The notes under the pieces were generated by a model, which did not search any database, was not told where the DNA came from, and saw only the letters and a program-made list of their open reading frames with translations. This document shows, one piece after another, positions 1-64,000 of a stretch of 64,000 nt of DNA. The stretch is from an uncultured Bacillota bacterium (GTDB lineage: Bacteria; Bacillota_I; Bacilli_A; RF39; UBA660), in NCBI GenBank assembly GCA_945867665.1, contig CAMBIR010000004.1, forward strand, positions 1 through 64,000. Direction: 5' to 3'. The stretch's first letter is position 1. Each line of letters opens with the position of its first letter. The position numbers and the translations under genes are program-made.

Positions 1-61
1 ATGTAATACCTAGTATATCATAAAATCAATGATTATTTTTAAGCGATTGCCATAAAAAATA

Positions 62-90
62 TAGACTTTTCAATTAATTTATGATATTAT
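62..90 (+). promoter_or_regulatory. Putative sigma-A promoter of the LRR gene
   Basis: TAGACT at 62-67 and TATTAT at 85-90 are separated by 17 bases. The -35 box matches poorly. The ribosome binding site AAGGAG at 124-129 precedes the start codon by 7 bases. The rest of bases 1-136 shows no gene. Confidence 0.45.
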
Positions 91-136
91 TTAAGAGAAT
101 AGGATAACTATTTGATTAGAAAAAAGGAGTACAAAA

Positions 137-2017
137 ATGAAAAAGAAAAGTCTAGTTTTTTATTTTATTGTTGTTATCATTTTAATTAATTTAAATAATG
201 GACAAGAGATAAAAAATAAAGTAGTAGTAGTAAAAAATCAAACACATTTTACCCAAGTGGATGATCAAATTAGTCATTTTAAAGATGCTAATTTAAAACA
301 ATGTGTTAAAGATGTTTTGGAAAAAGGATATGTAGATAGTGGACAATATACACAGAAAGAAATCAATTCTTATAAACAAAATGGTACAATTACTGGCGAT
401 ATTAAAGATAAACCAAATGTGACTCTTGCAGATATTGAAATGTTAAATTGTTCAGCAAAGAGGGCAACTAGTACTGGTATTACGGATTTAACAGGTTTAG
501 AAAAACTAACAGGTTTAAAAATTTTGGGATTATGGGAAGATGGAATTAGTTCAATTAACCTAAGTGCACAAACAAAACTAAAGGGATTATCTATAGGAGA
601 TAATAAAATTACCAGTATTGATTTATCAAAGAATACCGAATTAACTACTCTTCATATTAAAAATAATAAATTATCTGGTATCGACTTATCGAAAAATACA
701 AAATTAAAAGAGGTAAACATAAGTGGACAATCCATTGCAAGTGTTGATTTATCCAAAAATGTCGATTTAGAAAATTTAGATGCTTCAGGAAATGGTATTA
801 GTAGTATTGATGTATCAAATAATACAAAATTACAGGAGTTAAATCTTTATAATAACAACATATCAAACATTGATGTTTCAAAATTAACAGGATTAAAGGG
901 ATTATCATTGAGTAACAATCCAATTTCAAGTTTAAATTTGTTGAATAATAAAGAATTGAATCGTCTTCATTTAAATTATGGTAGTTTAACTGGAGTAGAT
1001 GTATCAAATAATACAAAATTAACGGAATTGCTATTGAATGGAAATTCAATTACCAGTATTGATTTATCAAAAAATACTGATTTAGAAACATTATCAGTTT
1101 CTGCAAATCAGTTAAAAGAATTAAATTTGCAAGGATTAGCAAAATTAAAAAAATTATATGCTTCATCGAATCAACTTCAATCGTTATCCCTTAATGATCA
1201 AACCAATCTTATTGAAATAAATGCAATTTTTAATAATTTTAATGGATATAACTTATCGAATAAAAGTAAAATTGAAACTATGACGGTAGAAAATGATTGG
1301 ATACAATCTTTAAATTTTTCTGAATATTCAAATTTGAAGAAATTATCTGTAAATTCTCATGGAATAATACCAATTTATGGAACAAGCGTAAGCTTAAATG
1401 AGGTAAGAAAGTACCTTCCATCTAATGTTACAATCAATAAAAATACGGTTTCTATTTCTGATTGGAAGAAAATTAGTTCTAGTGCAGCATGTCGGTACCT
1501 TATAAAATATTCATTTGATAACAATACATCTACTACCCCAACAGCAACAGATTATTGTAATGGGACAAGCAGTTATGATATTAATGATATTAATGGTAGT
1601 TTAGGCTCTACAACAACAATTACGTTATATTCTAATGATGTAAAAATTTCTTCAATTCAGGTTAATGCCACTGTAGATTATACTGCTTACTTTAGTTTGA
1701 GATATATGAACTTAACTAGTGATAAGTATAAAGTTGATGAGTCAAATTCAACAATTGATGTAGGTGGAGATGAGGATGGAACAATAAGAAATAATCTAAA
1801 AACTTCTTGGAATGGTGTAGTGTATAAAATTAATGGGGATGTATTAACATTATCTTATAATGATATTGATTTTAAAACATTTAAACTATTAAGAGTAACA
1901 AATCCCAAAACTGGTAGTATAACTTTGTATGTTGTAATAGGTATAGTCTTATTAGGAATTGTTGGTTCCTTAATTGGATATGCAAAAATTTTAAAGGAAA
2001 AACATAATAAAATTTAA
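137..2017 (+). CDS. Leucine-rich-repeat surface protein, membrane anchored
   Basis: The 626-residue protein has an N-terminal signal/anchor (residues 5-22) and a cysteine-containing region with about residues 45-115. A long run of leucine-rich repeats of about 21-23 residues follows (about 115-400). The repeats carry a recurring S-I-D-L-S-K-N-T-x-L core, resembling internalin-type and other bacterial LRR surface proteins. After a beta-rich region with many Ser/Thr residues there is one C-terminal membrane segment (about 597-615) and a basic tail, so the LRR domain should face outside. The repeats are mutually similar at DNA level, which favours unit gain or loss by recombination. Partner and ligand are unknown. 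A single-gene unit is suggested by the terminator just downstream. Confidence 0.8.
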   Translation: MKKKSLVFYFIVVIILINLNNGQEIKNKVVVVKNQTHFTQVDDQISHFKDANLKQCVKDVLEKGYVDSGQYTQKEINSYKQNGTITGDIKDKPNVTLADIEMLNCSAKRATSTGITDLTGLEKLTGLKILGLWEDGISSINLSAQTKLKGLSIGDNKITSIDLSKNTELTTLHIKNNKLSGIDLSKNTKLKEVNISGQSIASVDLSKNVDLENLDASGNGISSIDVSNNTKLQELNLYNNNISNIDVSKLTGLKGLSLSNNPISSLNLLNNKELNRLHLNYGSLTGVDVSNNTKLTELLLNGNSITSIDLSKNTDLETLSVSANQLKELNLQGLAKLKKLYASSNQLQSLSLNDQTNLIEINAIFNNFNGYNLSNKSKIETMTVENDWIQSLNFSEYSNLKKLSVNSHGIIPIYGTSVSLNEVRKYLPSNVTINKNTVSISDWKKISSSAACRYLIKYSFDNNTSTTPTATDYCNGTSSYDINDINGSLGSTTTITLYSNDVKISSIQVNATVDYTAYFSLRYMNLTSDKYKVDESNSTIDVGGDEDGTIRNNLKTSWNGVVYKINGDVLTLSYNDIDFKTFKLLRVTNPKTGSITLYVVIGIVLLGIVGSLIGYAKILKEKHNKI

Positions 2018-2019
2018 TG

Positions 2020-2049
2020 AGTTCATCAAAAAAGGATGAACTTTTTTTC
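2020..2049 (+). terminator. Intrinsic terminator after the LRR gene
   Basis: Inverted repeat GTTCATC / GATGAAC with an A-rich loop, followed by seven T's. Confidence 0.85.
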
Positions 2050-2066
2050 TAAACGTTAAATTTATA

Positions 2067-2142
2067 TGCTATACTTAGAACATAAAAGGATGAATTGCAA
2101 CTGATATTTTCCCTTTTGCAACCTTTTTTCGGTAGCGCAACC
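2067..2142 (+). promoter_or_regulatory. Extended -10 promoter and phased GCAAC repeats before the HTH gene
   Basis: TGC-TATACT at 2067-2075 is an extended -10 element; no good -35 box is seen. Just downstream GCAAC occurs at 2097-2101, 2118-2122 and 2137-2141, that is at 21 and 19 base spacing, within a locally C/G-rich stretch. Same-face spacing suggests an operator, possibly for the HTH protein encoded next. This is inference. Confidence 0.4.
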
Positions 2143-2184
2143 GCAGATTATTATGCTAAACTAGGCGGTAGAAGAGGTGAAAAA

Positions 2185-3573
2185 ATGAAATTTTATGAAA
2201 AATTAGTCATTTTAAGAAAGAAAAATAATTTAAGTCAAGAACAGCTCGCGGACAAGCTAGGAGTATCCCGTCAAGCCGTTTCTAAGTGGGAGTCAGCATC
2301 CTCCGTCCCCGATATGGAAAAAATGATGCAACTCTGTAAAATTCTAAACTGTACCCTAGAAGAATTAGTAGATGATGGAGTAGGAGGAAGAAATCCAGAA
2401 AAAACATCTGATGGAAAACTAAATTTTAAAGAATACTACCAAGAATTTTTAGATTTTATTACCAAAACTTTTAATATGTTTTGGAGTATGCGTTTAGTAG
2501 AGAAAGTAAAATGTATTTTAGAAATGCTTTTTATTACATTTATCCTATATTTAGCATGGCTTATCTGTGGAACAATTATCCAAAGAGTATTTGCCAACTT
2601 AATTTATTTATTTCCGGCCCAAGTAGTGAGGGTAATTAGAAACTTATCCTCATTTATCTATACCATCTGTGGTGTTACAGTAGGTTTTATCTTACTCATT
2701 CATATCTTTAAAATTAGATATTTAGATTATTTTATTACCATTGAAGATAATAACACAAATGAAAAAAGCATCGAAACACCAATCGAAGAAGAAAAAAACA
2801 AAGAAGAACATCAAAGAACATTCATGGAAAAACACAAAAATAAAATTATCATCCGCGATCCCAAACATACTACTTATCATTTCTTTGATTTTTTAGCAAG
2901 AATTGTTGTCTTGTTCTTAAAAGGATTTAGTTTAATGATATCAATTCCTTGCATGATAAGTTTTATTTTTATTACGTTTTTCGCGTTCTCTTGCTTATTC
3001 TATTTAAAATATACGATTCTTTATTTCGGCATCTTTTTAGTTATGATAGGGGCAATACTGATGAATTACTTACTCTTAAAGTTTATTTATAACTTTATCT
3101 TTGAACAGAAAAATAACTATAAAAGAATCTTTGTTCTCTTGATTCTAAGCCTTCTTCTAGTAGGAATAGGTGCTAGTGTTAGTTTTATGACATATACTTC
3201 TTTTGAATTAACTTCTTCCTATTTAGAAAAAGACTTAATGAAAACAACAGAAGAAATCCCTTTAGCGAATGATATCAATTTACCTTTCCTAAGAAATCAA
3301 GTAGTGGAGTATAAAATAGATAATACCAAAGAAAAGGTTGAAATCGAAATCAATCATCCTAGGGAATATGAAGTTTATTTATATCAATCAGGTGATACAA
3401 GTAACACGTATTTTCTAGATTATTACACAAAAGATACTATCGGTGAATTACAAAAGATGAATGAATTATTCAAAAATCATAAAAGAATAGACTTAAGACA
3501 TAATTATCAGTTTAAAATAAAAGTTACCGCCAAAGAAGATGTCATTTTAAAATTAAAAAATTTATATGATTAA
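2185..3573 (+). CDS. Membrane-bound XRE-family transcriptional regulator
   Basis: The frame is open upstream to a TTG at 2095, but the ATG at 2185 has the ribosome binding site AGAGGTGA and starts directly on a classic Cro/CI helix-turn-helix (residues 1-65; the recognition region includes S-R-Q-A-V-S-K-W). Behind the HTH lie about six hydrophobic segments (roughly 115-190, 235-320 and 330-350) and a C-terminal soluble region (about 355-462) that should lie outside the membrane. The layout is a one-component sensor: DNA-binding head, membrane body, external tail. It lies 58 bases before two ABC transporter genes and probably controls them, by analogy with regulators of peptide-antibiotic transporters. 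The ligand is unknown. Confidence 0.8.
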   Translation: MKFYEKLVILRKKNNLSQEQLADKLGVSRQAVSKWESASSVPDMEKMMQLCKILNCTLEELVDDGVGGRNPEKTSDGKLNFKEYYQEFLDFITKTFNMFWSMRLVEKVKCILEMLFITFILYLAWLICGTIIQRVFANLIYLFPAQVVRVIRNLSSFIYTICGVTVGFILLIHIFKIRYLDYFITIEDNNTNEKSIETPIEEEKNKEEHQRTFMEKHKNKIIIRDPKHTTYHFFDFLARIVVLFLKGFSLMISIPCMISFIFITFFAFSCLFYLKYTILYFGIFLVMIGAILMNYLLLKFIYNFIFEQKNNYKRIFVLLILSLLLVGIGASVSFMTYTSFELTSSYLEKDLMKTTEEIPLANDINLPFLRNQVVEYKIDNTKEKVEIEINHPREYEVYLYQSGDTSNTYFLDYYTKDTIGELQKMNELFKNHKRIDLRHNYQFKIKVTAKEDVILKLKNLYD

Positions 3574-3631
3574 AATACTAAAAAAATGAGTAAATTCGAT
3601 ATCAGTATTTTAAATAAAAAAGGAGAAAACT

Positions 3632-5851
3632 ATGATAACCTTAAAAAATGTATCAAAATATTATTACAGTAAAGGCATTATTGCCAGTGGTTTTACCAAA
3701 ATTAATCTAACCCTAAATTTAGGAGAATTTGTAGCAATTACTGGAGAGTCAGGAAGTGGAAAAAGTACCCTTCTAAATGTCATCAGTGGCCTAGATTCCT
3801 ATGAAGAAGGAGAGATGTATATTGATGGAAAAGAAACAAGCCATTATACCGAAAATGACTTTGAAAATTATCGCCGCAAATACATCAGCAATATCTTCCA
3901 AAATTTTAATCTAGTCAATAGTTACACCGTTTATCAAAATATTGAACTAGTGATGTTAATCAACGGGAAAACAAGAAGAGAAGTCAAAGCAAAAGTCTTA
4001 GAATTAATTAAGAAAGTTGGCCTTACCAAATATAAAAATACCAAAGTATCAAAATTATCTGGTGGACAAAAACAAAGAGTAGCCATTGCTAGAGCCTTAG
4101 CCAAAGAAACCCCTATCTTAATCGCAGATGAGCCAACCGGTAACCTAGACTCTACCTCTGCTAAAGAAATTATCAAATTACTGCATGATATTTCTAAAGA
4201 TAAACTAGTCATTATTGTAACACATAACTATGACCAAGTAGAAAAGTATGTAACAAGAAAAATTAAAATGCATGATGGAAAAATTTTAGAAGATAAAGTC
4301 CTAAAAGATACAAAGAAAGTAACTTATCACGAAGAAAAGAAACAAAACTACTTAAAAGTCTTTGAAAAATTCAGATTAGCTCTTCGCAATACGTTTAATA
4401 TTTTCCCTAAATTTATTTTAGTCTTAATAGTCTACCTTTTTGTGGTATCAGCTGTCATGATGGAATATTCTTTCTTTAAAAAGCAACTTTTCATCAATGA
4501 AACTTCTGGATATAATAATTTCTTTCAAAATAAAGAACTAACTAGAATTGTAATCAAGAAGGAAAATAAAGAAGCATTTACTGAAGAAGATTATAAACAA
4601 ATCAAAAATATTCCCCATATAAAAAAGATTGTTCCTTATGACTATCTTCTAGATAACGTTGTCTATCTTCATGATGAAAATTTCTTCTACTACCAAGGAA
4701 CAATTAATGATATTAGCACATTAAACAAGAAAAAAATAACGTATGGGACACTTCCTACAAAAAGTGATGAAATTCTAATCTTAGGAAGCCCAAATGACTA
4801 CGCTCTAAATAGTTTAGGAAAAGAAATTATTGGAAAAAAAGTCAGTATCGAAATGGGCAATTCTAGTGATATGAAAAAAACTTATACCATAACGGGACTT
4901 ATTTATGATGAAGAATTAAAGTATAATGAAAATGGTTATATTTATGGTACCCAAGAGTTAGTAAATGATTTAAAATTCGTAATGAATACGTCTATTAGTC
5001 AATTAAAAGTTTTATTCCAAGAAGAATACCATGATTCTAATTCTTATGATATTCATTATAAAATTATTCCAAACGATAAAGTAAAAAGTGGTACATGCCT
5101 AATTTCTAGTGATTTTAATATGACTTGTAAAAATGAAACTTGTAAAAATTATCCCTTAAAAATAGAGGTAAATAATTTATACTATCAAGATAATTTAGAG
5201 TTAAAAGTAGAAAATACTTATGATAAAAAGAATATAAAAACGCTTCTTGACGATTATGACTATGATACTTATAATGGAGCTATCTTTATTAATCAAAGTG
5301 ATTATCAGCGAGTTTTTAATAAAGGAAATTATCAAAGCAGTATCTTTGTTGATGAAGTAAAGAACTTAGATACAGTAAATGATACCCTACAAAAAGGAAA
5401 TTTAAAGACGCTAAAAATTAAAGATACTCTAGTAACATCTGGAATTGTAGAAGCCCTAAAAATAGTAAGAGCGATTGTAACGGCTATTTTATTTATTACC
5501 TTGTTCTTTATTGCCTACTTCGTTGTACGAATTATTTTAAAATCAAGAAATACTTATTTTGGTACTATCCGTATTTTAGGAACCCGTTGTAAAGACTGTA
5601 AAAACTTATTAGAAATAGAATTATTTACCACCTCAAACATCGCTTACTTTACCTTTATTCTGCTCTTAATCTTAAATAAAAATCATATCTTAAATCTATC
5701 CATCTTATCCAATGTCATAAATTACTTAAAATTATCTGATTATATCCTATTATATTTAGCGTGCAGTCTAATGTCTTACCTAATTAGCCTTAGATTCTCA
5801 AGAAAAATATTTAAAAATAGTGCCATGAAAACCATGAGGGAGGAAGTGTAG
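3632..5851 (+). CDS. ABC transporter ATPase-permease fusion (MacB/BceAB-like), first subunit
   Basis: The 739-residue protein has an N-terminal MacB/LolD-type nucleotide-binding domain: Walker A G-E-S-G-S-G-K-S-T at about 39-47, signature L-S-G-G-Q near 143, Walker B and D-loop A-D-E-P-T-G-N-L-D near 165, and the H-loop T-H-N near 197. One membrane helix (about 260-282) follows, then a large external region, then three more helices near the C terminus. This is the FtsX/MacB permease topology fused to the ATPase. The start has ribosome binding site AAAGGAG. The next gene starts 2 bases after its stop and encodes a second fusion, so the working unit is probably a heterodimer. The family extrudes or resists peptides and toxic amphiphiles; the substrate here is unknown. 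Confidence 0.85.
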   Translation: MITLKNVSKYYYSKGIIASGFTKINLTLNLGEFVAITGESGSGKSTLLNVISGLDSYEEGEMYIDGKETSHYTENDFENYRRKYISNIFQNFNLVNSYTVYQNIELVMLINGKTRREVKAKVLELIKKVGLTKYKNTKVSKLSGGQKQRVAIARALAKETPILIADEPTGNLDSTSAKEIIKLLHDISKDKLVIIVTHNYDQVEKYVTRKIKMHDGKILEDKVLKDTKKVTYHEEKKQNYLKVFEKFRLALRNTFNIFPKFILVLIVYLFVVSAVMMEYSFFKKQLFINETSGYNNFFQNKELTRIVIKKENKEAFTEEDYKQIKNIPHIKKIVPYDYLLDNVVYLHDENFFYYQGTINDISTLNKKKITYGTLPTKSDEILILGSPNDYALNSLGKEIIGKKVSIEMGNSSDMKKTYTITGLIYDEELKYNENGYIYGTQELVNDLKFVMNTSISQLKVLFQEEYHDSNSYDIHYKIIPNDKVKSGTCLISSDFNMTCKNETCKNYPLKIEVNNLYYQDNLELKVENTYDKKNIKTLLDDYDYDTYNGAIFINQSDYQRVFNKGNYQSSIFVDEVKNLDTVNDTLQKGNLKTLKIKDTLVTSGIVEALKIVRAIVTAILFITLFFIAYFVVRIILKSRNTYFGTIRILGTRCKDCKNLLEIELFTTSNIAYFTFILLLILNKNHILNLSILSNVINYLKLSDYILLYLACSLMSYLISLRFSRKIFKNSAMKTMREEV

Positions 5852-5853
5852 AA

Positions 5854-8283
5854 ATGTTAAAATTAATCAAAGTAAATAAATATTTTCATAAAAGAAAAAA
5901 GAATCAAATTCACGTCATTGATAATACTTCCCTTGAATTAGGAAATACTGGCTTAGTTGCCTTATTAGGAGACTCTGGCTGTGGAAAGACTACACTTTTA
6001 AATGCCATAGGTGGATTGGATAAAATTAAAAGTGGATCTATCTATATTGACGAGGAAAAGATAAGTTCAAGATGGATTCATAAAGTAGATAGAATTAGAA
6101 ACTTACATATTGGTTATATCTTCCAAGATTATAAATTAATTGATTATCTATCCGTGTATGATAATGTGGCGATTGTCTTAAAAATGTTGGGCATCAAAAA
6201 TAAACAAGAGATAAAAGAAAGAGTAGAGTATGTCCTAGAATGTGTTGGTATGTTAAGATACCAAAGAAGACCTGCAGGCATGTTATCTGGAGGAGAAAGA
6301 CAACGTGTTGGCATAGCAAGAGCCATCGTTAAAAATCCAAGTATCATTTTAGCAGACGAACCAACCGGCAACCTAGACAGTAAAAATACTTTAGAAATCA
6401 TGAAAATTATTAAAGCCATCTCGAAGAACCGTCTCGTCATTTTAGTAACCCACGAACAAAATTTAGCTTCCTTTTATGCCGACCGTATCATAAGAGTCTC
6501 CGACGGAAAAGTAATCTCAGATGAAGAAAACACCTCTGACCATGACCTAGACTATGAATTAGATAACTGCTTTTATTTAAAAGATTTTAAACATCAAAAT
6601 ACTTATCAAGAAAATAATACCAGTATTTCTCTTTATCAAAATGAACAAGAACCAATCTCCTTACAAATGGTAGTAAAAAATGGAAACATCTATATCAAAA
6701 GCAATACCAATATAAAAGTAGAAGTGGTTGATGAAACAAGAGATATTGAATTTATCGATAAACATTATCAAAAAATAGCCAAAAATAAATTAGAAGAATA
6801 TCAATTTGATTTCTCTAAATTAGAAGGCTCTACCAAGAAAAAAAGATATGCTTCCATTATAAATCCTATCTCTTCAATAAAGAATGGGTTCTTAAAAGTA
6901 TTAGATTATCCTATCTTAAAGAAAATTCTTTTATTAGGTTTCTTCTTAGTCGGAATGTTTATTATGTATTCAACAAGTAGTATAGCCGCAACCTTAAAGT
7001 TACATAAAGAAGACTTTATTATAATGGATGATCATTATTTAATTATCGAAAAGAATAAATTTAGTGAAGAAGAATATTTAGAATATCAAACCCTAGAAGG
7101 CGTAGATGATTTAATTCCAGGAAATTCTCTCGTTAGTTTCCAATTTCCTTTTAATGATTATTATCAAGTATATGATTCAGGAAATGCTTCCTTATCTGGC
7201 TCTTTAGTAAATTTAAATAAAATTAGTAAAGAAGATTTAATCATGGGAACAATGCCAAAAAATAATCATGAAATCGTTATCGATGCCCTTGTCGCCAAAA
7301 GAATGATGATTGATTCAGATAATTATCAAATGGCTGGAATTACCGAAACGAAAGACTTCTTAAATCGAAAAGTAACGCTTCCTAATTTAGGCGAATTTAA
7401 AATTACAGGAATTACCAACCAAACAAAACCAAATATCTATGCGAATGAATCAATCCTTTTACCAATCGTTTTAAATAACACGGAAAATATTAAAGATAGT
7501 TTGGGTGAATCAAATACACAAAGCTTAGTAGCCTATTCCCTATATCAAAATAAAATCACCATCAAAAAAGGAAGAGCCCCTCAAAATGATAATGAAATTA
7601 TTGTAAATATCCAAAATGAAGAAAATATGCCTTTAAATAAAGAAATAAAAATATCAGATAAAGAAAAAAGAGTAGTCGTAGGCTATTACACCAGTGCTGA
7701 TGCTTATCAATATTATTTCACAACTGATAATGCTATTCTAAAAAAATACTTAACCAAAACCAAATACCTAGCCATATATCCATCTAATGAAGAAAAAGTA
7801 TTAAGTACTTTAAAAGAAAAGAAACTAAACGTTTATAATAGTTATCAAAAAAGTTTAGAAGAGTATCAAAATCAAAAAAGGGAATCGAACAAAACAACCC
7901 TAATTGTATCAGGCGTAATGCTATTAATCTCATTCATAGAAATTTTCTTAATGATTCGCTCATCCTTCTTATCTAGAGTAAAAGAAGTAGGAATTTATCG
8001 CGCAATCGGTGTAAAGAGAAGAGATATTTATCAAATGTTTTCTGGAGAAATTATTGCCATTACTTCTCTAGCAGGTCTTCCAGGACTATTATTAATGGCC
8101 TATATTCTTTATGTATTATCAGGAATTAATTATTTATCTAGAATGATTTTAGTAAATCCTCTTATCGTAATACTAGCAATTGTCTTAACTTATTTTTTAA
8201 ATTTAATCATTGGCCTATCCCCAATCTATAATACCATTAGAAAAAGACCAGCAGAGATATTAAGTCGCTACGACATCGACTAA
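5854..8283 (+). CDS. ABC transporter ATPase-permease fusion (MacB/BceAB-like), second subunit
   Basis: The 809-residue protein has the same plan as the preceding one: ATPase domain with Walker A G-D-S-G-C-G-K-T-T (about 37-45), signature L-S-G-G-E near 145, A-D-E-P-T-G-N-L-D near 167 and T-H-E near 199. A linker leads to a first membrane helix near 350-373, a large external domain, and three C-terminal helices with the FtsX-type segment V-K-E-V-G-I-Y-R-A-I-G before the second helix. The ribosome binding site GAGGAAGTG lies in the end of the upstream gene, so the two are translationally linked. Both carry intact ATPase motifs, so both sites may hydrolyse ATP. Probably exports or senses a peptide-like compound. 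Confidence 0.85.
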   Translation: MLKLIKVNKYFHKRKKNQIHVIDNTSLELGNTGLVALLGDSGCGKTTLLNAIGGLDKIKSGSIYIDEEKISSRWIHKVDRIRNLHIGYIFQDYKLIDYLSVYDNVAIVLKMLGIKNKQEIKERVEYVLECVGMLRYQRRPAGMLSGGERQRVGIARAIVKNPSIILADEPTGNLDSKNTLEIMKIIKAISKNRLVILVTHEQNLASFYADRIIRVSDGKVISDEENTSDHDLDYELDNCFYLKDFKHQNTYQENNTSISLYQNEQEPISLQMVVKNGNIYIKSNTNIKVEVVDETRDIEFIDKHYQKIAKNKLEEYQFDFSKLEGSTKKKRYASIINPISSIKNGFLKVLDYPILKKILLLGFFLVGMFIMYSTSSIAATLKLHKEDFIIMDDHYLIIEKNKFSEEEYLEYQTLEGVDDLIPGNSLVSFQFPFNDYYQVYDSGNASLSGSLVNLNKISKEDLIMGTMPKNNHEIVIDALVAKRMMIDSDNYQMAGITETKDFLNRKVTLPNLGEFKITGITNQTKPNIYANESILLPIVLNNTENIKDSLGESNTQSLVAYSLYQNKITIKKGRAPQNDNEIIVNIQNEENMPLNKEIKISDKEKRVVVGYYTSADAYQYYFTTDNAILKKYLTKTKYLAIYPSNEEKVLSTLKEKKLNVYNSYQKSLEEYQNQKRESNKTTLIVSGVMLLISFIEIFLMIRSSFLSRVKEVGIYRAIGVKRRDIYQMFSGEIIAITSLAGLPGLLLMAYILYVLSGINYLSRMILVNPLIVILAIVLTYFLNLIIGLSPIYNTIRKRPAEILSRYDID

Positions 8284-8300
8284 TCTCTGTTTCTTTTTTA
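8252..8300 (+). terminator. Terminator overlapping the end of the ABC operon
   Basis: CAGAGAT at 8252-8258 pairs with ATCTCTG at 8283-8289, followed by TTTCTTTTTT. The 5' arm lies in the last codons of the transporter gene. Confidence 0.7.
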
Positions 8301-8378
8301 TATTTAAGAAATCTCTTTTCAAAGGATTAAAAATTTGGTAAAATAAACTTAAGTAAAATAGAAGAGAAGGTCGATAAA

Positions 8379-8435
8379 ATGTGTTACTTAAAAGTTAATT
8401 CGGGGGGGGGCAAGAAAATCCTATCCCATAAATAA
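8379..8435 (+). CDS. Out-of-frame 5' end of the surface-protein gene (18 codons as read)
   Basis: ATG at 8379 has a good ribosome binding site (GAGAAGG at 8364-8370, 8 bases away). As sequenced it is read through the run of nine G's and stops at 8433-8435 after 18 codons. If the run had eight or eleven G's this start would continue into the long frame at 8410 and give basic residues K-K before the hydrophobic signal core. It is therefore best read as the true 5' end of the next gene in the OFF phase, or as a homopolymer sequencing error, not as an independent peptide. Confidence 0.6.
   Translation: MCYLKVNSGGGKKILSHK
8402..8410 (+). repeat. Poly-G tract (9 G), candidate phase-variation switch
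   Basis: Nine consecutive G's in a very AT-rich neighbourhood, located within the first codons of a surface-protein gene. One base fewer or two more joins the start at 8379 to the long frame. Homopolymer G/C tracts in this position are a known slipped-strand switch of surface genes in other bacteria. Confidence 0.7.
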
Positions 8436-8448
8436 AAAGATTCTTTTT

Positions 8449-9834
8449 TTGAGTATAATGATTATTGTTTATTTTATCACTGTAACAGGCTCAACTTATG
8501 CTTATTTTGCTTTATCTGCAAGTAGTGATAATAAAATATCAGGAACTACTGCAACTGCAAATCTAGCTCTAACAGTAAGTAAGGTTTTCCCTAGTAATAC
8601 CAACAATTTAGTCCCTCAATTAGAATCAGCCTTAGGTAGTGCTATCTCCTCTACCTATAAATGTGTAGATGGAAATAGCAATAACGTCTGTCAAGTATAT
8701 AAAATTACAATAAAAAATACATCAACCGCCAGTGTGGATATCTCGGGATATATTCATTTTTCAGGAGTAACCAATTTACCAAATTTAAAGTGGCGATTAT
8801 TAGATAGTGAATCAACACTAGGAACACATAATAGTTATAGTGCTACTGGGGCAGATAATTTATTTGTTGACCGAGTAAAAATGTCGGCGAATCAAACAAA
8901 TAATTATTATATGGTAATCTGGATTAATGAAACAAATTCAGCACAAAGTGATACAGGTACATTCAGAGCCACCATCTCTTTCAAATCTTCTAATGGTACA
9001 GGAGTAACTTCGACGATAGGAGAGATTAGAATTGGGGAAAATCTGGTTAAGAATGGTGATCTTAGTCTAAAAAATAATACCAATTTTTCAACTTTCACTT
9101 ATGGAACAGATAGTGAAGGCGGGTATTTGAGTTATACGGGAAATAGTGCCAATGTCTTAAGTGGTGATGACTATATTTATGTAGATACTAGTAGAAAATA
9201 TCAGATATCATTTGATGTCAAAAGTAATAATGAAACTTCAAAGTATTATGCTGGGTTTACAGAGTATGATATGGATATGAATTATATTGGTCAAGAGAAT
9301 GTTGCATATATAAATGGAAGTTTGACTTTTTTAAAAAAAGACTTGAAAAATGGGGATAATATCATTTATTTAAATGATGTATCGGGGTTTCAAGTAGACA
9401 GTTCAACACCTACACTTCAGTTAGGTTTAATTTTTTGGAATTATACGGATAGTACAGGTTATACATGGCCAGAGTTGACGTATTCAAGAAATGTTTGGAT
9501 AGATTTGTATACTTATGATAAAGTAGATAAAGTAAATAATACAATTACTTTAAAGTCTCCTTGGAGTCATGGAAAAGTTCCATCTGGAACTAAGTTAAGT
9601 CAATCATCGGCGGGGGCAGCATATAATTATAGCTTACTTTATGACAATGTTTTATCTTCTTCTTGGGCAAATTATAAAAATGTAATTTCTGGAATGATGA
9701 GTAATGGTGTAACTGAGGCAACCAAGTTTAAATATGGAACAGTTTATATTAAACCGTATGTTGATTTTAGTACGTATAATGGTTCTAATACAACATTTTA
9801 TATGAAAAACTTTACCTTTAAAGCACTAAACTAA
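8449..9834 (+). CDS. Secreted surface protein with TasA/camelysin-like signal peptide (frame disrupted at 5' end)
   Basis: The long frame is open from about 8410; the first start-like codon without a frame change is TTG 8449, which has no ribosome binding site. Reading from 8410 gives a basic stretch (P-I-N-K-K) followed by a hydrophobic core and G-S-T-Y-A-Y-F, the pattern of SipW-type signal peptides of TasA/camelysin proteins. Residues 30-190 resemble a TasA-like beta-sandwich, with a Cys pair (C-V-D...N-V-C-Q). After about residue 195 an N-L-V-K-N-G-D-L motif begins a carbohydrate-binding-like jelly-roll domain that reaches the end. No membrane anchor or sorting motif is present. No sipW gene is in the window. 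Likely a matrix or cell-surface protein with expression switched by the poly-G run. Confidence 0.7.
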   Translation: MSIMIIVYFITVTGSTYAYFALSASSDNKISGTTATANLALTVSKVFPSNTNNLVPQLESALGSAISSTYKCVDGNSNNVCQVYKITIKNTSTASVDISGYIHFSGVTNLPNLKWRLLDSESTLGTHNSYSATGADNLFVDRVKMSANQTNNYYMVIWINETNSAQSDTGTFRATISFKSSNGTGVTSTIGEIRIGENLVKNGDLSLKNNTNFSTFTYGTDSEGGYLSYTGNSANVLSGDDYIYVDTSRKYQISFDVKSNNETSKYYAGFTEYDMDMNYIGQENVAYINGSLTFLKKDLKNGDNIIYLNDVSGFQVDSSTPTLQLGLIFWNYTDSTGYTWPELTYSRNVWIDLYTYDKVDKVNNTITLKSPWSHGKVPSGTKLSQSSAGAAYNYSLLYDNVLSSSWANYKNVISGMMSNGVTEATKFKYGTVYIKPYVDFSTYNGSNTTFYMKNFTFKALN

Positions 9835-9846
9835 TGAAGTATTTTT

Positions 9847-9880
9847 AATCACTAGTAAATCTTGCTAGTGATTTTATTTT
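9847..9880 (+). terminator. Terminator after the surface-protein gene
   Basis: ATCACTAG at 9848-9855 pairs with CTAGTGAT at 9865-9872, followed by a T-rich run. Confidence 0.8.
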
Positions 9881-9891
9881 GGTTAATTTTA

Positions 9892-9920
9892 TTTACATCT
9901 ACATCTTTATAGTCTATAAT
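9892..9920 (+). promoter_or_regulatory. Sigma-A promoter of the acyltransferase operon
   Basis: TTTACA at 9892-9897 and TATAAT at 9915-9920 with a 17-base spacer. The next five genes are tightly packed and read from here. Confidence 0.7.
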
Positions 9921-9948
9921 ATACTAAAATAAAGTAGGTGATATGAAT

Positions 9949-10125
9949 ATGAATCAAGGGAAAAATATTAACATGAAAGAAATATTTAGTCAAAAAATAA
10001 CTAATGAGGAAAAAATAATTGCCTGTTCTCTTTTATATCAAAGTGAAACAAACCCTTTAAAAAAAGAAATTCTTTTTGAAAAATTAAAAGAACTAAAGGA
10101 GAATGGTAATGATGCAAACAAGTAA
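9949..10125 (+). CDS. Small hypothetical protein, first gene of the operon
   Basis: 58 residues, no family recognised. The ATG at 9943 is only 2 bases from the ribosome binding site AGGTG (9936-9940), so the in-frame ATG at 9949 is the better start. The product is charged, Lys/Glu-rich, largely helical, with no signal or membrane segment. Its 3' end carries the ribosome binding site of the next gene and overlaps it by 17 bases, so the two are likely translationally coupled and may interact. Confidence 0.6.
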   Translation: MNQGKNINMKEIFSQKITNEEKIIACSLLYQSETNPLKKEILFEKLKELKENGNDANK

Positions 10126-11464
10126 CTTAGAGATAAATACTATTCATGAACTTTATCAAGAGCATTTAAAAGAAATGGAAGATAGTAGTCTCTTATCAAA
10201 AATTCCAAAATTCCATCTTTGCGAAGCATGCGGAGGGACAAAGGTTGATTTAGAAACAGGAAAATGTACCTCTTGTGGTTATATCAATGAAGTGAGTAAA
10301 GAAGAGGTGCAAAAATTAAATGAAATTCTCTTAAGATTTAAAGATGTTCGTTTCAAGTTAAATGAAAAAAATAGTCATAATTTATTAGAACTCTACCTAA
10401 TTTCTCAATATAATCATTTGGCCTCTTTAAGTGAATTTATAGAAAAAAATAAAATAGAAGAACAGTTAAGAGACAAAATTAATCACAAAATCGAATTAGG
10501 AATAGCATTAAGTCCTACCGAAGATAAAATCCTATATTCTCTGGCTTGTATAGGTATAGAAAAATTAAAATACTTTTATATTCATGGCATTTTTAAAGAT
10601 ATTTTTCTAAAAAAACAAATAGTAAGCCAAAAAACATTCCAAGAAGTTTTAAAGTGTTTTGTTGTAGAAGAAATGAAAGAAATAAATGCAGGAAGAATTG
10701 AAAAAATTTTTCTAACCTGTTCTATTAGTTCCATTAAAGGGACAGCAGAAGGAAGTGCAACTCAAAAAGAAGTAAACGGAATTATGTTTGAAGAAATTGT
10801 TCTCTCCAGTGAAGAAATTGGAAAAATTTACAATGGAAAATGGTTAAATTTTGTAACTGTTTTTCATGAATTATTTCACATTAAAGATAATCTTGATATT
10901 AAAACAGGTGTTTTCACTGAAGAATTAATGCCTAGAATTAAGGATAAAGTGATTAGAGAACTTAGTCTTATAAATGAAAAAAATATCTTTGGTTACAATT
11001 TTGATAGCTACTATAAGGATAATTATTCTAGAATTAACTATGAAATTGACGCTGAAATAAATGGCATGGTTTATTTTATAAGATATCTAAAGAATTTAGG
11101 ACTAGACTTTGACAAAAAAGATGAAGAAAACCTAGATAAAGAAATAAAAGATTTTCTAAAAACAAAAACGCCTTTTCGTAATTCTATAAATCTACCATAC
11201 ATTAATTCTAACACAATAAAGGTAAATGAGTTACTGGACTTGCTAATTGAAAACTCAAAAGAAACTTTAGAAAACTATCCTCAGTTAAAAATAGAATATG
11301 TCATTGAAGATGGTAAGGTAAGGCCAAAAGACATTGATGAATTAGCAATTACAAAAAATTCATTATCTAAAACCGACCCATATTATCAAGAAAAATATTC
11401 TTATCTTGAAACTTTAATGGAAAGAAAAAAACAAGAAGAAGTCATAAAAAAAGCAAAAAAATAG
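10109..11464 (+). CDS. Zinc-ribbon protein with an HExxH metalloprotease-like motif
   Basis: Several ATG codons lie near 10103; the one at 10109 has the best spacing (7 bases) from AAAGGAG at 10095-10101. The 451-residue protein has a zinc ribbon at about residues 34-53 (C-E-A-C-G then C-T-S-C-G-Y) and a long helical region. H-E-L-F-H appears near residue 255, the zinc-binding HExxH signature of metallopeptidases, with acidic residues downstream (Y-E-I-D-A-E near 315) that could supply a third ligand. No signal peptide or membrane helix is seen, so it is cytoplasmic. It is followed 12 bases later by an acyltransferase gene. No family name can be given. Peptidase activity is inferred from the motif only. 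Confidence 0.7.
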   Translation: MMQTSNLEINTIHELYQEHLKEMEDSSLLSKIPKFHLCEACGGTKVDLETGKCTSCGYINEVSKEEVQKLNEILLRFKDVRFKLNEKNSHNLLELYLISQYNHLASLSEFIEKNKIEEQLRDKINHKIELGIALSPTEDKILYSLACIGIEKLKYFYIHGIFKDIFLKKQIVSQKTFQEVLKCFVVEEMKEINAGRIEKIFLTCSISSIKGTAEGSATQKEVNGIMFEEIVLSSEEIGKIYNGKWLNFVTVFHELFHIKDNLDIKTGVFTEELMPRIKDKVIRELSLINEKNIFGYNFDSYYKDNYSRINYEIDAEINGMVYFIRYLKNLGLDFDKKDEENLDKEIKDFLKTKTPFRNSINLPYINSNTIKVNELLDLLIENSKETLENYPQLKIEYVIEDGKVRPKDIDELAITKNSLSKTDPYYQEKYSYLETLMERKKQEEVIKKAKK

Positions 11465-11476
11465 GGAAGTGATATC

Positions 11477-12052
11477 TTGGAACCAATTTTATATCGAATA
11501 ACAAGGCCAATCATCAATATCTTATTTAAAATTTTTTTTCGACCAACTTATATTGGACTAGAAAATATTCCTGATAAAGGAAGTGTTGTTTTAGCAGGAA
11601 ATCATACCAATAATTTAGATTGCATCCTCCTTATCACTTCCACTAAAAGAACAATCCATTTTCTCGCAAAAGATGAACTTTTAAAAGGAGGAAAAAAGAT
11701 TATTTTTAAAAATATGGGCATTATCCCTGTAAATAGAAGAATCCATGATAGTGAGGCCCTGAAAAAAGCAGAAGAAGAATTAAAAGAAAATAAAGTAATT
11801 GGCATCTTTCCCGAAGGAACATTCAGTAAAGTAAAAGGACAACTGCTTCCCTTTAAAATCGGTGCTGTAAAAATGACTTATGATACCAATAGTACTTTAG
11901 TTCCATTTACTATAACAGGATCATATAAATTATTAAGAAGAGGAATAACGATCACGTTTTACCCCAAATATATAGTTCAAGAACCCTTAAGCGAAGCAAA
12001 TGAAAAATTAAGAGATTTTTTGCAAAAAGAACTAGACAGAAAGAAGGAATGA
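11477..12052 (+). CDS. 1-acyl-sn-glycerol-3-phosphate acyltransferase family protein (PlsC-like), copy 1
   Basis: The 191-residue protein has the two PlsC signatures: the catalytic H-x4-D box as N-H-T-N-N-L-D near residue 42, and the glycerol-phosphate binding F-P-E-G-T near 112. It has a hydrophobic N-terminal segment, as expected for an enzyme at the inner membrane face. It would transfer an acyl group to a lysophospholipid or similar acceptor. The start is TTG with ribosome binding site GGAAGTGA. The next gene, an acyl-activating enzyme, starts 3 bases after the stop and a second PlsC follows, so the three probably supply and use one acyl pool. Confidence 0.85.
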   Translation: MEPILYRITRPIINILFKIFFRPTYIGLENIPDKGSVVLAGNHTNNLDCILLITSTKRTIHFLAKDELLKGGKKIIFKNMGIIPVNRRIHDSEALKKAEEELKENKVIGIFPEGTFSKVKGQLLPFKIGAVKMTYDTNSTLVPFTITGSYKLLRRGITITFYPKYIVQEPLSEANEKLRDFLQKELDRKKE

Positions 12053-12055
12053 TTT

Positions 12056-13825
12056 TTGAGTATTTTAGATATGAAATTTTTTCGCTTTTTAGGTTTCAAA
12101 AAGAAACCCAATGCCCCTTGGAGCAAATACTATCAGAAAAAAGATATGAATTTATCCATCCCAGACATTTCATTATACGATAACTTCTTAAATAGCATGA
12201 AAAAATATCCAAACCATAACGCTATAGATTATTTTGGAACAAAAATTACTTATAAAGATTTAGTCTCTAAAGTAGATTTATGCGCCAAAGCATTCTTAAG
12301 TTATGGAATCAGAAAAAATGATGTTGTAACCATTTGCATGCCTAACACCCCAGAAGGAGTAATCTCTTTTTTAGCCCTAAATAAAATAGGTGCTATCTCT
12401 AACATGATTCATCCATTAGCTAGTATGAATGAAATTAAAAATGATCTTACCGAAACCGGAAGTGTCATGATGGTTTTAATTGATGTTGATTATGAAAAAA
12501 TAAAAGACATCGTGAATGATACAGAAGTTTATAAAATTATTATTGTAAGAGCTAGTGATTCCATGCCATTTTTAATGAAATTTGGCTATAACTTAACCGC
12601 AGGAAAGAAGACTCTCTTACCTAAGAAAAATAGCAAATATATCTCTTGGCATGAATTCATGAAAAATGCAGATACTTACCAAAATGATTATCATTATATT
12701 GGAAAAAAGAATACTCCTGCTGTCATGCTTCATAGTGGGGGATCTACAGGAAAGCCTAAAGCCATCGTTTTATCTAACGGCAACTTTGTTACCCTAGTAG
12801 AACAATCTAGAATTGTCTTTGATGAATTAGTTGTCGGGGATAAATGCTTATCTATCATGCCAATCTTTCATGGTTTTGGACTAGGTGTATGTGTCTATAC
12901 CCCTCTTTGTGTCGGGGCAGAATGTATTTTAATTCCCCAGTTTAAAGCCGATGAATTTGATAAAATCTTAACCAAGCATAAGCCAGAATTCGTAATTGGC
13001 GTGCCAACTTTATTTGAAGCAATGATGAAAAGTGAAAGAGAATCCGCCTTAAAACTAAACTATATCAAATATATCATCTCTGGAGGAGATACCCTAAGTT
13101 TAAGTCTAGAAAAAAGAATCAATACTTTTCTAAAAGACCATGGCGCAACCACTAGAATTGTCCAAGGATATGGCATGAGCGAATGCTTAGCCGCTATTTC
13201 CCTAGGCTTTAAAAATATTCCGGAGTATGGCTCTATTGGTGTTCCTTTCCCTGGATGTTATGTTGGAATATTCTCGCCAGAAGATAAAGAAGTTCCCTAT
13301 GGAGAAGAAGGAGAAATTTGTATCAGCGGTCCTAATGTCATGTTGGGCTATTACAACAACGAAAAAGAAACCAATGCTGCTTTACACATCCATGAAGATG
13401 GAAATATTTGGCTTCATTCTGGAGACTTAGGAAAAATGAACGAGAATGGTTTTATTCGGTATACTGGTCGCTTAAAACGTCTAATTGTAACATCAGGATA
13501 TAATGTATATCCCGTTCAAATCGAGGAATTATTAGAAACTCATCCCGCTATCATGCAAGCAACCGTAGTAGGCATTCCTCATCCTTATAAACAGCAAGTA
13601 CCAAAAGCCTTTATTGTCCTAAATAAAGGCTATAAAGAAAGCGAAACCCTAACCAACGAATTAAAAGAATTAGTAGACAAAAATCTTCCGAAGTATTCTA
13701 AAATATACGAATATGAATTTAGAAAGTCTCTTCCCAAAACAATGGTGGGAAAAGTAGACTTTCGTCGCCTTCAAGAAGAAAATAATAAACGAAGAAAGAG
13801 TGAAGAAAATGTCAAAAAAATTTAA
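12056..13825 (+). CDS. Acyl-CoA synthetase / AMP-dependent fatty acid ligase
   Basis: The 589-residue member of the ANL adenylating superfamily has the phosphate loop S-G-G-S-T-G-K-P-K near residue 227, Y-G-M-S-E near 371, the S-G-D-L ATP ribose-binding motif near 458, and the C-terminal hinge G-R-L-K-R-L. The catalytic Lys appears in G-K-V-D-F near 565. It activates a carboxylic acid, probably a fatty acid, to an acyl-adenylate and then a thioester. The start is TTG, ribosome binding site AAGGAATGA. Sitting between two PlsC-like genes, it probably activates exogenous or recycled fatty acids for phospholipid synthesis. The exact chain length and acceptor (CoA or ACP) cannot be told from sequence. 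Confidence 0.85.
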   Translation: MSILDMKFFRFLGFKKKPNAPWSKYYQKKDMNLSIPDISLYDNFLNSMKKYPNHNAIDYFGTKITYKDLVSKVDLCAKAFLSYGIRKNDVVTICMPNTPEGVISFLALNKIGAISNMIHPLASMNEIKNDLTETGSVMMVLIDVDYEKIKDIVNDTEVYKIIIVRASDSMPFLMKFGYNLTAGKKTLLPKKNSKYISWHEFMKNADTYQNDYHYIGKKNTPAVMLHSGGSTGKPKAIVLSNGNFVTLVEQSRIVFDELVVGDKCLSIMPIFHGFGLGVCVYTPLCVGAECILIPQFKADEFDKILTKHKPEFVIGVPTLFEAMMKSERESALKLNYIKYIISGGDTLSLSLEKRINTFLKDHGATTRIVQGYGMSECLAAISLGFKNIPEYGSIGVPFPGCYVGIFSPEDKEVPYGEEGEICISGPNVMLGYYNNEKETNAALHIHEDGNIWLHSGDLGKMNENGFIRYTGRLKRLIVTSGYNVYPVQIEELLETHPAIMQATVVGIPHPYKQQVPKAFIVLNKGYKESETLTNELKELVDKNLPKYSKIYEYEFRKSLPKTMVGKVDFRRLQEENNKRRKSEENVKKI

Positions 13826-14405
13826 AGGAGAATTCGGTTATAAACTCCTAACCCCACTCATGAGAGTATTATTTAATCTTTACTACCATCCCAAAATCAT
13901 AAACAAAGAAGTTATTCCTAAAAATGGACCTATTCTAATTGTAGGAAACCATAAACATGTCTACGACCAGTGTCTAACCATCATAGCCACCAAACGCGTC
14001 ATTCATTATATGGCCAAAAAAGAATACTTCGACGGACACCTGTCTTGGTTTTTTAAATTTGTTGGCTGTATCCCCGTTAATCGCCAAATTAAAGATACCG
14101 CCGCAACCGAACGAGCTCTTGAGATTCTAAGAAATGATGGAGCAATCGGACTCTTTCCCGAAGGAACAAGAAATAAAACCAAAGATATTTTTCTTCTTCC
14201 CTTTAAGTTTGGCACCGTCTCTATGGCTAAGAAAACAAATGCAACTATTATTCCCTTTGGCCTAACGGGCGACTATAAATTTAGAAGCAAGAATTTAGTC
14301 GTTCGCTATGGAACACCTTTTAAAGTAGGGGATATGTCCCTAGAGGAGGCAAATGATAAACTCTATCATGAAGTAGAAAAATTAATGCAAGAAAATTTAA
14401 AATAA
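13809..14405 (+). CDS. 1-acyl-sn-glycerol-3-phosphate acyltransferase family protein (PlsC-like), copy 2
   Basis: The 198-residue protein has the H-x4-D box N-H-K-H-V-Y-D near residue 49 and F-P-E-G-T-R near 116, both intact, and a single N-terminal hydrophobic stretch. It overlaps the end of the ligase gene by 17 bases. A GTG at 13800 is in frame, but the ATG at 13809 is better placed behind AGAAAGAG. It differs clearly from copy 1 (for example the extended E-G-T-R-N-K box), so the two may act on different positions or acceptors. It is the last gene of the operon. Confidence 0.85.
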   Translation: MSKKFKGEFGYKLLTPLMRVLFNLYYHPKIINKEVIPKNGPILIVGNHKHVYDQCLTIIATKRVIHYMAKKEYFDGHLSWFFKFVGCIPVNRQIKDTAATERALEILRNDGAIGLFPEGTRNKTKDIFLLPFKFGTVSMAKKTNATIIPFGLTGDYKFRSKNLVVRYGTPFKVGDMSLEEANDKLYHEVEKLMQENLK

Positions 14406-14421
14406 CAAATTTAACTAATTG

Positions 14422-14449
14422 TTGATTTTTCTTTGCTTTATGGTATAAT
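14422..14449 (+). promoter_or_regulatory. Extended -10 promoter of the alpha-CTD-repeat gene
   Basis: TTGATT at 14422-14427, TG at 14441-14442 and TATAAT at 14444-14449, spacer 16. Confidence 0.75.
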
Positions 14450-14475
14450 AGGGTTCCTAAAGAGGAGGAACTTTA

Positions 14476-15219
14476 ATGAATAAATTAATGCCTATAGAAG
14501 AATTGCCACTATCTTCTAGAACAATTTCCGAACTAAAAAGAGAACAAATTCGTACCGTTCAAGATTTAATTCTCTGCGATGAAGAAAAACTAATGAATTT
14601 TAGAAAATTGTACTATCGAAGGATATATGAAATAAAAAATGCGGTTCATGAATTAGGTTTTATTTTTGCCAATGAAGATATTTCAGTCCTAAAAACACCA
14701 GATGATTACCTAGTACAAAGTATTGCTATTTTAGATATCCCATTAAATCCATTGAAAGCCTTAAAAAGTGCAAAAATTTACACAATAGGAGAGCTTTTAT
14801 CTTATAAAAGCCATGAGTTAAAGCAAATCCCCTTTATCGATAATTTTAGCATTCGCTTAATAAAAGCATCTCTTCATGCTAAAGGAATCATTTTCCAAGA
14901 TGAAGATAATTCAATTCTAGATGAAAGAAATCATAACATTGAGACATATTTATCAGAAGAAAATCTCCAACAACCCAAAGAGAAAATTGAAATCTTAAAT
15001 TTACCAAATTATTTATATTGTATTCTAAAAAGAAATAAAATTAATACCGTCGAAGAATTATTATCTTATGACATTATGTCTTTAAGCAAAATAAAGCATC
15101 TAGGCATCGCAAATATAAAAAAGATTATAGACATTCTTTCTATACATGGCTATCATTTTGAAGATGAAAATTCCATAATCTTCCTTAAAACAAAAGTAAA
15201 AAAAATTGCCAAAATTTAA
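14476..15219 (+). CDS. Protein of three RNA polymerase alpha-CTD-like helix-hairpin-helix repeats
   Basis: The 247-residue protein consists almost only of three copies of a fold seen in the C-terminal domain of RNA polymerase alpha (about residues 5-68, 83-147 and 166-236). Each copy begins I-x-x-L-x-(L/I)-P-L-like, has a middle K-x-x-I-x-T-(V/I)-x-(D/E)-L-L motif, and ends in G-(F/I/Y)-x-F-x-x-E-D/E. No catalytic domain, signal peptide or membrane segment is present. The alpha-CTD binds UP-element DNA and transcription factors, so a DNA-binding or polymerase-binding role is plausible but not shown. It has its own promoter, ribosome binding site AGAGGAGG and terminator, so it is a single-gene unit. 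Confidence 0.7.
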   Translation: MNKLMPIEELPLSSRTISELKREQIRTVQDLILCDEEKLMNFRKLYYRRIYEIKNAVHELGFIFANEDISVLKTPDDYLVQSIAILDIPLNPLKALKSAKIYTIGELLSYKSHELKQIPFIDNFSIRLIKASLHAKGIIFQDEDNSILDERNHNIETYLSEENLQQPKEKIEILNLPNYLYCILKRNKINTVEELLSYDIMSLSKIKHLGIANIKKIIDILSIHGYHFEDENSIIFLKTKVKKIAKI

Positions 15220-15222
15220 AGT

Positions 15223-15250
15223 AAGTACAACTTTTTGTACTTATTTTTTT
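15223..15250 (+). terminator. Terminator after the alpha-CTD-repeat gene
   Basis: AAGTACA at 15223-15229 pairs with TGTACTT at 15236-15242, then ATTTTTTT. Confidence 0.85.
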
Positions 15251-15287
15251 AAATTATCATAAAATTTCATGAAAGGGGGATTTATTA

Positions 15288-15404
15288 ATGGAAAATACTT
15301 ATCAAGTAATAACCCATTACAATACGTTATCTCTAACCATAGAGGAAGTACTAACGAAGTATTTTACCAACAAAATAAAAATGAACTTCTATGATGAAGA
15401 ATAA
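15288..15404 (+). CDS. 38-residue microprotein preceding the recombinase
   Basis: The ORF starts ATG 15288 behind a very strong ribosome binding site (AAGGGGGA, 7 bases spacing) and ends TAA 15404, overlapping the recombinase start by 14 bases. The peptide begins M-E-N-T-Y-Q and contains an amphipathic stretch S-L-T-I-E-E-V-L-T-K-Y-F. Strong initiation signal and overlap suggest a real gene translationally coupled to the recombinase. Possible roles are a recombination directionality factor, a regulator, or a coupling leader; none is shown. The sequence from 15347 to 15367 recurs at 25431-25451. Confidence 0.6.
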   Translation: MENTYQVITHYNTLSLTIEEVLTKYFTNKIKMNFYDEE

Positions 15405-16902
15405 AGTAGGCATATACCTTCGGCTTTCTAGAGAAGATGAAAAAGATAAAGAAAGCGGTTCCATTAAAAATCAAAGGGCAATATTAATGGATTACATCAA
15501 AGAACATCACTTAAATTTTATCGCTGAATATGTTGATGATGGCATCTCTGGTACCACTTTCCAAAGACCAGGCTTTAAAAGATTAATTGAAGATGTAAAG
15601 AAGAAAAAAATAGACACCGTCTTAACCAAAGATACTTCTAGATTAGGACGAGATCATATCGAATTTGGCTATTATGTAGAAAAATTTTTTCCAGAAAATA
15701 ACGTAAGGTATATTGCCGTTAATGATAATATTGATACAAACAACACTGAGAATGATATGCTTCTTTTTAAAAGCGCTTATAACGATATGTATGTAAAAGA
15801 TATTTCAAAGAAAATTAGAACCAGTCTTTATATTAAGAAAAAACAAGGTGAATTTGTTGGCGCTTATGCACCATATGGCTATCAAAAAGATATTTATGAT
15901 AAGCACAAATTAGTCATCGAAGAAACATCTGCCAATATCGTTAGAAGAATCTTTAATCTCTTTGTCAATCACCATTCTATTACCACTATCGCTGATACTC
16001 TAACAAAAGATAACATTCCCATCCCAAGTATTCAAAAAGGAATGAACAGAGGCATCAAATCATCTCTTTTTGGTATCTGGACCTCAAGAACCATAACCGA
16101 TATTTTAACCAACCCAACTTACATAGGCAATCTAACCCAAGGACGCAGTAAAAAAATCAACTATAAATCTAAAAAAAGAATTCATACCAAAAGAGAAGAT
16201 TGGATTACCAAAGAAAACAGTTGCCCAAAGATTATTGATGAAGAACTTTTCTTCCTCGCAAACACAATGTATCAAGCTAATTTACATGAATATAAAAAAA
16301 ATAGTAATGACCTTCTTTTAAAAGGATTTGTCTATTGTGCTGAATGTGGACATAAAATTAGTTTTCGAAAAATCTCTAACAAATACATATACGGAGAATG
16401 TAATTATTATTTAAAATATAAAAAATATAATGCTTGTACAACTCATAGCATCAAATATGAAACTCTAGAAAAACTTATCTTAAACGAAATAAGAAATCTC
16501 TTAAAAAAAGTTAACCAAGAAAAAATCATCCAATCAATCTATCAAAGTGTTTTAAATGAAGTAAAAGAAAAAAATAACAAAAGAATAACTTTTCTAAGGA
16601 AAGGACAAGAAGTAAACCAAATCAAACTAGATTCCCTTTATGAAGATAAACTAGCAAAGTTAATTAATCAAGAAAATTACTTTCGAATGAAAGAGAAAAT
16701 TGAGACAGAAACTAAAAAAATGAAGCAAGAAATAAACCACTTAGAAGAAAAAAATAGAACATTAGAAACAAATAATAAAGAAAAACAATTATTAAAAAAT
16801 AATCCAATAGATAAAATCTTCTTAAGTACTTTAATTGAAAAAATTACCCTCACTCGTGACAAAAAAATCAACATTTATTATCGTGTGAATTGTAACTTTT
16901 AA
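15391..16902 (+). CDS. Large serine recombinase (resolvase/invertase superfamily)
   Basis: The 503-residue protein has an N-terminal resolvase catalytic domain (about 3-150) with nucleophile Ser in Y-L-R-L-S-R-E-D near residue 13 and the arginines T-S-R-L-G-R-D. Next are the recombinase DNA-binding domain (about 165-265), a zinc ribbon (C-A-E-C near 314 with later C-N and N-A-C), and a C-terminal coiled coil (about 370-470). This is the architecture of TnpX, SpoIVCA and phage integrases, which join two att sites without needing long homology. All key residues are present, so it is probably active. The stop lies 8 bases before the truncated ydcC-like coding region, the position where such enzymes have their attachment site. 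It shares its start region with the upstream microprotein. Confidence 0.9.
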   Translation: MMKNKVGIYLRLSREDEKDKESGSIKNQRAILMDYIKEHHLNFIAEYVDDGISGTTFQRPGFKRLIEDVKKKKIDTVLTKDTSRLGRDHIEFGYYVEKFFPENNVRYIAVNDNIDTNNTENDMLLFKSAYNDMYVKDISKKIRTSLYIKKKQGEFVGAYAPYGYQKDIYDKHKLVIEETSANIVRRIFNLFVNHHSITTIADTLTKDNIPIPSIQKGMNRGIKSSLFGIWTSRTITDILTNPTYIGNLTQGRSKKINYKSKKRIHTKREDWITKENSCPKIIDEELFFLANTMYQANLHEYKKNSNDLLLKGFVYCAECGHKISFRKISNKYIYGECNYYLKYKKYNACTTHSIKYETLEKLILNEIRNLLKKVNQEKIIQSIYQSVLNEVKEKNNKRITFLRKGQEVNQIKLDSLYEDKLAKLINQENYFRMKEKIETETKKMKQEINHLEEKNRTLETNNKEKQLLKNNPIDKIFLSTLIEKITLTRDKKINIYYRVNCNF

Positions 16903-16914
16903 GGGCATCAGTTG
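16903..16914. other. Probable recombination junction (att half-site) between recombinase and ydcC-like gene
   Basis: Homology to the YdcC-type lipoprotein begins abruptly at codons V-V-T-P from 16911, 8 bases after the recombinase stop codon; upstream the frame meets a stop at 16893-16895. The crossover should lie within these bases. The core dinucleotide cannot be assigned without the other junction. Confidence 0.5.
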
Positions 16915-17846
16915 TAACCCCTTCTTTAAATAAAAGTTTCAAATTCCAAAGTGATTGGCCTTACAACAACTCTCAAGTTTATTTACTAAATTCTATCATT
17001 GATGATATAAAAACCGATGAAGATAGAACTTTTAAAACAAATGAAAGTAGTTACATACTAACATCTAAAGTAAATTATCCAAATAACAAAACACTAACCA
17101 AACAACATATCTACCTAGATAAAAACTTAAAAATTACAAAAGTAGAAGTTGTCGATAAAAATGATAATATTCAAATTGTGATGAACTTTAAAAAACAAGA
17201 ATTAAACAAAAAATTTGATAAAAATTATTTTGAACTAAGTAACATTCTCAAGATGAATCAAAAAAATGATACCATCAAAAAAGAAGAAAGCACCAAAGAA
17301 AATAGTGCTACCAATAACAATAACACGACTACGCCAAGTCAAAATAATAATGAAAATACGGAAAATAAGACAAATAATAACCAATCGGGGAATAATAATA
17401 CAGAGAATAATAACACGATAAATAATAGCAATAATAACAATAACCAAAATAATAACAATCCATCTTCTAACCAAGAAACAAGTTCAAGTGAGAAAACAAC
17501 AGCCAAAATTAATGATGTTATCTATCCAATGTACTTACCAGATAATACTTATCTTACTAGCCAAGATACTGTAGATACAAAAGAGGGGAGTCGCTTAATT
17601 TTAACTTTTGGTGGTGATAGTTCCTTTGTTTTAGTAGAGGAGACTGCCTCTAAATCAGATGAAGGCCTTGTCATTCCTGTAAGTGGAGAGTTTGATTTCC
17701 TATCAGATGTCATCGGAGTTATTGGAAATAAGTCCTTATCATGGCATAGTAATGGTATTGATTATTACATGACCAGTGATACTCTAGAAGTCGCAGAATT
17801 AGTTGAGATTGCCCGTTCCGTTAGTGTCCTACCAGTAAGTAAATAA
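16911..17846 (+). pseudogene. ydcC: 3' part of a YdcC/LolA-like sporulation lipoprotein gene, interrupted by the recombinase element
   Basis: From 16911 the frame reads V-V-T-P-S-L-N-K-S-F and on through W-P-Y-N-N-S-Q-V-Y-L-L, the mid-protein signature of Bacillus YdcC-type LolA-like lipoproteins, up to about 17270. An Asn-rich linker (about 17285-17485) and a further globular domain follow, beginning P-M-Y-L-P and ending A-R-S-V-S-V-L-P. The signal peptide, lipobox and first half of the LolA fold are missing and are not found elsewhere in the window. An internal ATG at 17178 opens a 222-codon frame but has no good ribosome binding site and starts inside the domain. B. subtilis ydcC is a mother-cell sporulation gene, so the split resembles sigK/skin. 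Whether excision restores the gene is unknown. Confidence 0.7.
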
Positions 17847-17852
17847 GAAAAA

Positions 17853-17892
17853 GATCTACACTATTTTCTTAAATAGGTAGATCGTTTTTTTC
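17853..17892 (+). terminator. Terminator after the ydcC-like fragment
   Basis: GATCTAC at 17853-17859 pairs with GTAGATC at 17877-17883; inner ATTT/AAAT extends the stem; then GTTTTTTT. Confidence 0.85.
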
Positions 17893-17994
17893 TTAAAATA
17901 CTAAAAAATTTTTCTTCCCTTTATTTTAATTCTTTTTCTATCCTTTTGATTTATCAAAAAGAAATAGAAAAAAGAAGTATTTTATTCCCAAATA

Positions 17995-18037
17995 AAAAAT
18001 CAATAACTGGAATAGAAAATTCTAAGTATTGATTTTT
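17995..18037 (-). terminator. Terminator of the TIGR04086-like membrane protein gene
   Basis: AAAATCAATA (17996-18005) and TATTGATTTT (18027-18036) form an inverted repeat whose T-run lies on the - strand side. It sits just past the stop of the - strand gene. Confidence 0.65.
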
Positions 18038-18050
18038 AATAAAACACCTC

Positions 18051-18407
18051 TTAAAGATTATTTTTTTTTCGATTAATTCCTATCATACTACCTAATGTTG
18101 AAGTAAGTAGTAAGATAACATCATATAACAAAGTCTTTATCTGATACTGACTAAATAATAAAATAAAAACCGTAAAAACGAAAATAATCATACCACCCAT
18201 TTTTAATCCTTCGATGTATCCCTTTTTAAAAGAACACCTTCCCAGACGATAACTAACAATAAAAAGACAAAGAATTGGATAGATGAATCTCAAAATAGAG
18301 ATAACTTTAATATTAATTAAACTAAAATAATCAATAATCGTAAAAATTAATGCCCCACTTAGCAATAAGATAAAAAACAATCCCATAAATTTAAGTATTT
18401 TCTTCAT
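18051..18407 (-). CDS. Small four-helix membrane protein (TIGR04086/YrzE-like)
   Basis: 118 residues with four predicted membrane helices (about 8-27, 33-55, 66-87 and 93-110) and a Gly-rich third helix G-L-K-M-G-G-M-I. Length and topology fit the TIGR04086 family of small Bacilli membrane proteins, whose function is unknown. An upstream in-frame ATG at 18419 overlaps the ribosome binding site GGAGG itself; the ATG at 18407 is 5 bases behind that site and is the better start. It is divergent from the DUF421 gene. Confidence 0.7.
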   Translation of the reverse strand: MKKILKFMGLFFILLLSGALIFTIIDYFSLINIKVISILRFIYPILCLFIVSYRLGRCSFKKGYIEGLKMGGMIIFVFTVFILLFSQYQIKTLLYDVILLLTSTLGSMIGINRKKNNL

Positions 18408-18477
18408 GATATCCTCCATTAAATCTTATGTCTTGTATAAAAAAATAGAAGTTACCCATAATAGTAATGGTGATAGA

Positions 18478-19125
18478 ATGGATTTATTTTTAATTTTTAC
18501 AAGAACCCTTTTCTTTTATTTTTTTATTTTTTTAGTTTATCGTATCATGGGCAAAAGAGAAGTAGGACAACTAGGTATTATCGATTTAATTGTCTCTATT
18601 TTAATCGCAGAGTTGGTTGTTATTAGTATTGAAAACTATGATAAAAGCATATTCTTCTCCATTATTCCTATCTTAACGCTTTTAGTCTTACAAGTATCCC
18701 TAGCTCTTCTAACCTTAAAAAAACCAAAGTTACGAATATTCTTCGATGGTAATCCCTCACTAATTATCGATAAAGGGAAAATTAATTACAAAGAAATGAT
18801 GAAGCAAAAATACAACCTTGATGACTTAACTGTGCAATTAAGGGAAAAAGGATATCGTTCAATTGAAGAAATTGAGTATGCCATTTTAGAAAATAATGGA
18901 ACATTATCCATCTTTCCTTATCAAAAAGAAAAAAAGAAAACACCATTACCCCTTCCTATTATCTTAGATAGTTTCATTCAAAAAGACGCCTTAAAAGCCT
19001 TAGGGAAAAACGAAGAGTGGGTTTTCAAAATCTTAAAACAAAAAAACGTTAAACTAGAAAATGTTTTCTATGCATTCTATAAAGACAATAATATTTTTAT
19101 TATCAAAGACGAAGAACTATTATAG
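18478..19125 (+). CDS. DUF421 (YetF-family) membrane protein
   Basis: 215 residues. Three N-terminal membrane helices (about 5-23, 32-50 and 56-78) contain the family signature Y-R-I-M-G-K-R-E-V-G-Q-L. The cytoplasmic domain carries the conserved I-F-F-D-G-N-P and L-D-D-L-x-x-Q-L-R motifs of DUF421. The frame is open further upstream to 18406, but the ATG at 18478 follows GGTGAT and matches the usual family start. B. subtilis paralogues of this family are linked to spore or membrane properties; the biochemical role is not established. Confidence 0.85.
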   Translation: MDLFLIFTRTLFFYFFIFLVYRIMGKREVGQLGIIDLIVSILIAELVVISIENYDKSIFFSIIPILTLLVLQVSLALLTLKKPKLRIFFDGNPSLIIDKGKINYKEMMKQKYNLDDLTVQLREKGYRSIEEIEYAILENNGTLSIFPYQKEKKKTPLPLPIILDSFIQKDALKALGKNEEWVFKILKQKNVKLENVFYAFYKDNNIFIIKDEELL

Positions 19126-19136
19126 CGTCTTTTTTC
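19107..19136 (+). terminator. Terminator overlapping the end of the DUF421 gene
   Basis: AAGACG at 19107-19112 pairs with CGTCTT at 19126-19131, then T's. The 5' arm is in the coding region. Confidence 0.65.
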
Positions 19137-19240
19137 TTTCATTTTTAAAAAAACTTCATCCAAAAACTATTGAAATTATAAACGTATTATTATATACTTA
19201 AAATATAATTAAACTCTTGGAAGTAAAAGGAGTGTTTTAC

Positions 19241-19996
19241 ATGAAGGAAACAAAAATGATGAAAGTCTTTGAACAATATATTAAAAAATTTGATATGAAC
19301 AAAGGAAATGTTAAAGCCATGTATTTTCACAGTATTAAAATGATGGAACTCTGTAAAGATATTGCGACCAATATTGGAATTTTTAGTGATGAAGAAATTA
19401 TTGTATGTGGTTTAATTGGTCTTTTTCATGATATTGGTCATATCAGCAATAAATTTAAAAACTGTATCATTATAGATGAGGCAATGGATAAATCAAAAAT
19501 AACCATTGATATTCTTTTTGATAAAGATGCCTTAATCAGAAAGATTACAGATGATACCAAATATGATGATGCCATCAAAATTGCCATTTACTGTCAAAAT
19601 AAAAATGGCCTACCTAATGGTTTTAATCAAAAAATACTATCATTCTGTAAAGTTTTAAAAGATGCGCATGTTATGGAAACATTTAGAATGATCACCAACT
19701 ATCCTTATATGGATATGTATATTGATAATTTTCCTAATGACCTTGCCTATAATGATTTCAAACAATTTAAAGTAATTAATTCCAAAGTTAGTGATAACGA
19801 TGCTGATAAAATTCTAGAAGTAATGTCCCTAATTTTTGGAATGAATTATGCCTATAGTTATACCCTTCTAAAAGAAGAGAGCTCTGTAAATAAATTAGTC
19901 GGCGCCTTAAAAATAGGAAACAAAAATATTAGTCGTTTCTTTTTCCAAATTGCCTCCGCTCTAAATGTATATATTGATAGAAAAATCATGAGTTAA
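19241..19996 (+). CDS. HD-domain protein, diverged paralogue of the T-box-linked HD gene
   Basis: 251 residues. The HD core is recognisable: F-H-S near 32 and the H-D pair in L-F-H-D-I-G-H near 71. It aligns throughout with the HD protein at 20299, for example F-x-x-Y-(I/V)-K-K-(F/Y)-D-(M/L) near the N terminus and Y-(A/T)-Y-S-Y near residue 212. However the second metal-binding His region (Y-H-N-K in the paralogue) reads Y-C-Q-N-K here, and D-A-D-K-L reads D-A-H. It may bind metal poorly or be inactive. ATG 19241 is chosen because AAAGGAG lies 8 bases before it; the frame is open to 19217. Confidence 0.75.
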   Translation: MKETKMMKVFEQYIKKFDMNKGNVKAMYFHSIKMMELCKDIATNIGIFSDEEIIVCGLIGLFHDIGHISNKFKNCIIIDEAMDKSKITIDILFDKDALIRKITDDTKYDDAIKIAIYCQNKNGLPNGFNQKILSFCKVLKDAHVMETFRMITNYPYMDMYIDNFPNDLAYNDFKQFKVINSKVSDNDADKILEVMSLIFGMNYAYSYTLLKEESSVNKLVGALKIGNKNISRFFFQIASALNVYIDRKIMS

Positions 19997-20010
19997 TATG
20001 AAAAAAATAA

Positions 20011-20039
20011 TTGCCAAAGATAGTTTTTTTTGCTATACT
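20011..20039 (+). promoter_or_regulatory. Sigma-A promoter of the T-box operon
   Basis: TTGCCA at 20011-20016 and TATACT at 20034-20039 with a 17-base spacer and TG extension. Transcription should begin near 20046. Confidence 0.8.
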
Positions 20040-20045
20040 CTAAGT

Positions 20046-20280
20046 AACTGCAAAGAACAAGAGGAGTATATATTTATCTCTTTAAGAGAGTTAGTGGTTG
20101 GTGCAAACTAATAAGGGAGGATATAGAAGGTAGCTTGGGAGCAGAAATTCTAAAGTAAAAGTAGGAATTTACGTATTACTGCGTTAAAGTATTAAAGTTG
20201 CATATAATTTTTATATGAATAAAGGTGGTACCGTGGACAAAAGAAGTTCATCCTTTAATAAAGGATGGACTTCTTTTTCA
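20046..20280 (+). ncRNA. T-box leader (probably valine)
   Basis: The leader has the conserved T-box sequence AAAGGTGGTACCGTGG at 20221-20236, which pairs with uncharged tRNA, and a terminator/antiterminator region at 20241-20279. Stem I elements (AGAGAGTTAGTGG, then GGTGCAAAC) lie at about 20085-20110. A GTA triplet at 20130-20132 is in the expected specifier-loop region and matches valine, in keeping with valS in the operon. The first gene behind it is an HD protein and valS is second. Confidence 0.9.
20241..20279 (+). terminator. T-box regulated terminator
   Basis: AAGAAGTTCATCCTTT pairs with AAAGGATGGACTTCTT (one G-U) around a 4-base loop, then T's. Confidence 0.9.
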
Positions 20281-20298
20281 TAAGGAAAAGGAGAAAAA

Positions 20299-21063
20299 AT
20301 GAAAAATGCTTTAAAAATATTTAATGACTATGTAAAAAAATATGACTTAACGGATAAAGAAATCATGAAAAAATATCATCATAGTCTTCGCGTGATGGAA
20401 ATCGCTAATAAAATCGCAATATCCCTAAATTTAAGTGAAGAAGAAATAGAACTCTCTACCATCTGTGGACTATTTCATGATATTGCAAGATTTTATCAAT
20501 GGACAAAATATCATACATTTAAAGATTTCTCTTCCATTGATCACGGAGACTACGGAGTAGTTGTTTTACAAGAAAATCATCTCATTGAAAAATTAACGAA
20601 AGAAAAAAGCAAACAAGAAATCATTCTAAATTCTGTAAAATATCATAATAAAATAGAAGTTCCACCTATGGATAATAAACTAGTGCTATTTATAAATATC
20701 ATAAGAGATGCCGACAAACTAGATATTTTAAAGACACAAGGAATAAAAATGGATGATGAAAAAATTGTTTTAAAAGAAGATTTAATAGCGAGTATTTTCA
20801 AAAAACAAGTATGTTCAAATCAATTAATCCAAACAGATACTGATAAAATCTTAAAACACTTATCTTGGATATTTGACTTAAACTTTACTTATTCCTATCT
20901 TTACTTAAAGAAAAATAACATCATTACAAATAAATTTCATCTCTTAGAATTATATGGTGAAAATAAAGAAATCAATCATTTAAAAAACTTTATCCAAGAA
21001 AATATTTACGAAAAAGAAAAGAATTTAGAAGTATTAGAAAAAAGAAAGGTGATAATATGTTAG
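20299..21063 (+). CDS. HD-domain phosphohydrolase in the valS T-box operon
   Basis: 254 residues. HD metal-binding residues are all visible: H in Y-H-H-S near 28, the H-D pair in L-F-H-D-I-A near 60, H in I-D-H-G-D-Y near 82, H in K-Y-H-N-K near 116, and D in R-D-A-D-K-L-D near 138. This set matches the YpgQ/YfbR-like metal-dependent phosphohydrolases that act on nucleotides and related phosphates. The substrate is not identifiable. It lies directly behind the valine T-box and overlaps valS by 7 bases, so it is induced on valine starvation together with valS. Confidence 0.85.
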   Translation: MKNALKIFNDYVKKYDLTDKEIMKKYHHSLRVMEIANKIAISLNLSEEEIELSTICGLFHDIARFYQWTKYHTFKDFSSIDHGDYGVVVLQENHLIEKLTKEKSKQEIILNSVKYHNKIEVPPMDNKLVLFINIIRDADKLDILKTQGIKMDDEKIVLKEDLIASIFKKQVCSNQLIQTDTDKILKHLSWIFDLNFTYSYLYLKKNNIITNKFHLLELYGENKEINHLKNFIQENIYEKEKNLEVLEKRKVIIC

Positions 21064-23582
21064 AAAAAAAATATAACTTTGAAGAAGTAGAAAAAGATAA
21101 ATATGCCTACTGGCTAAAAAAAGGTTACTTTAAATCTGGAGATAAAAGTAAGAAACCTTACTGCATCGTCTTACCTCCACCAAACGTAACAGGAAAGCTA
21201 CACCTAGGTCATGCTTGGAACGTAACAATTCAAGACGCAATTATTCGTTATAAAAGAATGGAAGGCTACGACACCTTATGGTTACCAGGAATGGATCATG
21301 CCGCTATTGCAACAGAAGCCAAAGTCGTAAAAAGACTAAAAGACGAAGGACTAGATAAGTATAATATTGGTAGAGAAAAATTCTTGGAAGAATGTTGGCG
21401 TTGGACCAATGAGCACGCAGATATCATTAGAAGTCAATGGGCAAAACTAGGAATTTCCCTTGATTACTCAAAAGAAAGATTTACTCTTGATAAAGGCCTA
21501 GAAGACGCGGTTAAAAAAGTTTTTGTAGACTACTACAACAAAGGCTTAATTTATCGCGGAGAGAAAATAATTAACTGGGACCCCGTTGCCAAAACCGCTC
21601 TATCCAATGAAGAAGTTATTTATAGTGAGGAAAAAAGTGCTTTCTATCACATCAAATATTATCTAGAAGATAGCAAGGAATACATTGATGTCGCCACCAC
21701 TAGACCCGAAACCTTATTTGGAGATACAGCTGTTGCAGTAAACGAAAAAGACGAAAGGTATACCTCTTTTGTTGGCAAAAATGTTATTTTACCACTTGTT
21801 GGCAGAAAAATACCAGTAATCACAGATGAACATGCCGATATGGAAAAAGGAACAGGAGCCGTAAAAATAACGCCCGCATCAGACCCTAATGACTTTGAAG
21901 TAGGCCTAAGACATAACTTAGAGCGAATCATTATCATGAATGATGATGCAACAATGAATGAAAATTGTGGAAAATATCAAGGTCTAACTAGAGAAAAGGC
22001 AAGAGAAGAGGTCATCAAAGATTTAAAAGAACAAGATTTACTTCTAAACGTAGAGCCAATCACACATGAAGTTGGTCACTCTGAAAGAACAGGGGCCCTA
22101 GTTGAGCCAATGATTAAAAAACAATGGTTTGTCAAAATGCGTCCTTTAGCCGATAAAGTTTTACAAAATCAAGCATCCAGCAAAACCAAAGTTCACTTCG
22201 TTCCATCTCGCTATGAAAAAACCATGAATCACTGGATGGAAATTACTTATGATTGGTGTATTTCCAGACAACTTTGGTGGGGACACAGAATCCCTGTTTG
22301 GTATAAGGAAGATAAAATTTATGTTGGTATCAATCCTCCAAAAGAAGAAGGGTGGACGCAAGATGAAGACGTTCTAGATACTTGGTTCTCTAGTGCCTTA
22401 TGGCCTTTCGCTACCCTAGGTTGGCCCAATCAAACAGAAGACTTAGAAAGATATTATCCCAATAACTGCCTCGTTACGGGCTACGACATCATCCCATTTT
22501 GGGTAAATCGAATGACTTTCCAAGGAGAAGAATTACTAGGAAAACGTCCTTTCAAAGATTGCTTAATTCATGGCTTAATTCGGGATAAACAAGGAAGAAA
22601 GTTCAGTAAAAGCCTAGGAAACGGAATTGATCCTTTTGACATGATTAAATTATATGGTGCCGACTCCTTAAGATACTATTTAGCAACCGATGTTGCCAGT
22701 GGTACCGATATGCGTTTTGATGAAGACAAAATCAAATCCACTTGGAATTATATCAACAAAATATGGAATGCCGCAAGATTTGTCTTAATGAATATCAGTG
22801 ACTTAAAAGAAATCAACCTAGAAAACTTAAAACCAGAAGATAAGTGGATTTTTACCAAATACGAACACACTGTCTCGACCGCCAAGAAATTTATGGATAG
22901 ATATGAATTTAATAATGCTTCTAATGCTATCTATGATTTTACTTGGAATTATTTCTGTGATTACTACATCGAAATGGCCAAATATTCCATCGAAGAAGTA
23001 TCTACAAAGTCAACCCTATGCTATATCCTAACTGGCATATTGAAACTACTTCACCCATTCATGCCATTTGTAACCGAAGAAATCTATCAAATGTTACCCG
23101 TAAAAGAAACAGAGTCCATCATGATCTCTAAATACCCACAACAAAACAAAAAATACATTTTCACCATAGAAGAAGAAGTGGTAGATGATGAAGTAGAATT
23201 TATCAAAAACTTTAGAAATACCAAAGCAGAAAACAATATGACCAAAGAAATGAAAGTTATGTTTGATACCAAAGATGATAACGAATTAATCGTCCAAATG
23301 CTAAAAATAAAAGATAATTTAGTTTCAACTCCTCTTGGCATGAAAGCCTACAAAGTATTTTCTAAACATATTAGCGCCCAAATCTTCTTTGAAAAAGCAC
23401 TAAACGAGACGGACATGCTTCTAAAGAATAAGCAAATTGAACTCCTAAAGACTTCTATTGCACGACGTGAAAAACTTTTAAGTAATGAAAATTACACCAA
23501 AAAAGCGCCTCAAAATATTGTTGAGTTAGACCGTCAAAAATTAGCAGAAGAAAAGAAAAAATTAAGCGAATTAGAGAAGTAA
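21057..23582 (+). CDS. valS: Valyl-tRNA synthetase
   Basis: 841 residues, slightly short of the usual 880. It charges tRNA-Val in the cytoplasm. The class I HIGH motif reads P-P-P-N-V-T-G-K-L-H-L-G-H-A (about 38-51), the KMSKS motif reads K-F-S-K-S near 518, the CP1 editing domain spans about 180-340, the anticodon-binding domain follows 560, and a C-terminal coiled-coil arm ends the protein. Ribosome binding site AAAGGTGAT lies within the upstream HD gene, so translation is coupled. Controlled by the T-box leader at 20046. Confidence 0.97.
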   Translation: MLEKKYNFEEVEKDKYAYWLKKGYFKSGDKSKKPYCIVLPPPNVTGKLHLGHAWNVTIQDAIIRYKRMEGYDTLWLPGMDHAAIATEAKVVKRLKDEGLDKYNIGREKFLEECWRWTNEHADIIRSQWAKLGISLDYSKERFTLDKGLEDAVKKVFVDYYNKGLIYRGEKIINWDPVAKTALSNEEVIYSEEKSAFYHIKYYLEDSKEYIDVATTRPETLFGDTAVAVNEKDERYTSFVGKNVILPLVGRKIPVITDEHADMEKGTGAVKITPASDPNDFEVGLRHNLERIIIMNDDATMNENCGKYQGLTREKAREEVIKDLKEQDLLLNVEPITHEVGHSERTGALVEPMIKKQWFVKMRPLADKVLQNQASSKTKVHFVPSRYEKTMNHWMEITYDWCISRQLWWGHRIPVWYKEDKIYVGINPPKEEGWTQDEDVLDTWFSSALWPFATLGWPNQTEDLERYYPNNCLVTGYDIIPFWVNRMTFQGEELLGKRPFKDCLIHGLIRDKQGRKFSKSLGNGIDPFDMIKLYGADSLRYYLATDVASGTDMRFDEDKIKSTWNYINKIWNAARFVLMNISDLKEINLENLKPEDKWIFTKYEHTVSTAKKFMDRYEFNNASNAIYDFTWNYFCDYYIEMAKYSIEEVSTKSTLCYILTGILKLLHPFMPFVTEEIYQMLPVKETESIMISKYPQQNKKYIFTIEEEVVDDEVEFIKNFRNTKAENNMTKEMKVMFDTKDDNELIVQMLKIKDNLVSTPLGMKAYKVFSKHISAQIFFEKALNETDMLLKNKQIELLKTSIARREKLLSNENYTKKAPQNIVELDRQKLAEEKKKLSELEK

Positions 23583-23612
23583 AATACTTAAAAGTCTTTA
23601 TATCTTTTTGTA

Positions 23613-23648
23613 AGTAGTCTTTCTTAAATAAAGAAAGATTACTTTTTC
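23613..23648 (+). terminator. Terminator after valS
   Basis: AGTAGTCTTTCTT at 23613-23625 pairs with AAGAAAGATTACT (ending 23643), then T's. Confidence 0.8.
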
Positions 23649-23690
23649 TGATCCAATTCCTAAATTTCTTGCTGCTTTTTCTAAAAATTC

Positions 23691-23719
23691 TTGACATTTC
23701 TCCCTCCTAAGCGTAAAAT
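23691..23719 (+). promoter_or_regulatory. Sigma-A promoter of the leader/rel unit
   Basis: TTGACA (about 23691-23696) and TAAAAT (about 23714-23719) with a 17-base spacer, a near-consensus promoter that drives the leader ORF and the Rel-like gene. Confidence 0.85.
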
Positions 23720-23752
23720 GATAAAAAATCAGCAGTTAGGAGTGAAGTGAAG

Positions 23753-23857
23753 ATGAAAAATAAACAACCATCAAAATTAAATCACTATTTTAATGATATT
23801 TCCTGTCTAAATGTTGATTTCTTATTGTGTGTATTTTCACGCGTAATAGAACAGTAG
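23753..23857 (+). CDS. 34-residue leader peptide before the Rel-like gene
   Basis: ATG 23753, stop TAG 23855-23857, ribosome binding site AGGAG at 23738-23742. The peptide runs from M-K-N-K-Q-P-S-K to C-V-F-S-R-V-I-E-Q with a hydrophobic centre. Its stop codon lies inside the 5' arm of the downstream terminator hairpin (23851-23871), the geometry of translation-coupled attenuation. A ribosome held near the end would block the hairpin and let transcription enter the Rel-like gene. No homologous leader is named here because none can be verified. Confidence 0.7.
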   Translation: MKNKQPSKLNHYFNDISCLNVDFLLCVFSRVIEQ

Positions 23858-23880
23858 CAAAATGCTGCTGTTTTTGTTTA
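23850..23880 (+). terminator. Leader attenuator before the Rel-like gene
   Basis: ACAGTAGC at 23851-23858 pairs with GCTGCTGT at 23864-23871 (one G-U) over a 5-base loop, then TTTTGTTT. CAGCAG at 23730-23735 can pair with CTGCTG of the 3' arm, giving a possible alternative fold. Confidence 0.75.
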
Positions 23881-23895
23881 TTTAAGGAGGGAACA

Positions 23896-25332
23896 ATGAA
23901 CAACATCAATTTAAATGAATTTATGGAAAAATTAACAGAATATCCACAACTAGAAAGAGAAGAGATAAATAAAGCCTATCAATATGCCTCTTCTCTACAT
24001 GAAGGACAATATCGTCAAAGTGGGGAAGCTTATATTTCCCACCCTTTAAATGTCGCCTACATTTTAGCAGGCATGCATGCCGATAAAGATACAATATGTG
24101 CTGGACTACTTCATGATACCCTAGAAGACACAAAGATAACCAAAGAAGATATGATTTCCGATTTTAATGAAGATATTGCCAATTTAGTAGATGGAGTTAC
24201 CAAACTATCCAAAATGAATTTTTCTTCCAAAAAAGAACAAAATTTAGCAAACACCAGAAAAATTATTACGGGCCTAACCGAAGATGTTAGAATCATTATC
24301 ATTAAATTAGCCGATAGACTCCATAATATGAGAACACTTCAATATAAAAGTGAATTCAAACAAAAAGAAAACGCCCTAGAAACCATGGAGATTTTTGTCC
24401 CATTAGCTTACTATATTGGTGCTTACCGAATAAAGTCAGAACTAGAAGACTTATCATTGCGCTATTTAAAACCAGAAATGTATAAAAGAATCGAGGAAAA
24501 GAAAATAAAAATTGAAGAAGATAGCAACGCTTGTCTACAAGAGATGCTTCTTAAAATAGAATCTATCTTAGCAAAAAAAGAAATTCCAAATGAAATCAAA
24601 ATCAGAACTAAAAATATTTATGGAGTTTATAAAAGATTAAGTCAAGGACACAAGTTATCCGATATTCACGATCTATTTGCATTAAAGATTATGGTAGATG
24701 AAGTCGAAAATTGTTATCGAACCCTAGGCTTAGTTCACCAAGAATACCATCCTATCAACGATAAATTTAAAGATTATATTTGTAACCCTAAAACCAATAT
24801 GTATAAGTCTCTTCATACTACCGTATTCGGCTTAGAAGATAGACTTGTCCAAACACAAATCAGAACCTTTAATATGGATAAAATTGCATCCTTTGGACTA
24901 ACCGCTTATTGGGAATTAGAGCAAAAAAATGCAAGACGTATCATGCAAAATGATTTAAAAAATAAGTATCAATTTTTTAAGTCACTAGTAGAAATCAACA
25001 CCATGTTTGGGGACAATCAAGAATTTGTACGTCAAGTCAAAATGGAATTATTCCAGGATAGAATTTATGTCTATACCCCAAAAGGAGAAATTATTGAACT
25101 TCCTAAAGGTGCCACCCCGATTGACTTTGCCTATAAAGTTCATCCTAATTTAGGCAATACCATGGTAGGTGCTTTTGTCAATGAAAAGTACGTTCCAATC
25201 GATTGTCCTCTTCAAAATAAAGATAGAGTAAAGATTATTACCGATGAATTATCCTTTGGTCCAAGAGAAGATTGGATAAAAAAGGCTCAGACAACATACG
25301 CTAGAAGAATAATAAAAGAATTCCAAAATTAG
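23896..25332 (+). CDS. rel: Rel/SpoT-family (p)ppGpp enzyme without ACT domain
   Basis: 478 residues against about 730 for a full Rel. Present are the HD hydrolase domain (about 25-180; motifs Y-I-S-H-P-L and L-L-H-D-T-L-E-D-T), the synthetase domain (about 225-360; T-K-N-I-Y-G-V-Y-K-R and Y-K-S-L-H-T-T-V), and a TGS domain (about 395-455). The helical, zinc-finger and ACT regulatory parts are missing. In the synthetase motif the expected E-x-Q-I-R-T reads Q-T-Q-I-R-T, so the metal-binding Glu (Glu323 in the Streptococcus enzyme) is Gln; the hydrolase residues are intact. The protein may mainly degrade (p)ppGpp. Start ATG 23896 has ribosome binding site AAGGAGG. Expression appears controlled by the upstream leader attenuator. 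Confidence 0.9.
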   Translation: MNNINLNEFMEKLTEYPQLEREEINKAYQYASSLHEGQYRQSGEAYISHPLNVAYILAGMHADKDTICAGLLHDTLEDTKITKEDMISDFNEDIANLVDGVTKLSKMNFSSKKEQNLANTRKIITGLTEDVRIIIIKLADRLHNMRTLQYKSEFKQKENALETMEIFVPLAYYIGAYRIKSELEDLSLRYLKPEMYKRIEEKKIKIEEDSNACLQEMLLKIESILAKKEIPNEIKIRTKNIYGVYKRLSQGHKLSDIHDLFALKIMVDEVENCYRTLGLVHQEYHPINDKFKDYICNPKTNMYKSLHTTVFGLEDRLVQTQIRTFNMDKIASFGLTAYWELEQKNARRIMQNDLKNKYQFFKSLVEINTMFGDNQEFVRQVKMELFQDRIYVYTPKGEIIELPKGATPIDFAYKVHPNLGNTMVGAFVNEKYVPIDCPLQNKDRVKIITDELSFGPREDWIKKAQTTYARRIIKEFQN

Positions 25333-25426
25333 TTTTACAACTTTACACAAGACAATTCAAAAAAATATTCAACACCTAACTTTACTTAAGACAAAAACAT
25401 GAAACTATGATAAAATAAATATAGAA

Positions 25427-25451
25427 GTAAAGTACTGACGAAGTATTTTAC
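25427..25451. repeat. Inverted repeat sharing 21 bases with the recombinase upstream region
   Basis: GTAAAGTACT (25427-25436) and AGTATTTTAC (25442-25451) form a near-perfect hairpin around GACGA. Bases 25431-25451 match 15347-15367 with one mismatch. No T-run follows, so it is not a simple terminator. It lies 26 bases before the start codon of the next gene. Confidence 0.5.
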
Positions 25452-25477
25452 ATTAAGTTAGTAAAGAAGGTAATATA

Positions 25478-26515
25478 TTGTACACAATCATTGATTATTT
25501 AAAATATTATAAAGATACAACCATAAAACACTTAAAACTAAACACACAGGATTTTTTACTTTTTAGCTTGCTTGTCTATCTACCTCTAGATTCATTTAAC
25601 ACCCCTAAGAATTTTTCAGAGTTTTTAAAATATGCAAATAAGTATAAAGGACGAACGAACAATAGCAACACCATAGAGACCACCTATCAAATCTTAAAAA
25701 TTATTGCTAATTCAAGAAGATATCAAGATTTAAAAGTAGAAGATTTTTTACAAGAAGAAGATAATACCACACAATTTGGAGCGGCAACCTTTGTTTTAGG
25801 AAAAAATAAAATCATTGCCTTTAATGGCAGTAATCATTCTCTTATCTCTTGGATGGAAAATATTCGTATTCTTTATCAGTATCCAACCACTACACAAGAA
25901 AAAGCTATTGAATATTTAAAAGAAAAAATTACCAAAAATGACGATAACGTCTACGTCATAGGTCACTCTAAAGGAGGAAACTTGGCTATGGTAAGTGCCA
26001 TGGAATTAGAAAATAATCCCTTAAAAAAAGTAAAACAAATCTATAACTTTGATGGCCCAGGGCTATTAAAAGAAGAATACCAATCGAAATATAAAAAAAT
26101 CAAACACCGCCTCATAACCGTCATTCCTTCTAATTCTATGGTAGGAATTCTCTTACATAATGAGAATTATAAAGTCATCAAAAGTAAAAATCATTTAATT
26201 GAAACCCATTATCCCTCTTCTTGGTGTATCTTTGGAGAATTCTTTATCGAAGAAAACCTAAAAGTCTTTTCTAATCAACTTCATAATTATACCACCACCA
26301 CTTTAGAAAAAATTGATAGAACCCTTCTTTCCGATACCATCGAGGCATTATTCTTACATCTTATTCAAGAAAATACCAAAGATATTTGTTTTGAAACCAT
26401 CAAAGAAGCGCTAAAAAAGGTAAAAGATATTGACCCAAGTGTATTTCGCTACTTAAATACACTTCTAACTTCCTTGATTACTGTAAATAAAAAAGAAAGG
26501 AATAAAGAAACTTAA
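25478..26515 (+). CDS. Mbeg1-like alpha/beta-hydrolase family protein (DUF2974)
   Basis: 345 residues. The nucleophile elbow G-H-S-K-G-G-N sits near residue 162, the arrangement of DUF2974/Mbeg1-like lipase-fold proteins; the conserved F-G-A-A-T-F and F-N-G-S region lies upstream near 102-118 and N-F-D-G-P-G follows near 190. It should be a serine hydrolase on an ester or lipid, but the substrate is unknown. No signal peptide is visible. The start is TTG 25478 with ribosome binding site AGAAGG; no ATG of the frame lies closer to that site. Confidence 0.8.
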   Translation: MYTIIDYLKYYKDTTIKHLKLNTQDFLLFSLLVYLPLDSFNTPKNFSEFLKYANKYKGRTNNSNTIETTYQILKIIANSRRYQDLKVEDFLQEEDNTTQFGAATFVLGKNKIIAFNGSNHSLISWMENIRILYQYPTTTQEKAIEYLKEKITKNDDNVYVIGHSKGGNLAMVSAMELENNPLKKVKQIYNFDGPGLLKEEYQSKYKKIKHRLITVIPSNSMVGILLHNENYKVIKSKNHLIETHYPSSWCIFGEFFIEENLKVFSNQLHNYTTTTLEKIDRTLLSDTIEALFLHLIQENTKDICFETIKEALKKVKDIDPSVFRYLNTLLTSLITVNKKERNKET

Positions 26516-26536
26516 TTCTTAGGTTTCTTTTTTTTG
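26504..26536 (+). terminator. Terminator after the Mbeg1-like gene
   Basis: AAAGAAAC at 26504-26511 pairs with GTTTCTTT at 26523-26530, then T's. Confidence 0.8.
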
Positions 26537-26905
26537 ACTTAAAATCCAAGCAATATTCATACAATATAAAGGAGCATTAACCTCTAAAAATAACAAAATT
26601 AAAATTTTGTTGTAAAAAAGAATCCTAATAAAGAAATATTTGAATAAAACAAGAAATTTTTTCCAATATTAGTAATGGGAACGATATGGACAAAGAATTA
26701 CTCTTGAATCATTCAACTGCAGAGAAGAACAATACAAAAGCCTAGGGTACATCCCTTGAAAAAGCAAAGTGCAAGAGCAAAGGAAAAAAAGCCATGAAAA
26801 GGAAGTGAGATCAATTAAAACGCAAGGCAAAAACGACCCATTTTGATAACTTTAAAGAAACTTTAAATCGAATACTAGAGTAATTCGTTAATTATCATGT
26901 TATAG
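26537..26905 (+). other. Gene-free interval, possibly a decayed gene or structured RNA
   Basis: About 370 bases with no supported gene. All + frames contain stops. The part 26690-26835 is purine-rich with codon-like pieces on either side of a TAG (a 19-codon frame from 26687 without a ribosome binding site). AACAAAATT/AATTTTGTT forms a perfect palindrome at about 26591-26610, and GGG/CCC near 26745-26755 could form a short helix. No known riboswitch could be assigned. Confidence 0.4.
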
Positions 26906-26908
26906 TAG

Positions 26909-26937
26909 TTGACAATTCGAAAAAATTCTCTTACCAT
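26909..26937 (+). promoter_or_regulatory. Promoter of the sortase operon
   Basis: TTGACA at about 26909-26914 followed by TACCAT with 17-base spacing; the -10 box is weak. The spacer holds GAATTTTTT/AATTCG-type dyad symmetry. Confidence 0.5.
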
Positions 26938-26960
26938 ATTAAGCCAACTTAGGAGGTTTT

Positions 26961-26987
26961 ATGTTCTTAAGTATTATCAATTTCTAG
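26961..26987 (+). CDS. 8-residue upstream ORF before the sortase gene
   Basis: ATG 26961 has a strong ribosome binding site (TTAGGAGG). The ORF encodes M-F-L-S-I-I-N-F and stops at TAG 26985-26987, whose last bases are the ribosome binding site (AGGAGGAGG) of the sortase gene starting at 26998. A terminating ribosome would cover or free the sortase initiation site, suggesting translational coupling or leader-peptide control. Confidence 0.5.
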   Translation: MFLSIINF

Positions 26988-26997
26988 GAGGAGGATC

Positions 26998-27738
26998 ATG
27001 AGAGTCGCGAAAAAGAAAGCTTATATCTTTATTTTTATCTTCTTCTTAATAACCATCCGAGGAAGTTATCAGTATTTTTATCAAAATCAAAACCAAAGGT
27101 CGACCATGAATGTTGGCGTGCGACAAAATAACATCAACAACATGAATTTACCCCAAACCGCCAAAGAAGATACCATAACTTACTTACAAGAAAAATATCA
27201 AAACAAAGATATCAAAGCAACTATCACGATTGACGACGATGATTTCACTTATCCTGTGGTTCAAACCATGGATAACGATTATTATTTAACGCATGATTAC
27301 GAAAAAAATAAAGATGCATTAGGAGCCATTTATGCAGACTATCGCATTAACCTAGATACAAGCAGAAAGATTCTCATTTTCGGTCATAGTTCTACCATCC
27401 GTGAAACCCCATTCAATGAATTAGAAAAATACTACGATGAATCTTTCTTTCAAAAACATCGAATGCTCACCCTAGAAACCAAAAATAATACTTATCATTA
27501 TGAGATCTTCTCAGTACATATCGAAACAACCGATTTTACTTACATGAATTTAAACTTTGAAAGCAGTTTAAAATGGTATGCACATATCAGAAAATTACAA
27601 GAAAGAAGCTGGTATCATACCGAAGTAGAATTAAAAAGTGATGATGATATTTTAATTCTACAAACCTGCAGTAATCATCCAAAGTATAAAAATAATAAAA
27701 GTAAGTATTTATTAATTGTTTCAAGGAGGGTAAAGTAA
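26998..27738 (+). CDS. Class B-type sortase
   Basis: 246 residues, one N-terminal membrane helix (about 8-26), then an external sortase domain. Catalytic residues are His in F-G-H-S near 128, Cys in Q-T-C-S-N near 223 and Arg in S-R-R-V-K at the end; G-A-I-Y-A-D-Y fits class B. It cleaves a sorting motif of secreted proteins and links them to peptidoglycan or to each other. It is followed with a 1-base overlap (TAATG) by the gene of a large PPKTG-tailed protein, its likely substrate. A second protein with the same tail is encoded at 33366. Confidence 0.9.
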   Translation: MRVAKKKAYIFIFIFFLITIRGSYQYFYQNQNQRSTMNVGVRQNNINNMNLPQTAKEDTITYLQEKYQNKDIKATITIDDDDFTYPVVQTMDNDYYLTHDYEKNKDALGAIYADYRINLDTSRKILIFGHSSTIRETPFNELEKYYDESFFQKHRMLTLETKNNTYHYEIFSVHIETTDFTYMNLNFESSLKWYAHIRKLQERSWYHTEVELKSDDDILILQTCSNHPKYKNNKSKYLLIVSRRVK

Positions 27739-30700
27739 TGAATAAAAAGTTTAAAGCCGTTTTATTTAGTATGATAACCTTAATTATCATTGCCGCAGCC
27801 GGTGTCTTTGCGGTAAAAGCCCTTGATAATAAGGACGAAGGAAAAATCAGTCTAAATAAAACTGCCTCAAAAAAAGACGATACATATGGCAGAAGCGCTG
27901 ATGTTGTATTAGATGTTTCTGCAAGTAAATTTACAAAGTCAACCACCGTAGATGTTGTCTTAGTATTAGACCGCTCTACTAGTATGAATAATAATCAAAA
28001 AATGAAGGATACAAAAGAAGCTGCAAAATCACTAGTAGAAAAATTAATGAAAAATAATACTGATCCAAAAAATCCTATAGTAAAAGTAGGAATTGTAACT
28101 TACGGAACAAATGTTATTGATTCAAGACATAACAGACAGACAACTTCAACCGCGTTATCATCATTAAAAAGTGAAGTAACCAGTTTGATTGATAATATTT
28201 CAGATACCGTAGGAACTACTCAATGGGATGGTGAAGCAACAAACATTGATGCTGGACTAGAAAGAGCAAATACACTTTTAGCAGGATCAACCGCTAATCA
28301 GAAAGCAGTTATCTTATTAAGTGATGGAATACCAACAGTGTTTAACTATAATGGAGAAGTTTACGGGAACATGCAAAATGATAATGAAGTTTGTGTAGAA
28401 GAAGATTTTTTGGGCTACTGTACTAAAAAAATGCAACCATCAGAAGCAGCAAAAGCAGAAGCTAATAATTTAAAGGAAAAAGGAGTAACCATCTATACCG
28501 TAGGATTTGATGTTAAAAAAGATAGTTCCGCTGCTAAATTCTTACAAGAAGTATCTACATCTGAAGAAGTAAATGGAAAAACTACTTATCCTAACTTCTA
28601 CTTAGCAGAAAATAAAAGTCAACTAGAAAAGAATTTTGATAGTATTTTAGTATCCATTACAACCGTTGCTACCAATGTTGTTGTAACTGATACTATTCCA
28701 CTTGGGTTCAAATTAAATGAAGAAAAATTAAAAGAAAAATATGGTAATGCCGTTAGCGTGTCAAAAAACGATAAAGGTGAGGAAGTAATTACTTGGGAAA
28801 TTGGTGAATTAAAAGTAGGAACAAATCCCAAACTAACATATACTGTAGATGCAGATAAAGACTACTATGGCGCAATGTACACCAATGAAAGTGCAACTTT
28901 AACTGGTACGGCTGCCTCTGGTAACCCAGCTTATCCAGATTTAAAAATAAAAGAAACTTTCCCTAAACCAGTTGTTGCTATCCCTGCTGTTACAGAGGAT
29001 GATAGTTACTCTGCAAAATTAGGAAAAACAAAAACGATTACAGAAACAGAAGGCATTTTATCTAACGATCACATCAAAAATCGCCTAACAGATGACAATG
29101 CAACCGTAACTGATGAAATAAAGGTAAGTAAAACAGCAAATTCTTGTGGTAAGTTAACCGTAAATGACGATGGTTCTCTAGAATATACTCCAGATTCATC
29201 ATGTCTTGGAAAAGACGTAGAATTTGATTATGTAATTAAATCTACCGTAAAAGTCAATGGAGAGACAAAAGAAGTAATCAGTAATACTTCAAAGATTAAA
29301 TTTACGGTTACCAAAGATGATCCAAAAGTTACCAATCCAAAAGTAGAAAAAACAAACGCTAATGGAGAAGTCACAACTTCTATTACTGATCCATTTTCTT
29401 ACAATATTAAGTATATTGCGACATTGAAAGATCATATTGGTACAGCAACCATTACGATTGTTGACGCATTACCATATGAAATTGATGAATCTAAATCTAA
29501 TTTAAATGATGGTACATATGATGCAGCAACAAAAACCATCACTTGGATTGTACCATTAGAAGATATTGATACTTACAAAAATCCTGATTCAGGAAACATT
29601 AAAATTGATAAACGAATTACAGTAGTATATCTAAATATTCCAACCAATGTGGATACCATCATAAATAAAGTTAATACAACAATTACAGTGGATAAACAAG
29701 AAATTAAAAAAGAAACATTACAAGAAACCAAAGTTCAAAAAGGTACAATTGTTGTCAAATATCAAACAACAACGGGAGAACAACTACAAGAAGATAAAGA
29801 AACAACAGCTTTAATTAAAACAACTGAGAAAACAGTAGCACCAAAAGAAATCACAAAAGACGGAATTACTTATAAATTAGTAAAACTATTAGATAATGAA
29901 ACAGAAAAATCATTTGAAGAAGATGATGAAGCAAGCGTTTCTTATCAAGCAACATATCAAGAAAAAACAACAACCGTTAAATACATTTATTATAAACAAG
30001 CATCCGATATTACCAATGATAAAATTGAAAAGACAGGAACAGAAAAAATTACTTCCTCAAATGAAAAAGTAAGTTATCAAATTAATTATAATGCTCAAAT
30101 TGACCATTACATTGGTCATATTACTACGAAAGTTGTAGATACACTACCATATGAAATTGATGAATCTAAATCTAATTTAAATGGTGGTACATATGATGCA
30201 GCAACAAAAACAATTACTTGGAAAGAAGAAAAAGATATTAATACTTATAAAGCTGGGGCATACAAAGTAGAATTCAAAAAAGAGATTGAAGTTACTTTCA
30301 AAAATTTAGATAACACCGAAGTTAAGATGACCAACAAAGTAGATGGAAGTATCACAACAGATATCAATCAAAGTAAAGAAAAACACGGTGAACACGATAC
30401 TGAAATAGACATTAAAGGAACCGTTATTGCAAAATATCTTGATACTCTTGGAAATGAAATTGCCGATCCCATACCAACAGAAGGGAAAGTTGGTAATGAC
30501 TATACAACAAGTCAAAAAGACATTGCTGGTTATGTTTTTGTAAGAGTTGAAGGCGACGCCGTAACTGGAAAATATATTGAAGGAGAGTTAGTCGTTAAAT
30601 ATATTTATTACAAACAATCTGGAGAAACAACAGAAACGAAAGTAACCAAAACAGGAACAAATGAAATTACCAAAACGACTGATCCGGTAGAATATAAAGT

Positions 30701-31970
30701 TCAATATCATACAACCGTAAAAGAATATATTGGTATAGCAGAAGTGACTATTGTCGATACTTTACCATATGAAATTGATGAAGCTAAATCTAACTTAGAT
30801 GGTGGCGTTTATAATGCAACATCGAAAACAATTACTTGGGTAGAAAAAATAGCAATTGATACAAATAAAAATCCAAAATCAGGAAATATCAATATTACGA
30901 AAAACATTAAAGTTGTTTATCAAGGAATTTCTTCAACAACAAGAGAAATTGAAAATAAAGTATCAGCAACCATCAAAACAACATCACAAACAACCCCTGT
31001 CGAAGATACAAGTAAAACTACCGTTTCTGTAAAAGGAACAGTCATTGCTTACTATCAAGATACAGAAGGAAAAACACTAGAAAAAGATGAGACATATACG
31101 GATTTAGTAGGAAATTCTTATCAAACAAAAGCAAAAACTATTTCAGGATATAAATTAGTAGAAATAAAAGGGAATGAAACTGGAACATATAATGAAACAC
31201 AACAAGAAGTAACTTACATTTATTACAAATCAACAGGTGAAATTACAGAAAATACCCTAAAGAAAGATGGTATAATAAAAATTACTTCTGCAAATCAATT
31301 CGTTCCATACAAAATTAGTCAAAACATTAAAATTGAAAACTATATTGGTACAGCAACCATTACCATTATAGACATCTTACCAGCTAAAATTGACATAACA
31401 GAATCCAATTTACAAGGAGGAATCTACAACGAAGAAGACAAAACAATTACTTGGATAATTTCACCGGAAGTAAATACTTATAAAGATTTAAATAGTGGTA
31501 TCATAAACTTTACTAAAGAAATCACCTTAAAATTTAAAAATTTAGATCCAACAGCAAGCGAATTAACCAACAAAGTAAAATCAACATTAAAAACAGAAAA
31601 CAATACTGACGAAAAAGATGATGAATATACTTCAGAGGTTGATGTTAAAGGAAAAGTAATTGTTAGATATATTGATTTAGATGGGAAACAATTATTAGAT
31701 GATAAAACTTTAACTGGAAAAATTGGAAAATCTTATGAAACAAAAGAAGAGACAATTGATGGATATATCTTAGTAAAAGTAGATGGGGATATTAGTGGTA
31801 AATATAAAGAAGAAGATAGTTTTGTAACTTATATTTATACAAAAGTATCAACAGGTAATGTTGAAGTAATTCCTCCAAAAACTGGGGTAGAGAATAAGAA
31901 TTCTATTTTAGATATATTTGTTTTAATTGCTTCTTTGCCAATAGTTATTATAAGAAAGTTTTATTCTTAA
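27738..31970 (+). CDS. Sortase-anchored VWA-domain adhesin/pilin-like protein with MucBP-like repeats
   Basis: 1410 residues. Signal peptide (about 1-28), then a von Willebrand A domain (about 68-300) with intact MIDAS residues: D-R-S-T-S near 78, T in G-E-A-T-N near 173 and D in S-D-G near 195. A DUF11/isopeptide-type stalk follows with repeated pairs of a T-I-V-D-(A/T)-L-P-Y-E-I-D module and a MucBP-like module (G-T-V-I-A-x-Y-x-D-T-x-G ... V-x-Y-I-Y-Y-K), about four pairs to residue 1370. The C terminus has the sorting motif I-P-P-K-T-G, a hydrophobic segment and a short basic tail. Likely a surface adhesin attached by the upstream sortase. Two 76-base segments (29471-29546 and 30146-30221) are almost identical. 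Confidence 0.9.
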   Translation: MNKKFKAVLFSMITLIIIAAAGVFAVKALDNKDEGKISLNKTASKKDDTYGRSADVVLDVSASKFTKSTTVDVVLVLDRSTSMNNNQKMKDTKEAAKSLVEKLMKNNTDPKNPIVKVGIVTYGTNVIDSRHNRQTTSTALSSLKSEVTSLIDNISDTVGTTQWDGEATNIDAGLERANTLLAGSTANQKAVILLSDGIPTVFNYNGEVYGNMQNDNEVCVEEDFLGYCTKKMQPSEAAKAEANNLKEKGVTIYTVGFDVKKDSSAAKFLQEVSTSEEVNGKTTYPNFYLAENKSQLEKNFDSILVSITTVATNVVVTDTIPLGFKLNEEKLKEKYGNAVSVSKNDKGEEVITWEIGELKVGTNPKLTYTVDADKDYYGAMYTNESATLTGTAASGNPAYPDLKIKETFPKPVVAIPAVTEDDSYSAKLGKTKTITETEGILSNDHIKNRLTDDNATVTDEIKVSKTANSCGKLTVNDDGSLEYTPDSSCLGKDVEFDYVIKSTVKVNGETKEVISNTSKIKFTVTKDDPKVTNPKVEKTNANGEVTTSITDPFSYNIKYIATLKDHIGTATITIVDALPYEIDESKSNLNDGTYDAATKTITWIVPLEDIDTYKNPDSGNIKIDKRITVVYLNIPTNVDTIINKVNTTITVDKQEIKKETLQETKVQKGTIVVKYQTTTGEQLQEDKETTALIKTTEKTVAPKEITKDGITYKLVKLLDNETEKSFEEDDEASVSYQATYQEKTTTVKYIYYKQASDITNDKIEKTGTEKITSSNEKVSYQINYNAQIDHYIGHITTKVVDTLPYEIDESKSNLNGGTYDAATKTITWKEEKDINTYKAGAYKVEFKKEIEVTFKNLDNTEVKMTNKVDGSITTDINQSKEKHGEHDTEIDIKGTVIAKYLDTLGNEIADPIPTEGKVGNDYTTSQKDIAGYVFVRVEGDAVTGKYIEGELVVKYIYYKQSGETTETKVTKTGTNEITKTTDPVEYKVQYHTTVKEYIGIAEVTIVDTLPYEIDEAKSNLDGGVYNATSKTITWVEKIAIDTNKNPKSGNINITKNIKVVYQGISSTTREIENKVSATIKTTSQTTPVEDTSKTTVSVKGTVIAYYQDTEGKTLEKDETYTDLVGNSYQTKAKTISGYKLVEIKGNETGTYNETQQEVTYIYYKSTGEITENTLKKDGIIKITSANQFVPYKISQNIKIENYIGTATITIIDILPAKIDITESNLQGGIYNEEDKTITWIISPEVNTYKDLNSGIINFTKEITLKFKNLDPTASELTNKVKSTLKTENNTDEKDDEYTSEVDVKGKVIVRYIDLDGKQLLDDKTLTGKIGKSYETKEETIDGYILVKVDGDISGKYKEEDSFVTYIYTKVSTGNVEVIPPKTGVENKNSILDIFVLIASLPIVIIRKFYS
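29471..30221 (+). repeat. Near-identical 76-base repeats inside the VWA protein gene
   Basis: 29471-29546 and 30146-30221 differ at very few positions and encode the same P-Y-E-I-D-E-S-K-S-N-L-N module; a more diverged copy lies near 30763-30839. The high identity suggests recent duplication or gene conversion and allows recombination that changes stalk length. Confidence 0.8.
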
Positions 31971-32011
31971 AAAGATTAGTTTTTATTATGAATAAAGGAG
32001 GTATATAAAGT

Positions 32012-33148
32012 ATGAAAAAAAATTATTTTTTTCTCTTTTTCCTCCTTTTTTTTATATTACCAGTAAATATTTTTGCTAAGACAATCGGTGATCTTTATCA
32101 AGAATTATATTATTTGAAAGAAATAAGAGATAATTATCATAGTTTATCAATAGATGATAAACAGTCTTTAAAGATGAAAGAAGAAGAAATATTAAGTCAG
32201 ATATCTATAAAAGAAGCATCTTTAACTAATCTTAAAACAAAAATAAACAAGTATGAGAATGAAATAAGTATTTTAAAAGAAAAAATAAATAAAATATTAC
32301 TTTTTTATCAAATTACTAATAAGAAGAATATTTATTTAGAATATATTCTAGATGCTAATAATTATAAAGAGTTGATTTATCGTAGTACTTCTTCTAAAAA
32401 AATTATTGAATATAATTATAATATAATACTTTCTTATCAAAGCAAGTTAGAAAAATTAGAAGAGAGTAAAGAGAAAATAAATAAAGAACTAAAGAATTTA
32501 GAACAATTGCAGCAAAAATATTTACAGTTATTACTTATTTTAAAAAATAATAATATAACTAATATCGATAGTATTGAAACTAATTTAGATGGAGATATTT
32601 ATAATTTAGAAAAAGAAATTAATGCTTATCAATCATTAGGTTGTTTAAATGATATGGATTTATCTTTATGTTTTAATATCAAGAGAATATCTTCTTTTAA
32701 ATATCCTTTAAAGAAGGGGTGTGTAACTAAAGAATATGATATTACTAGTCATAAGGGAATTGATTTAGGTTGTAATAAAGAGGGGGAGAATGTTTATGCT
32801 AGTGGTGATGGAATAGTAAGTGAGATTATAGAGAAATCTTCCTGTGGGGGAAACATTGTTTTTATTTATCATAATGTGAATGGTAATAGTTATACCACTA
32901 TTTATGGCCATTTATTAGATATAAAAGTATCTCTTGGACAAGTCGTTGATGCTAATACTGTTATTGGTCTTTTAGGAGGGGAATCTACTGCTTTTATTAA
33001 TGGTGGTTATGATAAATGTACTAATGGGGCACATCTTCATTATACGATTTCTAATGATTATCATACTTATGATTTTTCCGTTTATACAAAAGATCCTAGA
33101 TGGTTTAATCAATATCCTGATTTATATAAGGGATTCTTTCAAAGATAG
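32012..33148 (+). CDS. Secreted M23-family peptidoglycan hydrolase with coiled coil
   Basis: 378 residues. Signal peptide (about 1-22), long coiled coil (about 25-200) of the EnvC/PcsB type, then an M23 (LytM) domain with zinc ligands His and Asp in H-K-G-I-D-L near 247 and His in H-L-H-Y near 340. All active-site residues are present. The enzyme should cleave cross-links in cell-wall peptides; coiled-coil members are often activated by a partner. It lies 41 bases after the adhesin gene with ribosome binding site AAAGGAGG. Codon use is strongly T-ending, unlike the valS to adhesin region upstream. Confidence 0.85.
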   Translation: MKKNYFFLFFLLFFILPVNIFAKTIGDLYQELYYLKEIRDNYHSLSIDDKQSLKMKEEEILSQISIKEASLTNLKTKINKYENEISILKEKINKILLFYQITNKKNIYLEYILDANNYKELIYRSTSSKKIIEYNYNIILSYQSKLEKLEESKEKINKELKNLEQLQQKYLQLLLILKNNNITNIDSIETNLDGDIYNLEKEINAYQSLGCLNDMDLSLCFNIKRISSFKYPLKKGCVTKEYDITSHKGIDLGCNKEGENVYASGDGIVSEIIEKSSCGGNIVFIYHNVNGNSYTTIYGHLLDIKVSLGQVVDANTVIGLLGGESTAFINGGYDKCTNGAHLHYTISNDYHTYDFSVYTKDPRWFNQYPDLYKGFFQR

Positions 33149-33173
33149 AAAAATTAACTTATGGGTAAAGGAC

Positions 33174-33202
33174 TTGACAGATTGAAGTGTTGAATATATT
33201 AT
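33174..33202 (+). promoter_or_regulatory. Sigma-A promoter of the SpaA-like gene
   Basis: TTGACA at 33174-33179 and TATTAT at 33197-33202 with a 17-base spacer. Confidence 0.85.
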
Positions 33203-33226
33203 ATACAGTCAACTAAGGGAGTTTTA

Positions 33227-33277
33227 ATGATAAAAAAGAATAGAAGGATAGTTAAAATGATTACTGAATTATTATGA
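33227..33277 (+). CDS. 16-residue basic leader peptide before the SpaA-like gene
   Basis: ATG 33227 has ribosome binding site AAGGGAG; the ORF encodes M-I-K-K-N-R-R-I-V-K-M-I-T-E-L-L and stops at TGA 33275-33277. Codons 3-8 form the 5' arm of a large terminator hairpin, so translation of this ORF should prevent or shift that hairpin. Confidence 0.6.
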   Translation: MIKKNRRIVKMITELL

Positions 33278-33324
33278 GTTAATTTGGTAGTATAAATTAA
33301 GTATCTCTATTCTTTTTCTTTTTT
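33233..33324 (+). terminator. Attenuator hairpin overlapping the leader ORF
   Basis: Bases 33233-33250 pair with 33302-33317 (12 bp plus 4 bp with a 2-base bulge), followed by CTTTTTT. The loop is about 50 bases. The 5' arm lies in the leader ORF at 33227. Confidence 0.65.
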
Positions 33325-33365
33325 ACAAAAATCTTTAGTTATTAATAAATATAAGGAGGAACTTT

Positions 33366-35576
33366 ATGAAAAAGTATCAAAATTTAAAGTTAGTAGTTTT
33401 TATTCTTTTACTAACGTTAATTCCAACTCATTTTACTTTTGCTGATGAAGTATTATCTAGTGAAGATAAATTAAGTACTATTCCTAGAGAAGAACAATCA
33501 TCTAAAGTTACTTTTGGTCCAGTAAATGAAAATGATAAAAATGATTGGAGTTTATTTTACAAAGATGGAAAATATCAAGTTATTTTTCAATTAGAAGAGG
33601 ATGCATCTTTAGAACAGACTATTGTTTTAAGTAATGTTATGAAGGTTTTAAATTCTTTTGGGACTGAGGAAATTAAAAATAGTATAACTGAGGAAGATAA
33701 GGCTATATTAGAGAATATGGCTGCAAATGGGGTAGAAAAGGTAACATTTAAGATAGATTTAAATGATGGTAGTGTTCAAAGGTTTATTACTGATATAAAA
33801 ACTTTTGAATCAGTTATTTCTATATTACCTGGAGATGTTATTAATTTTGAAGTATATTTAAAAAATGCTTCTAATCATACGTTTCAATATAAAGAAGATA
33901 GTTTTACTATTGCTACACCTAAATTAGAAGGAACATCATCAAATAATTCTACTGGTTTTGATGGACAAAAGTTACCAGATGAATATCAGACTCATATTAC
34001 TAAATCGATAGGTTTGAGATCAAATGGTATTAAATATCTGCTTACTAATGCTGGTATTTTAAAGAATATAGATGATAATAATACACTTATGGATATAAGA
34101 AGTAATAAGGGATTGACTTTTGATGAATGGTTAAAAGTGAAAGAATACTTAAATAATTATTTTCAAACGAAAGGAATAACTTATACTAATTATCGTGATG
34201 CATTAGAGGCGTATTTATTAGATTATTATAATAATCCAGAAAATGGCTATATCAAAGTAGAAGATAAGGATAAGTATTCTACTATTAAAGATTTAGCTGC
34301 TAATAATAATAATGTATCTGGTAATCTTTATGATACTTCTAATAATTATGAATTTAAGATTAAAGTAGATGATCCAAGTATTGCTAGTTTAATTTTAAAA
34401 AAATTAAATATGAATGATTCATTTGCGGCAATTAAAGTATATATTGCTAAAATTTATGAAGAAAATAATGCTGATGCAACAGAGGTAATGAAAAAGACTT
34501 CTTTATATGCACTTAAGTCACAGGTTGGGAAAGATGTTAAAAAATATTCTGGTTTAAATAATTTATATGAAATGTTAAAAAAATCATCAAATAATTCTGT
34601 TCTTTTAAAGAATCTTTATAATTATGATTTGAATAATAAGTATGCAACTTCTAAGGATTATGCTATGGAATTGTATTTTAATGCTTTAGGGTTAACTGGA
34701 TTAACTTTTGATGTTAAATTAAATGAAAATACTTATTATAATAATTTTTATAATAATTTATTAACAATTATTATTGGTAGTGATGAAGACATTAAGGATT
34801 ATCATGATAAAAATAATGGTTCGTGGTCTAGTAATGATGGTACCCATACTGTTGGAGATTATATGATTGATAAGATTAATAATACTGGGGTATGGAAAGA
34901 TACTAATGATTATTTAGAGTCTACTATAGGCAATTTAACTAATAATTCTCTTGTTAATTTTGGCTTATCTCTTAATTTAGATGGAAGATTGACTGGTAAT
35001 GATTATCAATTATCTAAATGGGGATGGTTTGGTTCTTTAACTTTAAAACAAATTGATGGAGATTTATATTTAAGAAAAATTGATGAATTTGGTAATACTA
35101 TTACTTCTAGTGAAACATCATTTTATATTTGGTATCAAAATAATGAGGGAACTTTCTATTTAGTAAAAGAAAATGGTGTTTATAAATTTATAAAATATGA
35201 TCAAAGTCAAAATCAAGATTATTATGTAACTACAATTAATGGAGTATTAGATATTAAAAATATTTTATTAGAGACTAATACTTATTATATAACAGAGGCA
35301 ATAGCACCTAATGGATATGTATTAAATGATAATATTTATAAAATAAGTTCTAATCAAACTCAAGATGATGAAGTTATTATGAATTTAGCAACAGGTTTAT
35401 CAAAGAAAGCTATATATATTGGTCAAATAAATGCATCTACACCATTAAATATTACTATTACAAACTATAAAGTAGTGGATGGTAATGTTGAGGTAATTCC
35501 TCCTAAAACTGGAGTAGGTGAAGAGGGAGTAAGGATTTTACCAACTTTAATTTTGTATAAAAAAGAGGATGAATAG
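33366..35576 (+). CDS. Surface protein with SpaA-like domain and PPKTG tail
   Basis: 736 residues. Signal peptide (about 1-27), a large unrecognised helical region (about 180-540), then a prealbumin-like SpaA domain (about 570-690; G-D-L-Y-L-R-K-I-D, and E-A-I-A-P-N-G-Y near the end). The C terminus repeats the tail of the VWA protein, N-V-E-V-I-P-P-K-T-G-V. Only about 19 residues follow, with a poor hydrophobic stretch, so the sorting signal looks shortened. Such domains form isopeptide-stabilised pilin subunits. Probably a co-substrate of the sortase at 26998. Expression is preceded by a leader ORF and attenuator. Codon use is T-ending, as in the M23 gene. Confidence 0.75.
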   Translation: MKKYQNLKLVVFILLLTLIPTHFTFADEVLSSEDKLSTIPREEQSSKVTFGPVNENDKNDWSLFYKDGKYQVIFQLEEDASLEQTIVLSNVMKVLNSFGTEEIKNSITEEDKAILENMAANGVEKVTFKIDLNDGSVQRFITDIKTFESVISILPGDVINFEVYLKNASNHTFQYKEDSFTIATPKLEGTSSNNSTGFDGQKLPDEYQTHITKSIGLRSNGIKYLLTNAGILKNIDDNNTLMDIRSNKGLTFDEWLKVKEYLNNYFQTKGITYTNYRDALEAYLLDYYNNPENGYIKVEDKDKYSTIKDLAANNNNVSGNLYDTSNNYEFKIKVDDPSIASLILKKLNMNDSFAAIKVYIAKIYEENNADATEVMKKTSLYALKSQVGKDVKKYSGLNNLYEMLKKSSNNSVLLKNLYNYDLNNKYATSKDYAMELYFNALGLTGLTFDVKLNENTYYNNFYNNLLTIIIGSDEDIKDYHDKNNGSWSSNDGTHTVGDYMIDKINNTGVWKDTNDYLESTIGNLTNNSLVNFGLSLNLDGRLTGNDYQLSKWGWFGSLTLKQIDGDLYLRKIDEFGNTITSSETSFYIWYQNNEGTFYLVKENGVYKFIKYDQSQNQDYYVTTINGVLDIKNILLETNTYYITEAIAPNGYVLNDNIYKISSNQTQDDEVIMNLATGLSKKAIYIGQINASTPLNITITNYKVVDGNVEVIPPKTGVGEEGVRILPTLILYKKEDE

Positions 35577-35583
35577 AAGAAAA

Positions 35584-35610
35584 ATGGCTTCATAAAGAAG
35601 TCATTTTTTT
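35584..35610. terminator. Convergent terminator
   Basis: ATGGCTTC at 35584-35591 pairs with GAAGTCAT at 35597-35604 (one G-U), then T's. It lies between the + strand SpaA-like gene and the end of the - strand NAGPA gene, and an A-run on the other side may let it act both ways. Confidence 0.8.
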
Positions 35611-36673
35611 ATGGGATTAATCCCCAACCAGTAACCACATATCTTCCTTTAGTTCGTTTAGCCTCAGCCGGAGGATTATTTTCTAACTCTCCATTTACAA
35701 CCATAGTTGAAGATTGCCCACCGTCTAAATTGGCTGCGTTGTAAGCGCCATATAGTTTTAGGGTTCTGACTACATCTTGAAGACTAGCCCCATCAATATA
35801 ATTTCTACCATCGATAGCTAAAAACATCATGACGCCATCTTTTCGTTGAGCAATGGCCATTCTAGGTGATTTTCCCCAAGGGTCTCCCACAATTTCTAGG
35901 GATTTTCCATTAACAATTAAGAATGGGCCAAAGACCATTCCGTCTTTTATTTTAGCTTTTATGGCTTCTTCCCCCGTAGCATTTGCCATTAACTTTAATT
36001 TTCCATCATCTGTAATACCAATGATGTTATCTCGATAAGTACTTTTATCTTCTCCTTTTGGTGTCCAAATAATTTCATGATCTTTTATCACATAGCCAAC
36101 TGGAATATCTGATCCCATACCATTATCAACGAATCCACCACCATTGATACAAACGACACCATTGTATCGCTCACACATGGTCATTACTCTCTCTCCGTAT
36201 CCACCGACATTAAATTTTTTGGTATGAATTAATTCTACTTTTTTAGGATCATAAATGGCAACCAAATGAGCATCAGCACTACCAACCTTTAGGCGAATAA
36301 CCTTATATAAATCATTTCCTTCATCTCTAGTTAAAAGTTCTTTTTCATATTCATTTTTATATTTTTTCTTTTCCTTGGTATTAATGACAATATCATCAAG
36401 ATTCGCATCCTCATTAATCGTAATAAAATAGTTTCCATTCATAATTTCTTCAATCTTTTTCTCACTATAAAATATTCTAGCCATCCATCTGTGCTCCATG
36501 GTATTCATAGCGGTTGTAACATATAAATTTCTTACATAACTCCAAGGACCATACATGATAAAGAAACAGATGATTGCAATAACATCTAAAATAATAAAGA
36601 TAATTGTTCTTTTTAAAAGTTTTTCTTTCTTTTTTGTTTTACTCTGCTTTTTCTTATAAGTTTTCTTTTTCAT
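35609..36673 (-). CDS. Phosphodiester glycosidase (NAGPA) domain protein, copy 1
   Basis: 354 residues. Basic N terminus, one membrane helix (about 24-44), then an external domain with the NAGPA signatures C-I-N-G-G-G-F near 180, R-M-A-I-A-Q-R-K-D-G near 276 and A-A-N-L-D-G-G-Q-S-S near 316. Members hydrolyse phosphodiester-linked sugars or handle exopolysaccharides. Start ATG 36673 has ribosome binding site GGAGGTAG. The upstream gene at 36696-37730 is a close tandem copy, 22 bases away. The pair sits behind a membrane-anchored protein gene in one - strand operon. The substrate is unknown, a wall or capsule glycan being likely. Confidence 0.85.
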   Translation of the reverse strand: MKKKTYKKKQSKTKKKEKLLKRTIIFIILDVIAIICFFIMYGPWSYVRNLYVTTAMNTMEHRWMARIFYSEKKIEEIMNGNYFITINEDANLDDIVINTKEKKKYKNEYEKELLTRDEGNDLYKVIRLKVGSADAHLVAIYDPKKVELIHTKKFNVGGYGERVMTMCERYNGVVCINGGGFVDNGMGSDIPVGYVIKDHEIIWTPKGEDKSTYRDNIIGITDDGKLKLMANATGEEAIKAKIKDGMVFGPFLIVNGKSLEIVGDPWGKSPRMAIAQRKDGVMMFLAIDGRNYIDGASLQDVVRTLKLYGAYNAANLDGGQSSTMVVNGELENNPPAEAKRTKGRYVVTGWGLIP

Positions 36674-36695
36674 GGATAATACTACCTCCTTTAGA

Positions 36696-37730
36696 TTAAG
36701 GAATTAATCCCCAACCTGTAACAACGTATCTTCCTCCTTGTTTTTTAGCGGCATAGTTTGGTGTGTTGACTAAACTATTATTGATAACTAAGGAGGTAGA
36801 TTGTCCACCATCTAAGTTAGCTGCGTTGTAAGCTCCATATCGCTCTAATACTTTTAATACATCTTTCATGCTGGCACCGTCAATGTAACTTTCTCCTTCT
36901 GTTACTAGAAACATTATAACACCATCTTTTCTTTGAGCAATTACACATTTATTGGCAACACCAAATGGGGTTCCTTCAATTTTAACAGATTTTCCGTTGA
37001 CAATTAGGAATGGTCCGAATTCAACGCCATACCAAATTCCAGAATTAATTGCTTCCGTACCTGTTGCATTGTTCATTAATTTTAATTTGCCATCTTTCGT
37101 CATTCCAATGATATTTCCTCTGGTGTTGCTATAATCACTTTGGATAGGCCAAGCAACTTTTCCTTCATCAATAACATATCCTTGAGGAATATCAGAACCT
37201 TTATCTAGTCCATTAGAGAATCCTCCTCCGTTGATACAAACGATTCCTCCGTATCTCTTGCACATATCAATCACTCTTTCTCCATAAGTGCCAGAATTAA
37301 ATTTTTTGGTTCGAAGAAGACTAATTTTTGTAGGATCATAGATAGCAATTAAATATCCATTAGCATTTCCTACTTTAACGTTTAGAACTTTATATAAATC
37401 ATCTTCATTTTCTCTTTCTAATAATTCTTTTTCATATTCATTTAAATAATTTTTTTTCTCTTTGGTATCAATTACAATAGAAGAGGTGTCTGCATCTTCA
37501 TTTATGCCAACTAGATAGTTGTTATTTTGGATTTCGGTAATTTTCTTTTCACTGTAAAAAACTCTGGCTAAGTATTTATGTGTCATGGTTTGCATTGCTG
37601 TTGTTACATATAAATTTCTTACATAGTTCCAAGGACCATACATGATGAAGAAACAAATGATAGCGATGATATCTATTAATCCAAAAATGATGGTTCTTTT
37701 TAAAATTTTCTTTTTCTTCTTTATTGCCAT
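36696..37730 (-). CDS. Phosphodiester glycosidase (NAGPA) domain protein, copy 2
   Basis: 344 residues with the same plan as the neighbouring copy: membrane helix at about 12-32, C-I-N-G-G-G-F near 169, V-I-A-Q-R-K-D-G near 267 and A-A-N-L-D-G-G-Q-S near 306, ending W-G-L-I-P like its partner. Identity is high along the whole length, so this is a tandem gene duplication. The ribosome binding site GGAG overlaps the stop region of the upstream gene. Differences cluster in loops, which could mean a different glycan. Confidence 0.85.
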   Translation of the reverse strand: MAIKKKKKILKRTIIFGLIDIIAIICFFIMYGPWNYVRNLYVTTAMQTMTHKYLARVFYSEKKITEIQNNNYLVGINEDADTSSIVIDTKEKKNYLNEYEKELLERENEDDLYKVLNVKVGNANGYLIAIYDPTKISLLRTKKFNSGTYGERVIDMCKRYGGIVCINGGGFSNGLDKGSDIPQGYVIDEGKVAWPIQSDYSNTRGNIIGMTKDGKLKLMNNATGTEAINSGIWYGVEFGPFLIVNGKSVKIEGTPFGVANKCVIAQRKDGVIMFLVTEGESYIDGASMKDVLKVLERYGAYNAANLDGGQSTSLVINNSLVNTPNYAAKKQGGRYVVTGWGLIP

Positions 37731-37731
37731 T

Positions 37732-39069
37732 TTATTCTCCTAATCTATATGGATCTTTTTCTGTTCCATTTCCTTGGGTTAAGCTTTCTTTTTTAATACT
37801 AATACAAGGGCGTACTTTATTTTCATAGCTGATATTTTTTTGACTGATTGTTCCACTAGCGTTTCTAATGTAAATGTAGGTATCGTTTTCTGATACTCCA
37901 GTTGTTGTTACATATCCTTCTATTTCATCATTTACGATGATATCGTTGATACTAGGAAGGGCTATTTTAGTAGAGATGGTATTTTTACTTAATTCTTCTA
38001 ATGAATAGTTATTATCTTCTCCATAAGTACTGTTTGTATAGTTATTTTCTACAATAATACTTCCATAGTCTAGGCCTTTATAATAAGTTTTATTGAGGTA
38101 ATAAGCAAGTGTCCCATAAGTAGTATCATTATATTGATAATTTTTCTTAGAATAAAGATATTTAAATGCTGTACTATCTTTGTTTTCTAATGTTTTATCT
38201 AAAATTAATTTTAACTTATCTTCATCACTTTCATAAACTTGCCAAATATCACTTCCTAATTTAACATAGGAAGCAAAATAGTTCTTTTCTTCAGAGAAAG
38301 TATAAGGTTTTTCTTTACTGCCATCTCCATCATGAGCTTCTATTGTTGAAGCAATGGTAATGACAGGGCGAATGCCAATGATTTCATTTTCACTATCACT
38401 ATCTAATTTTCCTTCAGTTGTTATATACCAATAATTTTTATTTTTACTTTGATTGGCTAAATAAGTAATTTTTCCGTTATTGATGAATCCTTTATTACCA
38501 CCAGTATATAGGTAATCTTCTATTGATAGAAGACCAATATCATAAGTATGATTTGTTTTATTGCAAGTAATTTTATTGACATCATTAATGGTATCAGTAC
38601 AGATATTAGACTTTACTAAGAAACTATCTTTATTACTAAGGACATTTTCTACAACGCCACTATAATCTTTCTCTTTTTCTTTATTTAACCAAGTAATAAC
38701 ACTAGATTTCTCATAAGTATCTTTTCCGTTATTTAAAGTACCGATGACGTTTTCACTAATTAAAGTAACTGTGTTATCTTTATTAATTTTAACAATTCTC
38801 CATAGCATATTAGAGTACATTACATAGTTGTCTTTTACTTTTCCATTGAAATAATAAACTTCTTTTACTTGTTTGAACTCTTCTTTATCTTTTTTTTCTT
38901 TTAGTAAAACTTTAGCAAAAATATTGGCTTCTTTCTCGCTTGTTTTTTTGTTATCTAAATAGAAATAGATTAATCTTCCTCCATACCATAAAATACATAT
39001 TATAATAAATATTAAACTAACAAAACTAAATACTTTTTGTTTATTGATTTTTCTTTTTTTCTTTTTCAT
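37732..39069 (-). CDS. Membrane-anchored protein with a duplicated external domain
   Basis: 445 residues, no certain family name. A basic N terminus and one membrane helix (about 14-36) precede two similar external halves. The first (about 75-255) begins N-Y-V-M-Y-S-N-M-L-W-R-I-V and ends G-I-R-P-V-I-T-I ... G-S-K-E-K-P-Y; the second (about 265-445) begins S-Y-V-K-L-G-S-D-I-W-Q-V and ends R-P-C-I-S-I ... G-T-E-K-D-P-Y. The pattern recalls DUF6273-type domains. First gene of the - strand operon with the NAGPA pair; its stop lies next to their ribosome binding site. A role in envelope glycan handling is inferred from context. Confidence 0.7.
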   Translation of the reverse strand: MKKKKRKINKQKVFSFVSLIFIIICILWYGGRLIYFYLDNKKTSEKEANIFAKVLLKEKKDKEEFKQVKEVYYFNGKVKDNYVMYSNMLWRIVKINKDNTVTLISENVIGTLNNGKDTYEKSSVITWLNKEKEKDYSGVVENVLSNKDSFLVKSNICTDTINDVNKITCNKTNHTYDIGLLSIEDYLYTGGNKGFINNGKITYLANQSKNKNYWYITTEGKLDSDSENEIIGIRPVITIASTIEAHDGDGSKEKPYTFSEEKNYFASYVKLGSDIWQVYESDEDKLKLILDKTLENKDSTAFKYLYSKKNYQYNDTTYGTLAYYLNKTYYKGLDYGSIIVENNYTNSTYGEDNNYSLEELSKNTISTKIALPSINDIIVNDEIEGYVTTTGVSENDTYIYIRNASGTISQKNISYENKVRPCISIKKESLTQGNGTEKDPYRLGE

Positions 39070-39102
39070 TTGAATACCACTTTCTATTTTTTATCTAAAT
39101 AG

Positions 39103-39131
39103 ATTATAACATTGATGTTATTATTTGACAA
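39103..39131 (-). promoter_or_regulatory. Sigma-A promoter of the - strand NAGPA operon
   Basis: On the - strand TTGTCA (39126-39131) and TATAAT (39103-39108) are 17 bases apart, with a TG extension. Confidence 0.85.
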
Positions 39132-39181
39132 GTTTAGACAAATTTTTTCTAGATAAAATAGCAATCATTTTATTTATATAG

Positions 39182-39187
39182 TATAAT
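39182..39187 (+). promoter_or_regulatory. -10 box directly before the small GTG-start gene
   Basis: TATAAT at 39182-39187; transcription would start near 39194. No clear -35 box. The start codon follows at 39197. Confidence 0.5.
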
Positions 39188-39196
39188 GGAATTGTA

Positions 39197-39421
39197 GTGA
39201 GTGATAATCAATTAGAAAAAGCAAGAGAGTTTTGTTTTAAAGTAAAGCAATTAGCTAAAGAATATCATTTATCTTTTTTTGTTGTAACAAAGAGTGCTAG
39301 TGCAGTATCAAATAATCATTGTGAGGCGGTAAGGCATACTAGGGATTGTCATATTGCTTGGGAGAAGCAACATGGTTTTGATCCTGATGAGGATTGGATG
39401 GATAAAGATATTAATCAATAG
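39197..39421 (+). CDS. Small conserved-looking protein, possibly from a leaderless mRNA
   Basis: 74 residues, start GTG 39197. No ribosome binding site is present and the frame is closed upstream by a TAG at 39179-39181, so an earlier start is impossible. With TATAAT at 39182-39187 the transcript should begin only a few bases before the GTG. The protein has no signal or membrane segment. Its second half is rich in His, Asp and Trp (H-T-R-D-C-H-I-A-W-E-K-Q-H-G-F-D-P-D-E-D-W). Two Cys and several His could bind metal, but no motif is recognised. Function unknown. Confidence 0.65.
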   Translation: MSDNQLEKAREFCFKVKQLAKEYHLSFFVVTKSASAVSNNHCEAVRHTRDCHIAWEKQHGFDPDEDWMDKDINQ

Positions 39422-39445
39422 GTTGTTATGAAGAAAACAAATTCG

Positions 39446-39474
39446 TTGTTTATTTATAAATTCTATGTTACAAT
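39446..39474 (+). promoter_or_regulatory. Promoter of the glycosyltransferase-lipoprotein pair
   Basis: TTGTTT at 39446-39451 and TACAAT at 39469-39474, spacer 17, TG extension. Confidence 0.7.
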
Positions 39475-39498
39475 GAACTCAGTAAAGGAGTAGTTAAA

Positions 39499-40440
39499 AT
39501 GAAAAAAATATTATCCATTATTGTTCCCTGTTACAATGAGGAACAAGCCCTACCTTTTTTCTATCAAGAAATTGATAAAGTAAGTAAAGAATTAAAGGCG
39601 TTGAATTTTGAACTTATTTTTGTAAATGATGGTTCAAAAGATAAGACGCTAGAAGTATTAAAGGAATATCATCAAAAAGATAAGCGGGTAAAGTATATTT
39701 CTTTTTCAAGAAATTTTGGGAAAGAGGCTGCTATGTATGCCGGATTAGAGCATGCTAAGGGGGACTATGTAACGATTATGGATGCTGATTTGCAAGATCC
39801 CCCTTCTTTATTAAAAGAGATGTATCGTTTAGCAGAAGAAGAAGGCTATGACTGTGTGGGTACCAGAAGAGTAACAAGAAAAGGAGAACCACCAATTCGA
39901 AGTTTTTGTGCTAGGATGTTTTATAAACTAATCAATCGTTTAAGTAAAGTAGAAATGGTAGATGGTGCTAGAGATTATCGCTTTATGAATCGAAAAATGG
40001 TCAATGCCATTCTAGAATTAAAAGAATATAATCGCTATTCTAAAGGGCTATTTAGTTTTGTTGGTTTTAAAACCAAATGGCTAGAGTATGAAAACATCAA
40101 CCGCGTTGCCGGAGAAACCAAATGGAGTTTTTGGAAATTATTTATCTATGCCCTGGACGGAATCACTGCTTTTTCTACCGTACCCCTTGTCTTATCTGCT
40201 GTATTAGGACTTGTATTTTGTTTAATTTCTTTCATCATGATTATTGTCATCATTATCAAAACTTTATTCTATGGAGACCCTGTTAGTGGTTGGCCAAGCT
40301 TAGTTTGCATCATCTTCTTATGCAGTGGCGTTCAACTATTTTGTATGGGCATTATTGGACAATACTTATCCAAAACTTACCTTGAGACCAAAAAACGTCC
40401 AATTTATATTATTGGTGAATCTAGTGATGAAGCATCTTAA
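39499..40440 (+). CDS. Membrane glycosyltransferase family 2 (GtrB/YkcC/DPM1-like)
   Basis: 313 residues. GT-A fold with V-P-C-Y-N-E-E near 9-15, F-V-N-D-G-S near 44 and the metal-binding D-A-D-L-Q-D near 95, followed by two C-terminal membrane helices (about 232-258 and 266-290). The family moves a sugar from a nucleotide sugar to undecaprenyl phosphate at the inner membrane face, for decoration of wall polymers. It overlaps a lipoprotein gene by 14 bases; that partner could act on the flipped lipid-sugar or its product, though this is only inferred from position. Confidence 0.9.
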   Translation: MKKILSIIVPCYNEEQALPFFYQEIDKVSKELKALNFELIFVNDGSKDKTLEVLKEYHQKDKRVKYISFSRNFGKEAAMYAGLEHAKGDYVTIMDADLQDPPSLLKEMYRLAEEEGYDCVGTRRVTRKGEPPIRSFCARMFYKLINRLSKVEMVDGARDYRFMNRKMVNAILELKEYNRYSKGLFSFVGFKTKWLEYENINRVAGETKWSFWKLFIYALDGITAFSTVPLVLSAVLGLVFCLISFIMIIVIIIKTLFYGDPVSGWPSLVCIIFLCSGVQLFCMGIIGQYLSKTYLETKKRPIYIIGESSDEAS

Positions 40441-41077
40441 GTTTATTTTATGTACAATCTTATTCATTACCGTCTTACTTGGTTGTGCGTCAGAAAATTT
40501 TAAAACAAAACAAATAAAGAATAATTCTAAAGAAAAAGTAGTAGAGCCTAGGGTAGAAGAATCAATTCCCCTAGGTCTTTATCAAAATATTAAAGGAACA
40601 AGAAATCTAACCCCAACCTATACAAGTAATCTTATAATGTATAAAGACATCATTTCTCTTGAAGTATTTTATACCAATAACTCTACTTTAACAGGAAATC
40701 AACTTGAACTGTGGAATCAATATCAAAATGAACAAAATATAAAGGACAAAAAAATTGGTTATATGCTAGATTATAAAATAGAGGATAAAGAAATCAAACA
40801 AATAATCTTGAGCCCTAGTGATACAGAAAAAATTACGGATGATATTATCGTCTATCTTTACGATGACATTATTCCTCATAATGGACGATACAGTCATATT
40901 ACAAAAGAAGAATACAATGAAAATACAACTTTAAGTTCTATCAAACTAGTTTCGGGAACGAATATTGATAAAATTTCTTCTCCTATCACCCTAACTGCCT
41001 TCGTTTATGCTGAAAATAATCCCTCAAAACTCCTAGGAACTTACCAAACAAAAATTCAAAGGGAAAATGAAAAATAG
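40427..41077 (+). CDS. Lipoprotein of unknown function
   Basis: 216 residues. The signal peptide ends in the lipobox L-L-G-C near residue 19, followed by a charged linker and an unrecognised, probably beta-rich domain. The frame is open upstream within the glycosyltransferase gene to 40325, but ATG 40427 gives the clean lipoprotein signal and has GGTGA 8 bases before it. Overlap by 14 bases implies co-expression with the glycosyltransferase. Confidence 0.75.
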   Translation: MKHLKFILCTILFITVLLGCASENFKTKQIKNNSKEKVVEPRVEESIPLGLYQNIKGTRNLTPTYTSNLIMYKDIISLEVFYTNNSTLTGNQLELWNQYQNEQNIKDKKIGYMLDYKIEDKEIKQIILSPSDTEKITDDIIVYLYDDIIPHNGRYSHITKEEYNENTTLSSIKLVSGTNIDKISSPITLTAFVYAENNPSKLLGTYQTKIQRENEK

Positions 41078-41091
41078 CTTTAAAAATATTC

Positions 41092-41120
41092 TTGACAAAT
41101 TAAAGAGGTCATATTAAAGT
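41092..41120 (+). promoter_or_regulatory. Promoter of the SGNH-like gene
   Basis: TTGACA at 41092-41097; TAAAGT follows at 17 bases spacing (TATTAA at 15 is an alternative). Confidence 0.6.
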
Positions 41121-41170
41121 ATATACTCGATAGAAAAAAGCAAAAAATGCTTAAAGGGGGAATTTTAAAA

Positions 41171-42316
41171 ATGTTAAAGGAAACTATTTTTATTCAAAAG
41201 AATAGAAATAAAGAATTAGCAAATAAATTAGCAAGCAAAGGAATTAAAAATTTAAGATTAACTAGTGTTGGAAACTCTATTGCATCAGGATATTCTATGT
41301 TAAGAATAACTCAACCCTTATTATTAAGAAATAATTCCTTAGAAGAATCATTACAAAAAAATGATATTTCTCTAGAACTTCATCATTTTTCTAGAGCCCA
41401 AAACAATAATGATGAGCATATCTTTGAATGGTTATATACAAATATACCTGAAATTGAAATAAATAAATATAATCGCATGGATTGTTCAACAGCAAGTAAT
41501 AGTATGCCAACTAATGATATGTCAAAAGAAAAAGTAGATAGATTTTATCCATTAAATCAACTTTCAAATAAAGGATTTAGAGATATTGCCTTAGAATCTA
41601 ATTCAACTCTTGCAAATATCTTAATTTATAATGGATGTACAGGTTCATTTTTAGACAATATCACTAGACAGGGAAAATTTAGTCAAATGTTTATGTATGG
41701 TATTAAAAGAGATTTAACTGCTATTGAAGCAACGCTTAAATTAATTCAATCAAATAATAGACTGAATAACTCAAATACACAAGTATATATCTGCGGTGTT
41801 CCTAATTTCCTTGGACTAAATATCTCTTCATTAATCAATAATAAACTAAAAAAATTAGAAGAAAAATATGCTAATGTAACATATGTAGAACCAATAAAAT
41901 CAAAATTAATCTATAATAAGTATAACAGTGAAGAGGATTATGGAGTAGATATTCATTATGATGAAGTAGAATATTTAGAGTTAAATAATCAAATTATAGA
42001 AGCCATGATTAATCATTATCAAGTAAATAAATCATTGATTGCTACAGATAGATTTTTATATCAATATAGTAAAGAAATTGAAATGTATCCAACTAAAATA
42101 GACGATAAAATTATTGGTTCAATGCTTTTCTCTTTTTTAGAAAAAGTCGTTGAAGAAAACGAAAATCCAATTCAATTTCTAAGAAAAACGAGAAACTATT
42201 TATTAGAAAGAGAACCTTATGATTTCTATTATATTGGCAAAAATAATATAAAAAATACCTTAAGCAAAATAAAAGGCAAAAAAGAAGATAAAACAATAGA
42301 ATTCATTAACTTATAA
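41171..42316 (+). CDS. SGNH/GDSL-hydrolase-like protein
   Basis: 381 residues, no signal peptide. Block I of the SGNH fold is seen as V-G-N-S-I-A-S-G near 34-41 (candidate nucleophile Ser). A block III-like G-C-T-G-S-F is near 158 and the C-terminal block V could be V-D-I-H-Y-D near 265, with Asp and His in the expected order. The C-terminal 100 residues are an extra Lys/Glu-rich region. The family removes acyl groups from lipids or sugars. Start ATG 41171 follows AAAGGGGG by 10 bases; the frame is open to 41147. Assignment rests on short motifs. Confidence 0.6.
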   Translation: MLKETIFIQKNRNKELANKLASKGIKNLRLTSVGNSIASGYSMLRITQPLLLRNNSLEESLQKNDISLELHHFSRAQNNNDEHIFEWLYTNIPEIEINKYNRMDCSTASNSMPTNDMSKEKVDRFYPLNQLSNKGFRDIALESNSTLANILIYNGCTGSFLDNITRQGKFSQMFMYGIKRDLTAIEATLKLIQSNNRLNNSNTQVYICGVPNFLGLNISSLINNKLKKLEEKYANVTYVEPIKSKLIYNKYNSEEDYGVDIHYDEVEYLELNNQIIEAMINHYQVNKSLIATDRFLYQYSKEIEMYPTKIDDKIIGSMLFSFLEKVVEENENPIQFLRKTRNYLLEREPYDFYYIGKNNIKNTLSKIKGKKEDKTIEFINL

Positions 42317-42337
42317 CAAAACTGTAACAAAAAAAAG

Positions 42338-42367
42338 TTGACACAATAAGTATTTTTATGTTATAGT
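42338..42367 (+). promoter_or_regulatory. Promoter of rpsP-khpA
   Basis: TTGACA at 42338-42343 and TATAGT at 42362-42367, spacer 18, TG extension. Confidence 0.8.
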
Positions 42368-42396
42368 AATAACACAAGAAAAAGGAGGAGAAAAAT

Positions 42397-42669
42397 ATGG
42401 CAGTTAAAATTAGATTAAAAAGAATGGGCGCTAAAAAAACGCCATTTTACAGAATCGTTGTTGCTGACTCTAGAAGTCCAAGAGATGGTAAGGTAATCGA
42501 GCAATTAGGAACTTACAATCCACTTAAAAATCCTGCTGAAATTAAAATTGATGAAGAAGCAACTTTAAAGAGATTAGCAACAGGAGCACAACCTACAGAT
42601 ACAGTAAGAAATATTTTAAGTAAATCTGGTATCATGGAAAAATTCCATAACCAAAAACAAGGAAAATAA
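42397..42669 (+). CDS. rpsP: 30S ribosomal protein bS16
   Basis: 90 residues, normal length. The sequence begins [11 protein letters not shown] and carries the signature [11 protein letters not shown] and I-E-Q-L-G-T-Y-N-P. It binds 16S rRNA and is needed for 30S assembly. Ribosome binding site AAGGAGGAG. The stop overlaps the khpA start (TAATG), the usual order in Bacilli. Confidence 0.97.
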
Positions 42670-42920
42670 TGATGGATTTAGTATTATTAACTAAAACAAT
42701 TGTAGAGTTTCTTTGTCAAGAACAAGAAGCGGTTTCTGTAAAAGAGTACGAAACAACCGAAGAAGATTTTGTCCATATTGAAGTACTAGTTGCAGAAAGT
42801 GATTTAGGTAGAATTATTGGCAAAAATGGAAAAACGATTCATTCCATTCGGAATATTGTTCAAGCATCATCTACACTAAACCTTGGAAAAAAAGTAAAAA
42901 TTGACATTGATGCTTATTAG
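42669..42920 (+). CDS. khpA: KH-domain RNA-binding protein KhpA (YlqC)
   Basis: 83 residues, a single KH domain with the RNA-binding loop I-I-G-K-N-G-K-T (about 50-57). KhpA pairs with KhpB/Jag to bind RNA and influence cell division and wall growth in Firmicutes. Cotranscribed with rpsP; ATG 42669 or the adjacent ATG 42672 may be used. The usual downstream rimM and trmD are missing here, a terminator follows at once. Confidence 0.95.
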   Translation: MMDLVLLTKTIVEFLCQEQEAVSVKEYETTEEDFVHIEVLVAESDLGRIIGKNGKTIHSIRNIVQASSTLNLGKKVKIDIDAY

Positions 42921-42951
42921 AATAGTCCCAAAAATGAGGACTATTTTTTTT
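42921..42951 (+). terminator. Terminator after khpA
   Basis: AATAGTCC at 42921-42928 pairs with GGACTATT at 42938-42945, then T's. Confidence 0.9.
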
Positions 42952-42987
42952 CGTATTCTCCAATTTAAAGAGGAGAAATTTATAGAC

Positions 42988-43016
42988 TTGACAAGTAGAA
43001 AAATACTAGATACAAT
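42988..43016 (+). promoter_or_regulatory. Sigma-A promoter of rny
   Basis: TTGACA at 42988-42993 and TACAAT at 43011-43016, spacer 17. Confidence 0.85.
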
Positions 43017-43093
43017 AAATATGTATAGTAATTAATCATTAATATTTTTTAATATTTAATTTTCTATTCAAAGATAAAGAATGGAGGTGAATT

Positions 43094-44647
43094 ATGAATA
43101 CACTATTAATCTCCATTTTAGTATTTTTCCTTGGAATTTTTTTAGGCGTAGCCGGCATGATTATCATAAATGTAATAAAGATAAAACGTGGTAAAAGTAC
43201 TGCCTTAAGTATTGTTGAAGAAGCCAAAAAAGAGGCTGAAAAAAACAAAAGAGAATCTATTTTGGAGACCAAAGAAGAAATTCATAAATTAAAATTAGAA
43301 ACCGAAAAAGAAATCAAAGAAAAAAAACAAGAAGTAAAAGAATCAGAAGATAGACTCTTAAAAAGAGAATCTAACATAGACAGAAGAGACTTAGCCTTAC
43401 AAAATAGGGAAGATATGGTCAATGAAAAAGAAAATTCTCTACAAGAAAAACAAAAAGAAATCCAAGAAAAAATGGATGAAATGGAAGAATTAAAGAAAAG
43501 TGAACTAGAAAAATTAGAATCCATTGCAGGATTGACTAGAAATGAAGCCAAAGATACCATTATGAAAAGAGTCGAAAATGATATCTCTAAAGAAATAGCA
43601 ACTTATATCAAAGAAAAAGAATCGATTGCTAAAATAGAATCCGATACCATTGCTAAAGAAATGATTATCAGTAGTATGCAACGATATGCCGCTGACGTTA
43701 CCAATACCAAGACAGTTTCTGTAATTTCTCTACCAAATGATGAAATGAAAGGAAGAATTATTGGCCGTGAAGGACGCAACGTTCGTACCATTGAAGCCGT
43801 AACAGGTGTTGACTTAATTATTGATGATACCCCAGAAGCTATTGTTATTTCTTCTTTTGACCCCCTAAGAAGGGAAATTGCCCGATTAACATTAGAGTCG
43901 CTTATCAGTGATGGCAGAATTCATCCTGGTAGAATTGAAGAAGTTTATGACAAAACTTGTAATGATGTCAAAGCAACCATTCGTGAATATGGAAAAGAGG
44001 CAATTTATTCTCTTGGCATTAGCAAGATGGATGCCGAATTAATTGAAACGGTAGGAAAGTTACACTTTAGGACAAGTTACAGCCAAAATGCCTTGCAACA
44101 TTCTCTAGAAGTGGCAAATATTTCTGGTCTTCTCGCCAGTGAATTAGGAGAAAATGTTAATTTAGCCAAACGTGCTGGCCTTTTACATGATATAGGTAAG
44201 GCAATTGATTATGAAATGGAAGGCTCTCATGTTCAAATTGGTGCAGAAATTGCTAAAAAATATGGAGAAGACGAAGTCGTTATTAATGCCATTTTATCTC
44301 ACCATGGGGATACCGAACCAACAAGTATGATTGCATCCATTGTAGCCATTGCTGATACCATCTCTGCCTCTCGCCCAGGTGCTAGAAATGATACTTCAGA
44401 AAATTATTTCCAAAGATTAGAAACCTTAGAGGCAATCGGAAAATCTATTCCAGGTGTAGAAAAAGCCTATGCTGTCCAAGCAGGAAGAGAAATTCGCGTG
44501 ATGGTAAATCCTAGTGAAGTAGACGATTTAACAAGTTATCAAATTGCTAGGGAAATCAAAATGAAAATCGAGTCAGAAATGCAATATCCAGGCACAATCA
44601 AAGTAAACGTCATCAGAGAAACAAGAGCAACCGAAGAAGCCAAATAA
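43094..44647 (+). CDS. rny: Ribonuclease Y
   Basis: 517 residues, full length. N-terminal membrane helix (about 4-25), long coiled coil (about 30-190), KH domain with [10 protein letters not shown] near 216-225, and HD domain with the catalytic H-D in L-L-H-D-I-G-K near 363. It starts mRNA decay as the membrane-bound endonuclease of the Bacilli degradosome. Ribosome binding site GGAGGTGA. Monocistronic between its own promoter and terminator. Confidence 0.97.
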
Positions 44648-44675
44648 TGGAAGGACAATACTTCCATTTTTCTTT
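44647..44675 (+). terminator. Terminator after rny
   Basis: ATGGAAG at 44647-44653 pairs with CTTCCAT at 44661-44667, then TTTTCTTTT. Confidence 0.8.
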
Positions 44676-44692
44676 TCCTTTCAAGTTCTTTT

Positions 44693-45055
44693 CTAAACCA
44701 AAGAAGGATTAACATCTCCCTTATCCGTAAGTTGACAATACAAATATAAAAACGAAGCAATCACCACTAGGATACTAGCAAAAAATCTCATCTCACAAAT
44801 ATCGGTATTCTTTCCTTCTGCTTTATTCCTTGAAAAAACTTGGTATTTCCGATAAGAAAGATAAACATAGATAAAAAAAGAAACGAGAACAGTTAAAGTA
44901 AAAATACTTTTGGATAAATTCTTAGATGAAATATCTTTTTCTCGGTAAAACTTTTTTTCTAATTCATCTCCAAAGATATTAAAAATACTTAAAATAATAA
45001 AAATAACCCAAATCCACTCATCAACTCTTAGTTCTCTTTCTTTATCATTATTCAT
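44693..45055 (-). CDS. Hypothetical membrane protein
   Basis: 120 residues. Acidic/basic N terminus containing R-V-D-E-W-I-W, then three membrane helices (about 13-29, 51-68 and 88-106). No family recognised. The ribosome binding site is weak. A continuous frame with helices that start and end in charged residues supports a real gene. It is convergent with rny and divergent from frr. Confidence 0.55.
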   Translation of the reverse strand: MNNDKERELRVDEWIWVIFIILSIFNIFGDELEKKFYREKDISSKNLSKSIFTLTVLVSFFIYVYLSYRKYQVFSRNKAEGKNTDICEMRFFASILVVIASFLYLYCQLTDKGDVNPSLV

Positions 45056-45136
45056 ATTTAAGTATATGAAAGACTTCCTATTTCTATAAATTTGTGTTAA
45101 AATAAATTTATCAAAACAAGAAAGGTGAAATAAAAT

Positions 45137-45685
45137 ATGGAATTAGATGAATTATTATTAGAATGTGAAAGTAGAATGGAAGAATCAATTACTTCCATGG
45201 AAAAAAGATTTCTTAATGTAAGAGCGGGGAGAGCAAACCCAGGAATATTAGATGGCATTATGGTAGAGTATTATGGTGCACCAACCCCATTAAAACAACT
45301 TGCCAATATTTCTATCCCAGAAGCAAGACAGTTATCAATAAAACCATTCGATAAAAGTATTTTAGGAGATATTGAAAAAGCCATTTTTGAAGCCAATATC
45401 GGTCTTACCCCAAACAACAATGGAGAAGTCATTTTTCTAGTCATTCCGGCTCTAACAGAAGATAGAAGACGTGAGTTAGTCAAACAAGTAAAACAAATTG
45501 CTGAAGAAGCAAAAATTGCCCTAAGAAACATTAGACAAGATATCAATAACGACATCAAAAAAGAAAAATTACCAGAAGATATTGAAAAACAAGGAAACGA
45601 AGAAGTACAAGAGCTTATCAATAAATACAACAAAAAAATAGAAGAAGCCCTAAAAGTAAAAGAACAAGAATTAATGACAATCTAA
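45137..45685 (+). CDS. frr: Ribosome recycling factor
   Basis: 182 residues, normal size is 185. Signature regions are R-A-G-R-A-N-P, Y-Y-G-A-P-T-P-L and L-T-E-D-R-R-R-E-L-V-K. It splits post-termination ribosomes together with EF-G. Ribosome binding site AAAGGTGA. It stands alone here, without pyrH, which normally precedes it. Confidence 0.97.
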   Translation: MELDELLLECESRMEESITSMEKRFLNVRAGRANPGILDGIMVEYYGAPTPLKQLANISIPEARQLSIKPFDKSILGDIEKAIFEANIGLTPNNNGEVIFLVIPALTEDRRRELVKQVKQIAEEAKIALRNIRQDINNDIKKEKLPEDIEKQGNEEVQELINKYNKKIEEALKVKEQELMTI

Positions 45686-45698
45686 TTGTCATTTTTTT
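45673..45698 (+). terminator. Terminator after frr
   Basis: AATGACAA at 45673-45680 pairs with TTGTCATT at 45686-45693, then T's; it spans the stop codon. Confidence 0.85.
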
Positions 45699-45731
45699 AA
45701 ACACCAAAATAAAATTATCCAACAAATTATA

Positions 45732-45760
45732 TTGATTGTATAGAAAAACTACGGTATAAT
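45732..45760 (+). promoter_or_regulatory. Sigma-A promoter of the DUF4234-DUF2752 pair
   Basis: TTGATT at 45732-45737 and TATAAT at 45755-45760, spacer 17. Confidence 0.85.
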
Positions 45761-45788
45761 AAAAAAAGTATAGAAGGAGTGATCAATA

Positions 45789-46250
45789 ATGAAGTATTGT
45801 CCAAATTGTGGAAAAGAAATTGTAGCGGGTGCATCTTTTTGTGATAATTGCGGAGCCAAACTAGGAGGAGAGAATCAAGCGAGTTATTCAAATTACTCGA
45901 CCCCCATTTTACCCAATCGAAATATTGCCATCTCTGTTATTTTATCTTTAGTAACCTGTGGAATTTATAATATTTATTGGTTTATTATGATGACAGATGA
46001 ATCTAACAGCATTAGCGATGAGGAATATTCTAGCGGTGCCATGTCTCTTTTATTTACCATTATCACTTGTGGGATTTATGCAATTTACTGGAATTATCAA
46101 ATGGGACGCAAATTAGCAGAAGCAGGAAAAAAATATCACTTAGCCATCGCCGATAATTCTATTCTTTATTTATTCTTATCCATCTTCGGCCTAGGAATTG
46201 TCAGCAATTGTCTCATTCAAAGTGATTTAAATCGTTTCTCCGCATCATGA
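45789..46250 (+). CDS. Zinc-ribbon DUF4234 membrane protein
   Basis: 153 residues. N-terminal zinc ribbon Y-C-P-N-C-G-K ... F-C-D-N-C-G-A (about 3-23), then a DUF4234 region with repeated V-T-C-G-I-Y-N-I-Y-W and I-T-C-G-I-Y-A-I-Y-W segments inside the membrane helices (about 52-72, 88-108 and 124-142). The function of DUF4234 is unknown. Ends in an ATGA overlap with the DUF2752 gene, so the two are probably coupled. Confidence 0.85.
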   Translation: MKYCPNCGKEIVAGASFCDNCGAKLGGENQASYSNYSTPILPNRNIAISVILSLVTCGIYNIYWFIMMTDESNSISDEEYSSGAMSLLFTIITCGIYAIYWNYQMGRKLAEAGKKYHLAIADNSILYLFLSIFGLGIVSNCLIQSDLNRFSAS

Positions 46251-46603
46251 AAAATCAAATAAAAGGAAGTATTTTCTTCCTATTTCTTTTGCTTTTTTGC
46301 CAAATGAAAAAAATATATCTGCCTTGTTTATTTCACAAGTTCACCAATTTGTATTGTCCAGGGTGCGGAATAACGAGAATGTTTCTCTCCCTTTTAAAAT
46401 TAGATTTTTACCAAGCATTCCGCTATAACCCTTTAGTATTTCTTCTCCTTGTTTTCTTTATTCCCACAAAAATACTGATAAAGAATATTCCTAAAAAATA
46501 TAAAAATTATGCCAGTTATTTTTTTACTTTTGTTGTCATACTTTATGGCGTACTAAGAAATACCAGTATGTTTTCTTATTTAAAACCAACAATAATTCAT
46601 TAG
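46247..46603 (+). CDS. DUF2752 membrane protein
   Basis: 118 residues with three helices (about 8-22, 58-76 and 86-103). The family signature Y-C-P-G-C-G-I-T-R lies near 36-44, followed by the F-x-x-A-F-R-Y-N-P segment. The cysteines may bind metal or form a disulfide; function unknown. The 4-base overlap with the DUF4234 gene is typical, since both families often occur side by side. Confidence 0.85.
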   Translation: MKNQIKGSIFFLFLLLFCQMKKIYLPCLFHKFTNLYCPGCGITRMFLSLLKLDFYQAFRYNPLVFLLLVFFIPTKILIKNIPKKYKNYASYFFTFVVILYGVLRNTSMFSYLKPTIIH

Positions 46604-46634
46604 TTTAAGCCTAACTTTAGACTTAAACTTTTTA
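46602..46634 (+). terminator. Terminator after the DUF2752 gene
   Basis: AGTTTAAG at 46602-46609 and CTTAAACT at 46622-46629 with inner CTAA/TTAG, then T's. Confidence 0.85.
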
Positions 46635-46647
46635 TTTAAAAAATGAC

Positions 46648-46676
46648 TTGTCAGTATTTTTTACATATGTTAAGAT
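46648..46676 (+). promoter_or_regulatory. Promoter of ruvB
   Basis: TTGTCA at 46648-46653 and TAAGAT at 46671-46676, spacer 17, TG extension. Confidence 0.75.
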
Positions 46677-46726
46677 AGAGAAGTAACGAAAAGATAAAGA
46701 AAAAACAAAAAGGATGTGAACACAAA

Positions 46727-47719
46727 ATGGATGAAAGAATTATTACCAGTGATTTATTAAAAGAAGATTCTGATGAGATGACGATTCGTCCCCAAAGTTT
46801 AAAAGAATACATTGGACAAACGGATGTCAAAGAAAATATGAATATCTTTATCAAAAGTGCTCTTATCAGAAAAAAACCACTTGACCACGTTTTATTATAT
46901 GGCCCTCCCGGTCTTGGAAAAACAACGCTTGCTTATATCATCGCAAACGAACTTGGAAGTAATGTCAAAACCGCCAGTGGTCCTTCCATTGAAAAAAGCG
47001 GAGATTTAGCCGCCATTCTTTCTACATTAGAAGAAAACGATGTCTTATTTATTGATGAAATTCACCGGATTCCTCGATTTATTGAAGAAATATTATATCC
47101 TGCAATGGAAGATTTTTGTCTAGATATTGTTGTAGGTAGCGAAGGATCAACTAGAAATATCAGAATTAACCTTCCACCATTTACCTTAGTTGGTGCAACA
47201 ACCAGAGCCGGAGATTTATCCGCTCCCTTAAGAGACCGTTTCGGCATCATTGCTAAATTAAACTATTACACCGAAGAAGAATTATACAATATTGTAAAAA
47301 GAACATCACGTGTTTTAAAGATGGAAATCGAAGACGATGCGGCCTTAGAACTTGCTAAAAGAAGTCGTGGAACCCCTCGTGTTGCCAATCGCTTATTTAA
47401 AAGAGTAAGAGATTTTGCTCTAGTAGCAGGAAGTAATACCATAACACTAGAAATTATCAAAGACGCACTAAAAAGATTAAAAGTAGATGGCCTAGGACTA
47501 GATGATACGGATTACCACTTACTTATTTCTATCATTGAACGCTTTAACGGAGGCCCAGTTGGTCTCGATGCCTTAGCCTCATCCATTGGCGAAGAATCTT
47601 CTACAATCGAAGATGTATATGAGCCTTATCTTTTACAAATAGGCCTCCTAAAAAGAACCTCCCGTGGAAGAATGGTAACCGACTTAGCTTACCATCACTT
47701 AAATATTAAGAAAAAATAA
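46727..47719 (+). CDS. ruvB: Holliday junction branch migration helicase RuvB
   Basis: 330 residues, full length. N-terminal R-P-x-x-L-x-E-Y-I-G-Q, Walker [10 protein letters not shown] (about 62-70), Walker B I-D-E-I-H near 110, sensor G-A-T-T-R-A-G near 153, and a winged helix at the C terminus. With RuvA it drives branch migration of recombination junctions. Ribosome binding site AAAGGATGTGA. ruvA, usually next to it, is not in this window. Confidence 0.97.
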
Positions 47720-47730
47720 ATTGATATTTA

Positions 47731-47773
47731 AAATACTTAACTTTACTTTTGATGAAAGATAAGTATTTTTTTC
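47731..47773 (+). terminator. Terminator after ruvB
   Basis: AAATACTTA at 47731-47739 pairs with TAAGTATTT at 47760-47768, then T's. Confidence 0.75.
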
Positions 47774-47816
47774 TAAAAACAAATTCCATTGCTTATCATT
47801 TTTTAACACATTATAA

Positions 47817-47845
47817 TTGAAAAAGAATCAAACTTTTGTTATAAT
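47817..47845 (+). promoter_or_regulatory. Promoter of the DUF1292 operon
   Basis: TTGAAA at 47817-47822 and TATAAT at 47840-47845, spacer 17, TG extension. Confidence 0.75.
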
Positions 47846-47871
47846 CAAACTATGAATAGGAGAGTAGAAAT

Positions 47872-47913
47872 ATGAGAAAAGTAATGATGAATGAAAAAGG
47901 AAGAATTTTATGA
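47872..47913 (+). CDS. 13-residue upstream ORF coupled to the first DUF1292-like gene
   Basis: ATG 47872 with AGGAGAG upstream encodes M-R-K-V-M-M-N-E-K-G-R-I-L and ends in TGA 47911-47913, overlapping the next start codon as ATGA. The geometry suggests translational coupling; the gene behind it also has its own AAGGAAGA site. Confidence 0.4.
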   Translation: MRKVMMNEKGRIL

Positions 47914-48161
47914 ATTTAGATTTTAATAGAAATTTTACAATTACTCTAGAAGATGGTTCATCTATTGTGGCTAGTATAATTGTAAATTTTGAATATATGG
48001 AAAATAAATATTGTATTTATAGTATGAATGCTCAAGATGAAGTGAACATCTACTGTGCCAAAAATATCGATGGCCAACTAATCAAAATCACAAACAATGA
48101 AGAACAAGCATTCGTTAATACTGTAGTAAATAAAATTGTAAACGCAATAAAAGAAAGGTAA
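47910..48161 (+). CDS. DUF1292-like small protein, copy 1
   Basis: 83 residues, no membrane segment. The layout I-T-L-E-D-G-S ... V-N-F-E-Y-M-E-N-K-Y-C-I-Y-S is that of DUF1292 (YrzB-like) proteins: a small acidic beta-rich fold of unknown function. It is followed 6 bases later by a second copy and then by the gene of a large tail-anchored protein, all from one promoter. Confidence 0.65.
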   Translation: MNLDFNRNFTITLEDGSSIVASIIVNFEYMENKYCIYSMNAQDEVNIYCAKNIDGQLIKITNNEEQAFVNTVVNKIVNAIKER

Positions 48162-48167
48162 ATTGGT

Positions 48168-48422
48168 ATGGAGAGTAATAATATTAAATTAAGGGATGAG
48201 TTTGGAAATCAAGTGGAAGGGAAAATACTTAACATTATTGAAATAGATGATATAGAATATTTATTATATTCTGTTAGTGTTAACGATGATGAGGATGCAA
48301 TATATGCAAAGAAAATTATTAAAAATGCTACTGGAGAAGACGATTTGATAGACATCAGTGACTTAAATGAAAAAAATAAAGTCTTTGACATTGTAAGAGA
48401 ATATATCAATAGTGTAGAGTAG
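48168..48422 (+). CDS. DUF1292-like small protein, copy 2
   Basis: 84 residues. L-R-D-E-F-G-N-Q-V-E-G-K and I-D-D-I-E-Y-L-L-Y-S match the DUF1292 core, ending in D-L-N-E-K-N-K-V-F-D-I-V. It is acidic and soluble. It differs considerably from copy 1, so the pair may form a heteromer or be an old duplication. Function unknown. Confidence 0.65.
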   Translation: MESNNIKLRDEFGNQVEGKILNIIEIDDIEYLLYSVSVNDDEDAIYAKKIIKNATGEDDLIDISDLNEKNKVFDIVREYINSVE

Positions 48423-48432
48423 GTGATGGTAA

Positions 48433-50412
48433 GTGAATATCAATAACGAAGTATTAATCAATGCCTTCAAAGAAGAAATGATTCGTTCAAACAATAATTC
48501 AAAATGGTGGAATGACCACTTATCAGAACAAATCACCAGTCTATTTGGTAGTAGCATGGAGTCCAGCGTAAAAGATGCCATATATAGTAGTGCCAAAGCA
48601 TTTATTGATAGTGGCACTCTAGCGACAAGTCAATATTTTTATTCAACAAAAGAGTTAAGTGAAAAAAAAGAAATTTTTGCATCAGCAACCTTAATGGAAA
48701 AAGGAAGGATTTGGAATCAAGTAAATAAAGAAGATAAAGCCACTCTTATCAACAATAACGAGCACATTGGATTTAAAGAGATATATGAAATACTAACGAT
48801 GAGTGAATTTCCATATGAAGAAAAAAAAGAAGTTGCTAATTTATTAGCAGATGAAAAAATAAGAGAATTAAAGAAAAATTACCCTGATTTAGATGAGTTA
48901 CTAAAATCATGGTTAGGAGAAAAATATAACCAAATATTTGGAACAGATAATCCCAAAAAGGAAGAACAGCCACCACTTCAAAATGCTAGTACTAGCATCA
49001 TAGACAATCATATAAAAAATAATAATACACAAATAAACTATCAAAATGCGACAAATAAAATTATGTTTTTTAATAGCATCGCCAATATGAAAGAAAAACA
49101 AGAATTGTTTAATAAACTAGATGAAAAAGAAAAAAGATTCTTAATCAATGATAAAAATCTATCTTTTTTAAAGTCATTTTATCATAATGCTCAAAATAAA
49201 GAAGAATTATTAAATTTAATGAATCAAAATACCCTTCAAGCACTCTATAGCATATCAGGAATTGATGATAAAGAATTCATTTCCAATCATTTATATAAAA
49301 AAGAAGGGGATGCTAAAAATAGGATTAATCAAAGTTTGAATCATATAAATAAAGAAACTCAAAATATAGAGAATTACCATCAAGCAATGGATAAATCTAG
49401 AGAGAAAATAAGTAACTTAAAAAATGATAAAAAAGAAATAAAATTAAAGATAAAAAATAGCGAAGTTACAATAAAACAATTAGAAAAAAGAAAAGAAAAA
49501 CTAGAAAAGAAGTTAACAAACACTATCTTAAAAAAAGATAGCAGAATCGCATTTATTTCTAAAAAACGATTAGAAAAAATTAAACGCCTTTCTAATGAAA
49601 TGAATTTAATGGATACAAGGATAAACAATAATCAAGATAGATTAAGAAATAATGAACAACAGTTAAAAAATATAGAAACAAAAATAAAACAAGAAAAAAC
49701 TAGCATTAGAGAAAATAAAACCAATCTTTCTCTAGCAACAAAGAAAGTTCAAACTTATGCAAAACAAATGTATAATAGCAGAGTCCAGGTAAAAGATCTA
49801 TCTTCTTTCCATAAAGAGTTAATTGGCAAAAAAACTTATAATCATAATAAAAATAATACAATTATGACCGTTAATAAATCCAAAATAGATGCTTTATCAA
49901 ATTCGCAAAAAGTTACCAATTTTGAAACTTCGAAACAAGCAAACTTAAATCATTCAGGAACCAACTCAAATAATCAAACATTAAATTATTCAAATAAATC
50001 TCCAAATAATCAAATAGCATCTAATCAAGTACATTCAAAAAATGTTGCAAATAATCCCTCTATTAAATCTTCAAAAGTAGCCCAAAATGAGAAAAAACTT
50101 GAAAATATTTTTAATGAAATGGGCATAACCTATCATCCAGAAGAGTTTGTTTCCAATTTCCAAAATGCCTCATATCTACCACCAGATAAAATTACTTCAA
50201 TGACCTATAATCAAGCCAAAATGATGCAACTATACTTTGAGGCACAGTACGCCAAAAAAATGGTAGAAATTGCAAAAATGCAACAAGAAATGGCAATGGG
50301 AGGCAGAACAAAAACATTATCCAAAGCCGGATTTTCCAATATTTTAATCCTACTGTTATCGTTAGCCATTCTTTCTCTCATTGGTGTAATGATGTTACTC
50401 ATTTTTAAATAA
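48433..50412 (+). CDS. Large coiled-coil protein with C-terminal membrane anchor
   Basis: 659 residues, no family recognised. There is no signal peptide. A helical N-terminal half (about 1-290) leads to a long Lys/Glu coiled coil (about 300-440), an Asn/Ser-rich linker (about 475-550), a short conserved-looking segment (Y-H-P-E-E-F-V near 570) and a single hydrophobic helix at the very end (about 638-658). It is therefore probably a tail-anchored protein with its bulk in the cytoplasm. Start GTG 48433 with AGGTGATGG. Last gene of the DUF1292 operon; a structural or scaffold role at the membrane is a guess. Confidence 0.65.
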   Translation: MNINNEVLINAFKEEMIRSNNNSKWWNDHLSEQITSLFGSSMESSVKDAIYSSAKAFIDSGTLATSQYFYSTKELSEKKEIFASATLMEKGRIWNQVNKEDKATLINNNEHIGFKEIYEILTMSEFPYEEKKEVANLLADEKIRELKKNYPDLDELLKSWLGEKYNQIFGTDNPKKEEQPPLQNASTSIIDNHIKNNNTQINYQNATNKIMFFNSIANMKEKQELFNKLDEKEKRFLINDKNLSFLKSFYHNAQNKEELLNLMNQNTLQALYSISGIDDKEFISNHLYKKEGDAKNRINQSLNHINKETQNIENYHQAMDKSREKISNLKNDKKEIKLKIKNSEVTIKQLEKRKEKLEKKLTNTILKKDSRIAFISKKRLEKIKRLSNEMNLMDTRINNNQDRLRNNEQQLKNIETKIKQEKTSIRENKTNLSLATKKVQTYAKQMYNSRVQVKDLSSFHKELIGKKTYNHNKNNTIMTVNKSKIDALSNSQKVTNFETSKQANLNHSGTNSNNQTLNYSNKSPNNQIASNQVHSKNVANNPSIKSSKVAQNEKKLENIFNEMGITYHPEEFVSNFQNASYLPPDKITSMTYNQAKMMQLYFEAQYAKKMVEIAKMQQEMAMGGRTKTLSKAGFSNILILLLSLAILSLIGVMMLLIFK

Positions 50413-50450
50413 TCTCTCTTTAATCAATAGAGCAAAATGATTCTTTAGAA

Positions 50451-50492
50451 AAATACTGAAAAAATACTTAAGTAAAAGATCAGTATTTTTTT
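50451..50492 (+). terminator. Terminator of the DUF1292 operon
   Basis: AAATACTGA at 50451-50459 pairs with TCAGTATTT at 50480-50488, then T's. Confidence 0.8.
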
Positions 50493-50502
50493 CTAAAACC
50501 GT

Positions 50503-50542
50503 ACTAACGTTAGTTGTTATTTTAAAGAATATATTATATAAT
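50503..50542 (+). promoter_or_regulatory. SPFH operon promoter with palindromic operator candidate
   Basis: TTGTTA at 50514-50519 and TATAAT at 50537-50542, spacer 17. The perfect 12-base palindrome ACTAACGTTAGT at 50503-50514 touches the -35 box, a typical place for a repressor or activator site. Confidence 0.7.
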
Positions 50543-50563
50543 TAAGATAAGGAAGGTGAAAAT

Positions 50564-51688
50564 ATGGGCTTAATTAAAGCAACAACTAGTTCTATCTCAC
50601 AAGGACTAGGAGACCAATTCAAAGAGTTTATTGTTTGCCCCGAGACGGCAGACAATGTTTTGATTCAAAAAGGAATGGTTAAACATGGTGAGGGAAACAA
50701 AAATCCAAGTGAAGGAATTATTACGAAAGGAAGCCAAATTGTTGTTCCTTCAGGAATGGCAATGATGATTGTGGATAATGGAGAAATTACTGAATTCTCT
50801 GCAGAACCAGGAACTTTTACTTATGATAAAAGTACTGAACCAACTGTTTTTGAAGGAGGATTCTTTAAGGGAATAGGAGAAACCATCAAAACAATTGGTA
50901 GACGAATTACCTATGGTGGACAACCAGCACACGATCAAAGAGTGTATTATGTCAATACCAAAGTCATTACAGGAAATAAATTTGGTAGTCCACAACCCAA
51001 AAAAATTACGGACGAAAAATATGGCATTTTAGAAGTAACATTCTTTGGAGAATACGCTTTTAAAGTAGAAGATCCAGTTAAATTAGTTGCATCAGTAATT
51101 GGCGCTAATGCCAAAGATACCATTACTTATGAAGAAGTTGTTGGCAGTCAATTAAAGACGAAATTTGTCGAAAAAGTAACCTATGCAATTTCTAATGTCA
51201 TGAGAAACAAAAAAGTATCTTTTGGAGATATGGGCTTATATGGCAGTGATATTTCTGAAGAAATGAATACTTGTCTAAATGATTCATGGAAAGAAAAATA
51301 TGGTTTAATCATTACTGACGTTGCCATGGGAGATATTAACTTAACAGATGAATCAATGAAGCGAGTATCTCGGATTGATGATGCTAAAATCTTCTCTGAT
51401 GCTTCTATGCAATCAGGCCTAATGGCAAGTGCATCTGCTGAGGCGATGACCAATGCTGCATCTAATAGCGCTGGGTCTATGACTGGCTTTATGGGGATGT
51501 CAATGGCTAATCAAACTGGAGCAACCATGATGGGAGCTGTGAATCAAAATTTAAATCAAAATAACACCGTTTCTACTAATTCTACTAACGGTGAAGAAAC
51601 TTCTTCCGAACATCCAAAATTTTGTAGCAATTGTGGTGCAAAATTAACGGGAAAATTCTGTAGCAATTGTGGAGCAAAAGCAGAATGA
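50564..51688 (+). CDS. SPFH-domain protein with C-terminal zinc ribbons (YdjI-like)
   Basis: 374 residues. An SPFH/band-7-like domain covers about 25-260, followed by a Met/Ala/Ser-rich stretch and a double zinc ribbon (F-C-S-N-C-G-A-K twice) at about 354-371. No membrane helix is seen. The set resembles B. subtilis YdjI, a virion-core-like SPFH protein that sits with membrane-stress proteins. Ribosome binding site AAGGTGA. The next gene starts inside the stop (ATGA). Confidence 0.85.
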   Translation: MGLIKATTSSISQGLGDQFKEFIVCPETADNVLIQKGMVKHGEGNKNPSEGIITKGSQIVVPSGMAMMIVDNGEITEFSAEPGTFTYDKSTEPTVFEGGFFKGIGETIKTIGRRITYGGQPAHDQRVYYVNTKVITGNKFGSPQPKKITDEKYGILEVTFFGEYAFKVEDPVKLVASVIGANAKDTITYEEVVGSQLKTKFVEKVTYAISNVMRNKKVSFGDMGLYGSDISEEMNTCLNDSWKEKYGLIITDVAMGDINLTDESMKRVSRIDDAKIFSDASMQSGLMASASAEAMTNAASNSAGSMTGFMGMSMANQTGATMMGAVNQNLNQNNTVSTNSTNGEETSSEHPKFCSNCGAKLTGKFCSNCGAKAE

Positions 51689-52218
51689 ATGAAATTTTAA
51701 AATATGATGAAGATTTCTCAGAAAGCAAATTTATTACCTATGTGAATAACGTTTTTATCCAAATCTACACATCATTAATGACAAAAGAAATTGAAAATAT
51801 CAAACATTTTGTGACAGATAGTCTCTACCAAATGCTAGAAGATAAAGTCGCAGAATTAAAAAGTCAAGGTTTAATTCAAATGTATGACGAATTAAACGTT
51901 GCCAGTACCGATATTCTAAGTTATCAAGTAGAAAATAATCAAATGATGATTCAAGTAAGAATTTTGTCAAGATATCTAGATTATATTGTGGATGAAGACG
52001 GCAATTACATAAGAGGAAATAATGAATCAAGAATAAGCAAAAATAATGACTTAACATTTGTTAAAAAAGTTAATTTTCAAAAAGTAGGAACAGTAAACAA
52101 ATGCCCAGGATGTGGCGCTTCTATTGACGTAAACAAGACTGGACTTTGCCCATACTGTGGTACAACCTATAATCAAGAAGATAAAAATTGGATATTATCT
52201 TCAATGAAAATGGAGTAG
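51685..52218 (+). CDS. Tim44-like domain zinc-ribbon protein
   Basis: 177 residues. The frame is open from 51667 but ATG 51685 overlaps the stop of the SPFH gene and starts the recognisable domain. A Tim44-like alpha/beta domain (about 10-135; F-V-T-D-S-L-Y-Q-M-L, then R-I-L-S-R-Y-L-D-Y-I-V-D) is followed by a zinc ribbon C-P-G-C-G ... C-P-Y-C-G (about 144-164). It is soluble and shares the domain and ribbon with the next gene product, which adds a membrane anchor. Confidence 0.75.
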   Translation: MNEILKYDEDFSESKFITYVNNVFIQIYTSLMTKEIENIKHFVTDSLYQMLEDKVAELKSQGLIQMYDELNVASTDILSYQVENNQMMIQVRILSRYLDYIVDEDGNYIRGNNESRISKNNDLTFVKKVNFQKVGTVNKCPGCGASIDVNKTGLCPYCGTTYNQEDKNWILSSMKME

Positions 52219-52222
52219 AAAA

Positions 52223-53101
52223 ATGAAAAAAAGGGAAAAGATAATCTTTATCGTTCTAGTATGCTTATGTCTCCTTTTTCCTATTCGGAAATTATCTGCC
52301 GATTCTGGCTGGGATGGAGGCTATGATAGTGGTGGCTCTAGTTGGAGTAGTGGTTCTTCTGATTGGGGAAGTTCCTCATCTGATCGGGAAAGCTCATCTA
52401 GTTATGGAAGTGGCAGTTATTCAGGAGATTCCTTAGACCCACTTGCCCTTATCATTGCCTTTGCTGTTATCATTTTTGTATTTATCATTACCACTAGAAC
52501 AAGTTCTAGAACAATGGTAGCAAGTACAACGTTAGGAAAATTAAATCCTTATGATAAAGATAAACTTCAAAAATTCTTGCCAGAATTTGATGAAGAAGAA
52601 TTTATAGAAGAGGCATACGAATTATATAAAACCATTCAAACATCTTGGATGGACTTTGACAACGAAACCTTAAAAAAATGTGTAACAGATGAATTATACA
52701 ATACTTATTCAGCACAACTATCAACATTAAAAGTAAAAAAACAAACCAATATCATGAAAGATTTTAAATTATTGAATTCTAATATTATTGGTATGGAAAT
52801 CAAAGAAAAAGTAGTAGCTCTAACCCTTAAAATGAAAGTAGAGTGCTATGATTATGTTGTGGATAAAGAAGGAAAAACATTACGGGGAAATGATAAGCAA
52901 AAAGTAATTTATGAATATGCAATGACATTTAATAAAGGTATTAGCGATAAACCAAATAAATGTCCAAATTGCAATGCCCCACTTGAGAATGTCAATTCTA
53001 GTAAATGCCCTTATTGTGGCTCTAATATTATTAACGATTCATATGACTGGGTACTAGCTAAAAAGCAAGTTTTATCCCAAACAATTAACAAAAAAAAGTA
53101 A
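52223..53101 (+). CDS. Membrane-anchored Tim44-like zinc-ribbon protein
   Basis: 292 residues. Signal peptide or first helix (about 5-25), a Ser/Gly/Trp-rich external segment (about 27-72), a membrane helix (about 75-93), then inside a Tim44-like domain (about 125-240) and a zinc ribbon C-P-N-C ... C-P-Y-C-G (about 249-270). It starts 4 bases after its soluble paralogue. The three-gene unit probably forms a membrane-associated assembly; Tim44-like domains bind membranes or unfolded protein elsewhere. Function here is not established. Confidence 0.75.
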   Translation: MKKREKIIFIVLVCLCLLFPIRKLSADSGWDGGYDSGGSSWSSGSSDWGSSSSDRESSSSYGSGSYSGDSLDPLALIIAFAVIIFVFIITTRTSSRTMVASTTLGKLNPYDKDKLQKFLPEFDEEEFIEEAYELYKTIQTSWMDFDNETLKKCVTDELYNTYSAQLSTLKVKKQTNIMKDFKLLNSNIIGMEIKEKVVALTLKMKVECYDYVVDKEGKTLRGNDKQKVIYEYAMTFNKGISDKPNKCPNCNAPLENVNSSKCPYCGSNIINDSYDWVLAKKQVLSQTINKKK

Positions 53102-53102
53102 A

Positions 53103-53142
53103 AAAATGAGAGTAGATCCTTAGTTATCTATTCTCATTTTTA
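53103..53142. terminator. Convergent terminator of the SPFH operon and GNAT gene
   Basis: AAAATGAGAGTAGAT pairs with ATCTATTCTCATTTT, with A's on one side and T's on the other, so it can serve both strands. Confidence 0.8.
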
Positions 53143-53720
53143 TCTTGCTTTTGAATCATCCTGTTTTTAAGTATTTTCACAAATCTTTTATGTAATTTTT
53201 GTTCTAAGTTCTCTTCATTATTCTTTACCATCACGCCATTAAAACATAATTCTTGTCCTCTATCAGGACAAGCTCCTAAAACGACGTCTGTTAATTCCCA
53301 ATCATATTTGTAAATCATTGACCTAAACATTTCTAATTTATAATCAACGAATGTGATAAATGGCCGGGTAGTTCCCAACCAGTGCATGGCTTCTTCCACC
53401 ATTGCTGTTCCTATTCCAAGTGAGCGATATTGACTAGAAACATACAATGTACATAGTTTCTGTTCTCCTGCTTCCTTTTTTAAACAAGCCATTGCAATAA
53501 TTTCCTGTTCATCTTTTGGGCTTCTAACAAATAATATATTTCGACGATTTCCATATATTGTCTCAGGCAATTGTTTAGTAAAATACCATTCTTTGTATTG
53601 GGGATAATCTTCAACAATAAAATTGGTTATCATATAAATTTTAGTCGCGAATTGTATCAATTCTTCTTCTGTAATATGTCCTATATAACTTTTTAAACTT
53701 TCAATTTTAATACCATTCAT
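53124..53720 (-). CDS. GNAT-family N-acetyltransferase
   Basis: 198 residues. The acetyl-CoA binding motif A is L-Y-V-S-S-Q-Y-R-S-L-G-I-G near 92-104, with preceding beta strands and a following helix typical of the family. The acceptor is unknown. The C-terminal 25 residues are a basic tail. Ribosome binding site AAAGGAGATAA on the - strand. Its stop codon lies within the shared terminator hairpin. Confidence 0.85.
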   Translation of the reverse strand: MNGIKIESLKSYIGHITEEELIQFATKIYMITNFIVEDYPQYKEWYFTKQLPETIYGNRRNILFVRSPKDEQEIIAMACLKKEAGEQKLCTLYVSSQYRSLGIGTAMVEEAMHWLGTTRPFITFVDYKLEMFRSMIYKYDWELTDVVLGACPDRGQELCFNGVMVKNNEENLEQKLHKRFVKILKNRMIQKQDKNENR

Positions 53721-53747
53721 TTAAATTATCTCCTTTAAATGGCCTTT

Positions 53748-53789
53748 ATCATACTAGATTTTGCTATATTTGTCAATTTACGCTATAAT
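53748..53789. promoter_or_regulatory. Overlapping divergent promoters of the GNAT and ASCH genes
   Basis: On the - strand TTGACA (53771-53776) and TATGAT (53748-53753) are 17 bases apart; on the + strand TTGCTA (53761-53766) and TATAAT (53784-53789) are also 17 bases apart. The two cannot easily be used at once. Confidence 0.75.
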
Positions 53790-53887
53790 GAAGTTCACAC
53801 CCCTAAAAAAATTCATCAACATTAAACAACTAAGATTTTAGTAATAACAAGACTTATAGGAAATCAAAATGAAAGGAAGAAAATAAT

Positions 53888-54229
53888 ATGGAACATGAAA
53901 TAAAATTACAACCTGAGTATTATAATTTTATACTTAATGGTACAAAAAGAATCGAAATTAGACTTTTTGATGAAAAAAGACAGCAAATTAAAATTGGAGA
54001 TACTATCAAATTTTTTAAAGAACCTGATTTGAATAAGTCATTTAATGCTAAGGTTACAGGTTTATTAAGATATAATTCTTTTGAAGATATGTTTAAAGAT
54101 TTTGATATTTCTATTTTATCTGATAAATCTATGACAAAAGAACAATTAATTGGTGTTCTTGAACAGTTTTATACAAAAGAAAAATAAGAACAATATGGTG
54201 TTTTAGGAATTAGAATTGAATTATTATAA
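53888..54229 (+). pseudogene. ASCH-domain gene with premature stop codon
   Basis: The frame from ATG 53888 encodes 99 residues of an ASCH/YqfB-like RNA-binding-fold domain (E-H-E-I-K-L-Q-P-E-Y-Y, G-T-K-R-I-E-I-R, then K-I-G-D-T-I-K-F) and stops at TAA 54185-54187. The same frame continues for 13 codons reading E-Q-Y-G-V-L-G-I-R-I-E-L-L before TAA 54227-54229. Y-G-V-L-G-I-R-I is the conserved last strand of this family, so a nonsense change has probably cut the gene. The 99-residue product may be unfolded. Ribosome binding site AAAGGAAG. A 5-codon ORF (53869-53886) precedes it. Confidence 0.75.
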
Positions 54230-54324
54230 AAGATGGTGATGAGTTTATCTCTCAAAGCCCTCTTTTTCTTTAATTAATTTTAAATATTTACCATAATATT
54301 ATTCTTCCTGGGATAGTTTCTTAA

Positions 54325-54358
54325 GCAAAAAAATAACCCATTTTAGAATGAGTTATTT
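54325..54358 (-). terminator. Terminator of tRNA-Met on the - strand
   Basis: AATAACCCATT and AATGAGTTATT flank TTAG; on the - strand a run of T's follows the hairpin. Confidence 0.75.
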
Positions 54359-54392
54359 ATTAAAACTCGAAAAGTTCGAGCAGATTTCCTCT

Positions 54393-54469
54393 TGGTAGCG
54401 AGAGGGGGGGTCGAACCCTCGACCTATCGGGTATGAACCGATCGCTCTAGCCAACTGAGCTATCTCGCC
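54393..54469 (-). tRNA. tRNA-Met (CAT), elongator
   Basis: 77 bases on the - strand, with encoded CCA. The acceptor stem starts GGCGAGA, the D arm has GCTC/GAGC, and the anticodon loop is TTCATAC (anticodon CAT) on an ATCGG/CCGAT stem. The T arm is GAGGG-TTCGACC-CCCCC and contains one A-C mismatch. A G1-U72 pair and the absence of the three G-C pairs in the anticodon stem speak against an initiator tRNA. A CAT anticodon modified to lysidine (Ile) cannot be excluded. Confidence 0.9.
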
Positions 54470-54481
54470 AAAAGCAATATA

Positions 54482-54510
54482 ATCATATCATAGTTTTTTT
54501 GCTTTGACAA
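54482..54510 (-). promoter_or_regulatory. Promoter of tRNA-Met
   Basis: On the - strand TTGTCA (54505-54510) and TATGAT (54482-54487), spacer 17. Confidence 0.75.
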
Positions 54511-54702
54511 TAGATTTTAACTATTTTTTTAAAATATCTATAGCCTAACAAATAATTAAAGTTCTAGTAAAATCATATAGGAAGTTCTCTATCAGTATTT
54601 TACTAATATAATGAAAATATAAAAATAAATTTTAAGGAAAGGATACTAATTTTAGAAAGAATATGTTATAATAATTTAAAATAGAAAGAAGGGAAATAAA
54701 AT

Positions 54703-55539
54703 ATGACATTAAGTAGTATGATAACAATATTACAAAAAATAATTGATATATCTTTAGTATGGATTTTAATCTATTCAGTCCTTAAAAGCCTAAAAGATAA
54801 TGTCAAAATGATATTAATATTTAAAGGGGTAATTATCATTGTCTTTGTAAAATTATTAAGTGACTACCTAAATTTAACCACGGTTGGTTTATTATTAGAA
54901 TATGTAATTATGTGGGGGCCACTCGCTTTAATTATTATCTTTCAACCGGAAATTAGAAACATCTTAGAGCATTTAGGACGGCAACAAATTTTAACAAGAC
55001 ACCGAGTTCTAACAATGGATGAAAGAGAAAAAATGGTTTATGAAATTATGAATGCCGTAGAGTATTTAAGAAAATCAAGAATTGGGGCATTAATCGTTAT
55101 TGAAAGGGATATTAGTCTAAGAGATTATATTGAAAGAAGTAAAGGAATTTATGCAGATATTTCATCAGAATTACTGATTTCTATCTTCTTTCCAAGAAAT
55201 CCACTTCATGATGGTGGTGTAATTATTCAAGGAAATAGAATTACTAGTGCAGGAGCAGTATTTCCAATCAGTTTAAATACTAAAATTAATAAGCGACTAG
55301 GAACAAGACATCGTGCTGCCCTAGGAATTAGTGAAGAATCTGATGCTATTGCCCTAGTTGTCAGTGAAGAGACCGGTAAAATTTCTATTGCCATTGGTGG
55401 CGTTTTAAATTATAACTTATCAATTGATGATGTTCGCATGATGTTAGTAGAAGAATTAAAACCAAAGCATGAAATTCTATTAGATGATGAATTTGAAGAT
55501 GAGAGTAGTGAGGAAGGTGAAAAACATGAAAATAATTAA
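54703..55539 (+). CDS. cdaA: Diadenylate cyclase CdaA
   Basis: 278 residues. Three N-terminal membrane helices (about 13-30, 36-54 and 60-80), then the DisA_N diadenylate cyclase domain with L-H-D-G-G-V-I-I near 169 and T-R-H-R-A-A-L-G near 205. It makes c-di-AMP from two ATP, controlling potassium and osmotic balance. An extended -10 (TGTTATAAT near 54668) lies upstream; ribosome binding site GAAGGGAA. It overlaps cdaR by 14 bases as in other Firmicutes, but glmM, usually third, is not adjacent. Confidence 0.95.
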   Translation: MTLSSMITILQKIIDISLVWILIYSVLKSLKDNVKMILIFKGVIIIVFVKLLSDYLNLTTVGLLLEYVIMWGPLALIIIFQPEIRNILEHLGRQQILTRHRVLTMDEREKMVYEIMNAVEYLRKSRIGALIVIERDISLRDYIERSKGIYADISSELLISIFFPRNPLHDGGVIIQGNRITSAGAVFPISLNTKINKRLGTRHRAALGISEESDAIALVVSEETGKISIAIGGVLNYNLSIDDVRMMLVEELKPKHEILLDDEFEDESSEEGEKHENN

Positions 55540-56896
55540 AAATATTATTCAGTTTATTAGTGCTTTCTTCAAAATGATTTACAAAGTAATCGATAAAGTA
55601 ATAATTGTTCCTATTACCAAATTTATTGTTATGGTAACAGATAAGTTAGGAAATAGAACCGATCGTTTTGAAAAATGGATTACGAAAAAAAATACTTTAA
55701 TCTTTATTTCTTTAATTTTAGCAGTTGGCCTATTTATGTATGTTGATAGCGAATCAACAACCATTATTACAGATAGTGCAGAAGTACTTTATGGTCAAAA
55801 AGTAAAAGCAACATATAACAATAATTCTTATGTGGTAGAAGGACTACCAGAAAGTGTTGATGTAACTCTAATTGGAAGAAAAGTAGACTTATATTTAGCC
55901 AAACAATTAGCAACAGGCATTGTAACTGCAGATCTTTCTGGATTAGGAGAAGGTATGCATACCATTAAACTAGATTACGATTCTTCCATTCGTTCTGTTG
56001 AATATAAATTAGACCCTTCATCGGTAAATGTAACCATATATCCAAAAGTCTCTCAAACAAGAACAGCTGGTATTGAAGTCATTAATAAAAATAAATTAGA
56101 TAAAAAACTATCCATTGGTGAGGTAACTTTAGATAACTCCGAAATCGTAATTAAAGGAGCGGAACACACCTTAAACGAAGTAGCAATAGTTAAAGCCCTA
56201 GTTGATGTTAGCAAAATTATCAATCCTAAAATAGGAAAAACAACTTTAGATGAAGTAAAATTAGTAGCCTATGACGCAAACGGAGAAGTAATAAAAGGAC
56301 TAGAAATGGAACCAAACAAATTAAGTGCCAAAATTACCATTAACTCTCCAAGTAAAGAAGTACCATTGAAAGTTATACCAACAGGAGACTTAGAATTTGG
56401 GAAAGCAATTGATAATATTACAACCGATATCACAAAAGTAACGGTTTATGGAGATCAAGATGTATTAGACACAATTGAATATGTTCCTGTTGAAGTTGAT
56501 GTAACAAAACTTTCGGAAAATAAAAGTTATGATGTAATTATTTCCAAACCATCTAGAATCAAAGAAATATCTGCAACAAATGTTAAAGTAAATATCACCC
56601 TAGCTCAAGAGAGTAGTAAAGAAGTACAAAATGTCTCAATTGAAACGGTAAATCTAGATACTACGAAATATAAAGCGGTAGCGATTGGTGAAAATTCTAG
56701 TAAAACAACTGTAGTTGTAAAGGGAAGTAAAAATGTAGTCGATGCCATTGACGCTTCTACCATTAAAGCACAAGTTGACCTAGAAGGATATACAGAAGGC
56801 GAGTATGAAGTTAGTGTAAAAGTAACTGGTGAAGACAATAAAGCCACTTATACACCAAAAACCACCAAAATTAAGATAAAAATTAGCAAAAAATAA
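55526..56896 (+). CDS. cdaR: CdaR, YbbR-domain regulator of CdaA
   Basis: 456 residues. One N-terminal membrane helix (about 45-66) and then four YbbR repeats outside the membrane (about 75-155, 165-250, 255-345 and 365-450). Start ATG 55526 follows GAGGAAGGTGA inside cdaA; the frame is open to 55484. CdaR binds CdaA and adjusts its activity from the outside. The N-terminal cytoplasmic segment is longer than usual (about 45 residues). Confidence 0.9.
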   Translation: MKIIKNIIQFISAFFKMIYKVIDKVIIVPITKFIVMVTDKLGNRTDRFEKWITKKNTLIFISLILAVGLFMYVDSESTTIITDSAEVLYGQKVKATYNNNSYVVEGLPESVDVTLIGRKVDLYLAKQLATGIVTADLSGLGEGMHTIKLDYDSSIRSVEYKLDPSSVNVTIYPKVSQTRTAGIEVINKNKLDKKLSIGEVTLDNSEIVIKGAEHTLNEVAIVKALVDVSKIINPKIGKTTLDEVKLVAYDANGEVIKGLEMEPNKLSAKITINSPSKEVPLKVIPTGDLEFGKAIDNITTDITKVTVYGDQDVLDTIEYVPVEVDVTKLSENKSYDVIISKPSRIKEISATNVKVNITLAQESSKEVQNVSIETVNLDTTKYKAVAIGENSSKTTVVVKGSKNVVDAIDASTIKAQVDLEGYTEGEYEVSVKVTGEDNKATYTPKTTKIKIKISKK

Positions 56897-56906
56897 GCAT
56901 TAACTC

Positions 56907-56936
56907 TTGACAAGAAGCATTTAGTTATAATATAAT
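56907..56936 (+). promoter_or_regulatory. Promoter of the infC operon
   Basis: TTGACA at 56907-56912 and TATAAT at 56931-56936, spacer 18. Confidence 0.8.
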
Positions 56937-56942
56937 TGCTAA

Positions 56943-57082
56943 GAAAGAAACGGAAAGAAGATGTATTCATCTCACCTGATTGCCATAGCAATGGGTAAAA
57001 AGCTTAATACAAATGTTAATAGAATTAATGGATTATGCTTGAATAGAGAATTTGAATACGGTCTTTCCCGTATTCATTTTTT
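56943..57082 (+). ncRNA. L20 leader (infC leader) with attenuator
   Basis: A 140-base leader before infC-rpmI-rplT ends in a strong hairpin GAATACG (57054-57060) / CGTATTC (57069-57075) with six T's, directly before the infC ribosome binding site. Position and structure fit the L20 leader of Firmicutes, in which ribosomal protein L20 binds the RNA and causes early termination. Confidence 0.8.
57054..57082 (+). terminator. Attenuator of the L20 leader
   Basis: GAATACG at 57054-57060 pairs with CGTATTC at 57069-57075, then ATTTTTT. Confidence 0.9.
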
Positions 57083-57097
57083 ATGGAGGTGTTTGAT

Positions 57098-57619
57098 ATC
57101 GCAAACAATAAAGATAACTTAATTAATGAACAAATAAGTGCAAAAGAAGTGATGGTAATTGGCCCAAATGGGGAACAATTAGGAGTGAAAAGTAAAAAAG
57201 ATGCACTAACTTTAGCATCCTATGCTGGTTTTGATTTAGTATTAATGAGTGAAGGCGCTAATCCACCCGTTTGTAAAATCATGGACTACAATCGATTTAA
57301 GTATGAGAAAAAGAAAAAAAGCAAAGAAGCCCAAAAAAAACAAAGAGAAGCAATGGTGGATATTAAAGAATTTCGCTTATCCGTAACAATCGATAAACAT
57401 GATTTTGATACGCGAGTAAATAATGCTAAGAAAGCCCTATCCAAAGGAGATAAAGTAAAAGCAAGCATTCGTTTCAAAGGCCGTCAAATCGCTCACCCAG
57501 AACTTGCTAAGGATGTACTAAAAAGATTTGAGGAATCTTTAAGTGATATTGCAGAAGTAGAAATTCAACCAAAAATGGAAGGAAGAAGTATCTTCATGCA
57601 ACTTACACCAAAAAAATAG
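57098..57619 (+). CDS. infC: Translation initiation factor IF-3, probable ATC start
   Basis: 173 residues. The family begins shortly before the conserved L-I-N-E-Q-I motif. The only ATG of the frame, 57083, lies in the T-run of the attenuator, contains the ribosome binding site GGAGGTG itself and has none upstream. Six bases after that site stands ATC at 57098, followed by A-N-N-K-D-N-L-I-N-E-Q-I. infC is known to use rare starts (AUU in E. coli, AUC/AUA elsewhere), which IF-3 itself proofreads, so ATC is the likely start. IF-3 binds 30S subunits and checks start codons. First gene of infC-rpmI-rplT. Confidence 0.9.
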   Translation: MANNKDNLINEQISAKEVMVIGPNGEQLGVKSKKDALTLASYAGFDLVLMSEGANPPVCKIMDYNRFKYEKKKKSKEAQKKQREAMVDIKEFRLSVTIDKHDFDTRVNNAKKALSKGDKVKASIRFKGRQIAHPELAKDVLKRFEESLSDIAEVEIQPKMEGRSIFMQLTPKK

Positions 57620-57633
57620 AAGGAGAATTCGTT

Positions 57634-57846
57634 ATGGCAAAGAAAGTAAAAGTAAAGAAAATTAAAAAGAAAACCCACAGTGGACTTAAAAAAGCATTAA
57701 ATGTAAGACAAAGTGGAAGTATTTCAATTAAAAGTCAAGGAACAAGACACAATACTGGTAAAAACAGTGCAAAAAGAAGCAGACAAAAAAGAAAAAGCAA
57801 TGGCTTAAATAGTTCAGACTTAAAGAGAGTAAAAGATTTAATATAG
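57634..57846 (+). CDS. rpmI: 50S ribosomal protein bL35
   Basis: 70 residues, slightly longer than the usual 64-66. It has the conserved basic pattern K-T-H-S-G-L-K-K near residue 13, G-S-I-S-I-K-S near 28 and R-H-N-T-G-K near 37. Ribosome binding site AAGGAG, second gene of the infC operon. Confidence 0.95.
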   Translation: MAKKVKVKKIKKKTHSGLKKALNVRQSGSISIKSQGTRHNTGKNSAKRSRQKRKSNGLNSSDLKRVKDLI

Positions 57847-57865
57847 GATAAGGGAGTGAAGAATT

Positions 57866-58429
57866 ATGACAAGAGTTAAAGGTGGCACTGTTGCACGTGC
57901 AAGAAGAAAAAAAGTATTAAATCAAGCCAAAGGTTATTTTGGAAGCAAACATAGATTATATAAAACAGCACACGAACAAGTAATGCATTCAGGACAATAT
58001 GCATTTAGAGATAGAAGACAAAATAAAAGAAATTTCAGAAAATTATGGATTACTAGAATCAATGCTGCTTGCCGTGAAAATGAAATTAGTTATTCTAAAT
58101 TTATTAACGGACTAAACAAAGCAGGGGTTACAATCAACAGAAAAATGTTAAGTGAACTTGCAATTGATTCTCCAGAATCATTTAGCGATTTAGTAAAAAT
58201 TGCAAAAGATAGCTTAGAAGGAAAAAATTACAAACCTGCAATGCCTAAAAAAGAAGAAGTAAAAGAAGAAAAAGTAGCAGAAAAGAAAACAACTACTAAG
58301 AAGACAACAACAAAAAAAGAAGGTTCAACAGGTACTAAAACAACAGCAAAAAAAGAAAGTTCCACAGGTACTAAAACAACAGCAAAAAAAGCAAGTACGA
58401 AGAAAACAGTAAAAAAAGAAGCTGAATAA
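57866..58429 (+). CDS. rplT: 50S ribosomal protein bL20 with a long basic C-terminal extension
   Basis: 187 residues; a normal bL20 has about 118. The first 118 match the family ([26 protein letters not shown], then W-I-T-R-I-N-A-A). The last about 68 residues are low-complexity Lys/Thr/Ala, with two near-identical 12-residue units [10 protein letters not shown]-(E/A)-S (58322-58393), resembling histone H1-type or SRP-like tails. bL20 assembles the 50S subunit and controls its operon through the leader. Start has GGGAGTGA. Confidence 0.93.
58322..58393 (+). repeat. 36-base tandem repeat in the rplT tail
   Basis: Two copies of 36 bases (58322-58357 and 58358-58393) differ at few positions and encode a 12-residue basic unit. 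Confidence 0.8.
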
Positions 58430-58438
58430 AATCACAAA

Positions 58439-58466
58439 AATATCTAGTCAAATAGATATTTTTTTT
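58439..58466 (+). terminator. Terminator of the infC operon
   Basis: AATATCTA at 58439-58446 pairs with TAGATATT at 58453-58460, then T's. A TATAAT follows at once and may be the -10 box of the next gene. Confidence 0.9.
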
Positions 58467-58506
58467 GTATAATAGAAGAAAATAGAGAATCGAGAGGAGC
58501 ATTCAT

Positions 58507-60273
58507 ATGTTAGGAAAAATAAGTAGTATCCTAGGGGATACTATTCGAATTAAATTAGAAGTAAATATTTATGAATTAGACAATTTAATTGGCAAAAATG
58601 TAATCTTTGAGGAACAAGATTTAAAAATAGTAGGAGAAATATTAGAAGGGGATAGTACTTATTTAGAAATTAACTTAGTAGGAGAGATTAAAAATAATAA
58701 ATTTATTTATGGTAGTAATACTAAACCATCCTTTAAAAGCCCTTGCCGAATCATTACCTTAGAAGAATTAAATATAATCTATCAAAATGATGTAGGTACA
58801 AATTCAGTTTCTATCGGAACATCAACAGTATATAACAATTATCAAATCTCTCTTGATGTTAATGCCTTCTTCTCCAATCACTTTGCTATTTTAGGAAATA
58901 GTGGTTCCGGAAAAAGTTATTCCACTTCAAAAATTTTACAATCCATTTTTTATCAAGCCAAAAACAGTATTCCCTTTCGAACAAATTTATTTTTATTTGA
59001 TGCTTATGGTGAGTATCAGCCTGCATTCTTTGAAATAGGCAAAAACAATCCCAACTTAAATTATAAAGTAATTACGACAGACTTAAATAGCACCGAATTT
59101 ACACATCTATCTCTTCCTTTTTGGCTACTTGGTGTTGATGATATTGCCTTACTGTTAAATGCTAATGATGAAAATCAACTTCCCATTATTGAAAAAGCAC
59201 TAAAACTAGTTGGATATTTCACCAAAAGTGAAGAAGAAGTCATTGACCAAAAAAATGATATTTTAGCAAGAAGTATTTTAGATATTATCTTCTCTGGAAA
59301 AAATCCAAGTGAAATTAGAAATAAACTTACCTCTGTTTTAACAAAATTTAAAACAAAAGATATCAACTTAGAAGTTTCCTTAACAAAAGGAGGATGGAGT
59401 AGAAGCATAAGACAATGCCTTTTTGTAGAATCATCTGGAAAATTTGCCGATATCGAGGTTGTTGTTCAATACCTAGAAGAATTTACCAAAAATGATTTTC
59501 AACTATCCTTGCCTGATGGTAGTTTTATGTATGGTTTGAAAGAATTTGCTCTTGCCTTAGAATTTGCTCTTATTTCAGAAGGCGTTCTAACTAGCGAGAA
59601 AGTATTTGACTATGCGAATGCCCTAAAAATTAGATTAAACACCTTAATCAATAGCGATTACGCCAAGTTTTTTGAATATCCACTCTTTGTAACAAGAGAA
59701 GGGTATATTAAAGATTTATTAACTACTTCTAATGGAAGAAAAGCACAAATCATTAATTTTAATATCAATTATGTCGATGATAGATTTGCCAAAAATTTAG
59801 TAAAAATTTACTCTAAACTATTATTCGATTATGTTGCCAAATTAAAAGATAGAGGTTCCATCGCTTTCCACATCCTCTTAGAAGAAGCACATAGATATGT
59901 TCAAGAAGATATTGATGTAAAACTCTTTGGCTATAATATTTTTGAAAGAATCGCTAAAGAAGGGAGAAAATATGGAATCTTATTGGGACTAATTACTCAA
60001 AGACCATCAGAACTTAGCGAAACCGCCATTAGTCAGTGCAGCAATTTCTTAGTATTTAAAATGTTCCATCACAATGATTTAGCTTTTGTAAATTCTCTTT
60101 TACCAAATATCAGCGGCAACTTAATTACCAAATTAAAAACCTTTCACGCTGGAGTTTGTATTGCCTATGGGACAGCCTTCAAAATGCCAGTAATTATTAA
60201 TGTGGATGAACCAAATCCATCTCCATTAAGTCAAAATGTAGACATTTCAAGAGTATGGTACATTCAACAATAA
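58507..60273 (+). CDS. HerA/DUF87-family ATPase
   Basis: 588 residues. N-terminal beta-barrel HAS-barrel-like region (about 1-95), then a RecA-like ATPase with Walker A G-N-S-G-S-G-K-S near 130-137, Walker B L-L-E-E-A-H-R-Y near 458 and the Q-R-P-S-E-L motif near 498. HerA ATPases form hexameric DNA translocases, often with the NurA nuclease. No nurA, SIR2 or other defence partner is adjacent, and flanking genes are housekeeping. TATAAT near 58469 forms its promoter right behind the rplT terminator. DNA translocation is inferred from the family. Confidence 0.85.
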   Translation: MLGKISSILGDTIRIKLEVNIYELDNLIGKNVIFEEQDLKIVGEILEGDSTYLEINLVGEIKNNKFIYGSNTKPSFKSPCRIITLEELNIIYQNDVGTNSVSIGTSTVYNNYQISLDVNAFFSNHFAILGNSGSGKSYSTSKILQSIFYQAKNSIPFRTNLFLFDAYGEYQPAFFEIGKNNPNLNYKVITTDLNSTEFTHLSLPFWLLGVDDIALLLNANDENQLPIIEKALKLVGYFTKSEEEVIDQKNDILARSILDIIFSGKNPSEIRNKLTSVLTKFKTKDINLEVSLTKGGWSRSIRQCLFVESSGKFADIEVVVQYLEEFTKNDFQLSLPDGSFMYGLKEFALALEFALISEGVLTSEKVFDYANALKIRLNTLINSDYAKFFEYPLFVTREGYIKDLLTTSNGRKAQIINFNINYVDDRFAKNLVKIYSKLLFDYVAKLKDRGSIAFHILLEEAHRYVQEDIDVKLFGYNIFERIAKEGRKYGILLGLITQRPSELSETAISQCSNFLVFKMFHHNDLAFVNSLLPNISGNLITKLKTFHAGVCIAYGTAFKMPVIINVDEPNPSPLSQNVDISRVWYIQQ

Positions 60274-60292
60274 AAAATATCAATTTATAAAT

Positions 60293-60318
60293 AGTGGGAA
60301 TAACATCCTGCTTTTTTT
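60293..60318 (+). terminator. Terminator after the HerA-like gene
   Basis: AGTGGGA at 60293-60299 pairs with TCCTGCT at 60306-60312 (two G-U), then T's. Confidence 0.7.
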
Positions 60319-60423
60319 CTTAAAAATACTTTACTATTCTTCTCTTCAAGTAAAAAAATTAATGAAAAAATGAAGTTATTACTTAAGAGTAATCATAAAT
60401 TATACTAATGATAAAAAATAAAA

Positions 60424-60452
60424 TTGACAAAAATTAACTTGTGTGATAATAT
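60424..60452 (+). promoter_or_regulatory. Promoter of the Fic gene
   Basis: TTGACA at 60424-60429 and TAATAT at 60447-60452, spacer 17. Confidence 0.75.
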
Positions 60453-60474
60453 ATGTGCAAAAGGGGGAGTCCAT

Positions 60475-61524
60475 ATGGATAACGAATTAAGATTAAATCA
60501 ATCCAATTTGTCTTCAACAACACAATCACAAGATGTGAGAGACCTATTTGCAATGACATTTATGACTTATCATTTATCAGAAAATTATAAAGTAATCTAC
60601 AAAAAAGATGCGGGGTGTGCAATTCCTAAAAAACTAATTGAATTGTATTATAAATTTATAAATCCAGATTATAACAATATGATATATTCTTTCAAAAATA
60701 AGTATATATCTAATGAAATATTAGTTGAAAAAAATGATACTAAAGAACAAAGAAAAGGTTTAAATAATGTATATCAATATATTCAAGATTATGATTTTAA
60801 TGAAAAGTCACTAAACTTATTTATTGCTTCATTAGAAATCAATAGTATATTATGGAAACCAACAGATGATTTGAATACCAAGGATTTGGAAACAGAAATA
60901 ACAAAATTAAGAGAAGAAATGGAAACATTAAAGAAAGAAGCAAAGTCAGAAAGAAACTTAGAAAAATATCAACGCGCTCAAAAATTAGAAAAAGAAATTA
61001 AGGCAATAAGTTATAAAGCCAAAATAGGAGGACAACTCAGAAATAATAATAACGATGATGTGGTACGCTTGAATAAAGTGGATATAGATATTCCAAGTCC
61101 TGAAGAAGCCTTAAAATTGATGAATGAGTATTTAAATAAGGATAAGGTTGAGGAATTCACTGATGTTTTTAAAAGTAGCGATATTATTGAATACATATCA
61201 TATTGTGTAAAAGAAACGACAAAATTAATAAAAATACAACCATTTTTTGATGGAAATAAAAGAACTTTTAGGGCACTTTTAAATTTAATGTTTAAAGCCA
61301 AGGGGTTACCACCAGTATATATTAGAACTGGGGAAAGGGAAGCCTATAAAAAGGCTCTATATAATGCGATGAAATATGAAGATTATTCGTATATTATTGA
61401 CTTTTATTTATTTAAGATATGTGATTCAATTTACGAATTAGATGTAGAGCCATACAAAGAAAAAAGATTCCAAGAAAATCCTAAATTAAAAGAAAGAAAG
61501 CAATCACACCCGTTAGAGAGATAG
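60475..61524 (+). CDS. Fic-domain protein with Gln in place of the catalytic His
   Basis: 349 residues. N-terminal helical region, a Lys/Glu coiled coil (about 140-190) and the Fic core. The motif H-P-F-x-(D/E)-G-N-(G/K)-R reads Q-P-F-F-D-G-N-K-R-T-F-R near 254-265: the phosphate-binding G-N-K-R is complete, but the catalytic His is Gln (CAA). Fic enzymes transfer AMP or other phosphates to proteins. A clear inhibitory S/T-x3-E-G/N motif is also not seen; I-A-S-L-E-I-N near 117 is the nearest. ATG 60475 is chosen for its AAAGGGGGAG site; the frame is open to 60424. It may be inactive, or use another chemistry. Confidence 0.8.
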   Translation: MDNELRLNQSNLSSTTQSQDVRDLFAMTFMTYHLSENYKVIYKKDAGCAIPKKLIELYYKFINPDYNNMIYSFKNKYISNEILVEKNDTKEQRKGLNNVYQYIQDYDFNEKSLNLFIASLEINSILWKPTDDLNTKDLETEITKLREEMETLKKEAKSERNLEKYQRAQKLEKEIKAISYKAKIGGQLRNNNNDDVVRLNKVDIDIPSPEEALKLMNEYLNKDKVEEFTDVFKSSDIIEYISYCVKETTKLIKIQPFFDGNKRTFRALLNLMFKAKGLPPVYIRTGEREAYKKALYNAMKYEDYSYIIDFYLFKICDSIYELDVEPYKEKRFQENPKLKERKQSHPLER

Positions 61525-61566
61525 TAGATTATAAAATATATGATGAAAACTGGAGAAAATTAAAAA

Positions 61567-61587
61567 AAGTCTTGCAAGACTTTTTTA
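61567..61587 (+). terminator. Terminator after the Fic gene
   Basis: AAGTCTTG and CAAGACTT form a perfect hairpin with T's behind it. Confidence 0.85.
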
Positions 61588-61594
61588 TAGTTTA

Positions 61595-61623
61595 TTGGAA
61601 AAAAATAATTTCTGTTGTATAAT
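61595..61623 (+). promoter_or_regulatory. Promoter of hisS
   Basis: TTGGAA at 61595-61600 and TATAAT at 61618-61623, spacer 17. No T-box sequence lies between promoter and gene. Confidence 0.8.
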
Positions 61624-61651
61624 AATATTATAAATGAAAGAGGGATACAAT

Positions 61652-62950
61652 ATGAAAATATTAAATGTTAAAGGATGTAATGATTACTTACCAAAAGAAC
61701 AAAAAATAAGAAACTATATCAATGATAAATTAAAAGAAACATTTAAAGAATTTGGATATCAGCCAATTGAAACACCTATTTTATGTTATTACGATATGTT
61801 AATCGATAAATATGATGAAAATAATGATTTAGTAAAGGAAATATACAAATTATCTGACCAGGGAAATAGAGAATTAGGACTTCGTTACGACCTAACCGTT
61901 CCCTTTGCTAAGTTTATTGCGATAAATAAAAACAAAATTAATTTTCCATTTAAACGCTATGAAATCGCCAAAGTATTTCGTGATGGACCCGTCAAGTTAG
62001 GAAGAGATAGAGAATTTACACAATGTGATGTAGATGTTGTAGGCCTATCTGGACAAATGGTAGAAGCAGAGTGTTTAAATTTATACGTAAATGCCTTTCA
62101 AAAATTAGGAATTGAAATAGAAATTCAATATAATAGTAGAAACTTAATGCGCGGATTAATTTTAGATTGTTCAGTGGAAGAGAAAAATATTAATCCAATA
62201 ATTACTATCATTGATAAGATGAATAAAATAAGTAAAGAAGAATTTAGAGAATCCCTAAAAAAATTATCATTGGACGATAATAAAATTGATAAATTACTAC
62301 AAAATTTTAATCTATCTCTAGAAGAATTAATCAAAAAATATAAAGAAACAACGATTAAAGAACTACAATTAGGCCTTGAAGAATTAAGTCAGTTAAATCT
62401 TTATATTCAATCTTTAAATATCAATAAGTATTGTAAGTTTACTCCAACGTTAGCTCGGGGTCAAGATTATTATACAGGAAACGTTTTTGAAGTCTATGAA
62501 AAAACAAGAAAACTAAGTAGCAGTATTGGTGGCGGTGGAAGATACGATAATATGATTACCAATTATATTGGGGACGGGAATATCTATCCAGCAGTAGGAA
62601 TCAGTTTTGGTCTATCTTCAATTTATGAATTATTAAGGGACAACGAAGAAATTTCTAACGACACAGATATTCAAGTTTATTTAATTCCCTATGAAACAGA
62701 AGCAATCACCTTAAAAATTGCCAATGAATTAAGGCAAAAAAATATTCGGGTCACAATAGAAATGAACAAAAGAAAAATCAAGAAATGTTTTGAATGGGCA
62801 AATAAACAAAATATTCCTTATGTAATTGTCATCGGTGAAGATGAAATAAAAACCAATCATTTGATGGTAAAGAACATGAAATCATCAACAAGCAAAGAGT
62901 ACGCACTTGACAATCTAGACCAATTAGTAGATGATATCAAAAATGTGTAA
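61652..62950 (+). CDS. hisS: Histidyl-tRNA synthetase
   Basis: 432 residues. Class II motifs are visible: motif 2 region F-R-D-G-P-V-K-L-G-R-D-R-E-F-T-Q-C-D near 110-128, the histidine A loop L-A-R-G-Q-D-Y-Y-T-G near 273, motif 3 G-G-G-G-R-Y-D-N near 300, and a C-terminal anticodon domain. It charges tRNA-His. ATG 61652 is used because AAAGAGGG lies before it, the ATG at 61634 being upstream of that site. aspS, often paired with hisS in Bacilli, is not adjacent. Confidence 0.95.
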   Translation: MKILNVKGCNDYLPKEQKIRNYINDKLKETFKEFGYQPIETPILCYYDMLIDKYDENNDLVKEIYKLSDQGNRELGLRYDLTVPFAKFIAINKNKINFPFKRYEIAKVFRDGPVKLGRDREFTQCDVDVVGLSGQMVEAECLNLYVNAFQKLGIEIEIQYNSRNLMRGLILDCSVEEKNINPIITIIDKMNKISKEEFRESLKKLSLDDNKIDKLLQNFNLSLEELIKKYKETTIKELQLGLEELSQLNLYIQSLNINKYCKFTPTLARGQDYYTGNVFEVYEKTRKLSSSIGGGGRYDNMITNYIGDGNIYPAVGISFGLSSIYELLRDNEEISNDTDIQVYLIPYETEAITLKIANELRQKNIRVTIEMNKRKIKKCFEWANKQNIPYVIVIGEDEIKTNHLMVKNMKSSTSKEYALDNLDQLVDDIKNV

Positions 62951-63103
62951 TAATTGTTATCTATTTTTTATTCATAAATAACAAATAAGAGAAAGTCATG
63001 AAAATTGTTAATTTAAGAACGCATCAATTTCTCCTCAATTAAAAGAAGAAATGTTAAATAGAGCATTGAAAAAAGAATATAAGCTTAAAGAGTAAATGTA
63101 TAA

Positions 63104-63149
63104 AAATCTCTAATCTACCTCAAAATTTAAGTAGAAAGGAGATTTTTTT
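63104..63149 (+). terminator. Hairpin/terminator including the sigG ribosome binding site
   Basis: AAATCTC (about 63104-63110) pairs with GAGATTT (about 63138-63144), with inner CTAC/GTAG, followed by T's and at once the sigG ATG at 63150. The 3' arm contains AAAGGAG, the sigG ribosome binding site. Confidence 0.7.
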
Positions 63150-63926
63150 ATGGCACGTCATAAAGTAGAAATTTGTGGCGTGAATACTGCGAATATAAAA
63201 GTATTAACCAATGAAGAAACCAAAGCATTATTTCAAAAAATGAAAGATGGAGACTCTTTTGCTAGAGAAGATTTAATCAGTGGTAATTTAAAATTAGTAT
63301 TATCTATTTTAAAGAAATTTACTGGAAAAACAGATAATCTAGATGATTTATTTCAAGTAGGTTGCTTGGGGTTAGTAAAAGCAATCGATAATTTTGATAT
63401 CAGTTATGATGTTAAACTATCAACCTATGCAGTTCCGATGATTTTAGGAGAAATAAAGCGATATCTAAGAGATAATTCTTCTCTAAGAGTTAGCCGAAGT
63501 ATTAAAGATTTAGCCTATAAAACATTAAAACTAAAAGAAGAATTAGTAACCTCGAACGGAATAGAACCAAGTGATAAAGAAATTGCTACCATTCTAGGGG
63601 TAACAGAGTATGAAATCTCTTCTGCGCTAGAGTCACTTCGTGAACCAATGAGTATGTATGAACCAATCTACAACGATGGAGGAGACACAATCTATCTTTT
63701 TGATCAAATCAGTAACAAAAAAGAAGAATATGACCTTGATTACAAATTAGCCGTTGATAAGGCAATGAGCAATTTAAAACCACGTGATCGCCAAATCTTA
63801 GAAGAAAGATTTATGATTGGAAAAACGCAAATGGAAATTGCTAGTGAACTTGGAATCAGTCAAGCACAAATTTCTCGAATTGAGAAAAATGCAATTAAAA
63901 TACTAAAAAAGAACATCAAAGAATAA
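63150..63926 (+). CDS. sigG: Forespore sigma factor SigG
   Basis: 258 residues. The N terminus K-V-E-I-C-G-V-N-T is the SigG signature. Sigma region 2 (D-D-L-F-Q-V-G-C-L-G-L-V-K-A near 70), region 3 and region 4 (R-D-R-Q-I-L-E-E-R-F, then H-T-H I-S-Q-A-Q-I-S-R-I-E) are complete. It directs late forespore genes such as germination and spore-DNA protection genes. sigG is followed by a ylmC-type gene, the order known from B. subtilis without ylmA/B. The ribosome binding site is inside a terminator-like hairpin. Confidence 0.96.
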   Translation: MARHKVEICGVNTANIKVLTNEETKALFQKMKDGDSFAREDLISGNLKLVLSILKKFTGKTDNLDDLFQVGCLGLVKAIDNFDISYDVKLSTYAVPMILGEIKRYLRDNSSLRVSRSIKDLAYKTLKLKEELVTSNGIEPSDKEIATILGVTEYEISSALESLREPMSMYEPIYNDGGDTIYLFDQISNKKEEYDLDYKLAVDKAMSNLKPRDRQILEERFMIGKTQMEIASELGISQAQISRIEKNAIKILKKNIKE

Positions 63927-63945
63927 AATAAATTAGGGTGGTAGA

Positions 63946-64000
63946 ATGAATTTATCTGATTTACAAGAAAAAGAGGTTGTTGATATTTCTACAGGAAAAA
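63946..64000 (+). CDS. ylmC: YlmC/YmxH-family PRC-barrel protein, partial
   Basis: The gene is cut by the window end after 18 codons. It starts ATG 63946 behind AGGGTGGT and begins M-N-L-S-D-L-Q-E-K-E-V-V-D-I-S-T-G-K, the start of the YlmC/YmxH PRC-barrel family. Its position directly after sigG supports the call. Confidence 0.75.
   Translation, partial: MNLSDLQEKEVVDISTGK

Follow-up and report, generated by a model that had tools for sequence, protein, structure and literature searches.

A non-phage serine recombinase island splits a probable spore lipoprotein gene in uncultured gut Bacilli and is probably excised during sporulation

Sporulation genes are interrupted by the intervening elements skin, SPbeta, vfbin, vrin, gin and yin, and the few described cases of programmed gene rearrangement in spore-forming bacteria come from cultured Bacillus, Geobacillus and Clostridium. 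The skin element of sigK (B. subtilis; C. difficile, PMC5025042) resembles the locus reported here in that a mother-cell gene is split and one end of the element encodes a large serine recombinase; its excision factor in C. difficile, CD1234, is controlled by sigma-E and SpoIIID (PMC5025042). However, skin is prophage-like and lies in sigK, whereas the gene split here encodes a lipoprotein and no phage structural genes are recognisable in the island. SPbeta in spsM (PMC4191935, PMC6957869) and yin in yabG of C. botulinum (PMC10747680) interrupt a sporulation gene that is restored by attL x attR recombination, as would be the case here, but both are phages or prophage-like and occupy other genes, whereas ours is a non-phage island. 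The gin element in gerE of Bacillus cereus ATCC10987, which has three recombinases and whose excision has been shown (PMC5595907), is also a non-phage island in a sporulation gene; it combines a large serine recombinase with an extra factor, for which there is a candidate here, and its gene is rejoined in sporulation (PMC5595907). It differs in gene and host, and in our island, which is known from sequence alone, one recombinase is recognised. Because it lacks recognisable phage structural and packaging genes, the island resembles gin more than skin, and gin appears to be its nearest described counterpart. By all sequence-level criteria the locus is a sporulation-gene intervening element, but not skin in the strict sense. 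An earlier note on this DNA had called it skin-type, which holds for the split gene with its recombinase and does not hold for phage structural and packaging genes, which, unlike in skin, are not recognisable here.

The window, that is, the whole stretch of DNA analysed, covers positions 1-64000 of contig C4 in genome G000, which has 1.3 Mb in 28 contigs and is 90% complete. The features on which the analysis rests are as follows.

1..16910, no strand: right part of the island, in synteny with the whole 16.9 kb island of the congener G005; the left end is on contig C17
137..2017, + strand: cargo, leucine-rich-repeat protein (Pfam LRR_4, LRR_8)
2095..3573, + strand: cargo, HTH (XRE) membrane regulator (Pfam HTH_3; 61% identity to the G005 island gene)
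3632..8283, + strand: cargo, two ABC transporters of MacB/FtsX type (NCBIfam; Pfam ABC_tran, FtsX; 71% and 72% identity to G005 island genes)
11477..14405, + strand: cargo, acyltransferase, AMP-forming acyl ligase and acyltransferase (79%, 88% and 83% identity to G005 island genes, order kept)
14476..15219, + strand: cargo, protein with three RNA-polymerase-alpha C-terminal domains (Pfam PF03118, three stretches)
15258..15265, + strand: CATAAAAT, candidate mother-cell sigma -10 box ahead of the small ORF; suggestive only, the sigma-E matrix not being significant here
15288..15404, + strand: ORF of 38 codons that overlaps the start of the recombinase gene, a candidate for a recombination directionality factor; similar ORFs occur elsewhere, function inferred
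15391..16902, + strand: large serine recombinase of the island (Pfam Resolvase, Recombinase, Zn_ribbon_recom)
16888..16910, + strand: right arm of the attachment site, AATTGTAACTTTTAAGGGCATCA, an inverted repeat of the left arm TGATACCCTTTAAAGTTACAAAT on C17
16911..16914, + strand: GTTG crossover core, with which the 5' half on C17 also ends; its GT is common to every split gene of the family
16911..17846, + strand: 3' half of a GerS/YdcC-like lipoprotein gene, 311 codons open to the stop; full-length relatives are known

The frame of the 3' half opens at 16911 without a start codon, and its first residues are V-V-T-P-S-L-N-K. The open reading frame coordinates confirm that only 8 bases separate it from the recombinase stop at 16902, as the earlier note had observed of this abrupt start. 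In relatives with an intact gene, a comparison that the note had proposed, about 95 extra residues precede the V-V-T-P point. The note had also found the other half absent from the window and suggested that a 5' part with a lipobox be sought elsewhere in the genome. Such a half is present once in G000, on another contig (C17:18852-19130); it carries a lipobox, its frame is open to ...GVY, just ahead of the V-V-T-P point, and it shares a short junction with the 3' half. A second or intact copy of the gene was not found in the G000 contigs. On C17 the 5' half ends in TAT-GTTG and is followed by the element sequence ATACCCTTTAAAGTTACAAAT, whereas in the window AATTGTAACTTTTAAGGGCATCA stands directly ahead of the 3' half, which opens with GTTGTAACC. 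In silico removal of everything between the two cores yields GTC TAT GTT GTA ACC, which reads V-Y-V-V-T (GVY joined to VVTP) as in the intact relatives, and a single recombination between the island ends would thus restore the reading frame exactly. The island ends form a near-perfect inverted repeat about a central GT, which fits the expectation for a serine integrase site.

The earlier note had placed the far end of the element to the left, up to or beyond the window start, and the left end was indeed located on C17, where the island extends 338 bases beyond the 5' half. The end of C17 and the start of C4 carry the same terminal inverted repeat (GGCAATCGCTTAAAAA / TTTTTAAGCGATTGCC), which looks like that of an insertion sequence; a copy of this insertion sequence probably fills the gap between C17 and C4, and would probably explain the contig break. 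In G005, both halves lie on one contig (2375-2653 and 19553-20506), 16.9 kb apart, with the island between them.

The islands of G000 and G005 share the same order of regulator, two ABC transporters, acyltransferase, ligase, acyltransferase and recombinase. The dN/dS between the two genomes was 0.14 for the 5' half and, for the 3' half taken in two parts, 0.09 and 0.08; synonymous sites are close to saturation, which makes these values rough, although they are far below 1. The island genes showed synonymous divergence as high as that of the gene halves, which indicates that the island most likely predates the split of the two species. Both halves appear to be kept intact by purifying selection. 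A dead disruptive insertion, in which the gene is broken and decaying, would agree with a split gene that has no intact copy in G000. However, a long-broken, functionless gene is expected to decay, and the two open halves with low dN/dS, the precise attachment ends and the intact recombinase make this explanation very unlikely.

The gene is present in 244 of 291 family genomes, and in 38 of these 244, from 31 genera, it is split at the identical codon with the core GT, a recurrence that excludes a chance origin of the break. The 38 were counted by hand from match tables after follow-up of genomes with two or partial matches; five are represented by one half and its island end, and the count leaves out fragments at contig edges as well as G187, which has a frameshift, and G189, which has two copies. 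The attachment arms fall into few classes, and the cut is always ahead of the same V codon. Wherever both halves were recovered they were open and without visible decay, the only early stop being in G206. In ten genomes of the survey the two halves share a contig, and their islands measure about 4.7 to 18.6 kb; G005 is the eleventh such genome. An assembly or binning artefact might be suspected, since nearly all of the genomes listed by name are metagenome assemblies; however, the same junction logic in 38 independent genomes, together with the ten complete single-contig islands and that of G005, leaves this explanation next to no probability. In a class-wide sample, the gene was whole in all genomes of other families that have it.

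The intact protein matches GerS and GerS-related germination lipoprotein models over almost the full length of the models, below their curated cut-offs, and a profile search of the PDB returned GerS (7rag) with an E value of 1.5e-4. GerS of C. difficile (PDB 7rag; PMC8496864, PMC6021603) is a LolA-fold spore lipoprotein that matches the N-terminal domain of the split gene; its match lies below the family's curated cut-off, and the split gene has an extra C-terminal domain. A predicted model (mean pLDDT 78) shows a LolA fold and a second domain, with structural matches that include RseB, MucB, LolA and GerS. The protein had been described from the window as a YdcC/LolA-like lipoprotein; it is nearer to the GerS/LolA-fold spore lipoproteins than the name YdcC implies. 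A pair of boxes, [GT][CA]ATAww followed after 13 or 14 bases by CATATAAT, lies about 18 to 34 bases ahead of the start of the gene in 59 of 68 genomes; we take it to be close to the B. subtilis sigma-E consensus. Over the 291 genomes, the gene and spoIVA occurred together in 235, the gene alone was absent in 21, spoIVA alone in 9, and neither was present in 26 (odds ratio 32, p 5e-17). The GerS likeness, the sigma-E-type promoter and the co-occurrence with spoIVA suggest a sporulation role for the split gene, and the product is probably a GerS-like LolA-fold lipoprotein that acts in the spore envelope.

The organism has SigG, encoded in the window as the earlier note had read it. The forespore gene sigG is intact in nearly all family genomes and never clearly interrupted; five truncated sigG matches terminate at or close to the end of a contig and were rejected as interruptions. 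Mixed sporulation ability has been inferred in related uncultured Bacilli orders (PMC10868615).

In the predicted model, the crossover falls inside strand 91-96 of the LolA-domain beta sheet, which implies that neither half could form the LolA domain alone. This position bears on the alternative that the halves work as two separate polypeptides without rejoining. Both frames are open, as this alternative demands, but the 3' half has no start codon, signal peptide or lipobox, and the cut is predicted to lie within the beta sheet, so we regard it as highly improbable.

The 16 recombinases recovered at the ydcC site, including that of the window, form one clade with support of 100/100, and separate, fully supported clades hold the spoIVA recombinases and those beside a LysM gene. 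With one clade per target gene, the recombinases show specialisation by target. We found no relatives of these recombinases in viral contigs. A small ORF similar to that at 15288..15404 precedes 15 of the 16 ydcC-site recombinases and is also found ahead of those at spoIVA and the LysM gene; islands at other sites carry it as well. By analogy with CD1234 and SprB, it is a candidate directionality factor. CATA boxes stand just upstream of the small ORF in ydcC-, spoIVA- and LysM-site elements, with CATACAAT in all four spoIVA elements. A sigma-E matrix scan upstream of the unit formed by the recombinase and the small ORF was significant at only 2 of 16 ydcC-site loci, and sigma-E control of the recombinase is therefore not claimed.

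A family search of ten large island proteins gave no match to capsid, head, packaging, terminase or lysis families, and one of the ten matches a tail family. No relaxase was recognised in the window part of the island, nor by eye in the G005 island.

The lipoprotein gene is not the only gene in pieces. The spoIVA gene of G000 is split at residue 121 into C18:50-415 and C10:46-1155 (L323, L324), with both parts open, and about 20 genomes of the family, this one included, have a spoIVA break near that residue. The protein encoded by the split gene of G000 and the intact SpoIVA of G005 are 100% identical, with synonymous divergence of 0.17-0.18 vs above 1 for the lipoprotein gene. In three genomes, G102, G205 and G212 (L328-L333), there is a second spoIVA break near residue 400 with different end sequences. 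Elsewhere in G000 (C1:50779-52305, L273), a recombinase stands directly ahead of a LysM-repeat gene without a 5' part, and the attachment sequence at this site is similar in three genomes (L273, L278, L281). The 3' part of an amidase-like/LysM gene lies near a recombinase on G000:C15 (L274) and G006:C17 (L286), both open at GG.GAE.IYALRN; the amidase assignment was made by eye, as Pfam matched only LysM. We put it at somewhat better than even odds that in this family several spore genes (the GerS-like lipoprotein gene, spoIVA, LysM and amidase/LysM) are routinely in pieces, each hit by its own recombinase lineage on small non-phage islands, and that sporulation would need several programmed excisions per mother cell.

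Related recombinases also adjoin genes without an obvious spore role, an observation that speaks against a tie to sporulation: a P-type ATPase gene (L282, G003:C98) and a ZIP transporter gene (L280, G012:C4) look truncated by eye beside them. The valS gene is mostly whole and seems interrupted near residue 275 in G012:C21/C24, G083:C1 and G054:C48; in G083, a complete second valS adjoins the truncated one. These few apparent interruptions suggest that the elements are not confined to spore genes.

Some assemblies contain signs of a joined allele beside the split one, an indirect pointer to excision. A contig of G001 stops precisely at TATGTTG, and the following contig, which overlaps it by exactly 141 bases, runs into the joined gene; the odds of a break at the core base by chance are about 4 in 10,000. 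Joined and split contigs of G206 have 178 bases of the 3' half in common at 98.9%, and in G161 the same 141-base overlap starts exactly at the spoIVA core. Contigs of this kind are expected when joined and split alleles are assembled together, and strain mixtures could give the same. The sequences of G143, considered as another case of coexisting joined and split alleles, are 83% identical and belong to two lineages, and the case was rejected. A search with patterns for two arm classes other than that of the window found no excised-circle junction in the 291 family genomes or in viral contigs.

We propose, with a probability of roughly 0.78, that a non-phage island with a large serine recombinase, sitting at one codon of a mother-cell sporulation gene, is excised in the mother cell during sporulation with restoration of the frame. 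The recombinase, together with the small protein encoded upstream of it, would excise the island and so restore a lipoprotein that the spore envelope requires; in the forespore, the chromosome would retain the island. The intervening-element reading already offered in the earlier note is strongly supported by the checks that were run.

A different account would be that an integrative mobilizable island merely uses a conserved codon as its attachment site, with random or transfer-linked excision outside developmental control, and with the sporulation of its carriers impaired or lost. In agreement with this account, the islands of G008 and G081 at the same codon carry a Mob_Pre relaxase, and split and intact species occur together in many genera, so that islands come and go. 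However, the halves appear to be under purifying selection and the island seems to have been fixed since before G000 and G005 diverged; furthermore, the lipoprotein gene and spoIVA are both split in G000 with open parts, and sigG is retained as described above. We therefore consider a mobilizable island of this sort unlikely, although less so than the other alternatives, and retain excision in the mother cell as the preferred explanation.

The locus thus represents a known kind of system in which the target gene and the lineage are new and the scale is unusual. We know of no report of an interrupted gerS. A literature search, with most subscription journals outside it, found no report of an interruption of spoIVA or ydcC; developmental rearrangement would now extend to an uncultured gut lineage, in a lipoprotein gene and in spoIVA. 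The split affects about one in six species that have the lipoprotein gene, and probably several genes in one 1.3 Mb genome. A spore gene that is split in a metagenome assembly need not be a pseudogene, and such genes can make spore formers look deficient. The family also offers many natural replicates, in the form of attachment sites, recombinases and candidate directionality factors, for testing how mobile islands become tied to host development.
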